From Stenomitos rutilans HA7619-LM2 (lineage in GTDB: Bacteria; Cyanobacteriota; Cyanobacteriia; Leptolyngbyales; Leptolyngbyaceae), in NCBI GenBank assembly GCA_019358945.1, contig JAHHIE010000067.1:1-37341 (forward strand): DNA of 37,341 bases. The letters are read 5' to 3'. The translations under genes were made by a program, and so were the position numbers. The notes beneath the pieces are model-generated. The model searched no databases. It worked only from the letters and a program-made list of their open reading frames with translations, and was not told the origin of the DNA. This document shows positions 1 through 37,341 of the stretch, piece after piece. Positions within the stretch are counted from its first letter, which is position 1. Every line of letters begins with the position of its first letter.

Positions 1-1
1 C

Positions 2-79
2 AAACGAGCCTTACATGAGTTGATGGATTGGATGGATACCTGCCAGATTCTTCCAATCCCAGACCTGAAAGCAGCTTGA
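2..79 (+). CDS. 3' tail of an unidentified gene, possibly a transposase
   Basis: The second frame is open from the window edge to a TGA at 77-79. It encodes about 25 residues containing ALHELMDWMDTCQILPIPDL. The DUF3131 coding homology of the next gene begins abruptly about 40 bases after this stop, which is how a gene interrupted by an insertion sequence would look. The family cannot be named from so short a tail. A transposase is an inference from context, and the stretch could equally be a chance open frame. Confidence 0.3.
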   Translation, partial: KRALHELMDWMDTCQILPIPDLKAA

Positions 80-203
80 TGGGACTTGAATTTCTTCTCC
101 TCCACCGTAGTAACAAAAGAGGGATTATGCAGGGCTTTACGAAGCAACGAAGCTACCCAATAAAACGCTGACGGGCAATACCAACGGGCTGATTCTAGAA
201 ATT

Positions 204-3089
204 TTGTATTACAAAGCTAGAGGCAATCAACCGTTAATTGGAGCCAGTTCCATCACCTTTGCTACAGCCCAGACTCCTGGTCCTACCGCAGATGAGGCAT
301 CATCGACCGTTGAAGCCGCCTCGCCTGGTTCAGACAGTACGCCTCAACCCACCATTGTTGCTGTTGATCCCATTCCCTCAGTTGGCGAACCACAGCCATC
401 TACTTGCCCTGCTCTCAGTCAACCGCTTTCTGCAACGGAAACAACCTATGCTAAGGCGGCCTGGGGCTACTTTAAGGCAAATTTTCAGGCAAAAACAGGA
501 TTGGTTAGCGATCGCAGTGACTTGAAAGGCGCAACAGCCTGGGGCATGGGTGATTATTTAGCAGCGCTCCATGCGGCTCGATCGCTCAATCTAATTTCTG
601 CCAATGAGTTTGATGAGCGAACCCGCCATCTACTGGGAGCCTTAAACAAATTGCCGCTGTTTGCAGGCGAATTACCTAATCGAGGGTACAACATTCAATC
701 GCTGGAGCCGACTGACTACGGCAATAACGCGATGACGGATGGTACAGGTTGGTCAGCGCTGGACATTGGTCGCTTGCTGTCGGCGCTTTACAGTCTCAAG
801 ACCTGTCATCCCGAATATACGAACGCCGTAGATCAAACGGTGTTGGATTGGTCATATTTACGCATAGTCCGCGATGGTGCCCTTTCGAGCGCGATCGTCA
901 CCAAAGATGGCAAGGGGCGATCGCTCACACGGGTGTATGTGGAAAATCGACTGGGCTATGAGGAATATGCCGCTCGTGCGTTTCAACTTTGGGGCTTTGA
1001 AACTGACAAAGCGGCAGTAGGAGGATCGTATCAAACAGCCGCCGTTGAAGGCGTTGATGTGCCCATCCAACGATCGCGCCCCGGTGGAAATCCGACCATC
1101 AAACCGTATGTCGTCAGCGATCCATTTCTGCTCTACGGTCTAGAATTTGGTTTCGATCCACAAATGCGATCGCTGGTAGAACCGATCCTCAAAGCCCAGG
1201 CTGAACGCTACCGCAAAACGGGCATTTTTACCGCTGCTGCCACGACGCTCATCGATCGCAAACCCTATATCATTCACAGCACGGTCATCAGCCAAGGAGA
1301 ACCCTGGGCAACTCTGAGTGGCGATGGTACGAACGCGGCTGACGATCGATTAGTCAGTACGGCTGTGGCGTTCGCCTACCATGCCCTTTTCCCCGACGAT
1401 GGTTACGCCACTAGGCTTTGGCAGAAAACCACTGACCTGTACGATGCCACCAAAGGCTATCCAGAAGGCTTTTCCGAAAAAACGAGCAAACCTGCCACTG
1501 GCTTTGGCAGCAGCACCAATAGCCTGATTCTACAATCCCTGCTGTACTCAGCAACCAAGCAGCAACCGATCGTTCATGCCAGCAGCACCACAAATTCTCC
1601 CTGGTGGCAGGCCATTACCAGTGGTGATGTGGGTCGTGGGCTGCCTCGACTGGCTATTCAACGCGCGAAAGTAATCACCGATGCATCCGGCACCTACTGG
1701 GCTTCCGGCATTCCATCGGGAGACTCAACAGCCTCCCGATCACAGCCCCAAACCGCCCCTCCACCCCCCTCACTACCGTCTCCTTCCCCTTCTTCCCAAT
1801 CAACTCAACCGCCGTTAACCAAACCCTCTGTTTCCCAATCTGCCAATATCCCTGTACTATCGACAACGCCCCCTCCCCCCCTGCCCCTAGCCATCCGCCC
1901 CACTTCCTCTGCTTCCTCCGCTCCCCCTGCTTCCCGTGCGCCTCTCACCCCTACCAACCAACTCGTCGCCAAACAAGCCTGGAAATACTTTGAGCGTAAC
2001 TGGAACACTCAAACAGGCATGGTGAATGCCGTAGACCAGATGGCGTGGACAACGCTATGGGATCAGGGCAGCGCTCTACTGGGTATTCATGCCGCACGGC
2101 AACTGGGTTTGATCACGCCCGATCGCTTCAACCAGCGCATGACAACCCTACTCAACACGCTGGAAACGCTACCTATTCCCTCAACCAAACTACCCAACAA
2201 GGCGTATAGCACCAGCACGGCTCAAATGCGCCAATTGGACAACACGCCCGATCCAGGTGGTACAAGCGGTTGGTCAGCGTTGGATACAGCTCGCTTTTTG
2301 ATGGGATTGCATGTGTTGAAAACACACTATCCAGAGTTGGGCGATCGCATTAACCATGTCGTCACTCGTTGGAATCTCTCGAAGCTGGTGAAAAATGGTT
2401 GGCTGCACGGCGGCATCTCAACCCCAAACCAGACAATTCAAGTCGTTCAAGAAGGTCGTCTGGGTTATGAACAGTATGCCGCTCAGGGTTTAAAACTATG
2501 GCAATTGGAAGCAACGAATGCACTCGATCGTCCGCCAGTGAAGACGGTTCAGGTCGATGGCATTCCCTTCCAAATCGATCAGCGCGATCTGAAAACATCC
2601 GGTGCAAGTAACTATCTCACCAGCGATCCCTATTTGCTGTGGGGTTTGGAACTCGGCTGGACAGATGCCGTTAAACCACAGGCACAAAATTTGTTTAAAG
2701 CTCAAGCCCAACGGTTTAAACGGACGGGTATTGTCACCGCTGTCAACGAAGATTCCCTCGATCGCCCCCCTTACTTCCTCTACTACAGCGTCTACGCCAA
2801 TGGGCAACCCTGGCAAGCCATCAATGTCCGAGGGAAAGCGTTTCCATCCCTGCGCTTTCTAAGCACAAAAGCCGCCTTTGGTTGGAGTGCCTTAATGCCA
2901 AACGATGCCTACGCCCAAACCCTACAAACGGCCGTTCAATCCCTTGCAGACCCCAAGCGAGGGTACTTTTCCGGACGCTACGAGAATCTCCAGTTGGGCA
3001 ACAATACCTCGATCGACATCAACACCAACGCCATCATTCTCGAAAGCCTGTTGTATCGTGCACGGGGCGATCAACCATTGGCGTTTTAG
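204..3089 (+). CDS. DUF3131 repeat protein, 5'-truncated
   Basis: Two large copies of the same domain are visible, at about residues 80-455 and 587-961. Both carry the pattern AW-Y-F (near AAWGYFK and AWKYFER), a GTGWSALD or GTSGWSALD core, and an ending like NTNAIILESLLYRARG. These are DUF3131 hallmarks. A proline/serine-rich linker spans about 512-587. The frame is open back to a TAA at 111. Residues encoded at 120-240 match the closing segment of another DUF3131 copy (YEATKLPNKTL, then NTNGLILEILYYKARG), so the frame starts inside a domain. There is no signal peptide and no ATG near the front; the stated start is a TTG. DUF3131 proteins in cyanobacteria often sit beside cellulose-synthase-like glycosyltransferases, as here, but their activity is not established. 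Probably a 5'-truncated gene that may no longer be made or exported. Confidence 0.75.
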   Translation: MYYKARGNQPLIGASSITFATAQTPGPTADEASSTVEAASPGSDSTPQPTIVAVDPIPSVGEPQPSTCPALSQPLSATETTYAKAAWGYFKANFQAKTGLVSDRSDLKGATAWGMGDYLAALHAARSLNLISANEFDERTRHLLGALNKLPLFAGELPNRGYNIQSLEPTDYGNNAMTDGTGWSALDIGRLLSALYSLKTCHPEYTNAVDQTVLDWSYLRIVRDGALSSAIVTKDGKGRSLTRVYVENRLGYEEYAARAFQLWGFETDKAAVGGSYQTAAVEGVDVPIQRSRPGGNPTIKPYVVSDPFLLYGLEFGFDPQMRSLVEPILKAQAERYRKTGIFTAAATTLIDRKPYIIHSTVISQGEPWATLSGDGTNAADDRLVSTAVAFAYHALFPDDGYATRLWQKTTDLYDATKGYPEGFSEKTSKPATGFGSSTNSLILQSLLYSATKQQPIVHASSTTNSPWWQAITSGDVGRGLPRLAIQRAKVITDASGTYWASGIPSGDSTASRSQPQTAPPPPSLPSPSPSSQSTQPPLTKPSVSQSANIPVLSTTPPPPLPLAIRPTSSASSAPPASRAPLTPTNQLVAKQAWKYFERNWNTQTGMVNAVDQMAWTTLWDQGSALLGIHAARQLGLITPDRFNQRMTTLLNTLETLPIPSTKLPNKAYSTSTAQMRQLDNTPDPGGTSGWSALDTARFLMGLHVLKTHYPELGDRINHVVTRWNLSKLVKNGWLHGGISTPNQTIQVVQEGRLGYEQYAAQGLKLWQLEATNALDRPPVKTVQVDGIPFQIDQRDLKTSGASNYLTSDPYLLWGLELGWTDAVKPQAQNLFKAQAQRFKRTGIVTAVNEDSLDRPPYFLYYSVYANGQPWQAINVRGKAFPSLRFLSTKAAFGWSALMPNDAYAQTLQTAVQSLADPKRGYFSGRYENLQLGNNTSIDINTNAIILESLLYRARGDQPLAF

Positions 3090-3110
3090 GTGAGAAGTCA
3101 GGAGTCAGAA

Positions 3111-3226
3111 GGCTAAAGGCTAAAGGCTAAATTCAAAACTCTTCATCCCGCATCCCTCTCTTACAACTCAAAACTTAAAACTCAAAACTCTCGACCTTTA
3201 TCCTTCATCCCTCATCCCTCATCCCC
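3111..3226. repeat. Short tandem heptamers upstream of the glycosyltransferase
   Basis: Three perfect copies of GGCTAAA lie at 3111-3131. CATCCCT repeats lie at 3206-3226 (two perfect copies and one with a final C). Between them are AACTCAAAAC-type repeats. The last array ends one base before the ATG of the next gene, leaving no room for a purine-rich ribosome binding site. Heptamer arrays of this kind are a known feature of filamentous cyanobacterial intergenic DNA. Confidence 0.7.
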
Positions 3227-3227
3227 C

Positions 3228-5195
3228 ATGACCACCCTCCCCCTCTCCCCTTCCCCTACCTTCTCCGGCAATCAGCGATCTCGCCTCAAAAAACACACCC
3301 TTCTCTTTCGCTACCTGGCAGAAATCAACCTGATTTTAGGAGCCTGGTATTTGCAGTGGCGGATTGGGCATTCCATCAATTTCAGTGTCTGGTGGCTGGC
3401 TATTCCTCTCTTGCTGGCAGAAATTTACAGCTACCTGGGCGGCGTGATGTTTACGATCGGCCTCTGGCGACCGCTGGTACGACAGGTGAAATCGCTGGAT
3501 CAACTTTCCCCACCGATCGCCCAGGCGAAGTATCCCAGTGTGGACATTTTTGTCACTTGCTATAACGAACCGCCCGACATGGTGGAGCAAACGACACGTG
3601 CTGCGCTAGCGATCGACTATCCCACGACCAAACTGAGGGTATACGTGCTGGATGATGGCAATTCGCCAGAAATGCGAACCATGACGCAGACATTGGGACT
3701 GGAAGATTTGCAGTCACCGCTATTGCAGGTAGAAGTGACGCAGTTGAAAGGGGAGCGATCGCGCTTGCTCGACCAGCTTGAGCACATTCAGCAGCTAGCG
3801 CTGGATACCGCAGCGGCAGCACAATTCTTGCAGACGCAGCCAGAGGAGCAACATGCGGCTGTTGAAGCATTACACACGCTACAGAAAGTAACGATCGCGC
3901 TTGATCCGACGCATCCAAACCTGGGCGATCGTCTTTTAGCCGAACAGCGGCGACTGAAAGCTGCCATCCATCAAACCGAGTTAGATCTAGCGGATCTGGT
4001 GCGCTGCCGCTACATTGCCCGTCCAAAACCGAGTGGCAAGCCTCATCACGCGAAGGCAGGCAACATCAACTACGCCATCTTTTCGGGCGAAACCACTGGA
4101 GACTTTATTCTCACCCTGGATGCTGACCACATTCCCAAACCACAATTCCTCAAGCGTGTATTGCCCTACTTCTACACCTACAGTCCCTGGAAAGGTCAGT
4201 ATGAAAGCAACCGCATTGCGCTGGTGCAAACGCCTCAAGATTTCTACAATCTGCCTGCGGATGACCCATTTGGGCACCGAGCACACCTCTTCTACGGCCC
4301 CATTCAACAGGGCAAAGATGGTTTAAACTCCGCTTTCTACACGGGTACAAACGCTCTACTGCGGCGAGAAGCACTCGTTAGCGTTGGTTTAAGCTATTTT
4401 TCAGAAGCCTACGCCAAAGATATAACTCGCCTGGATGAATTTGACCTGATCGGCGGTATGTCCAGCAGCAGCATTACCGAGGATATGAATACGGCGATGC
4501 GACTACACGGAGCAGGCTGGCGATCGGTTTATCACAACGAACTGCTAGCAGAGGGGCTGGCTCCAGATGACCTGAGTTCGACGTTCAAGCAACGGTTGCG
4601 CTGGGCACAGGGCACGATCCAGGTGTTGCTGCAAGAGAATCCCTGGTTCAAACCGGGACTCTCGTTCTGGCAGCGGCTTCAGTATTTCCAGACGATGTAC
4701 AGCTACTTCTCCGGGTTTGCAACAGTCATTTTTATCGCCTGTCCTATCATTTACTTTTTCACAGGATTAATTCCTGTCAGCGCCTATGGTAATGATTTTG
4801 CGCTGCACTTTTTCCCAGCGTTCATCATCAACCGTCTGACGTTTACAGTGGCGACCTGGGGCATTCCAGCCGGGGAAGTGTGGCGATCGGAGCAGTACGC
4901 GATCGCCCTCTTCCCCCTCTTCATCCAGGCAGTCTGGAGTGTGTTCACCAAACGTCCTCTCAAATTTCAGGTCACGCCCAAACAAAGACAGTCTGGAATT
5001 TACCTGCGACTGGTGCGCCTTCAACTCATTGTCTTCGGGCTGACGCTCATGGGCATCGTGTGGAGTTTAGGACTCTTTGCGGTGGGTCAATTGCAAGACC
5101 CTTGGGTGCATCTGCTCAACGGCGGTTGGGCAATCTACAATCTGGTCTTGCTCTGGGCTGTGATTAGAGCCGCCGTCTGGCAACCAAAAGCATAA
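3228..5195 (+). CDS. Cellulose-synthase-like family 2 glycosyltransferase
   Basis: An inner-membrane processive glycosyltransferase that likely polymerises a beta-linked glucan or similar polysaccharide from a nucleotide sugar. Visible catalytic motifs are DDG (142-144), DAD (298-300), TED (417-419) and QRLRW (455-459), the D, DxD, TED, QxxRW set of processive GT2 enzymes. HHAKAGNINYA (about 273-283) matches the cellulose synthase family. Two hydrophobic segments precede the catalytic domain (about 28-80) and several follow it (about 490-648). The protein is 655 residues and ends right after the last membrane segment, so no C-terminal PilZ c-di-GMP domain is seen. About 95 mostly helical, Gln/Leu/Ala-rich residues (about 160-258) sit between DDG and the RYIARP segment, longer than usual. 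The ATG at 3228 has no purine-rich ribosome binding site, being preceded by CATCCCT repeats. The substrate is not provable from sequence. Confidence 0.87.
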   Translation: MTTLPLSPSPTFSGNQRSRLKKHTLLFRYLAEINLILGAWYLQWRIGHSINFSVWWLAIPLLLAEIYSYLGGVMFTIGLWRPLVRQVKSLDQLSPPIAQAKYPSVDIFVTCYNEPPDMVEQTTRAALAIDYPTTKLRVYVLDDGNSPEMRTMTQTLGLEDLQSPLLQVEVTQLKGERSRLLDQLEHIQQLALDTAAAAQFLQTQPEEQHAAVEALHTLQKVTIALDPTHPNLGDRLLAEQRRLKAAIHQTELDLADLVRCRYIARPKPSGKPHHAKAGNINYAIFSGETTGDFILTLDADHIPKPQFLKRVLPYFYTYSPWKGQYESNRIALVQTPQDFYNLPADDPFGHRAHLFYGPIQQGKDGLNSAFYTGTNALLRREALVSVGLSYFSEAYAKDITRLDEFDLIGGMSSSSITEDMNTAMRLHGAGWRSVYHNELLAEGLAPDDLSSTFKQRLRWAQGTIQVLLQENPWFKPGLSFWQRLQYFQTMYSYFSGFATVIFIACPIIYFFTGLIPVSAYGNDFALHFFPAFIINRLTFTVATWGIPAGEVWRSEQYAIALFPLFIQAVWSVFTKRPLKFQVTPKQRQSGIYLRLVRLQLIVFGLTLMGIVWSLGLFAVGQLQDPWVHLLNGGWAIYNLVLLWAVIRAAVWQPKA

Positions 5196-5277
5196 AACGC
5201 TGAGATGCTCATCGGTTGCTTTGGGGAACACTAACTTAGTTGCGATCGACCTCAAGAGAATTTACCCTACCAGCTTT

Positions 5278-5595
5278 ATGGTCAAAATTATTCAACCCAA
5301 CGGCATTTTAGACAGTGTAGGTGGAAACCGTTTTCGCCGTGAAATCACTGATTTGGTCGAGTCTGGCGTCAAAACAGTGCTCGTAGATTGTCAGAATGTA
5401 GAACTGATGGATAGCTCTGGCTTAGGGGCGCTAGTCATGGCGCTTAAAACGCTGCGTGAAGCAGGTGGCAGACTGTCTCTTTGCTCAGTGAATAACCAGC
5501 TAACGATGGTGCTTGAACTGACGGGTATGGACGATGTGTTTGAAGTGTTTGCCAACCAGGATGAGTTTAATCGTGCGGTATTAATAGAGGGATGA
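5278..5595 (+). CDS. STAS-domain anti-sigma factor antagonist (SpoIIAA/RsbV-like)
   Basis: A 105-residue single STAS domain. The signature MDSSGLGALV at 44-53 matches the phosphorylation loop of SpoIIAA and RsbV; by alignment Ser46 would be the switch residue. In the known mechanism the dephosphorylated protein binds an anti-sigma-type kinase and releases its partner, and a PP2C phosphatase resets it. An upstream TTG at 5221 would add 19 residues with no family resemblance, so the ATG at 5278 is preferred. It lies 82 bases after the glycosyltransferase and converges with a receiver-PP2C phosphatase gene, a plausible partner. No serine kinase/anti-sigma factor is in the window. Confidence 0.85.
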   Translation: MVKIIQPNGILDSVGGNRFRREITDLVESGVKTVLVDCQNVELMDSSGLGALVMALKTLREAGGRLSLCSVNNQLTMVLELTGMDDVFEVFANQDEFNRAVLIEG

Positions 5596-5748
5596 GGAAT
5601 GAGAGAAGCAGAGGGAGCAAGGGAAGCAGGGGAAGCGAGAAGTTCTGAGTTGTGAGCCGCAGGAGAGGTGTGAGATGAAATCTTGCCTTCTGCTGTCTGC
5701 CCTTTACCACCCCCGTTCCCCCTGCTTCTCCACTCCCGACTCCTCATG
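5596..5748. repeat. Purine-rich then pyrimidine-rich intergenic repeat
   Basis: Between two convergent genes, 5603-5640 is built from GGGAGCA/GGGAAGCA units and 5700-5745 is its pyrimidine-rich counterpart (CCCCCTGCTTCTCC and similar). The two halves could pair into a long stem and might end transcription from both sides. Similar purine blocks recur near 26500 and 27770. Confidence 0.55.
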
Positions 5749-5750
5749 CC

Positions 5751-6920
5751 TCAATCAAGCTGCACCTGTAGCAACGAGCAATCGTCCTCAAAGGTTGTGC
5801 GACCACTTACAGCCTGTACTTGCTCGAGAATAGCGTCAGGATTGGCAGTAGTGGTAGCGCTGTGCTTAGTGAGGAGTGCGATGAAGTCAGCTAGTGTCCA
5901 AAAGGTGTCGTTATGCTGTCTGATCTCGTAGATGCCATCGCTGAACAGGTAAAGCGTGCTGGGACGATCGATCACATAACTTTCACTAACGTATTTGGCA
6001 TCTGGCACCATACCAATGGGCTTACCGCGTGTGCGTAACTGTTTTACGTCAGAGGCGGCTGCCGCTTCAGAGATCGATACTGTAGGCACCAAAACAGCAG
6101 GTGGATGACCAGCACTGGCATAGGTAAGTTGTCGTTTGCGTTGGTTGTAGATGCCATACCAAATGGTGAAATAGCGATTGTTCTGTTTCTCCATCTGAAA
6201 AATTTCGTTTAGTGCCTTCAATACCAGATGCGGTTGGTAGAAACTGACGCCAGGTAGCGACTGCGATCGCAAGACGTTCTGCACAGCAACAGAGAGCAAG
6301 GCTGAACCGAGTCCGTGCCCGGAGACATCGAGTAAGTAGAACATTAAGTAATCGGGATCGAGCCAATAATAGTCAAAACAATCGCCACCCAACTGCCGAG
6401 AGGGTAAAAAGCGGGGGGTGATCGCTATGCTACCGCTGATAGGGGCTGGCAGAATCGACTTCACATAGTCAGCGGCTTCGGTTAACTCTGCTTCTAAAGC
6501 CTGCTTCTGCGTCTGTAAGTCTTCTGCTAGTGCTTGCAAATCCTGTGATGCCTGGTAGAGCCGTAGTCCTGCCCGGACGCGCGCTTTGAGTTCATTTGGT
6601 TCCAGTGGTTTCGAGAGAAAGTCATCGGCTCCTGTATCTAAACCTTTAACGCGATCGGCGATTTCAGACCGAGCAGTCAGCAAAATAAAGAACGTCTTGG
6701 CAAGGGCTGGATTGGTTTTGATCGCTCGGCACACAGACAACCCATCCATATTGGGCATTTGCCAATCACAAATGATGAGCGCTGGGTGATGGTTGTGTGC
6801 TTGTGTGATTCCATCTTCACCATTTAACGCTGAAAGGATGTCGTAGCCTTGCGCCTGCAACAGTCTTTTCAGCATCAGTTGAATAAATGGATCATCATCG
6901 ATAATCAGGATTTGAGGCAT
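5751..6920 (-). CDS. Response regulator with PP2C-type (RsbU/SpoIIE) phosphatase output
   Basis: A 389-residue cytosolic protein. The N-terminal receiver (about 1-125) has acidic D8-D10, phospho-acceptor D52 in ICDWQMP, T82 and K104. A short coiled linker (about 125-160) leads to a SpoIIE/PP2C domain (about 170-389) with the metal-binding aspartates of GGDCFDYY, LLDVSGHG, FSDGIYE and DDCSLL. The family dephosphorylates STAS-domain antagonists in a phosphorylation-dependent way. The closest candidate substrate is the STAS protein encoded convergently at 5278-5595. The gene starts 54 bases after the hybrid histidine kinase gene, which could phosphorylate D52 through its Hpt domain. Both pairings are inferred from position. 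Confidence 0.9.
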   Translation of the reverse strand: MPQILIIDDDPFIQLMLKRLLQAQGYDILSALNGEDGITQAHNHHPALIICDWQMPNMDGLSVCRAIKTNPALAKTFFILLTARSEIADRVKGLDTGADDFLSKPLEPNELKARVRAGLRLYQASQDLQALAEDLQTQKQALEAELTEAADYVKSILPAPISGSIAITPRFLPSRQLGGDCFDYYWLDPDYLMFYLLDVSGHGLGSALLSVAVQNVLRSQSLPGVSFYQPHLVLKALNEIFQMEKQNNRYFTIWYGIYNQRKRQLTYASAGHPPAVLVPTVSISEAAAASDVKQLRTRGKPIGMVPDAKYVSESYVIDRPSTLYLFSDGIYEIRQHNDTFWTLADFIALLTKHSATTTANPDAILEQVQAVSGRTTFEDDCSLLQVQLD

Positions 6921-6974
6921 GGTTGGTTTAGCATGGATGGTTTTACTTCCTTCTAACCAGACAGATGCAAACGC

Positions 6975-9900
6975 TTAAGCAACTTGCTGCAAAGCGGCTC
7001 GTGCTCGATCGTAGGCGGCTTCGAGTTGTTTAATAGCGGTTGCACTGCCTTCAGTGCTGCCCATTCGACTGGTCGTTTCTAGCTGAGCGCACAAATTGGC
7101 AACGACGATCGCACCTAGGCACGCACTGCTAGATTTAAGCGTGTGGGCCGCGTGATTAAGGGCAACAGCGTCGCTTTTGCAAGCCGCCTCATTCATCGCT
7201 TGCATGAGTTTCGGTGTCTCTGCAAGGTAACAATCAATCAGCTCAGTGATGCCTTCTCTAGCATCTTCACCGAGAGCGTTACGTAGCAATTCTAATGCTT
7301 GTGGATCGATCGCCGTTTCGCAGCTTTGTTCCAGGGTACTGATTGATGGCTGCTTGTAGTGAGAACCTTGGGTTAAAGCTTGTGCCAGTACATCGACACG
7401 AATGGGCTTGCTGATGTAATCATCCATACCTGCTCCAAGGCACTCTTCACGATCGCCGACCATTGCATTGGCTGTCATGGCAATAATATGTGGGCGAGAT
7501 GATGGCTCCCAGTGTTCACAGATATAGCGCGTAGCGCTTAATCCATCCATCTCAGGCATCTGTACATCCATCAAAACAACATCATACGATTGATTGCTTA
7601 AAGCCGCGATCGCGTCCAACCCATTACTTGCAACGTCAGCGCTGTAGCCTAATTGTTGCAGCAGCAGCAACGCTACCTTTTGATTGATCAGGTTATCTTC
7701 AGCCAGCAATATCCGTAGCGGCATATGTTCCGCTAATTTTACAGCACGATCGCTGGGAGGTTCGGCAGTAGGCAGTTGAAACGCTTTTCCAGCCAACAGG
7801 TCGATCAATAAATGATAAAACTGGGACTGTTTGACAGGCTTGTGCAACACAGCGGCATACGGCATCCCAAGGTCTTGAGCTACAGGCTTCAACCGATCAA
7901 ACGTGAGCAGGACAAGAGGCATTGTCTGGTGGTGCATTGTCTGGCGGTGCATTGTCTGCTGGATATCTGATAGCAGCGATGCCTGTGAAGCGTCAAGCGA
8001 TTGCTGATCCAGCAGCAAGATATCAACGGGTGTTGTTTGCAGCGCCTTCAATAACTCCAACCCTGACTGAGGCGCATATACGTCTAAACCAAACGCCTGA
8101 GCTTGAAACGTTAAGTGTTGACGACTGATGGCATTATGGTCAAAAAGCAGCAATCGTTTACCAGGTAAGAGAGTGCTTGTCTCAACGCTGGAGGCATCTT
8201 CGATCGCCGCTTGAGCCATGATTGAAAATGAAAAGGTTGAGCCTTGTTCTACGTCACTATCAACCCAAATTCTGCCACCCATGAGTTCGCACAGTCGTTG
8301 GCAAATGACTAAACCTAACCCCGTACCACCATAGTTACGGTTGATAGAAGAATCGACTTGACTAAACGGTTGGAAGAGACGATCGAGGCGATCGGAGGCA
8401 ATGCCCGTACCCGTATCTTTGACCGCAACGCGGATTGCGTAGAAGGGTAAAGAACTAAACTCGTCACTGGTATGGCTACCAGGCTGAGAGACCGCTTGTG
8501 GTGCTTCAGACATCTGCGATCGCTGTAGCTTTCGTGCCAGCACAGACACAGAAATCTCACCCGCACTCGTAAATTTGACCGCATTGCTTAAAAGATTCAC
8601 CAAGATCTGACGTAACCGAGTGATGTCACCGATCACCTGGCTAGGCGTATTTGGATCAATCACATAGGCAAGCTCTAGACCTTTCTCCAGGGCTTTTGGT
8701 GTCATCAGGTCTAATGAGGCTTCAATACAGGAGCGTAGATTGAAGGGTTGGGTTTCTAGCTCTAGCTTGCCAGATTCAATTTTGGAGAAGTCGAGGATAT
8801 CGTCAATGATGGTGAGCAACCCATCACCGCTGCTGCGAGCCGTTTCTAACAGGTCTTGCTGCTGAGGTGTGAGGTCGGTATTGAGCAAGAGCTGTGTGAT
8901 GCCAATGACAGCGTTCATGGGGGTGCGAATTTCATGACTCATCATGGCTAAAAATTCACTTTTTGCGCGATCGGCGCTTTCGGCTTGTCGCATAGCGTTT
9001 TCCAGCGCCACGTTTTTAACCGTCAGTTCTTCGCGCTGAGTAGTTTCTTGTTTGAGTAAAGCAGCCTGTGCGATGGCGATACCGACTTGAGTGGCAACCG
9101 CTTCGAGCAGATCAATTTCGTCTTTTGTCCAGTGGCGAATACGATCGCACTGGTGTAGTGCAATCACGCCATTGGGCTCGCCTTGATAGGAGGTACGCAC
9201 AATCAGCATAGATTTTAGCCCCATCGCAGCAGCCGTCGCTTGTGTTCTTGCCAGCAATGGTTCTGCAAAAATATCTGGGGTTGCAATCGCCTTATCAGCC
9301 GCCAACACCTTTTCGGCGTAGGGATTGCCCGTAAATGGGACTTCAATGTGACGAACGGAGAAACAGCCTACTTCCAAATACTCAGCAACCGTTAGCATCT
9401 GCACGGTGGGTGCTGCACTATAAGTGCGAATCAAACAGCGATTAGCCTGAAAAGTTAGCCCAAGCCGAATTGCAGCGGTTTGAAAGATTTGATTGGCATC
9501 CAGGCTTTGACGAATTTCCTCCGTAATTTGCTTGAGCAATAACGTGCGCTGCAATTGGTGTTGCAAGCTCATTTCCGCCTGCTTGCGTTTCACAAACTGC
9601 CCAATCTGCCGACCGATCGCCGTCATCATCTTGAGCAACGCCTCATCAGGTGGCTGAATGCGATGGCTAAAAAAGGTGAGTACACCCAGTACTTCGGCAC
9701 CGCTGAGAATGGGGAAGCCGATCGCGGCATGTAAGCCTGCCTGTCGCACCACAGCCGACTGCACAGCATCGTCCTGCGCCACATCGGGAATCCAGATTGC
9801 CGCACCACTGGCCCAAACCCGCCCCGGTAAGCCAGTACCCAAGGGCACAACAGGGTAGTAGGTTGGTTCAAAATAGATATGGAGTGAGGGTAGATGCCAG

Positions 9901-10868
9901 ATTGCCACCCGCTCCAGACTGTTTGTAGCGGCGTTGAGGCTCCACAGGTTGCCCAAATCCCACTTCAGGCTTTCACCGATCGCTTGCAAAATATTAGGCG
10001 TTGCGGCTGCCAACGTCTCTGCCTCGGTCAAGATGCGAGTAATGGCGTATTCAGCTTCAAGCCGCTGCTCAACACGCTTGCGCGCTGTCATATCACGACC
10101 AATGTAAACAAACCCTTCAGTGCCTTCTTGAGGCTGCACTAAAGAGCGCGAAAAGGCAACTGTGAGCTGTGCCCCTGCTTTGGTTTGACACAGAATTTCT
10201 ACCTCCTGGTGCCATGTGGTTTGGGCCGCAAAAAGCGGGAGATTAGCTGATGCTATGAGTGGATCATCCATGACAAGACGGGCGATCGAGGCACCGACCA
10301 GTTCCGCTTCGTTATACCCAAACAGCCGCTGCGCTGCTTGATTTAGCGTTTTGATGCTGCCGCAGGCATTGGTCACAATTAACGCCTCTGCCATTGAGGT
10401 GACAATTTGGTTGGTGTAGCTGATGGAAGCGTTTAACGCACCGACCAGAAGATCGGCTTCATTGGCTCGCTGTACCAGGGATTGTTCCAGCACCATGCGC
10501 TGGGTAACATCCTCCAGCAAGACAATAAGCTGATGTTCAAACCCTTCCTGCTCCTGATTTTCCAGCACAGAAAGGTCAATATAAAGCTGGGTTTGTGCCG
10601 TCGATCGATTGATGCCCTTCAACACAAAGATGGCTTGCTGCTGTTGCACTACAGCGAACAATTGCGCTTCAGCACCATATAACTCCGGAAAACTTTGCCG
10701 GATATCGCTACCCCTCATCATCGCTGCCGGATCATCTGCCAACCGTTTGCTGCCAGACGACGCTTCTAAAATAGTCAGGTCGTGGTTTAGCACCAGATAC
10801 TCAATGCAGCGTGGTGCCAAAAGTTTGCTCAGAAGGCAGGGCCTATGTGGTTTAGAGGGTAGAGCCAT
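6975..10868 (-). CDS. Hybrid histidine kinase: PAS-PAS-GAF-GAF-HisKA-HATPase-REC-REC-Hpt
   Basis: A 1297-residue soluble multi-step phosphorelay kinase with no obvious membrane segment. In order: PAS-like sensor (about 15-125), PAS (about 145-265), GAF (about 280-425), GAF (about 445-600), dimerisation domain with phospho-acceptor H645 in MMSHEIRTP, ATPase with [16 protein letters not shown] and GGTGLGL (about 740-885), a first receiver (about 903-1030), a second receiver (about 1050-1170; E1057/D1058, D1101, K1154), and a C-terminal Hpt domain with H1242 in [11 protein letters not shown]. The first receiver keeps D954 and K1010 but has FDH where the acidic pair should be, so it may be a pseudo-receiver. 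A 15-bp repeat lies inside it. Residues 16-430 resemble the N-terminus of the adenylate cyclase encoded 24 bases upstream, so the two probably share a duplicated sensor. Signal unknown. Confidence 0.92.
7919..7963. repeat. 15-bp in-frame tandem repeat inside the hybrid kinase
   Basis: Three units beginning GCATTGTCTG lie at 7919-7933, 7934-7948 and 7949-7963; the third diverges at its end. In the kinase frame they encode repeated [10 protein letters not shown] units (about residues 970-983) in the degenerate first receiver. A unit of 15 keeps the frame when copy number changes. Confidence 0.75.
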
Positions 10869-10892
10869 AGCTGAAGCAGTTACGTAAAATAA

Positions 10893-12884
10893 TTACAGTG
10901 CCAACCCACAAACAGTTTTGCCAACGAGAAAATAAGTCTCCATTGTGCCTTTGCCTTTAATGGGAATACTGCCCCGATACTCAAAGGCAAATTGGTTTTG
11001 TAAGGCGCTGTATGTTGCGGCGGTGACTTGAATGCGTCCCGCAACACCTTGAGACTCCATGCGACTGGCAATATTCACGGTATCGCCCCAAAGATCGTAA
11101 ATAAACTTCTTGATGCCAATGACACCCGCAATCACAGGGCCACTGTGAATGCCAATCCGCATCGTAAGAGCGCAGTCGTTGGTAGCGCTAGAGTGGGCGT
11201 TAAACTGAGCATTAAAGTGGGCAAGTTCCGTTTGCATATCCAACGCCATTGCCGCGATCGCCTGAGCATGATCGGCTCGCTGCTTGGGCACACCACCCAC
11301 CACCATGTAGGCATCACCGATCGTCTTGATTTTCTCCAGGCCGTATTGTTCGCTCAGGCGATCGAAGGTGGAAAAAATTTGGTTCAGTAGATTGACCAGC
11401 TCAATGGGCGACAGGCTGCTGGCGAGTTGGGTAAAGTTAACCAGATCGGCAAAGAGAACGGTAGCTTCTGCAAAGTTCTCAGCGATGGTTTCTTGAGACT
11501 GCTTCAAGCGCTTTGCGATCGGTTTGGGTAAAACGTTGAGCAGCAAACGTTCAGTTTGTTCCTGCTCTTTAGAAAGTGCAGCTTCTATGCGTTTGCGCTG
11601 GATAAACTGACCGAGTTGACTACCGATGACGGTCAGGGTTTGCAGCAGGTCTTGAGCGGGTTCTTTCAGCTCACGGCTAAAAAACGTCATAACTCCTAGC
11701 ACTTCACCACTGCTTTGGACGGGAAAACCACACGCTACCCGTAGGCCAGCCTTGGCAGCGAGGGGCGATCGTAGGATGTCGAGCGCATCAGCCGTCGTAA
11801 CCCATTGAGGCTGTCCGGTTATCCACACGCGTCCAGGCAACCCAAGACCCACTGCTAATGTCGTCTTTTGAGCGATTGCCATAAACTCTCGTAGCGGCAA
11901 CGACGACTTCGACCAGGCTTCGACGCACCGCTGTACTCTAAGCGGTGTCGTTGCATCTGTCTCCTGGTTTTCCTCCGCCAGCCAAAGCTCCACCAAATCC
12001 CATTCGAGCACTTGACACAGGGCTGGCAAAATTTTGGCTGTCGCCTGTGCGATCGTTGTCGCTTCAGACAGAATACGGGCGATCGTGTATTGTGCCATCA
12101 GCCGCTGCTGAGTGCGTTCGCGATCGGTAATATCACGACCGATGTAAATAAAATCTTGACCATCATCGCTGTTGGTCTGCATTGTAGAGCATGAAAACGC
12201 GATTAAGCGCTTGGCACCGCTGCTGGTGCGACAGACGATTTCAATCTCCTTACCGACTGCTTGCGATGGGTTGGGCTGAATGGCTTGGAGTAAAAAGTTT
12301 TTGTCTGCCACGATCGTGGCGATCGGCTGACCAATCAGCTCTGTCTGGCTATAGCCCAACAAGCTATGTGTGGCTTGATTTACCGTTTTGATGATGCCTG
12401 CCTGATTGGTGACAACCAAGGCATCGGCGATCGCGGTCACAATTTTGTCCACGTATTCTTTAGATGTTGTTAGTGCACTCACCAACAAACTCATTTCATT
12501 GGATGCCTGCACCAAGCGCTGTTCTAACGCCATGTTCTGAGTGACATCTTCTAAAAAAAGAATAAGTTCACTTTCAGAAAACGTGGCTTCTGCGATTTGA
12601 GTCACGCGTAAATCAAAGTACAGCAAGGTTCCATTCGGCTGAGAACGGGCAATCGCGTGTAGTTCAAAGCTTGTCCGTTCTCCCTGAAGTACTGCCATCA
12701 GCTCGCTTTCTGACCCCACTAATTCTGGAAAGGATAGAGAGCAATCGCATCCCTTCACCAGGGCAGCCGCACTATCCGCGAACTGCTGCCCACCTGAAGA
12801 CACAGCGACAATGTGTAAGTGCCGATCAAGCGTCACATATTCCATGCGACGCAGGGCGAGTAGTTGCTCAAAGAGAGCGTTCAT
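10893..12884 (-). CDS. PAS-GAF class III adenylate cyclase
   Basis: A 663-residue soluble cyclase converting ATP to cAMP. An N-terminal PAS-like region (about 7-120), a PAS domain (about 140-255) and a GAF domain (about 265-435) precede the catalytic domain (about 470-655). Catalytic features: metal aspartates D480 (LFADLVNFT) and D524 (KTIGDAYM), the lysine of EKIKTIGD, D597 in YDLWGDTVN, N604 and R608 in NIASRM. The Lys/Asp pair is the adenylate rather than guanylate cyclase signature. The start ATG overlaps the stop of the upstream GTPase gene (ATGA, 12881-12884), indicating translational coupling. The sensor half resembles that of the hybrid kinase downstream. Confidence 0.92.
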   Translation of the reverse strand: MNALFEQLLALRRMEYVTLDRHLHIVAVSSGGQQFADSAAALVKGCDCSLSFPELVGSESELMAVLQGERTSFELHAIARSQPNGTLLYFDLRVTQIAEATFSESELILFLEDVTQNMALEQRLVQASNEMSLLVSALTTSKEYVDKIVTAIADALVVTNQAGIIKTVNQATHSLLGYSQTELIGQPIATIVADKNFLLQAIQPNPSQAVGKEIEIVCRTSSGAKRLIAFSCSTMQTNSDDGQDFIYIGRDITDRERTQQRLMAQYTIARILSEATTIAQATAKILPALCQVLEWDLVELWLAEENQETDATTPLRVQRCVEAWSKSSLPLREFMAIAQKTTLAVGLGLPGRVWITGQPQWVTTADALDILRSPLAAKAGLRVACGFPVQSSGEVLGVMTFFSRELKEPAQDLLQTLTVIGSQLGQFIQRKRIEAALSKEQEQTERLLLNVLPKPIAKRLKQSQETIAENFAEATVLFADLVNFTQLASSLSPIELVNLLNQIFSTFDRLSEQYGLEKIKTIGDAYMVVGGVPKQRADHAQAIAAMALDMQTELAHFNAQFNAHSSATNDCALTMRIGIHSGPVIAGVIGIKKFIYDLWGDTVNIASRMESQGVAGRIQVTAATYSALQNQFAFEYRGSIPIKGKGTMETYFLVGKTVCGLAL

Positions 12885-13420
12885 TCTGACTCCATCATCT
12901 GCTGAGTAAGAGTTTGAAACACATCATCAACAGCTTTCCCAGTCTTTGCTGAAGTGGCACACACGGTCAGCACACGGGGCTGATTCTGTAACGGCAATAG
13001 CTGGAGCAGATCTATGAGTGTTTTTTCCTCAACCAGATCGGCTTTGTTCAATGCCACAGCTACAACGCCTTGAGGATTAATTGCTAAGAAGCTTTCCACA
13101 TGTTCAGAAAGCCGATCGAGCGTTTCTTGCCGGGTGACATCGCCCACGACGATCGCTGCTTTCGCACCTTGCAAATAACTGGGCGCGATCGCCTTGAACT
13201 TGGTGCTGCCCTCAATATCCCAGATGAGAAGCTGTAGGTCTTTGATTCCTGGCTCCTGGCCTTCTACCAGCTTGCGAGAAATTTTTACGCCCACGGTGGA
13301 TAGGTACTGGTCGCTAAACTGGCGATCGACAAAGCGACGAATTAAGCTCGTTTTACCAACACCAAAATCACCAATCAGACACATTTTTTTGGAAAGCGTC
13401 GATTTAGAACCTGTAGACAT
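12881..13420 (-). CDS. Ras/Rab-like small GTPase
   Basis: A 179-residue single-domain GTPase. P-loop GDFGVGKTS (17-25), switch I YLSTVGVKI with T42, switch II WDIEGSTKF (D68, G71), NKAD and TSAK complete the five G motifs. The position of Ras Gln61 is Ser72, and the Ras Gly12 position is Phe19, so intrinsic hydrolysis may be slow and dependent on a partner. Bacterial relatives such as MglA work with roadblock-domain proteins. The gene upstream encodes a roadblock-like/OmpA protein, a candidate regulator. The stop overlaps the adenylate cyclase start. An internal ATG at residue 13 lies too close to the P-loop to be preferred. No strong ribosome binding site is seen before 13420. Confidence 0.88.
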   Translation of the reverse strand: MSTGSKSTLSKKMCLIGDFGVGKTSLIRRFVDRQFSDQYLSTVGVKISRKLVEGQEPGIKDLQLLIWDIEGSTKFKAIAPSYLQGAKAAIVVGDVTRQETLDRLSEHVESFLAINPQGVVAVALNKADLVEEKTLIDLLQLLPLQNQPRVLTVCATSAKTGKAVDDVFQTLTQQMMESE

Positions 13421-13676
13421 GATGAGTTAACTCGAAACACACGCCACAAATAGGTAATTTGTAGTAGCTTTAGTCTTCCCCTTTTGTTCTATTTGACAAC
13501 GAGGGTGATTCGATGCTGGTTAACTGACAAATCGTTCAGCGATCGTCTGACCCGCCCTGCACTGAAAGTGCGGGCTAACAGAAGAAAGGCCACAACAGGT
13601 TTCGCACCGTTAGCCTGGAGAGAATTTAATCAAACCGACAACCTTGTAGTGGCTTAGCATGAGGATGACCGATGCG

Positions 13677-13697
13677 ATTTAAGCCACGATCCTAAGG
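13677..13697. repeat. 21-bp direct repeat, copy 1
   Basis: ATTTAAGCC at 13677 followed by ACGATCCTAAGG. It recurs at 13780-13800 with one mismatch. The two copies flank a palindrome in the 468-base gap between the OmpA-domain gene and the GTPase gene, which otherwise shows no gene. Confidence 0.7.
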
Positions 13698-13731
13698 AAC
13701 AAGAATTAATTAAAGTGTGACCTTGGGGTAC

Positions 13732-13751
13732 GGGCGCACGGCCGTGCGTCC
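13732..13751. repeat. GC-rich palindrome
   Basis: A near-perfect 20-base palindrome centred on CACGGCCGTG, with one G-T pair. It is followed by CCCTACAG. This is a common type of small dispersed palindrome in cyanobacterial intergenic DNA. Confidence 0.65.
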
Positions 13752-13779
13752 CCTACAGAACACCTCACTTGCCGAAGTT

Positions 13780-13800
13780 ATTTAAGCCGCGATCCTAAGG
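13780..13800. repeat. 21-bp direct repeat, copy 2
   Basis: Second copy of the repeat at 13677-13697, differing at one base (GCCGCG for GCCACG). Confidence 0.7.
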
Positions 13801-13843
13801 GTCATACCGATTTAAAGAATGACGGCTACAGATCAATCGGTGG

Positions 13844-13872
13844 GTAGGGGCAAGGCAATGCCTTGCCCCTAC
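13844..13872. repeat. Perfect 29-bp palindrome
   Basis: Arms GTAGGGGCAAGGCA and TGCCTTGCCCCTAC flank a single central A. It lies 17 bases past the 3' end of the OmpA-domain gene. It can form a 14-bp stem and may attenuate transcription toward the GTPase gene. No T-tract follows on the minus strand, so it is not a classic terminator. Confidence 0.75.
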
Positions 13873-13888
13873 AGGATGTGTCGCATTT

Positions 13889-16129
13889 TCAATTCAAATT
13901 GGTATCAGTTGCGGAGGCGATCGGCTCGAAGGCAACGGAGCGACGTTTCCATGCTGGTTGGTTTGGCGGTTCGCTGTGAGAAGTTGCTGTCTCCAATTGC
14001 AAGCGGCTAGCAGCCACTCCTCGACTCACCAAGGTCGCACGTACAGCGCTGGCTCTTTGCAAGGCCAATGATGGCTTTTCCTGACTCGTCAATGCATCGC
14101 TTTGACCAATAATTCGCAGCGTGTAGTTGGGATATTGTTGAAGAAACGCAATCACTCGACTAATTTTGTATCCTTTGTCGGCTGGTTGTAGCACGGCTGA
14201 AGCGGGATTGAAGTACAGTCGGGTAGGAATCTGAATGGGTGGTACATTGACAGTGTTTGTCACCGATCGCACACCTGGAATTTGAGCAAAAGCTTGTGTG
14301 ATGGTGCTGGCGGCGATCGTCTGACTCAAGCTCCCCTCAACCAAAACACGTCCATCTGCATAGCGAGTGGTCACGGCAGTGCCGTCTGTTTGGTTCAAAA
14401 GCGCTGTGACTCGCTTTACTTCCGCTGCTGCCAGGACGGGATCAGGAGGCATCTCGACTGCCAGAATTTTGTTGTCTAGCGTCCAGTCTGGTGCGGCACG
14501 TTGCACGACTTGCTCAGCTTGCCAACGCAACATTGGATTGGGCAATCGTCCTGTCAGTGTCAACGTTTTGCGACTAGCTGTGACATCTAACCGATAAACG
14601 GCTAAGGCTGGTGTGGAGGCCAGTGCCAACGCGGTGTTTGATTCAGCGTGTCGTGCCACGCTTTGATGATATTGATAAAAGCCCCAGGGGATACCAATGA
14701 GCGCTAACAGTCCCAACACACCAATAAGAATGAAGGGCGGTTTGGCAGTTTTTGCGGGGCGATCGCCTGCAAACTGATCCCGCAGGGCTTCTAACTGAGT
14801 TGAGACCGCAGGGGGAATGGTGTCTGGATCGCCATCAAACGCCTCAAGCGAGTTGCCGTTCTGTTTGACCAGGGTACTCAGCGTTTGTCGCACCTTGGGC
14901 ATGAACGATCGCGGCGGTTCTCCCTGCACCACCAAGGCTAAATAGCAGTAGCCTGCCACTTCTAAAATGATTTTGGCCCCGCCATAGTCGATCTGATCAA
15001 GCTCTGATGTCGTTCCCGCTTGGGCCATACAATCATTGGCAAAACTGCGGATGGCCGTTAGCATCCCCGCCAACATTTCCGATTCCAGGCTCTGGTCACC
15101 CACCGATTGAATTTCGGCAATCAGCAGACCAGAGGCTTTGTGAATCAAAAAAATCGCCTGCACGGTGAAGGGCATTGCCTGCTTGAGAATCAGCTCTGCC
15201 TCAGACACACCCTGGAGCTTGGCGCGTATTTTACGCTGGATGCCCTCAGGACTGAGCGTATTTTCAATTTGTTGATTAATTGACTGGATGGCTTCCGCCA
15301 TATATTTGGCGATCGTACTGCCAATGATGGGATAAAGCGCATCCACCATAGCATCTTGCTCTAGCCGAATTTGCTCCTTGATGGCTTTGCCAATCGTAGG
15401 CGCGATTGCGTTTGCAACTTCTTCTGGCGAATGGGTGGTCTGCTGCGAAATTGCCGCTGCAATCAAGGGCGAAATTGCGGCACTCATGGATACTCTATCT
15501 TGCTCGCCCCGACTTTGAATTGCCTGATCAATAATAGGCGCGATCGCCCGTACCACCTCTTCTCTGGACTCTGCGATTTTGCGTGTCAACAGTTCTGCCA
15601 CCCACGGTAGCAACAGGTTCATCAACGCCGCAGGTTCATAAATTTGATGCTCCAGGCTAGCAATTTTTTGCTCCAGAGCCGCCGTCAGATCACGAGATGC
15701 GGTTAATTCAGCCCCAACCAAAAGGCTCTGTAACTGCTCAAAGGCATCGATCGATGTCTCAGAAGGGTGCTTCTGATCGTCTGGTTCACCTGGCTGAAAC
15801 TTGCCGGGTGGCGGTGGCGGTGGTTTCACCACTGGATTGCCATTGTCATCTGGTATGAATAATGTAGCTGCCACAGTGGGTACTGTTGACGGTTGATCTG
15901 ACTCAGGTACGCAATCTAACGTTTTGGGCTGATTGTAGGCGCGATCGTCCAGCAATGACATAGGAGTTGCTTCCAATGGATCAAGAGGTTGGGGCGGATC
16001 AACATTTTTGGGCGGATCAACAAGCTTGAGATCAATCAGCAGCTTCAACAAAGGTTCCAATTCATCATTTTGAAGATTCTCGGCTTCTTGAAGAAGCCGA
16101 GAATCTAGTTCTTGCGGCTGGCTATTCAC
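13889..16129 (-). CDS. Roadblock-like / BON-like / OmpA transmembrane protein
   Basis: A 746-residue protein. The N-terminal 130 residues are Pro/Asp-rich (KPPPPPPG near 102). About 165-290 holds repeated amphipathic units of the form REEVVRAIAPIIDQAI, PEEVANAIAPTIGKAI and DAMVDALYPIIGSTI. About 305-430 resembles a roadblock/LC7-type fold (IFLIHKASGLLIAEI). One membrane segment lies at about 464-486. Two BON-like segments (about 508-560 and 570-630) and an OmpA-like peptidoglycan-binding domain (about 635-735, with LRIIGQSDALTSQ) follow. The single membrane segment suggests a cytoplasmic N-half and a periplasmic OmpA half. Next to a Ras-like GTPase gene, a role as membrane-anchored GTPase partner is plausible but inferred. 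It starts 22 bases after the coiled-coil gene. Confidence 0.8.
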   Translation of the reverse strand: MNSQPQELDSRLLQEAENLQNDELEPLLKLLIDLKLVDPPKNVDPPQPLDPLEATPMSLLDDRAYNQPKTLDCVPESDQPSTVPTVAATLFIPDDNGNPVVKPPPPPPGKFQPGEPDDQKHPSETSIDAFEQLQSLLVGAELTASRDLTAALEQKIASLEHQIYEPAALMNLLLPWVAELLTRKIAESREEVVRAIAPIIDQAIQSRGEQDRVSMSAAISPLIAAAISQQTTHSPEEVANAIAPTIGKAIKEQIRLEQDAMVDALYPIIGSTIAKYMAEAIQSINQQIENTLSPEGIQRKIRAKLQGVSEAELILKQAMPFTVQAIFLIHKASGLLIAEIQSVGDQSLESEMLAGMLTAIRSFANDCMAQAGTTSELDQIDYGGAKIILEVAGYCYLALVVQGEPPRSFMPKVRQTLSTLVKQNGNSLEAFDGDPDTIPPAVSTQLEALRDQFAGDRPAKTAKPPFILIGVLGLLALIGIPWGFYQYHQSVARHAESNTALALASTPALAVYRLDVTASRKTLTLTGRLPNPMLRWQAEQVVQRAAPDWTLDNKILAVEMPPDPVLAAAEVKRVTALLNQTDGTAVTTRYADGRVLVEGSLSQTIAASTITQAFAQIPGVRSVTNTVNVPPIQIPTRLYFNPASAVLQPADKGYKISRVIAFLQQYPNYTLRIIGQSDALTSQEKPSLALQRASAVRATLVSRGVAASRLQLETATSHSEPPNQPAWKRRSVAFEPIASATDTNLN

Positions 16130-16151
16130 GGCTCAAAGAGACCTTGCGCTA

Positions 16152-16775
16152 TCAGGCAATTCGTTCGGAAATTTTTCTGGTTTCTAACAGTGGAATGTGT
16201 GTATCAGAATCCGCTTTGCTAGCGATTTCTCTAAGCTTTGGCACAAATTCTGTCCCTTTCATGCGCATCGCCAGCTCAAACAGTGCCTCTGCCATATCGT
16301 CTTTTGAGACTTTGCCTTCTCTGATGAGGGAAAAGCGTCGATCGAGTTCTTCAAAGACCATATCTCTGAGTGCCAAAACATCATCTTGCAGATTGGTTCT
16401 AGTTTGCAAAAGCTCGCTTCGTAACTCCTGCTCTTGCTTGTCGATCGCCACATCTAGCGATTCAATACTGCTAGAAAATTTTCGCTGAATTCGATCGATT
16501 TGTTGTTGTAAATCAACGCTATCTTCTTGAGATTTTGTACTCAGTGTTTTCAGCTTTTTCTCTAGTGAATCAGTCGCTGTACGTAACTCTGTGGCTAAAA
16601 TGGTCTTGATTTGGTCAATGCGATCGCGCATTTCTTGCTGAAACATCGTTGAATCCGATTCCAGGCGATCGAGCCGATTGTCATAATCGCGCAATTGAGA
16701 GCCAAAAATAATGTCACGAATTTGATCAATATTGCCAAGCCGCTCACGCACTTCTTCCTTGGTGATGTCACTCAT
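16152..16775 (-). CDS. Coiled-coil protein of unknown function
   Basis: A 207-residue soluble, highly charged protein. Residues about 30-150 show long heptad-like helical sequence (RLDRLESDSTMFQQEMRDRI, then DLQQQIDRIQRKF). No signal peptide or membrane segment is seen. It is the first gene of the minus-strand signalling block and lies 22 bases before the roadblock/OmpA gene, so they are almost certainly co-transcribed. A scaffold role for the membrane protein or the GTPase is a guess from position. I recognise no catalytic motif. Confidence 0.7.
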   Translation of the reverse strand: MSDITKEEVRERLGNIDQIRDIIFGSQLRDYDNRLDRLESDSTMFQQEMRDRIDQIKTILATELRTATDSLEKKLKTLSTKSQEDSVDLQQQIDRIQRKFSSSIESLDVAIDKQEQELRSELLQTRTNLQDDVLALRDMVFEELDRRFSLIREGKVSKDDMAEALFELAMRMKGTEFVPKLREIASKADSDTHIPLLETRKISERIA

Positions 16776-17310
16776 AATGCCGCTCTTACCTCATGAATAA
16801 TCTGTTAGCAGCACTCCAATGCTTGTTTGAGCATGGGTGCTATGAAATGCTCACTGTCATTAAATTGCCCACCTTGCCGCTCTCCCTAACAACTGCTGCC
16901 AGGTGAGACAGAAAGCTTCAAGTAGTCTCATGATGAGAATCTAATCGCTTGAGAGAATGCAATCCCGTGGTACGAGACCTCGTGCCTTCAGAAGAAGCAC
17001 ATGTTGGGGGCATGCGATGAACAAAAGATCTGGCTAGAGTATGCGGCGATCACAGAGCGAATGTCTAAACGTGTTCTTGTCATTTTGGGGCGGGCGAAGC
17101 ACAACGTAGCTTGCTTCCCGTAGGCTAAAATCCAGGGTTTCAGCGCTCGATCGAGATGCCTTTGGCAAGCAAGCTACAGCAGGACAGTCTCGCACTTCTC
17201 AGACATACTCTCAGCGATCGATCGAGAGACTTCACGGCGCTCACGCTGCTTTTAGCAGGACAGGCTTTCTGAGCTGCGGTTTCTTCCCAAGCTGCTCTCG
17301 ATCGATGTCG
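16776..17310. other. Intergenic region with inverted repeats, no gene seen
   Basis: This gap between two minus-strand genes must contain the promoter of the signalling block. GTAGCTTGCTT at 17106-17116 and AAGCAAGCTAC at 17167-17177 are a perfect 11-bp inverted pair with a 50-base spacer. The same AAGCAAGCTAC word recurs inside the MITE near 20404. A small stem with one mismatch lies at 16969-16986. No open frame with a credible start was found. Confidence 0.5.
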
Positions 17311-18294
17311 TCATATTGAACTAGCCGTCTCCCTCGCTGCTTCCCGCAGCCGTTCTACGTCGCGCATCGGCGGTGCCCCGAACAGCCTTTTGTACTCCCG
17401 GTTGAAGTGCGAAGCATCGTCATAGCCTACCTGGTACGCCGCAGTAGTTGCGTCCAGGTTTTGCCCCAGCATCAGACGACGAGCTTCCTGGAGCCGCAGT
17501 TGTTTCTGGAACTGCAAAGGACTCATGGCAGTGACCGACTTGAAGTGATGGTGGAAGCCTGAGACACTCATACCAAGCTCTCGTGCAATGTCTTCAATCC
17601 GCAGCGGCTGGTTAAAGTCTTGACGCAGGCGATCGACGGCTCTGGCAATGTGGTGGGTGTAGCCACTGAGAACGGCAATTTGCCGCAGCCGATGCCCTTG
17701 CGCTCCTGTCAGCAGGCGGTAAATGATTTCCCGCTTAATCAATGGTGCAAGCACAGGCGCTTCAGTAGGGGAATCGAGCAGCCTGACGAGTCGCACTACA
17801 GCGTCTAACAGATTGGCATCCAACGGACTAACGTCGATCGCTTTGACATTGGCACCCTTTTGGGCTGAGGGATAGCCTGCCTCGACCATGACGGAGCCAA
17901 CGAGGGTGGGATCGAGATCAAGGCGAAGGCTCAGGTACGGTTGAGCACTGGATGCGTCCAGGATCTGGCTAATAACGGGTAGTTCGGCGGTTGCTAGTAG
18001 GTAATGCATCGGGTCGTACTGATAGCGATCGCTGCCTAACAGCACTTCTTTGCTGCCCTGAGCAATAACACAGAAGGCAGGGGTAGAGACACTATGACAG
18101 GCTTCCGATGGCGAGGATATGCGGTTGAAATGCACCCCCTTTAATGACTCGATCGTTCCATCCTGATGCATCGCCTGGGAAATTCGCTCCGTCAATTCGT
18201 CTCGGTTCGCCTGCGCTCTGCCTGCCTCACGCGTTGCCTGCGAGTTATTGATGAAAGCTCGATCGGACGTTTCACTCGTTTTAGCAGCATTCAT
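17311..18294 (-). CDS. AraC-family transcriptional regulator
   Basis: Counted from the ATG at 18294 the protein has 327 residues. The N-terminal half is an AraC_N-type cupin-like sensor domain (FNRISSPSEACHSVSTPAFC, SRPSL-like core, later YLLATAELPV). The C-terminal 100 residues are a double helix-turn-helix AraC/XylS domain (IEDIARELGMSVSGFHHHFK and YQVGYDDASHFNREYKRLFG). An in-frame TTG at 18318 would add eight residues and lies in an inverted repeat, so the ATG is preferred. It is divergent from the cupin and alcohol dehydrogenase genes and is the natural candidate to control them in response to an aldehyde or other small molecule (inferred). Confidence 0.9.
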   Translation of the reverse strand: MNAAKTSETSDRAFINNSQATREAGRAQANRDELTERISQAMHQDGTIESLKGVHFNRISSPSEACHSVSTPAFCVIAQGSKEVLLGSDRYQYDPMHYLLATAELPVISQILDASSAQPYLSLRLDLDPTLVGSVMVEAGYPSAQKGANVKAIDVSPLDANLLDAVVRLVRLLDSPTEAPVLAPLIKREIIYRLLTGAQGHRLRQIAVLSGYTHHIARAVDRLRQDFNQPLRIEDIARELGMSVSGFHHHFKSVTAMSPLQFQKQLRLQEARRLMLGQNLDATTAAYQVGYDDASHFNREYKRLFGAPPMRDVERLREAARETASSI

Positions 18295-18316
18295 GTCTAA
18301 GTTTGCAGGATTGTAC

Positions 18317-18336
18317 AACGATCTTAGACGATCGTT
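18317..18336. promoter_or_regulatory. Inverted repeat, candidate operator
   Basis: AACGATC at 18317-18323 and GATCGTT at 18330-18336 are a perfect 7-bp inverted pair with a 6-base spacer, 22 bases upstream of the AraC-family start. The rest of the 325-base divergent region (18295-18619) shows no gene. Part of the match is the genome-wide CGATCG word, so operator function is tentative. Confidence 0.35.
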
Positions 18337-18619
18337 CTATGGCTTACTCGCCAGGATGCCTAAAATAAACCTAAAGCAAGAAGAAAGGAATCTAGCTTCC
18401 TGCAAGCATCTGGATTTTTATTCAAGCGACAACGCAAGCTGGATTGAGTAAGCGATTTGTCAACTGACCATTCACACAACGTCGAGGCTAACCGTGCGAC
18501 TTAAAAAAACTCATCCTTACCGCCAAAAATCCCATCCCTATCGGTAGAGGAGGCGAGCAGTGTTCATCTCTACGGTTGGGGCAACCAACCCAATGGCATC
18601 CAATCAAGGAATGCAAACA

Positions 18620-19030
18620 ATGGATATCAAACGAAGTGGATCACAGCCTTCCACCAAAGGGCCGATTGAGTATTTTACGGGCACTGTGCGCATTGACCCC
18701 CTATTTCAGACACCCGCTCCAGCGCGCACGGCTGGTGCCAGTGTCACGTTTGAGCCAGGTGCTCGGACTGCATGGCACACTCATCCCTTGGGACAGACCT
18801 TAATCGTGACGGCTGGCTGTGGCCTCGTACAGCGCTGGGGTGGAGCGATCGAACCCATCCGACCGGGAGACGTAATCTGGTTCTCACCAGGTGAGAAGCA
18901 TTGGCACGGAGCCACCCCAACGACGGCGATGACGCATATTGCCATTCAGGAACAGCTCAACGGCAAGCCCGTTGACTGGCTGGAACAGGTCAGCGACGAA
19001 CAATACCAGGCATCAAACGTAAACCAGTAG
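18620..19030 (+). CDS. Cupin-domain protein
   Basis: A 136-residue single cupin. Motif 1 ([16 protein letters not shown]) and motif 2 ([17 protein letters not shown]) give the HxH and downstream His ligands of a metal-binding cupin. The start ATG at 18620 has AAGGA nine bases upstream. The alternative ATG at 18611 touches that site, and upstream GTG/ATG starts lack family similarity. This family (NGSQPS near the start, [10 protein letters not shown]) is commonly found beside AraC regulators, YahK-type dehydrogenases and aldo/keto reductases, exactly the order here. Substrate unknown. Confidence 0.87.
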
Positions 19031-19041
19031 GAGCACCATTC

Positions 19042-20103
19042 ATGTACAACACCAAAGCATACGCCGCTGCCAGTGCAACATCCCCGCTAGCCTCCGATAC
19101 GATCGCCCGGCGTGATCCAACCGAACACGACGTTCAGATCGAAATCCTCTTCTGCGGTATCTGCCACTCTGATGTCCATTCAGTCCGTGATGAGTGGAGC
19201 GACTTCATGTCCACGACCTATCCGATCGTTCCTGGTCATGAGATCGTCGGTCGCGTCACTAAAGTTGGCTCGGCAGTGACGAAGTACAAACCTGGTGATC
19301 TGGCGGCGATCGGCTGCATGGTTGACTCCGACGGCACCTGTCCGAACTGCAAAGCCGGCGTTGAGCAATTTTGCCAAAATGTGATCTTCACCTACAACTC
19401 CCCGGACAAGCACAAGACCGCTCCGGTTACGTATGGTGGCTACTCCGATAGCATCGTTGCCGATGAACGCTTCGTGCTACGCGTTCCAGACAATCTCGAT
19501 CTTGCTGGAGTCGCACCACTCCTTTGCGCAGGGATTACTACTTATTCACCCCTGCGACACCACGGTGTTACCGAGGGCAAGAAGGTCGGTGTGGTCGGTC
19601 TTGGCGGATTGGGGCACATGGGCGTGAAGCTCGCTCATGCGATGGGAGCACACGTTGTCGTCTTTACCACGTCCCCCGGCAAGACGGAAGATGCCCTGCG
19701 TCTTGGTGCGGATGAAGTCGTGGTTTCCCGTAACACTGACGAAATGCAGAAACACGCTGGCAGCTTCGATTTCATCCTCGACACCGTCTCCGCTAAGCAC
19801 GACATCAACGCTTATCTCAACCTGCTCCGCCTCGACGGCAACATTACCCTGGTTGGCGCACCGGAGAAGCCATTGGATGTGGCAGCCTTCAGCCTGCTCA
19901 TGGGTCGCCGTAGCCTATCCGGCTCTATGATCGGCGGCATTGCCGAAACTCAGGAGATGCTGGACTTTTGCAGCAAACACAACATCACTGCGGATGTCGA
20001 AGTCATCCCAATTCAGAAGGTCAACGAAGCCTACGATCGCCTGCTCAAGTCTGATGTGAAGTACCGCTTCGTGATTGATATGGCATCCCTTAAATCTGCA
20101 TAG
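19042..20103 (+). CDS. Zinc-dependent NAD(P) alcohol dehydrogenase, YahK/CAD type
   Basis: A 353-residue medium-chain dehydrogenase, probably reducing aldehydes with NADPH. Catalytic zinc motif CGICHSDVH and GHEIVGRV; Rossmann motif VGLGGLGHMGVKLA near 185. The structural-zinc loop reads GCMVDSDGTCPNCKAGVEQF then C: three Cys, with Asp where the paralog at 23369-24433 has the first Cys (DSCQEC). AGGAG lies nine bases before the ATG. It follows the cupin gene by 11 bases and precedes a broken aldo/keto reductase gene by 26 bases, so the three formed one operon. Confidence 0.92.
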   Translation: MYNTKAYAAASATSPLASDTIARRDPTEHDVQIEILFCGICHSDVHSVRDEWSDFMSTTYPIVPGHEIVGRVTKVGSAVTKYKPGDLAAIGCMVDSDGTCPNCKAGVEQFCQNVIFTYNSPDKHKTAPVTYGGYSDSIVADERFVLRVPDNLDLAGVAPLLCAGITTYSPLRHHGVTEGKKVGVVGLGGLGHMGVKLAHAMGAHVVVFTTSPGKTEDALRLGADEVVVSRNTDEMQKHAGSFDFILDTVSAKHDINAYLNLLRLDGNITLVGAPEKPLDVAAFSLLMGRRSLSGSMIGGIAETQEMLDFCSKHNITADVEVIPIQKVNEAYDRLLKSDVKYRFVIDMASLKSA

Positions 20104-20129
20104 CTGAGGCGAACCCTCGAAGGAGTCAC

Positions 20130-20770
20130 ATGCAAACGCGCAAACTTGGCAATAGCAATTTAGTAGGACTTACGCAAGAGCAGTCATCTTTCGCCCCCTA
20201 GGCAGTGTTCTAGAACTTCAATCGTTTCATTGCTGATAGCTTCTGCCCCCTTTTCTTGTATGCCCAAAGGGCTTTAAGCCCCCAATGCTAGGAGACTTTG
20301 AAGCTGGTTTGTAAGCCCCCAAATTTGGGGGTTGGGGGTTTCCGAGGGTTTTAAACCACGCCCTAGCCCCCGATTTATAGCACTTTGGGCATACCCTTCG
20401 GGAAGCAAGCTACAAGAAAGGGGGAACCGAGCCAATTCAAATCCCCAGAATATAGCCTTCGGCATTCAAGAAAGGGGGGTTGGGTGCCAAATGCATAAAT
20501 CCTATTTAGAAGTTTCGGCGATCGGACTCGGTTGTATGAGTATGAGCTTTTCTATAACTCTCTTACCTAATAGGAGTGAAATGATTTCCCTCATCGTGCA
20601 GCGGTTGAAAGAAGCGTGGCGTTTTTCCGCTACGGCTGAAGTGTATGGCTCCTTTGTCATGAAGAACTGGTAGGAGAAGCCCTGGCTCCTTTTTGAGGGC
20701 AAGTGGTCATTGCAACCAAATTTGGCTTTAAGCCTGCCACAAAGGACGAAGCTCTGCCACAGTAGTTCTT
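20130..20770 (+). pseudogene. Aldo/keto reductase, interrupted and decayed
   Basis: The ATG at 20130 (AAGGAG just upstream) begins MQTRKLGNSNL, the usual start of this NADP-dependent reductase family. The frame is cut at 20163 and resumes at 20510 with EVSAIGLGCMSMSF. Further homology follows: EMISLI near 20578, TAEVYGSF near 20634, then in a shifted frame LVGEALAPF and VIATKFGFKPATK (20670-20745), separated by an in-frame TGA. At least one frameshift, one stop and a 341-bp insertion are present, and most of the C-terminal barrel is missing. It was the third gene of the cupin-dehydrogenase operon. Confidence 0.85.
20164..20504. mobile_element. 341-bp MITE-like element with TTTAG target duplication
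   Basis: The left end TAGGACTTACGCA (20164-20176) and right end TGCATAAATCCTA (20492-20504) are inverted repeats matching at 11 of 13 positions. The pentamer TTTAG lies immediately outside both ends (20159-20163 and 20505-20509) and occurs once in the undisturbed reductase coding sequence. Inside, GTATGCCCAAAG near 20258 and CTTTGGGCATAC near 20383 are an inverted pair. There is no transposase frame, so movement would need an enzyme from elsewhere in the genome. Confidence 0.85.
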
Positions 20771-20825
20771 AGTCGGGCTACAAGCAATGGCTCAGGTACT
20801 CTTGGCGGCAATGCTACGGCCCATA

Positions 20826-21116
20826 TCAGGATGAAGCTTCATTCAACCATAACTCCGCTTTCTGGCTAATCCGCTCGTCTGCGTATTGGTCACTGACTTG
20901 ACCCAGTGCAGTAGATGTAAAGGAAAGCACGAGCGGATAGTGGTCGCCATCAAAACAGAAATCAGATCCCGTTAGCTCGATCGCGGTTCTGAGTGCCAAC
21001 GTGTCGTGGAGCGGAGGCAGCGTAATCATAGTAAAGCCGTCGTACTCGCACCGAAGCATGAAGGCAACCTCACGGGCAGCCTCTGGCGTTTCAAAGAGTA
21101 ATCGCATCGATTGCAT
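20826..21116 (-). CDS. Hypothetical protein, 96 residues
   Basis: I do not recognise the family. The protein is acidic and soluble, with no signal peptide or membrane segment. It starts MQSMRLLFETPEAAREVAFM and has GSDFCFDGDHYPLVLSF in the middle. ATG codons occur at residues 1 and 4 and neither has a strong ribosome binding site. The ordered amino-acid usage and the isolated position make a real gene more likely than not. It lies just past the decayed reductase, on the other strand. Confidence 0.5.
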   Translation of the reverse strand: MQSMRLLFETPEAAREVAFMLRCEYDGFTMITLPPLHDTLALRTAIELTGSDFCFDGDHYPLVLSFTSTALGQVSDQYADERISQKAELWLNEASS

Positions 21117-21253
21117 ACCACGATGCTAACGCAAGGACAGGCCAGTGCTTGACTGTTATGGCGATCGCTGAAGAGGGTTAGAGAAAGGTGCCACCTGTAA
21201 GAGGCGAAAACGACTGCAAAAAATGACGCTGTTTTTCCAGGCTAGAGGCTGGC

Positions 21254-21281
21254 AATAAAACTAAGGTTAGTGCAACCTTAG
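21254..21281 (-). terminator. Rho-independent terminator of the dehydrogenase operon
   Basis: On the minus strand CTAAGGTT-GCACT-AACCTTAG forms a perfect 8-bp stem with a 5-base loop and is followed by TTTTATT. An outer GGCTGG/CCAGCC pair (21247-21252 and 21286-21291) could extend the structure. It lies about 30 bases past the stop of the gene ending at 21312. Confidence 0.8.
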
Positions 21282-21311
21282 ACAGCCAGCCCCCTAGTTC
21301 ATACAACTACT

Positions 21312-22517
21312 TTAGGCCGCTTGACCAGGTTTTAGAACAACTTTAATGCAGTTGTCTTGCTTTTGCTTAAAGATTTCGTAGGCGTGCGGAGCCTGATCGA
21401 TCGGTAGCTTGTGTGTAATCAAGAACGATGGATCAATCTTGCCTTTTTGAATGAGATCGGTCAAAGGCTGCAAGTAGCGGTGAATGTGGGTTTGCCCCGT
21501 TTTCATCGTCAAGCCTTTGTTCATAAAGGCACCCATTGGCACTTTGTCTACAAAGCCTGTATAAACACCCGGAACGGAGACGGTGCCACCTTTACGGCAC
21601 GCGACAATCGCCTGACGTAATACATTCGGGCGATCAGTTTCCATGCGTACCGCTTGCGACACTTTATCGTAAAAGCCTTCCAGCCCGAACCCATGTGCTT
21701 CCATCCCCACCGCATCCATAACCGAGTCGGGGCCACGACCGCCCGTCATTTCTTTGAGGGCTTCACCGACCTCCACTTCAGCAATGTTCAGGATTTCGGC
21801 TCCACCATCTTTCGCCATTTGTAGCCGTTCAGGTACGAGATCGATCGCAATAACCCGCTCTGCACCCAACAGAAACGCACTTCTAATTGCAAACTGCCCC
21901 ACAGGCCCACAGCCCCAAATAGCAACCGTATCACCTGGCTGAATGTCGCAGTTTTCGGCTGCCATATAGCCTGTGGGAAAGATATCGGTGAGAAACAGAA
22001 CCTGTTCGTCAGTTAACTCGCTGGGAATCTTGAACAAACCCACATCAGCAAAGGGGACGCGGGCATACTCCGCTTGTCCGCCTGCGTAGCCTCCTGTCAA
22101 ATGCGAATAACCAAAAAGTCCTGATGGAGAATGACCCATCATTTGCTCTACCATCCAGGCATTGGGGTTGGAGTTATCGCACAATGACCATAAATCGCGA
22201 TTGCAGAAGAAGCAGCTACCGCAGGAAATGGTGAATGGAACCACGACCCGATCGCCAATAGCAAGCGGTTCACCATTGTTGCGGGGATTTCCCGTCTTAA
22301 CTCCACTGCCTAACTCAACAATCTCTCCCATGAATTCGTGACCCAGAATGTCACCCGGTTTCATGGTGGGATTGAACCCATCATACAGATGCAAGTCAGA
22401 ACCACAGATGGCAGTGGATGTGATTTTGACGATCGCATCACGCGGATTGAGAATTTTGGGATCAGGCACGGTTTCAACTTCAACCTTCTTCGTACCTTGC
22501 CAGCAAACTGCTTTCAT
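21312..22517 (-). CDS. Zinc-dependent alcohol dehydrogenase, formaldehyde-dehydrogenase-like
   Basis: A 401-residue medium-chain dehydrogenase. Catalytic zinc ligands lie in [14 protein letters not shown] and [12 protein letters not shown]. The structural-zinc loop [16 protein letters not shown] keeps all four Cys. TGYMAAENC and the Rossmann motif [13 protein letters not shown] place it with FdhA-type and glutathione-independent formaldehyde-dehydrogenase-like enzymes, though the true substrate is unknown. It is the last gene of a minus-strand operon, 52 bases after the SRPBCC gene, with a terminator just downstream. AGGAGAT lies upstream of the ATG. Confidence 0.9.
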
Positions 22518-22569
22518 CGGTTATCTCCTGTCGTTAAATTGGTTGTAAAGCTTCCATTGGTTTAAGCCT

Positions 22570-23049
22570 CTAATCTCTCCCTTTAGATTGACCTTCAGTG
22601 GTGGCAATTTCGCCCGTCTCCATCAACATCTTGAAGCGACGGAGATCATCACCAAGCTGCTGCTCTGGCGCTTCACCAAAGAGTTTGGCAAGGGTATCGC
22701 CGATCGCTCCACCGGGTGGGTTGTAGGCCGTGGCGACTTTGACCACAGTGCCACGCTTGCCAGAAGATGGTTGGAATTGAATCGAGCCAGCATTGTTTAC
22801 ATCCGCGCCTTCCAACGATCGCCAAGCAATGAATTCGTTTTCCCGATCATCAATAATCTCGGCATCCCATTCAACGGTTCCATTTAAAGGGCCACTTGTA
22901 ACCCAATGCGATCGTTTGGCGTCATACACCTTGACCGCTTTGAGATGCTTCATAAAGTGGGGCAGGTTCTCAAAATCATGCCAGAAGCGATAAAGCTCCT
23001 CTGCGGGTTTGTTAATGGTTAACGTCTTTTCAACTTTGATCGGTTTCAT
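22570..23049 (-). CDS. SRPBCC (polyketide cyclase/dehydrase-like) protein
   Basis: A 159-residue soluble protein of the START/Bet v 1-type ligand-binding fold. It shows an N-terminal VEKTLTINKPAEELYRFWHD, then FENLPHFMKHLKAVKV and a DDRENEFIAWRSLEG segment typical of the cyclase/dehydrase family, which often occurs with stress-related dehydrogenase clusters. No catalytic residues can be assigned. It lies between the truncated yellow-family gene (66 bases upstream) and the formaldehyde-dehydrogenase-like gene. Confidence 0.85.
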   Translation of the reverse strand: MKPIKVEKTLTINKPAEELYRFWHDFENLPHFMKHLKAVKVYDAKRSHWVTSGPLNGTVEWDAEIIDDRENEFIAWRSLEGADVNNAGSIQFQPSSGKRGTVVKVATAYNPPGGAIGDTLAKLFGEAPEQQLGDDLRRFKMLMETGEIATTEGQSKGRD

Positions 23050-23115
23050 AGCGTACCTTTATGTGAGGATGACCTAAGCGCAATACAAGTTCATTGCAGT
23101 CGCACTGGTTGAGCA

Positions 23116-23361
23116 TCAATGCGAACGCGAAATAGGATGTAAGGTCTGGTTAAACGCCTCATTGGGATACGCCACAACCGTACCATCCCGGAATTCAGCG
23201 ACCGTGAATTTGACGTCATCGCCCCATTTGGGAAAATTGACAAAGATGCGTCCTTGATGGGAAACCGTTACCCCTGTCGGCATTGCGCCATCAAAGTGTG
23301 CCACTGGTTCCAACGTGCCGCTCGTTTTAACCGTCGGCAATTTCTGTAACTGACTAACCAT
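23116..23361 (-). pseudogene. N-terminal remnant of a major royal jelly/yellow-family protein
   Basis: This 81-residue frame contains FDGAMPTGVTVSHQGRIFVN, then FPKWGDDVKFTVAEF and YPNEAFNQT. These match the start of bacterial MRJP/yellow-type beta-propeller proteins, which are normally about four times longer. The homology stops at NQT, followed by LHPISRSH and a stop, and the next gene starts 66 bases on. The rest of the propeller has been deleted. The start lies seven bases after the preceding dehydrogenase gene, so the intact gene was once part of this operon. A fragment this size could not form a propeller. Confidence 0.75.
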
Positions 23362-23368
23362 GAATCAT

Positions 23369-24433
23369 TTATCCTTCTTGATCCTTCAAAGAGTTCATAT
23401 CAATGACAAAGCGGTATTTCACATCGCCTTTAATCATTCGCTCAAACGCCTCGTTGATTTGCTGAATGGGAATCAGTTCCACATCCGAGACAATGTTGTG
23501 GTGAGAGCAAAAGTCCAACACCTCTTGTGTTTCAGTAATGCCACCAATAAGTGATCCCGCAACTGATCGCCGATGGAACGCAACCTGGCTGTGGTTGATC
23601 GGCTCCAATGGTTCTAACGCGCCCACAAGAGCGATCGTGGCATCCCGCTTTAAAAGCTGAATGTATGGATTGATGTCGTGCTTGGTGGGAATCGTGCTGA
23701 GGATGAAATCAAAACTGCTGGCATACTTCTCCATTGCAGCTTTGTCTGTAGAGATCACCACATCCTCTGCCCCTAGCTTGCGAATACCGGCTTCTTTCTC
23801 TGGCGATGTGGTAAAAGCAACAACGCGAGCACCCATTGCGGTTGCCAGCTTGACTGCCATATCGCCCAAACCACCAAAACCCACAACACCTACTTTTTGA
23901 CCTGGCTTCACCTGCCAATGGCGCAGCGGTGAATAGGTCGTGACTCCAGCACAGAGCAAAGGCGCAACGGCTTTGGTTTCTAGATTCTCAGGTATTTTGA
24001 GAGCAAAGGTTTCTTTAACAGTGATGGTACTGGAGTAGCCACCAAAGGTGTTGCTGCCATCAGGCTTTTGCGGTCCGTTATACGTGGCAGTCCAGCCCTT
24101 AGGCCCTTCACAATACTGCTCCTCTCCAGCATGACAGGGTTGACACTCTTGACAGCTATCAATCATGCAGCCTACTCCTGCGAGGTCGCCTTCCTTAAAT
24201 TTGGTGACGTGTTGACCCACGTTAACCACCCGTCCCACAATTTCATGACCGGGAAGGCAAGGGTAGACGGTGTTATGCCACTCGTTTCGCACTTGATGCA
24301 CGTCTGAGTGGCAAACGCCACAGTAAAGAATGTCAATTTGCACATCATGGGCACCGGGTTCGTTGCGATCGAACTCCAACGGTTTGAGCGGTGCCGTTGC
24401 CTCTTGAGCCGCATATCCAATGGCTTTAATCAT
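23369..24433 (-). CDS. Zinc-dependent NAD(P) alcohol dehydrogenase, YahK/CAD type
   Basis: A 354-residue paralog of the dehydrogenase at 19042-20103. Catalytic zinc motif CGVCHSDVHQVRNEWH and GHEIVGRVV; structural zinc loop DSCQECQPCHAGEEQYC with all four Cys; Rossmann motif VGFGGLGDMAVKLA. The ATG at 24433 has AAAGGA upstream at good spacing. The longer TTG start at 24448 would put that site inside the gene. It is the first gene of the minus-strand redox operon. Likely aldehyde reduction with NADPH, as in the family. Confidence 0.92.
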   Translation of the reverse strand: MIKAIGYAAQEATAPLKPLEFDRNEPGAHDVQIDILYCGVCHSDVHQVRNEWHNTVYPCLPGHEIVGRVVNVGQHVTKFKEGDLAGVGCMIDSCQECQPCHAGEEQYCEGPKGWTATYNGPQKPDGSNTFGGYSSTITVKETFALKIPENLETKAVAPLLCAGVTTYSPLRHWQVKPGQKVGVVGFGGLGDMAVKLATAMGARVVAFTTSPEKEAGIRKLGAEDVVISTDKAAMEKYASSFDFILSTIPTKHDINPYIQLLKRDATIALVGALEPLEPINHSQVAFHRRSVAGSLIGGITETQEVLDFCSHHNIVSDVELIPIQQINEAFERMIKGDVKYRFVIDMNSLKDQEG

Positions 24434-24640
24434 CAAGAATCCTTTCAAACTTGTTTAAGCAGCGCTGTTAAAACGATGAACGAACAGGAATTGCTAAGGG
24501 CGATCGCATCGCTCCCGACGCCTGCCAACAAGACAGTTTCTCTATTCGTCATCTTATGGTTCACACGTTCCTCAGTCCGTCGTGACTAAAGCCGCTTTGT
24601 AACCCGTCGCTGCGTTTTCGTTGCTGCCATTGTTGACGTA

Positions 24641-24676
24641 GCGTCTATAAAATCAATGGCGTCTATAAAATCAGTC
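24641..24676. repeat. 18-bp tandem repeat, two copies
   Basis: GCGTCTATAAAATCA occurs at the start of each 18-base unit (24641-24658 and 24659-24676). The units differ only in their last three bases. TATAAAAT could serve as a promoter -10, but no matching -35 or gene is evident. Confidence 0.7.
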
Positions 24677-25039
24677 GCTTCAAAGCAGTCGGCTAAACTA
24701 AGCCTAAAAAGCTGAAGGCCATCTTCCCTCCAGCGCGAGAAGGATATACCTAAGCAACTAAATGTCTAATGGGAGACCCCGTACTAAGTTCACATGTAAG
24801 AATGAACACAATAGCCTTAGCTAAGCGAACAGATAGCTGAACGGTTGTTTTCAGTGTTCTCTGCCAAAGAACGAAGCGTCGAATTTTAGTCAAGAAAAAC
24901 ACATTCCTACCCGCTCACCACCATGATTAAGAACCTATCTGAAACTCCATTCTGTAGGGTAGGCATGCCCACCCCCCCCGGAATTCATCAAATGCAAGCG
25001 TGTTTTTCCAGCTAGGACTAAAGGAGGATTTGAGCACCA

Positions 25040-25195
25040 TCACTCTTTGTCATCAAGCAGACTCACGATCGCGCTTATCAGAGCCTCCAGTTCGATCGGT
25101 TTCAAGCTATCGTTGAAAGCCATTGATACACTATCCCCACATCGCTGAATAAACCAGTAGGATACAGGCAACCCAGTAATTTCAACGCTGCAACC
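25040..25195 (-). pseudogene. Receiver-like C-terminal fragment
   Basis: A minus-strand frame of 51 codons without a good start ends with SLKPIELEALISAIVSLLDD, which resembles the final beta-strand, conserved Lys-Pro and last helix of a response-regulator receiver. The upstream residues do not show the rest of a receiver. A degraded fragment is the best reading, but chance similarity is possible. Confidence 0.25.
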
Positions 25196-25221
25196 TCATC
25201 CATCACTATAGCCATAGCCAG

Positions 25222-25292
25222 ATTGGTTAGGACGGGGTGCAGGGGTGGAACCCCTGGCTGGGGGCAAAGCCCACACACCCCTTTAATCCAAT
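25222..25292. repeat. Hairpin element of about 71 bases
   Basis: Ends ATTGGTTAGGACGGGGTG and CACCCCTTTAATCCAAT are imperfect inverted repeats. Inside, AGGGGTGGAACCCCT forms a second stem. This looks like a small dispersed palindromic element, lying downstream of aroB. Confidence 0.45.
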
Positions 25293-25354
25293 GTTCAACC
25301 TTTATGGCGACAGCTATAAAACGTGAATGTTTGACTAATTGAATCGCCGTGCTC

Positions 25355-26470
25355 TTAAACCGTCTGCATCTGCTGGAGCACCTGCCGAATGATGGTTGTG
25401 GGCACTTGATCAGTCACGATCGCGGCTCCAATTTGTGTTGGCAAGACAAAGCGTACCTGTCCTGCTTCCACCTTCTTATCTGATTGAAGAGACGACAGAA
25501 TGGCATCCAGGTTGATACCAGAAGGCAGATGAGTCGGTAACTGAGCGTTTTGCAACAAGGTAAGCTGACGTTGAGCATCGGCTGGTCGCCAAAGCTGAAG
25601 CGCCACTGCAATCTCGGCAGCAGCCACCATACCGATCGCCACCGCTTCGCCATGATTAACCACCTGATAGCCCGTCAGACTTTCAACCGCATGACCGATC
25701 GTGTGTCCGTAGTTGAGAATGGCCCGCAGTCCGGCTTCTTTTTCATCTTTGCTAACCACGTGTGCTTTCGCCCGGCAGGAATGGGTCAGCATGGCTTGTA
25801 GCAGTTCAGCACTCAAGTGAGAAAGCTGGTCGAGTTGAGGCGCGGCTTCTAGCTGCGTGAACAGATCGGCATCCCAAATCACACCGTACTTGATTACTTC
25901 GGCGATCGCGGCCCGAAATTCTCGCACAGGCAGCGTTTGCAGCACGTGTGGATCGATCAAAACCAGACGCGGTTGATGAAACGCGCCAATCAAGTTTTTG
26001 CCGTTGGGATGGTTGACCCCCGTTTTGCCCCCGATCGCCGCATCCACCATTGCCAGAAGAGACGTTGGTACCTGCACCACATTGACTCCACGCAACCAGG
26101 TTGCCGCTGCGAAGCCCGTCATGTCCCCAATCACCCCACCCCCAAGAGCCACAAAGGTAGACGATCGCTCCAGTCGATTTGCCAACGCCGCATCATAGAT
26201 TTTGGTTAGCGTTTCCAAAGTTTTATAGTGCTCTCCATCCGGCAGAAGGCACGTTGCCACGGTAAAGCCTGCCTGCTCCAGAGAGGCAATCACCCGCCTG
26301 CCATAGTGCTCAAACACAGCTGGATTGGATATTACCAACACACGGCTACCCAATTTCAGCGGACGCTTGGTCGTGCCCTGCATCCAGACACCTAACTGAT
26401 CGACGCTACCAGGCGCGATCGTAATGTCGTAAGCATGCCGCGGTAAATTAACGGGAATAACAGATTGCAT
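25355..26470 (-). CDS. aroB: 3-dehydroquinate synthase
   Basis: A 371-residue enzyme of normal length, the second step of the shikimate pathway: DAHP to 3-dehydroquinate using NAD+ and a divalent metal. Visible motifs are [31 protein letters not shown] (about 110-128), [19 protein letters not shown], and the metal ligands in AEVIKYG (Glu near 190), NYGHTIGHA (H256) and [10 protein letters not shown] (H273). It appears monocistronic and is divergent from petL. The ATG at 26470 gives the expected N-terminus. Confidence 0.97.
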
Positions 26471-26494
26471 AGCAAATGAAGGCGATTTGAGCTG

Positions 26495-26640
26495 AAAGAG
26501 AGCGGGGAGGCAGGGGAAGCAGGGGAAGCGGGAGAGGTTTTGAGTTTCATAAGCGGTCAGTGGTCAGTTTTTAGCCTTTAGCCCCACTCCCTACTCCCTT
26601 CTGTTACCCTTTGCCTTTTGCCTCCCCCTAAGTTTATTGG
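26495..26640. repeat. Dispersed intergenic repeat block, copy A
   Basis: A GGGGAAGCAGGGGAAGC purine tract is followed by GTTTTGAGTTTCATAAGCG, then GTTTTTAGCCTTTAGCCCC, ACTCCCTACTCCC and TTTGCCTTTTGCC. The same words in the same order occur at 27770-27935. The block lies between aroB and petL. Confidence 0.6.
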
Positions 26641-26705
26641 CTCAAGGTCACCTTCTGCGACCCATAGTTTTGTATAGTTTTGCTAGTTACGTGGAGAGAT
26701 CACGC

Positions 26706-26798
26706 ATGGCATTTGTACTTTTCCCCCTCTTGTTGGGTGCCGTCTTTGGGTTAGCGATCGGGCTGTTCTTCATTTTCCGGTCAGCCAAACTCATTTGA
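26706..26798 (+). CDS. petL: Cytochrome b6f complex subunit PetL (probable)
   Basis: A 30-residue single-span membrane peptide. It begins MAFVLFPLLLGAVFGLAIGL and ends FFIFRSAKLI. The GLAxGL core and the terminal basic/Ser-x-Lys-Leu-Ile ending match cyanobacterial PetL, a small peripheral subunit stabilising the thylakoid cytochrome b6f dimer. GGAGAG lies at correct spacing before the ATG. It is monocistronic, divergent from aroB, with a hairpin 48 bases downstream. Very small proteins give little statistical support, but length, span and ending all fit. Confidence 0.7.
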   Translation: MAFVLFPLLLGAVFGLAIGLFFIFRSAKLI

Positions 26799-26845
26799 GC
26801 AATAGCTGGCTGTTTGGGTGAGGCGTGTTCATACATGCCAAAAAC

Positions 26846-26875
26846 GGCTTCCCAAATGACGTCATTCGGGAAGCC
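26846..26875. terminator. Strong hairpin between convergent small genes
   Basis: GGCTTCCC and GGGAAGCC flank an inner ATGACGTCAT palindrome, giving a 15-bp stem with one mismatch. On the minus strand the stem is followed by GTTTTTGG, fitting a terminator for the small gene at 26928-27035. It probably also ends petL transcription. Confidence 0.7.
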
Positions 26876-26927
26876 TCATACACTCAATACCAAACCGTTA
26901 GCGCTAACATTTCGTCTTCAATGAACC

Positions 26928-27035
26928 CTAAAACCAGGACGTTCTTGAGGGGTTTTGGGCTGCAAACCATGTCCAGGTGCCAAGTGTGGCAGCAAGCAGC
27001 CAACCACTAAAAAGGACTACAGCTAGTGTCAACAT
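26928..27035 (-). CDS. Small single-span membrane protein, 35 residues
   Basis: The frame starts MLTLAVVLFSGWLLAATLG and ends in a polar NPSRTSWF tail. AAAGGAGG lies five to seven bases before the ATG, the strongest ribosome binding site in this part of the window, and a hairpin with a T-tract follows its 3' end. One hydrophobic span (about 3-26) with two Trp at its end suggests a thylakoid or plasma membrane peptide. I cannot match it to a known photosystem or cytochrome subunit. Confidence 0.6.
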   Translation of the reverse strand: MLTLAVVLFSGWLLAATLGTWTWFAAQNPSRTSWF

Positions 27036-27414
27036 TTTTCCTCCTTTGAGTTAAAACGACTCATTGTTGGTGATCTGCAACTGGATGATTTGACTCGATC
27101 CAGCTACGAGATCACGCTAACAAGGGGCGTACATGCCTGCAACGTTTCTTAATCAGAACGAGAAATTGTTACGAGTCGATACATGAACCTCAGCCTTCGC
27201 CTCTAACTCCACTCCTTTTATCCGGTGCGCTACCCTCTTGAGCGTCTGTCTTTGGGCGATCGTGCAAAGCAGAAACGTGAAGTCGGCGAATGAGAGCAGG
27301 GGCATTCTCGTCTTTTAATCTGAGTCGTCGCGGTTGGTAGAATTTACGTTGCAAACAGTGTGCAACCCTTTAGAATTTCAACTAGAAACCCATCTGGCAC
27401 CACGAAGGGACGGC

Positions 27415-27765
27415 ATGAGCGAAATCACCGAAACCATTTTTAGCAAGATCATTCGCCGCGAAATTCCTGCTGAGATTGTTTACGAAGACAACTTGGCACT
27501 CGCGTTCAAAGACGTTAACCCTCAAGCCCCAATCCATATTCTGGTGATTCCCAAGCAGCCGATCGCCAAACTCTCGGATGCAGAAGCAAAAGACCATGTG
27601 CTTATGGGGCATCTGCTGCTGACCGCCAAACGGGTTGCCGATCAGGTTGGGCTAACCAATGGCTATCGTCTGGTCATTAATACTGGCGACGACGGCGGGC
27701 AAACAGTTGATCACCTTCATCTGCACATTTTGGGCGGACGATCGATGACGTGGCCTCCCGGATAG
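27415..27765 (+). CDS. HIT-family protein (HINT-like nucleotide hydrolase)
   Basis: A 116-residue histidine-triad protein. The triad HLHLHILGG lies near the C-terminus, with IFSKIIRREIPAEIVYEDN at the front and FKDVNPQAPIHILVIPK after it, all typical of HINT/PKC-interacting proteins that hydrolyse AMP-linked substrates. The ATG at 27415 has AAGGGA upstream and gives the normal N-terminus; an upstream alternative start at 27334 would add 27 unrelated residues. The C-terminus GGRSMTWPPG is standard. The 379-base gap upstream (27036-27414) shows promoter-like AT-rich sequence but no gene. Confidence 0.95.
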   Translation: MSEITETIFSKIIRREIPAEIVYEDNLALAFKDVNPQAPIHILVIPKQPIAKLSDAEAKDHVLMGHLLLTAKRVADQVGLTNGYRLVINTGDDGGQTVDHLHLHILGGRSMTWPPG

Positions 27766-27975
27766 GGGCAGAGGGAGTAGGGGAAGCAGGGGAAGAAAGG
27801 GGAGCAGGGGAGGCAGGGGACGTTTTGAGTTTGATAAGCGAACTGTAAAGCGGAAGTCAGTCACAGCGTTCAGCTTTTTAGCCTTTGGCCCATTCCCAAC
27901 TCCCCACTCCTTTTTTGCCTTTTGCCTTCCTCCGCCCCCTCCGCTCCCTCCTCTACCTTGCCCCCTCCACCTCCC
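27766..27975. repeat. Dispersed intergenic repeat block, copy B
   Basis: Purine tract with GGGGAAGCAGGGGAAG, then GTTTTGAGTTTGATAAGCG, CAGCTTTTTAGCCTTTGGCCC, ACTCCCCACTCC and TTTTGCCTTTTGCC, closing with a CCTCC-rich pyrimidine tract. Same order as the block at 26495-26640. It separates the HIT gene from recR. Confidence 0.6.
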
Positions 27976-28002
27976 CTGTCGCGCTAAAATTGATCTAGAT
28001 TC

Positions 28003-28008
28003 GGAGGA
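28003..28008 (+). promoter_or_regulatory. Ribosome binding site that fixes the recR start
   Basis: GGAGGA ends nine bases before the GTT codon at 28018. An in-frame TGA at 27991 rules out any start further upstream. Confidence 0.75.
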
Positions 28009-28017
28009 ATTCCAACG

Positions 28018-28611
28018 GTTTACACACGCCCCCTTGCCCGCTTAATTGAGCAACTGCAACATCTTCCTGGCGTTGGCCCCAAAACAGCCCAACGACTGGC
28101 GCTTCATATCCTCAAGCGATCAGAGGATGAGGTTAAGGCGTTGGCAAATGCGCTAATGGAAGCCAAACAGCAAGTTGGTTACTGTTCAGTTTGCTTTCAT
28201 CTTTCCGCAGAGCCTGTCTGCGAAATTTGTCGTACCCCTAGTCGTGACAGTCAAATTATCTGCGTTGTAGCAGATTCTAGAGATGTCATTGCGCTAGAAA
28301 AAACCCGCGAGTATCGAGGCAAGTATCACGTTTTGGGCGGACTCATTTCGCCAATGGACGGCATTGGGCCAGAACAACTGCACATCCAGTCGCTGATCCG
28401 TCGGGTGAAACAGCAAAATATTGCCGAAGTGATTATGGCAATTAGTCCCAGCGTTGAAGGCGAAACGACTACACTTTACGTGGGGCATTTGCTCAAGCAT
28501 TTTACAAAAGTGACCCGCATTGCCTTTGGTCTACCGATGGGCGGCGACCTAGAATATGCTGACGAGGTAACGCTGGCAAGAGCCTTGGAAGGTCGTCGAG
28601 AGTTGGATTAG
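28018..28611 (+). CDS. recR: Recombination mediator protein RecR, with apparent GTT start
   Basis: A 197-residue RecR of normal length; with RecO/RecF it loads RecA at gapped DNA. Helix-hairpin-helix [16 protein letters not shown] (about 17-32), a four-Cys zinc finger [16 protein letters not shown], and a Toprim domain with [14 protein letters not shown] and [15 protein letters not shown] are all intact. Family members begin (M)[12 protein letters not shown]. Here that first codon is GTT, nine bases after GGAGGA, and no ATG, GTG or TTG exists between the upstream in-frame stop (27991) and the TTG at 28141, which would delete the DNA-binding HhH. An ATT at 28009 sits too close to the ribosome binding site. 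Either a rare start codon, a crippling mutation, or a base error. Confidence 0.9.
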
Positions 28612-28830
28612 AGGGAAGTCAGCTATCAGCAGTCAGCGTGTAGTTGCTTATCGTTGGTAGGTGAGTCTTACAGCGGTTACTGATTGGGTAAGCCGCAGTC
28701 TGGTGAATACGGGTGTGTGGGGTAGGGTGTAGTGAATGCAAATGAAAATGGCTGTAACTCAGAACTCAAACCGCTTCCCTTGCCCCTCTGCTTCCCTCTG
28801 CCCCGCTGTCACTGAAACCTTCCGATCCTC

Positions 28831-29757
28831 ATGAAGCAGCTCGGACGCTTAAAGCCATTCTTACGCTGGATCATTCTGGGTGGAACGCTGTTCTTTCTAG
28901 GCTCCGTGTTGCAGCAGCATTGGCAGAAGGTTGTTTCTATACGTCTAGACGGGGCTGGTTGGGCATGTCTGACGATCGCCCTTGGCATCACGCTCCTGGC
29001 TCACATTTGCGCTGGTGGTGTTTGGAGTCGTCTGTTGCAAAACTTTCATCAGCCAGTGAACGGGATTTGGCTGGTACAAGCTTATTTGCAAACAACGATC
29101 GCCAAATACCTTCCTGGTAATGTCTGGCACTACTACGGTCGCGTAACGGCTGCGACGAAAGCAGGGGCAACGGTGGAAACCGCTACTGTTAGCGTTTTAT
29201 TAGAACCTTTGTTGATGGCAGCGGCGGCGCTATTGGTGACCTTGCTATGCAGTCAGTCGATCGTGGCACGGTATGGTGCACCTGCCATGCTCCTTCAATG
29301 GGCATGCCTGTCTGCTGTGCTGGCGTCTGTGCATCCCCGCATCATTAATTTACTGGTGCGCTTGTTGGGAAGGTTGAAGCAGACCGCAACCAAAACTGTC
29401 GCTGAAACACCCTTTCGATTAGACAAATATCCGTTGCTCCCATTAATTGGAGAAATAGGGTTTCTGCTGCTGCGAGGCGTGGGCTTTCTGCTCACGTTTT
29501 TAGCGCTTAGCCCCGTTCTACCAAATCAACTGCCGCTATTAATGAGTGCGTTTAGTCTCGCGTGGTTACTTGGCTTGGTAGTACCAGGTGCACCGGGTGG
29601 TATTGGGGTTTTTGAAGCAACGGCGATCGCGCTCCTTGGACAAACATTCTCTCCGGGCTTGATTCTTAGCGTTGTTGCACTTTATCGGCTCATTAGCATT
29701 TTGGCAGAAGCGATCGGTGCGGCACTGGCATGGTTCGACACGCAGCGTCTTGCCTAG
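28831..29757 (+). CDS. Flippase-like integral membrane protein (UPF0104/YbhN type)
   Basis: A 308-residue polytopic protein with about seven hydrophobic segments (first about 12-25, last about 280-302). KYLPGNVWHYYGR near 93-105 and VVPGAPGGIGVFEATAIALL near 250-270 are the typical motifs of the lysylphosphatidylglycerol synthase transmembrane-region/UPF0104 family, associated with lipid flipping. There is no C-terminal aminoacyl-transfer domain, so lysyl-lipid synthesis is not expected. It stands alone, preceded by a pyrimidine-rich tract (about 28770-28805). No strong ribosome binding site precedes the ATG. The substrate is unknown. Confidence 0.8.
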   Translation: MKQLGRLKPFLRWIILGGTLFFLGSVLQQHWQKVVSIRLDGAGWACLTIALGITLLAHICAGGVWSRLLQNFHQPVNGIWLVQAYLQTTIAKYLPGNVWHYYGRVTAATKAGATVETATVSVLLEPLLMAAAALLVTLLCSQSIVARYGAPAMLLQWACLSAVLASVHPRIINLLVRLLGRLKQTATKTVAETPFRLDKYPLLPLIGEIGFLLLRGVGFLLTFLALSPVLPNQLPLLMSAFSLAWLLGLVVPGAPGGIGVFEATAIALLGQTFSPGLILSVVALYRLISILAEAIGAALAWFDTQRLA

Positions 29758-30035
29758 TGTTTTGAAACAGAAATGAGGCAACAGGCTTGAGCGCTACTCA
29801 GTCCTCGGCACTCAGTCCACCGCAAAGCGGCAGCAAGCTACAGCACTCAGCACTCTTGCAACCGACGTTGCAGAACTTTTGATGCGCTGTACTAGTCGCA
29901 TAGACCTTGGAATCTCAATCTCAGTTGTCCGATGCCTTAGCCGCGTGTGAAGCGCTTTGGCTTACATCCCTACCAGTAGATGGCATAGAGGTGTTTCTGT
30001 ATCCTCACCCACGCGATCGGTCAACGCATCCGTCC

Positions 30036-31445
30036 TCACTCTTCTAGCAGCGCATCGCCTGTGGCATCATGATCAGCGTCGATCAACGTTGATTCCGGGT
30101 TTAACAACGTTGGTAGTAACTCTACCTTGGCTTCGCGTTTAAGTTGTGAAAAGATGCGATATTTATCTGGGTCAAAGATATTTGGTGAAAGCTGCGTTTC
30201 ATCAACCTGCATCTTGATCAAATTGTATTGAACGTTTTCGGCATGAATGGCAAAGGTAACGGTGAAAACCTCTAGAAAATTGACGACCCAAGCACATTCG
30301 TCTTCAGGATAGTTTTGGTAGTACTTAATCAGTTCAGCAATACGCGCTTCTAGATGAGTGCGCGAATGCTTACAAATTAGAATAATTTTGAGTAATACCA
30401 CAACAAGCGTGATTGGGTTGCCCTGAGATAGCAGCAGCACAAATAATTGCGATGGTTCTGCCTGATTTTCAGTCGTCAAATAGTCAATGACTCGGTTACA
30501 CGTCCGCAGCATGAGAGCGCTGGACAGAACTTCATCATCATGACTGTCATAAAGGGTGTCTAATTTTTCGTTTAGTTTTGAGCGTAAGGTTTCAACAAAT
30601 TCCTGGTTTTCAACGGAGAAGATCAGGTATTGTTGCACGCTTTGCTTGAACTGTTTATAGGATAAGCTTTGCGTCTGATTAACAAAAATATTTGCCAGGT
30701 TTGCGTAGCTAAAAGGACCTCGTTTTGCCACGATCGCCTTAATTAACCGCAGCACTTCCTCACCCAACGCCGTAGGGTTTTTGGGAATGCGTTTGCTAGG
30801 GGCATTGCTCTGCGATCGTGCAATATACATCGCCAAGTCAAACTTAAAGCGATCTTTTAGTTGCTTTGACAGCGCTCTTGCGGCTTCTCGTTGCTCGATC
30901 GGGTTCTTCAGATCAATATATTGAGGTACTAGCAAATAAGACGTGTACCGCGAAACCCAGGGGCCTCGTTCTTTCTCGTCGTAACGCGATGCAAAGAGCT
31001 TCAGCTCCTCATAATCCCCACTTTTGACAAACCCATCTAACCAGTGTCGTAGACGCTTTAAGGTAGGGGATGCGGTATTGCGGTTGATAGACGGATCGGC
31101 AAAGACGGTGACCAAGTCTTGAATGGGCTTATAGTTGCGAGTTGCATCCCAGTTGTTGACCAAAATGTAACAACAGCGTTTGAGCGTATTTCTAAACTCT
31201 TCTTCATTATTAGAAAAAACGACATCATAAATCGCTTGCAGCGCATCGCCGCTGATGGAATCAACGTGATAGACGAATAAGCGCTTAAACTCAAGTAGAA
31301 CCTCTTCAGGCGGCCATTTTTTAACAATTTCCAAAAGAAAACTGTAAACCGTGTCCTGAGCCTGCTGAATATTCCGATTCAGCCTATTCGATCTAATCGG
31401 CGTCTCATTTTGATGAGCATCGTCTAAAGCATCCCTGATCATCAT
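30036..31445 (-). CDS. Conserved hypothetical protein, 469 residues
   Basis: I recognise no domain. The protein is soluble, rich in charged and aromatic residues, and predicted mostly helical, with no signal peptide. A hydrophobic stretch near 355-370 (TLVVVLLKIILICK) is more like a buried helix than a membrane span. It contains FDPDKYRIFSQLKREAKVEL near the C-terminus. Start MMIRDAL allows residue 1 or 2. It stands alone between gaps of 278 and 920 bases. The long clean frame and non-random composition make it a real gene. Confidence 0.8.
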   Translation of the reverse strand: MMIRDALDDAHQNETPIRSNRLNRNIQQAQDTVYSFLLEIVKKWPPEEVLLEFKRLFVYHVDSISGDALQAIYDVVFSNNEEEFRNTLKRCCYILVNNWDATRNYKPIQDLVTVFADPSINRNTASPTLKRLRHWLDGFVKSGDYEELKLFASRYDEKERGPWVSRYTSYLLVPQYIDLKNPIEQREAARALSKQLKDRFKFDLAMYIARSQSNAPSKRIPKNPTALGEEVLRLIKAIVAKRGPFSYANLANIFVNQTQSLSYKQFKQSVQQYLIFSVENQEFVETLRSKLNEKLDTLYDSHDDEVLSSALMLRTCNRVIDYLTTENQAEPSQLFVLLLSQGNPITLVVVLLKIILICKHSRTHLEARIAELIKYYQNYPEDECAWVVNFLEVFTVTFAIHAENVQYNLIKMQVDETQLSPNIFDPDKYRIFSQLKREAKVELLPTLLNPESTLIDADHDATGDALLEE

Positions 31446-32365
31446 AGGTATTCAGGATTAACCAGTAGATTCGACAAAGGAAGAACGTGAAACTAGAGAG
31501 TCAAGGCAGCATCCCAAGGCATCAGACATTTACTAGTGTTGGATTCAGTATTGTTGAACTAGCAGTGCATTTTCAAGATCCGTTATCTCTCCAATAAGTC
31601 ACAGCCTTTTGCGGTCTAAACCTTGTCACGGCTCGTAAGTTCTACCTCACAGTTGAAAGGCTAAATTCTGTAGAAACACCGATACTTGAGGGCCTCGCTC
31701 CTCTCAACATGACTCCGATAACGAGATTTTAGGGACTAAGCGGATCACGCTCAATTCCTTGTAGAATCATGCGTTTAGAGCAAAGAGCTAAGCGTCTCAT
31801 GATATTGCGGTATTTGTCCACAGTACCGGGTGACAAGATGCAACCTGAATGTGTGATTATCACCAAACTAGCCGATGATCTCTGTCACAACCGAGGTCTT
31901 TGCAGGCATGGCGCAGTTCTCGGTGTGGCATCAGTATAAGGGGTAGGGCTATACATGACGGTCGCAAAGAAGGTCTCATTCAGTCGTTCAGATTCGTGAA
32001 CGGGTGAAAGCATTGGCTAGACAGCTTTATCAGGTTAGATACTAAGACTCTAAAGTCCTGCTGTGCCATTATCTGCGTAACATTTGGCGATCGTCTCATC
32101 CATTAGGGCGAGAAATAAGAGCTAGACTACCTCCATGTATCAAAATAAAGACCTTCAATGTAGCGCGGTGGGCTTCACGCTTCATTAAAAATACAGACGT
32201 AATCCTGAAAGCTTAAATCAGATTATACTCAGTAACCGTTGCTAGAGCTAGCGATCAGCAGGATTGCCTAGACTACAGCAAGCATTATTGAGAATACGGA
32301 TGCCATTCAAATTTTCCCTCTTGAAGCACTTAATGAGGCTGAGTATTCGGTTGCTATAGTCACAT
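31446..32365. other. 920-base gap with no confident gene
   Basis: All six frames are broken by frequent stops. The best frame is a 56-codon plus-strand stretch at 31769-31939 (starts MRLEQRAKRLMILRYL) with no ribosome binding site or recognisable family. No tRNA-like cloverleaf or strong terminator was seen. It may be decayed mobile or coding DNA. Confidence 0.5.
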
Positions 32366-34618
32366 TTACTCCGTTTCGCGCCGCCAGCGCGATCGCACCA
32401 GTCGAATTTCGTCGTACCCGTACATCTCGCCCAAATGCTCACGAATGCTGCCCAGCCCATCAGGCCCCACTGTGTTGATGGCGATCACGATTTTGTCCTG
32501 GCGATCGAGCGGCACCAAATCATCCAAATCAATGGGATAGCCCAGTTCCAGTAGCTCAGCCAGATGACTCATAATGGTGCCGAGACGAAAGCCTCGCCGA
32601 TCGGCAATGTCGTCAGGTTCCAGTCCTTCCTGGTAGAGCGCCAGCGTTTGCAGTTGGGTTTCAGAGGCGCGAGTAGGCGGATTAGGCAAGGGGGTAGACT
32701 GGGGGACTGTACCCGTCTCAGCTTGAAGCGGCAAGCCTCGTTCGGCGCGAAACGCTCGAATCTCGGCAATGAACGCATCGCTGTACTGTGCCAGTTTACG
32801 ACTCCCGACTCCTGAAATGGTAGCGAATTGCGCAAAAGTTTGGGGTTGCATGTTTGCCATCGATCGCAGACTGGAGTTGGGAAACACGACATAGGGCGGC
32901 ACAGATTGTTTGTCTGCCACGCGCTTGCGAAGTTTTTGGAGGCGATCGTAGAGGGCTTCGACTTCGGCAGCATCCACGTTGGAAGGTGTGAGAACATCCG
33001 CTGGCTTCACTGGATCGATGGCAACCATCACGGTGCGCTGGTTTCGTAGCACTTCCCAACTGAGCGGGTTGAGTTGCAGCATCGAATAGCCATCTGTGGT
33101 TTCGTCAAGCAAGCGTTGATGGATGAGCGATCGGGCTAACAGCCGCCACTCTTCGGCACTACGATCTTTGCCAATGCCATAGGTGGAGAGTTTGTCGTGT
33201 CCGTTTTTTAGGACACGATCGAGCTTGGAACCGCGCAACACATCGATCGTGTGCTTAATGCCAAACCGCTGGTTCTTCTGAGCAAAGCGCCCCACGCAGG
33301 AGAGAAACATTTGGGCTTCTAGCGTCCAGTCTGCGATCGGTTTGGGATGGCAGCAGTTGTCGCAAGTGTCGCAATTGCCGGGAAAAGCTTCGCCAAAGTA
33401 GCCAAGCTGAATGGTGCGGCGGCAGTCCGTGGCTTCAGCGTAGTTAATCACGCGGCGAAGCTGTTGAGTGGCAATGCGCTGCTCGTCTTCCAGCGGTTCG
33501 CCTGTCTCAGGATTCACCTTTTGAGCAATCAAAAACTCAACGGTTTTAATATCACCCGTCCCGTAGAACAGCGTGCATTGAGACGGTTCACCATCGCGTC
33601 CGGCTCTGCCCGATTCCTGATAGTAGCCTTCAATGTTCCGGGGCAGGTCGTAGTGGATGACGAAGCGCACGTCGGGCTTGTTAATACCCATGCCAAAGGC
33701 AACCGTAGCAACCATCACCCGCGCATCATCCCGAATAAACGTGTCCTGATTCTCTTTTCGCACCGCATCGCTTAAGCCCGCATGATAGGGTAACGCTGAG
33801 ATGCCGTCTTGCTGCAACCTGGCAGTGATTTCATCCACGCGCTTGCGGCTCAAGCAATAAATAATACCTGCGCCCTGAGTGCGCTGCACCTGCTGAAAGA
33901 GGTCTGTGTAGGCTTGTCGCTGGCTACCTTTGGGGCGCACCTCGTAATACAAATTGGGACGGTTGAAGCTGGCAACATGAATGTGCGGTTCATTTAGCTC
34001 CAACTGACCGAGAATATCGTGGCGTACCCGTTCTGTGGCTGTAGCGGTCAGTGCCACGATCGGAATCACCCGATCGTCGTTTTGATACCGCTGCCGTAAG
34101 CGTCGAAGCTGCCGATATTCTGGGCGAAAGTCGTGTCCCCACTCGGAGACGCAGTGAGCTTCATCGATCGCAAACGCTGAAATCCCGACCCTTGCCTTGA
34201 CCTGATCCAGAAAGCCCAAAAACGATTCGCTCAGTAATCGCTCTGGAGCCACATAAACGAGCTTGATTTTGCGATCGAGAATAGCAGCCTGCCGATAATG
34301 CGACTCAGCTTGACTGATGCTGCTATTCAGTAACGTCGCTGGAATACCGTTATTTTGCAGCGCCTGCACCTGATCCTGCATCAGTGCAATGAGCGGCGAC
34401 ACGACAATCATCATGCCTTCTTTCAGCAGTGCAGGCAGTTGGAAGCAGAGCGATTTACCGCCGCCTGTGGGCATGATGACGAGCAGATCGCGATCGTGCA
34501 GGGTGTATTCAATAATCTGACGCTGCCCCGGACGAAAGCTGTCATAGCCGAAGTAATGCTTGAGCGCCTGTTCTAAAGACGCAAATTGAGTTGTGGCGTA
34601 GGGAATGCTAGCTGTCAT
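32366..34618 (-). CDS. recQ: ATP-dependent DNA helicase RecQ
   Basis: A 750-residue 3'-5' helicase. Walker A TGGGKS (51-56), DEAH (152-155) within IDEAHCVSEWGHDFRPEY, motif VI QESGRAGRDGEPS, a RecQ zinc-binding segment (CRRTIQLGYFGEAF, then CDTCDNCC), winged helix, and an HRDC domain (about 545-620, with FATISGVGSRKLAQY). A C-terminal extension of about 100 residues (LYQEGLEPDDIADRRGFRLG) is a helix-turn-helix tail found in many RecQ proteins. All key residues are present. It is divergent from the antitoxin operon. Confidence 0.97.
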   Translation of the reverse strand: MTASIPYATTQFASLEQALKHYFGYDSFRPGQRQIIEYTLHDRDLLVIMPTGGGKSLCFQLPALLKEGMMIVVSPLIALMQDQVQALQNNGIPATLLNSSISQAESHYRQAAILDRKIKLVYVAPERLLSESFLGFLDQVKARVGISAFAIDEAHCVSEWGHDFRPEYRQLRRLRQRYQNDDRVIPIVALTATATERVRHDILGQLELNEPHIHVASFNRPNLYYEVRPKGSQRQAYTDLFQQVQRTQGAGIIYCLSRKRVDEITARLQQDGISALPYHAGLSDAVRKENQDTFIRDDARVMVATVAFGMGINKPDVRFVIHYDLPRNIEGYYQESGRAGRDGEPSQCTLFYGTGDIKTVEFLIAQKVNPETGEPLEDEQRIATQQLRRVINYAEATDCRRTIQLGYFGEAFPGNCDTCDNCCHPKPIADWTLEAQMFLSCVGRFAQKNQRFGIKHTIDVLRGSKLDRVLKNGHDKLSTYGIGKDRSAEEWRLLARSLIHQRLLDETTDGYSMLQLNPLSWEVLRNQRTVMVAIDPVKPADVLTPSNVDAAEVEALYDRLQKLRKRVADKQSVPPYVVFPNSSLRSMANMQPQTFAQFATISGVGSRKLAQYSDAFIAEIRAFRAERGLPLQAETGTVPQSTPLPNPPTRASETQLQTLALYQEGLEPDDIADRRGFRLGTIMSHLAELLELGYPIDLDDLVPLDRQDKIVIAINTVGPDGLGSIREHLGEMYGYDEIRLVRSRWRRETE

Positions 34619-34686
34619 GAAGGGTTGCTGGATGCACTTGAAACCAGGGTGTCCACGCAGTTTAAACCACTAACCGGGGCTTTGTG

Positions 34687-34708
34687 GACAAATTGACCGC
34701 AATTTGTC
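34687..34708. promoter_or_regulatory. Perfect 22-base palindrome, candidate operator
   Basis: GACAAATTG (34687-34695) and CAATTTGTC (34700-34708) are perfect 9-bp arms with a 4-base ACCG spacer. The site lies 22 bases before the antitoxin start at 34731 and 68 bases upstream of recQ. Toxin-antitoxin operons are usually autorepressed by an antitoxin dimer binding such a palindrome, so HigA or BrnA is the likely ligand. Confidence 0.65.
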
Positions 34709-34730
34709 AGTAAAATTGGTTGTAAACGCT

Positions 34731-34988
34731 ATGAGCAGTACCTCAAACACGAACTGGGACGAGGTTGACTCTATGACAAAAGATGAGATTGATACGTCTG
34801 ACAGTTCCCCCTTGACTGAAGAATTTTTTAACAAATCGCGGTGGTGGAAACCCGTTGAGACATTGAATGTTCTCGTTCATATTGATCGCGATACGTTGAA
34901 CTGGTTTCAAGCTCAAGGTGATGACTATGAAACGAGAATGGCAGCGGCACTACGGTTTTATGCAGACGCTCACAGGCGAGCATCATAA
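34731..34988 (+). CDS. BrnA-like antitoxin, orphan
   Basis: An 85-residue protein with the BrnA/DUF4415 pattern: an acidic start, PLTEEFFNKSRWWKP, a beta-strand LNVLVHIDRDTLNWFQAQG and a closing helix YETRMAAALRFYADAH, which together form a ribbon-helix-helix DNA-binding dimer. BrnA normally follows a brnT toxin gene; here recQ lies upstream on the other strand and no toxin frame is present. The ATG at 34731 is chosen because the alternative TTG at 34704 falls inside the palindrome; an ATG at 34773 is also possible. HigA follows after five bases. Confidence 0.75.
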   Translation: MSSTSNTNWDEVDSMTKDEIDTSDSSPLTEEFFNKSRWWKPVETLNVLVHIDRDTLNWFQAQGDDYETRMAAALRFYADAHRRAS

Positions 34989-34993
34989 AGGTT

Positions 34994-35311
34994 GTGAAGA
35001 ACGATCGTTTGCCTAACGTCCATCCTGGTGAAATTCTACGTCTAGAATTTTTAGAACCGCTTGCTATCACGCCCTATCGCTTAAGCAAGGATATCGACGT
35101 AGCTCAGGCTCGCATCAGTGAAATTTTAGCTGCAAAACGTAGTATCACGGCAGACACCGCTTTTCGCTTCGCTCGCTACTTTGGTAATAGCGCTCAGTTC
35201 TGGCTAAACCTGCAAACACACTATGACCTACGTCAAGCGCAAGAAGAACATGCAGACACGTATAGTCGTATTCCTACTTTTGTCGTCTCACCGCCTACAC
35301 CATCTCCGTAA
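34994..35311 (+). CDS. higA: HigA-family antitoxin (XRE helix-turn-helix), orphan
   Basis: A 105-residue HigA/VapI-type protein. NVHPGEILRLEFLEPLAIT, YRLSKDIDVAQARISEILA and KRSITADTAFRFARYFGNS are the standard HTH segments, then AQFWLNLQTHYDLR. The start is GTG with AAAGG overlapping the stop of the BrnA-like gene. In higBA loci the higB toxin gene lies immediately upstream of higA; that place is taken here by a BrnA-like gene. No RelE-like fold is encoded nearby. It probably represses its own promoter at 34687-34708. Confidence 0.88.
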   Translation: MKNDRLPNVHPGEILRLEFLEPLAITPYRLSKDIDVAQARISEILAAKRSITADTAFRFARYFGNSAQFWLNLQTHYDLRQAQEEHADTYSRIPTFVVSPPTPSP

Positions 35312-35530
35312 TCGATCGCTCCAAGGTGTTTCTACTAATCAGTAGACCAAAGATTCAGTAAACCAAAGCGCCAGAGTGTTACTTGGTGTGACATTCTACT
35401 GACGTGCTCATGGTCGAACGTTAGATTGGGCATCTTTGGTAGGGTGTGCAATCCCTGAAAACCGCTTGCATAAGGAGCAGTCGTTGAAGCGGGGGATGGT
35501 TATAAACATATGAGGAATGAGGAAAGCAGA

Positions 35531-37159
35531 ATGGCTGGGAAAAAGTTCATCATACCTGCACTGGCGATCGCAGCTGTAGCCGGAGGCGCAGTTGCCTACG
35601 TCCACTTTAATGGGGCTTCAGGGGATGAGTTAAGTCCACAGGCACTGGCAAAGGTCGTGCCGGACGACGCTTACATGGCCGCCTTTATTTCAACGGAGCC
35701 ACAGAACTGGGCCAAGCTGCAAAAGTTTGGCACGCCTGAAGCCCAACAGGTTGTAGGCAAAGGTCTTACAGACTTTCAGCAAAAGCTATTGACGGATACC
35801 AAAATTAACTATGACACCGACGTCAAACCCTGGGTAGGCAACATCATGCTGGCGGTACTGCCAAGCGATGCTGGAAAGCCAGCCAAAGAACCCAATGTGT
35901 TAGTAGTGGTAAGCGTCAAAGATAAGGCAAAAGCGCTTAATTTCGCTCAAAAGCTACAAAGTGAAAGCAAAACAAAAGCGATCGAAAGCGACTATAAGGG
36001 CATCAAAATTACCGATTATCCAGGTGAAAAAAGCTCAAGCTACACGGCTGTCGTCAAAAACTACTTAGTCCTCGCACCAGAGAAGAAAGCAGTCGAACAG
36101 GCGATCGATACCGTCAAAGGGGAACCATCGTTGGCATCCAAGGCAGATTTTGGTGCGCTTTTATCTAAAAGCGTGGAGATGCCCAATGCGATCGCCCGCA
36201 TCTATATTCCAGATTATGCAGGCACCGTGCAGCAACTCATGGCTAGCAAATCGGGCGCGGCTCAATTACCAGCATCTAGCCTGGAGCAACTGAAAAAGGT
36301 GAAATCGATCGTTGCAGGCATTGGCATTGATGATGCTGGAGTCCGCATGAGAACCATCGCCAACCTTGACCCGCAGGCAAAAATATTAGAATACAAGCCT
36401 GTTGCAGGCTCCGTTGTCGCGCAATTTCCCACAGAGACGTTTGCCATGCTCAACGGTGCAGGCATTAGTCGCTACTGGGCAGAAGCCGTAGAGCAATCAA
36501 AGGCGAATCCCCAAACGCAACAAACGATCGCCCAGATGCGCCAATCGGTGCAAGCTGCCAATTTGGATCTCGACAAGGACATCTTTGGTTGGATGGACGG
36601 GGATTTCTCCTTAAGCTTCATCACCTTAAATGAGGGTGTTTTGTCTCAGTTCGGCTTTGGCGGCGTGATGGTCTTTGATACCAGCGATCGCAAAACGGCG
36701 GAAGCCACGTTGAGCAAAATTGATGGGTTAGTGAAGGGCAATGGGTTTGTGCAGGTCGCTGATCGCGATGTGCAAGGGAAGAAAATTACGGAATGGCAAT
36801 CGCCGCAGGGTGTGCTGGCTGGACACGGTTGGCTCGACCAGGATTCCGTGTTCGTGGCGATCGGTGAACCGTTGGTCAACGTGATGGCAACCAAACCTAC
36901 TAAAGCGCTCGACAGCAGCGACGCTTACAAAACCGTGATGGGTGGCTTGCCCAAGCAAACTGTCGGTTCCTTCTACCTGGATATGGATCAAACCATGTCG
37001 TTGGTCAATCGCACCATGCTCGTGGCGCAAAAGAACGTCATCCCGCCAGAAACGGTTGCGGTGCTGAACTCCATCCGGGGCGTTGGCATGGCGTCTACCC
37101 AGGCTGACAAAGCAACAGTGCAGCTTGAAATGTTGCTGGCACTCAAACCTGCCAAGTAG
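35531..37159 (+). CDS. DUF3352 protein, membrane-anchored
   Basis: A 542-residue protein from the ATG at 35531, which has GAGGAAA eight bases upstream; the ATG at 35510 lacks a good site. One hydrophobic segment at the front (KKFIIPALAIAAVAGGAVAY) acts as signal anchor or signal peptide, so the bulk is likely periplasmic or lumenal. The body matches DUF3352 (VPDDAYMAAFISTEPQNW, later FGWMDGDFSLSF and GLPKQTVGSFYLDMD). Function is unknown. It stands alone, with a hairpin directly downstream. Confidence 0.85.
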   Translation: MAGKKFIIPALAIAAVAGGAVAYVHFNGASGDELSPQALAKVVPDDAYMAAFISTEPQNWAKLQKFGTPEAQQVVGKGLTDFQQKLLTDTKINYDTDVKPWVGNIMLAVLPSDAGKPAKEPNVLVVVSVKDKAKALNFAQKLQSESKTKAIESDYKGIKITDYPGEKSSSYTAVVKNYLVLAPEKKAVEQAIDTVKGEPSLASKADFGALLSKSVEMPNAIARIYIPDYAGTVQQLMASKSGAAQLPASSLEQLKKVKSIVAGIGIDDAGVRMRTIANLDPQAKILEYKPVAGSVVAQFPTETFAMLNGAGISRYWAEAVEQSKANPQTQQTIAQMRQSVQAANLDLDKDIFGWMDGDFSLSFITLNEGVLSQFGFGGVMVFDTSDRKTAEATLSKIDGLVKGNGFVQVADRDVQGKKITEWQSPQGVLAGHGWLDQDSVFVAIGEPLVNVMATKPTKALDSSDAYKTVMGGLPKQTVGSFYLDMDQTMSLVNRTMLVAQKNVIPPETVAVLNSIRGVGMASTQADKATVQLEMLLALKPAK

Positions 37160-37169
37160 GGAGTAGGGA

Positions 37170-37210
37170 GTAGGGTGGGCAGTGTCCACTCTACTCCTTA
37201 ACGTCCTTTT
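37170..37210 (+). terminator. Hairpin after the DUF3352 gene
   Basis: GTAGGGTGGGC and GTCCACTCTAC form an 11-bp stem (two G-T pairs) with an AGT loop at 37170-37194, 11 bases past the stop. A CCTTTTTT run follows at about 37204-37210. The stem resembles a dispersed GTAGGGTGGGC palindrome, so it may be a repeat that also serves as terminator. Confidence 0.45.
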
Positions 37211-37341
37211 TTGCGTTAAACCCGACATTCCGCCCTTTGAAGTGTCACATTGAGCGTTTAGCGGCATAAGTTTCTCAAGGCTTTGGCAAAGTGGGTGGGG
37301 TATTAGCAACGAGTTGATAGTGCAAAACCTCGACCATCTCG

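Follow-up and report, generated by a model that had tools for sequence, protein, structure and literature searches.

A Rup-type GTPase cassette of Stenomitos rutilans with a predicted longin-fold membrane protein and a predicted PAS-type output adaptor

Introduction

The closest described counterpart of the gene block reported here is the Group 1 Rup system, which was outlined in 2014 from gene neighbourhoods (Wuichet and Sogaard-Andersen, PMC4316618). In the passages of that paper cited here, the system comprises a coiled-coil gene, a gene for a domain-TM-OmpA protein, a single-domain GTPase without the G3 glutamine, and an output protein. The output carries a conserved N-terminal region containing Gln and is typically a diguanylate cyclase/phosphodiesterase or a kinase. 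The authors also raised the possibility that a Gln is provided to the GTPase in trans. Group 1 Rup was likened to a conservon, and for Group 2 MglA systems the GTPase was suggested as the output. The words "longin" and "adenylate cyclase" do not occur in the main text of that paper.

Longin and roadblock domains are described as related in fold, with small GTPases held in a similar geometry (PMC10933270, PMC3521125). PMC10933270 reports the view that both families arose in archaea, and adds that small-GTPase genes of the Asgard archaeon MK-D1 are generally not in operons with roadblock/longin genes. In a full-text literature search, no description of a longin domain paired with a Rab-like GTPase in bacteria came up. 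A search for a Ras-like or Rab-family GTPase with a cyclase gave only unrelated papers among the matches listed.

Results and Discussion

The gene block and its conservation

The block lies on contig JAHHIE010000067.1 of Stenomitos rutilans HA7619-LM2, within a window of 37,341 nt, by which we mean the whole stretch of DNA analysed. Six genes are read from the minus strand. They encode a coiled-coil protein of 207 aa (cassette gene 1; 16152..16775), a membrane protein of 746 aa (13889..16129), a small GTPase of 179 aa (12881..13420), an adenylate cyclase of 663 aa (10893..12884), a hybrid histidine kinase of 1297 aa (6975..10868) and a receiver-phosphatase (5751..6920). The genes named in the initial annotation are all open, in the order and at the coordinates given there, and Pfam confirms the Ras, cyclase, kinase, receiver, phosphatase, STAS, BON and OmpA domains but not a roadblock label. 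The first two genes are spaced by 22 bp. A gap of 468 bp (13421..13888) lies upstream of the GTPase gene; it holds a 23-bp near-palindrome at 13847-13869 and no ORF of at least 100 aa. The GTPase stop and the cyclase start overlap as ATGA, and the spacings are 24 bp between cyclase and kinase and 54 bp between kinase and phosphatase. No RNA family (Rfam, gathering threshold) and no tRNA was found in the window. Predicted promoters and terminators were fewer than in shuffled sequence (5 vs a mean of 11.1, and 9 vs 12.8) and play no part in what follows.

We compared the block with two sets of loci. The ORF calls come from a simple script that takes the longest open frames and allows frames at contig ends; small genes may escape it. 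The 80 GTPase-centred named loci are the best 80 of 549 confirmed and are skewed towards near relatives of the window. Of the 80 GTPase ORFs called in them, 61 have the gene for the longin-fold membrane protein (the longin gene) directly before them and 70 have a gene with the PAS-type adaptor domain described below directly after them. In the 49 longin-centred loci the longin gene directly precedes 37 of 40 GTPases, the adaptor directly follows 22 and another gene follows 16. The two sets overlap, with eight GTPases identical over the last 150 residues. The coiled-coil gene gave 39 BLAST matches across the 49 loci, two of them in one locus (L046). Five genomes have a longin/OmpA protein of 1202-1213 aa without an adjacent GTPase. 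After the GTPase, one longin-centred locus has a serine/threonine kinase and four have a receiver-histidine kinase (Pfam checked in two), in each case without an adaptor match. A PP2C-type protein at this position in L079, L081, L082 and L084, assigned by BLAST label, was rejected when Pfam on two of the four gave a receiver-histidine kinase.

Among 386 genomes the adaptor, the longin domain and a Rup-type GTPase are each present in 45. Adaptor and longin occur together in 41 genomes, and 44 combine longin with the GTPase. Longin is missing from four of the 45 adaptor genomes, and the adaptor from four of the 45 longin genomes. The p values of this co-occurrence count related genomes as independent, so their significance is overstated.

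Beyond cyanobacteria, the distribution was sampled through five plasmid records, from Mesorhizobium, Rhizobium sp. 007, Nostoc, another Rhizobium and Legionella, of which the first three were examined, those of Rhizobium sp. 007 and Nostoc having no gene tables. The rhizobial plasmid pWSM1497 carries, in this order, a coiled-coil-like protein, a longin/OmpA protein, a "Rab family GTPase" and a cyclase; the E-values of these protein matches were computed against about a dozen proteins. Besides its recurrence in cyanobacteria, the core cassette is present on a rhizobial plasmid, where the output is an adenylate cyclase. Because the core recurs in many genomes, the cassette is not a chance arrangement. 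The proposal that an envelope OmpA protein, a GTPase and output enzymes form a conserved cassette is thus borne out in both locus sets. A conserved order of all six genes had been named as a check; the core does recur, but the strict six-gene order of the window is absent from the 49 and the 80 other loci compared.

The GTPase

The GTPase is a single Ras domain (Pfam, 1.1e-27), and its 179 aa lie below the 240 aa that bound Group 1 Rup GTPases. Its G3 motif, WDIEGS, is without the catalytic Gln. At the same position, 123 GTPase relatives have H in 53 cases, S in 39, Q in 15, E in seven, N in five, R in two, and K and C in one each. In a profile search against the PDB, the best 60 of 746 chains were all Rab-type. 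Classed by profile, motif and gene context, the GTPase is of the Rup/Rab-like kind and not an MglA. On profile and literature, this corrects the MglA/MglB parallel drawn in the initial annotation.

Judged from gene content, GTPase features, the G3 motif and the output Gln, the block is a Group 1 Rup system. It shares with the described system the coiled-coil and domain-TM-OmpA neighbours and a GTPase lacking the G3 Gln. The adaptor glutamines are near-invariant here, where the cited 2014 text says invariant (PMC4316618). The window adds a predicted longin fold, a predicted PAS fold and an adenylate cyclase output; it also places two outputs in the same gene row and extends that row with phosphatase and STAS genes.

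The output enzymes and their adaptor

The cyclase consists of an N-terminal PAS-type adaptor (residues 1-140; 12465..12884, minus strand, from sequence comparison), PAS and GAF domains and a class III cyclase domain (Pfam Guanylate_cyc, 9.7e-66). The hybrid kinase has an adaptor of the same kind (residues 1-148, as modelled; 10425..10868, minus strand), followed by PAS, two GAF domains, HisKA, HATPase, receiver and Hpt; Pfam confirms the last four. The two adaptors are 48% identical. The kinase adaptor was predicted as a PAS fold with an exit helix (pLDDT 86.4), and structure searches with this model matched the PAS domains of Rv1364c (E 4.9e-6) and FixL (Z 10.1). Pfam PAS_4 matched only 4 of 31 adaptor members. 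We predict the adaptor to be a specialised PAS-type domain. Two of its glutamines are near-invariant (Q133 in 77 of 80, Q129 in 76 of 80), and in the model the conserved Gln sits in the exit helix, where coupling residues of PAS domains are frequently located. An hhalign comparison of the adaptor with the pWSM1497 cyclase N-terminus, aligned to a divergent cyanobacterial form, gave 82.7% (E 9.5e-6). A short rhizobial cyclase of 356 aa consists of an adaptor-like domain and a cyclase domain alone.

The adaptor is fused to different outputs. In the named loci its partners are 26 cyclases, 57 kinases, five GGDEF proteins and 11 unclassified proteins (n=99), the 11 being the "other/partial" class of this set. 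This interchange of outputs suits a shared input domain. The tie of cyclase and hybrid kinase to the GTPase, as first supposed, is upheld by this common N-terminal domain and its co-occurrence.

In a different reading, the GTPase is itself the output: the PAS enzymes or the OmpA sensor set its nucleotide state, and it then controls polarity or the envelope in the manner of a conservon. The likening of Group 1 Rup to a conservon and the role given to the GTPase in Group 2 MglA systems favour this (PMC4316618, passages cited above), and near-invariant adaptor glutamines, together with a G3 Gln in only 15 of 123 GTPases, fit a Gln that comes in trans, as proposed there. An adaptor placed at the N-terminus of interchangeable outputs, with its conserved Gln in the modelled exit helix, speaks against it, and we regard it as unlikely.

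The adaptor could also be an ordinary ligand sensor, next to the GTPase by operon inheritance only, with longin domain and GTPase acting elsewhere. PAS domains often sense ligands. Some adaptor cyclases sit far from the cassette, and the four genomes with adaptor and no longin, as well as the GTPases followed by kinases without an adaptor match, agree with such a role. Against this, the domain is common to three distinct output classes and accompanies longin in 41 of its 45 genomes, and in rhizobia the GTPase is followed by a related domain. Moreover, among adaptor matches away from a longin gene (20 loci fetched out of the matches), the GTPase-adaptor adjacency is kept at L170, L180 and L182 with no longin gene adjoining. 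The ligand-sensor explanation seems slightly less probable still than that of the GTPase as output.

The membrane protein and its longin-fold domain

The 746-aa protein has a helical region, the longin-fold domain (residues 282-458 as modelled; 14756..15286, minus strand), a TM helix at about residues 465-485 that was spotted by eye in the sequence, a BON domain (Pfam, 2.4e-9) and an OmpA peptidoglycan-binding-type domain (Pfam, 2.2e-8; residues 639-715; 13985..14215, minus strand). The OmpA cell-wall-anchor domain scores 34.7 bits, the Pfam cut-off being 27.2.

The AF2 model of the cytoplasmic domain (pLDDT 79.7, pTM 0.71) has the longin order b1-b2-a1-b3-b4-b5-a2-a3, with predicted strands at 41-49, 55-60, 99-101, 104-111 and 114-121 and helices at 69-88, 128-148 and 159-171. 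Helix a1 contains a conserved MLTAIRSF stretch. Its best PDB matches are Sec22b (Z 14.8, 126 residues, rmsd 2.4), Ykt6 (Z 12.8), TRAPP and Mon1-Ccz1, the last being the best Foldseek match (E 9.0e-5, TM 0.48/0.50, rmsd 5.5). The identical pipeline applied to the adaptor, as a control, returned PAS and not longin. In a sequence-profile search of the PDB the best relevant match was BET5 (weak, E 0.29), and a second such search had no relevant match. Pfam Fuz_longin_1 matched 4 of 29 (best E 0.0011), 1 of 61 and 2 of 9 domain relatives and never the window's own domain. Sequence profiles by themselves do not place the domain; the cytoplasmic part of the OmpA protein is a longin fold by structure prediction.

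The initial annotation had called this region roadblock-like. What holds is a predicted fold of the small-GTPase-platform kind, longin being the sister fold of roadblock; the roadblock assignment itself has no support from Pfam or hhalign. A polarity module of MglA/MglB type, built on a roadblock domain, is very improbable: longin and roadblock domains do hold GTPases alike (PMC10933270, PMC3521125), MglC stands at Foldseek rank 37, the divergent longin form has a weak profile match in the PDB to a Roadblock/LC7 protein (E 0.12) and the model has an extra roadblock-style helix of modest confidence ahead of strand 1 (residues 29-37), but Pfam PF03259 has no match in the 746-aa protein, in 29 domain relatives or genome-wide, hhalign gives 0.2-0.3% against 16 cyanobacterial PF03259 proteins (from 16 of 17 loci, L194 being left out for a wrong ORF), the VIA matches among the 50 listed are longin-type chains with the C-terminal helix included, the GTPase has a Rab-like profile, and an uncoupling of Rup GTPases from MglB is reported (PMC4316618, as cited).

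The block resembles MglA/MglB and the actinobacterial conservons in having a small GTPase with a domain of the roadblock/longin kind and a link to kinases. It differs from them in lacking a Pfam roadblock domain and in its Rup GTPase, OmpA anchor and PAS adaptor. With the eukaryotic longin RabGEFs (TRAPP, Mon1-Ccz1, Fuzzy-Inturned) it shares a predicted longin fold beside a Rab-like GTPase. In contrast to these, the bacterial window protein is a single membrane protein whose wall anchor is an OmpA domain, it stands beside second-messenger and two-component outputs, and the sequence similarity is not significant.

The phosphatase/STAS tail

The phosphatase has a receiver and a PP2C domain of SpoIIE type (Pfam, 6.2e-39). 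A STAS-domain protein (Pfam, 1.3e-18) is encoded convergently on the plus strand (5278..5595; ATG at 5278, ORF open from TTG 5221). Its translation contains DSSGLGAL, and we take the serine of DSSG to be the phosphorylated serine of a partner switch. A cellulose-synthase-like glycosyltransferase (Pfam; 3228..5195, plus strand) is adjoined, here and in Nostoc-type blocks, by a DUF3131 protein (Pfam; 204..3089, plus strand). Phosphatase, STAS and glycosyltransferase genes lie downstream of the cassette in 8 of 80 and 3 of 49 loci, of Nostoc type where named. A STAS switch had been proposed as the end of the block; the tail does recur at these loci, but the cyclase is absent there.

A partner switch requires a serine kinase. 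Among the ORFs scanned by Pfam (204-18318 of the window) there is no RsbW-like serine kinase gene. A HATPase_c_2 gene occupies that place in the blocks of two relatives, one of them Nostoc, and a serine-kinase homologue (49%) lies on another contig (C47) of the same genome. The Hmp partner switch of Nostoc punctiforme (HmpU/V/W), described for hormogonium motility and polysaccharide (PMC8256260, PMC6495340, as cited), likewise has a phosphatase, a STAS output and a serine kinase; we compared it by description only. The window differs in having no kinase gene and in a receiver on the phosphatase, which a phosphorelay could drive.

Proposed mechanism and meaning

Cassette conservation, the predicted longin and PAS folds and the pattern in which the adaptor co-occurs and is fused are the computed basis of the following mechanism. 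The coiled-coil protein and the inner-membrane, OmpA-anchored protein would form an envelope-sensing unit. The cytoplasmic longin domain of the latter may act as a regulatory platform of the GEF, GAP or scaffold type for the Rab-like GTPase. The nucleotide state of the GTPase would then be passed to the PAS-type adaptor at the N-terminus of the output enzymes, here the cAMP-making adenylate cyclase and the hybrid kinase. The Hpt of the kinase would probably act on the receiver of the PP2C phosphatase, which would reset the STAS protein beside the cellulose-synthase-like gene. We infer the physical contacts, the signal direction, the GEF/GAP sign and the Hpt-receiver-STAS steps. We give a probability of roughly 60% to this path from a wall-anchored longin domain through a Rab-like GTPase and a PAS adaptor to cAMP, phosphorelay and phosphatase/STAS. 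More tentatively, and with the balance tipped slightly against it, bacteria may have a general longin-Rab module, in which the wall-anchored longin domain is an exchange factor or platform and the PAS domain is a GTPase effector domain for cyclases, kinases and diguanylate cyclases.

What is new is that two domains unnamed in 2014 can now be assigned, by modelling, as longin and PAS folds. The longin and GTPase genes are adjacent here, so that the pairing is open to direct test. A longin fold beside a bacterial Rab-like GTPase bears on the origin of the longin-Rab partnership of eukaryotic membrane traffic. The models suggest that bacteria, too, may couple a longin fold to a Rab-like switch; if true, the pairing is not an archaeal or eukaryotic speciality. 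The cassette would also offer a possible route from the bacterial cell wall through a GTPase to cAMP, c-di-GMP and phosphorelays.

Gene order and the known frame

All of the genes named in the initial annotation are present in the window, in the order and on the strands claimed (ORF calls and Pfam). The minus-strand row encodes a coiled-coil protein (207 aa), a BON- and OmpA-domain membrane protein (746 aa), a Ras-superfamily GTPase (179 aa), a PAS-GAF-adenylate cyclase (663 aa), a hybrid kinase with a C-terminal receiver and Hpt (1297 aa), and a receiver-PP2C phosphatase (389 aa). Convergent to this row, on the plus strand, lie a STAS protein gene, starting with ATG at 5278, and a cellulose-synthase-like gene that is preceded by a DUF3131 gene. 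The stop codon of the GTPase gene and the start codon of the cyclase gene overlap as ATGA. The row corresponds to the Group 1 Rup system described by Wuichet and Sogaard-Andersen 2014 (PMC4316618).

Between the membrane-protein gene and the GTPase gene lie 468 bp, which contain a 23-bp near-perfect palindrome (GGGGCAAGGC...GCCTTGCCCC; 13847-13869), the sole such site in the window at ≤3 mismatches. A RecR-like ORF of 156 aa at 28141-28611 (+) is called from TTG; RecR is usually longer, and the called start is perhaps downstream of the real one. A 469-aa ORF at 30036-31445 (-) has no Pfam match at E ≤ 1e-5.

Predicted folds of the membrane protein and the adaptor

The domain of the membrane protein initially annotated as roadblock-like has a predicted longin fold (model, Foldseek and VIA-align); Pfam gave no support for the roadblock label. 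The model of residues 282-458, built on a 61-row alignment, has a pLDDT of 79.7, a pTM of 0.71 and the order β1 β2 α1 β3 β4 β5 α2 α3. Against the PDB, Foldseek ranked Mon1-Ccz1 first (E 9.0e-5), but with TM of only 0.48/0.50; clathrin-adaptor chains, Sec22b (better chain TM 0.58/0.77), Ykt6 and TRAPP chains ranked below it. VIA-align gave Z 14.8 against Sec22b (126 residues, 2.4 Å), 13.5 against Vamp7, 12.8 against Ykt6, 12.3 against synbindin (a TRAPP subunit), 11.5 against Fuzzy-Inturned with Rab23, and 10.4 against the longin domain of an Asgard roadblock-longin protein. The C-terminal helix of the model is included in the VIA-align match. According to PMC10933270, longin domains have an extra C-terminal helix instead of the N-terminal one of roadblock domains. 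This distinction is not absolute here, because a helix (29-37, with a mean pLDDT of about 70) is also modelled at the N-terminal end.

Sequence profiles alone gave weak matches for the longin assignment. The cyclase and the hybrid kinase share an N-terminal domain, here called the adaptor, for which a model built on an 80-row alignment (pLDDT 86.4) shows PAS topology with a long exit helix and matched PAS domains in structure searches. That the same procedure tells these two related predicted folds apart speaks against the longin assignment being generic.

The GTPase is Rab-like: the best 60 of the 746 PDB chains found with its profile are Rab-type (best E 2.4e-35). In longin RabGEFs, helix α1 is located on the face involved in dimer and GTPase contacts. 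Four of the 13 residues invariant in an alignment including divergent members (M67, L68, A70, F74) are in helix α1 of the longin model, which fits this domain as a putative GTPase platform. Only 15 of 123 relatives carry Gln at the G3 position of the GTPase, so the sequences make help from a GAP in trans plausible.

Conservation of the cassette in cyanobacteria

At E ≤ 0.001, a longin-to-BON query had matches in 46 of 386 genomes from this phylum; the three same-family genomes of that set gave none. In the 49 loci fetched around these matches, the longin gene is directly upstream of 37 of 40 Rup-type GTPases; an adaptor-PAS gene is directly downstream of only 22, two adjoin a contig end, and a different gene follows the other 16. 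These 16 comprise a divergent form (seven loci, L047-L053), an RRXRR/HNH-nuclease ORF between GTPase and adaptor kinase (L066:4821-6089, +), an adaptor kinase encoded on the opposite strand (L068), a gene of receiver-histidine kinase size (L079, L081, L082 and L084; Pfam on two of them), a serine/threonine kinase (L076), and, in L043 and L044, an opposite-strand gene without a label. Kinases lacking an adaptor match after some GTPases imply that the adaptor is not the sole possible partner, or that the profile missed some adaptors. Among 80 named GTPase-centred loci (the best of 549), 61 GTPase ORFs have a longin gene immediately upstream and 70 an adaptor-PAS gene immediately downstream; a contig end adjoins two on each side. 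The window's exact order of cyclase, hybrid kinase and phosphatase was seen in neither locus set. In five genomes of one genus, g15 (L036-L039, L074), the longin/OmpA protein is 1202-1213 aa long, carries a long extension at its N-terminus and has no GTPase beside it; Pfam, run on one, gave OmpA and BON types only.

Cyclase and hybrid kinase are 48% identical over their first 140 residues. At E ≤ 1e-8 the adaptor profile matches 45 of 386 genomes; PAS domains as a whole are much more common. The longin profile also matches 45, as does the Rup-type GTPase (E ≤ 4.4e-40, leaving out 14 weaker matches in frames of 798 to 1420 aa). Adaptor and longin occur together in 41 genomes, adaptor and GTPase in 41, and longin and GTPase in 44; four have the adaptor without longin (G105, G197, G300, G368) and four the reverse (G024, G308, G340, G360). 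The 99 adaptor proteins of the GTPase-centred loci are 26 cyclases, 27 hybrid kinases, 30 kinases, 5 GGDEF proteins and 11 unclassified or partial, and the 40 of the longin-centred loci are 15, 9, 11, 4 and 1, respectively. Twenty further loci, with the adaptor away from a longin gene or in a genome without one, gave 11 cyclases, 4 GGDEF proteins, 3 kinases and 2 hybrid kinases; a Rup-type GTPase gene is directly upstream in three. A 699-aa protein (L171:5663-7762, +) joins a serine/threonine kinase domain, GGDEF and the adaptor, in a genome (G368) with neither a longin nor a Rup-type GTPase match.

Divergent and rhizobial forms

In five of the seven divergent cyanobacterial loci, the GTPase is followed by a stand-alone PAS-like protein (129-135 aa). 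The PAS-like domain is fused to a cyclase domain in L052, and no such protein was called after the GTPase in L048; all seven have a kinase gene next in the row. A plasmid search by tblastn gave five records. Mesorhizobium plasmid pWSM1497 has the order hypothetical protein, OmpA family protein, 'Rab family GTPase' and adenylate/guanylate cyclase, and these four genes recur in a Rhizobium record. With E values for a set of about a dozen proteins, the pWSM1497 OmpA protein matched the longin profile (4e-44), its GTPase the GTPase profile (8e-57), and its cyclase N-terminus the adaptor profile weakly, in two pieces (7e-6). This 356-aa cyclase has a short N-terminal domain alone before the catalytic part. 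The N-termini of the pWSM1497 cyclase and its Rhizobium counterpart, aligned with six divergent cyanobacterial forms, matched the adaptor alignment in hhalign at 82.7% (E 9.5e-6, 118 columns) and four other alignments below 1%.

The phosphatase/STAS branch

Eight of the 80 GTPase-centred loci (best of 549) have a single adaptor hybrid kinase, then a receiver-PP2C and then, as in the window, convergent genes for STAS, glycosyltransferase and DUF3131 (L107, L116, L120, L123, L128, L131, L134 and L143, from Desmonostoc, Nostoc or Dendronalium; STAS labelled in seven). Three longin-centred loci (L057, L058, L060) share this arrangement. In L058 (Nostoc), the receiver-PP2C gene is split into two ORFs around a 486-aa opposite-strand ORF. 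Nostoc-type blocks add an ORF of 138-140 aa, which was HATPase_c_2 (RsbW-like) in both cases run (L120, L165). L120 also has a PIG-L-type deacetylase gene, the one such gene run, between STAS and glycosyltransferase (15576-16319, -), which is absent from the window. No RsbW-like kinase gene was found among the window's ORFs scanned between 204 and 18318; a 49% homologue lies on contig C47 of the same genome, beside a second receiver-PP2C gene and a hybrid kinase. The second partner-switch-like cluster of this genome (L207:1953-8456) has a 1487-aa hybrid kinase, an RsbW-like 200-aa ORF on the opposite strand and a receiver-PP2C. The L165 block has an adaptor hybrid kinase, RsbW-like, receiver-PP2C, PIG-L-like and glycosyltransferase genes with no adjoining coiled-coil, longin or GTPase genes; its genome (G338) has a divergent cassette elsewhere. 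Since the hybrid kinase has an Hpt and the phosphatase a receiver, a phosphorelay from one to the other is plausible. The closest characterised analogue of the STAS branch would be the Hmp partner switch of N. punctiforme, as outlined in PMC8256260 and PMC6495340.

Proposed signal path

The wall-anchored longin protein would act on the Rab-like GTPase, whether as GEF, as GAP or as scaffold, and the GTPase in turn would act through the adaptor PAS on the enzyme. This reading draws on adjacency, genome co-occurrence, an N-terminal domain common to different enzymes, and the ATGA overlap of the GTPase and cyclase genes. The initial proposal of an envelope sensor setting a GTPase that drives cyclase, phosphorelay and STAS switch is right in outline, with details that need correction.

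One literature query returned the 2014 paper as its sole match, and no follow-up work on the Group 1 Rup system was among the full-text matches listed, in which subscription papers are thinly covered. The words 'longin' and 'adenylate cyclase' are absent from the main text of PMC4316618. The system is of a known but uncharacterised kind; as far as our literature searches show, the longin and PAS assignments, the adenylate cyclase outputs and the two outputs within one gene row are new.
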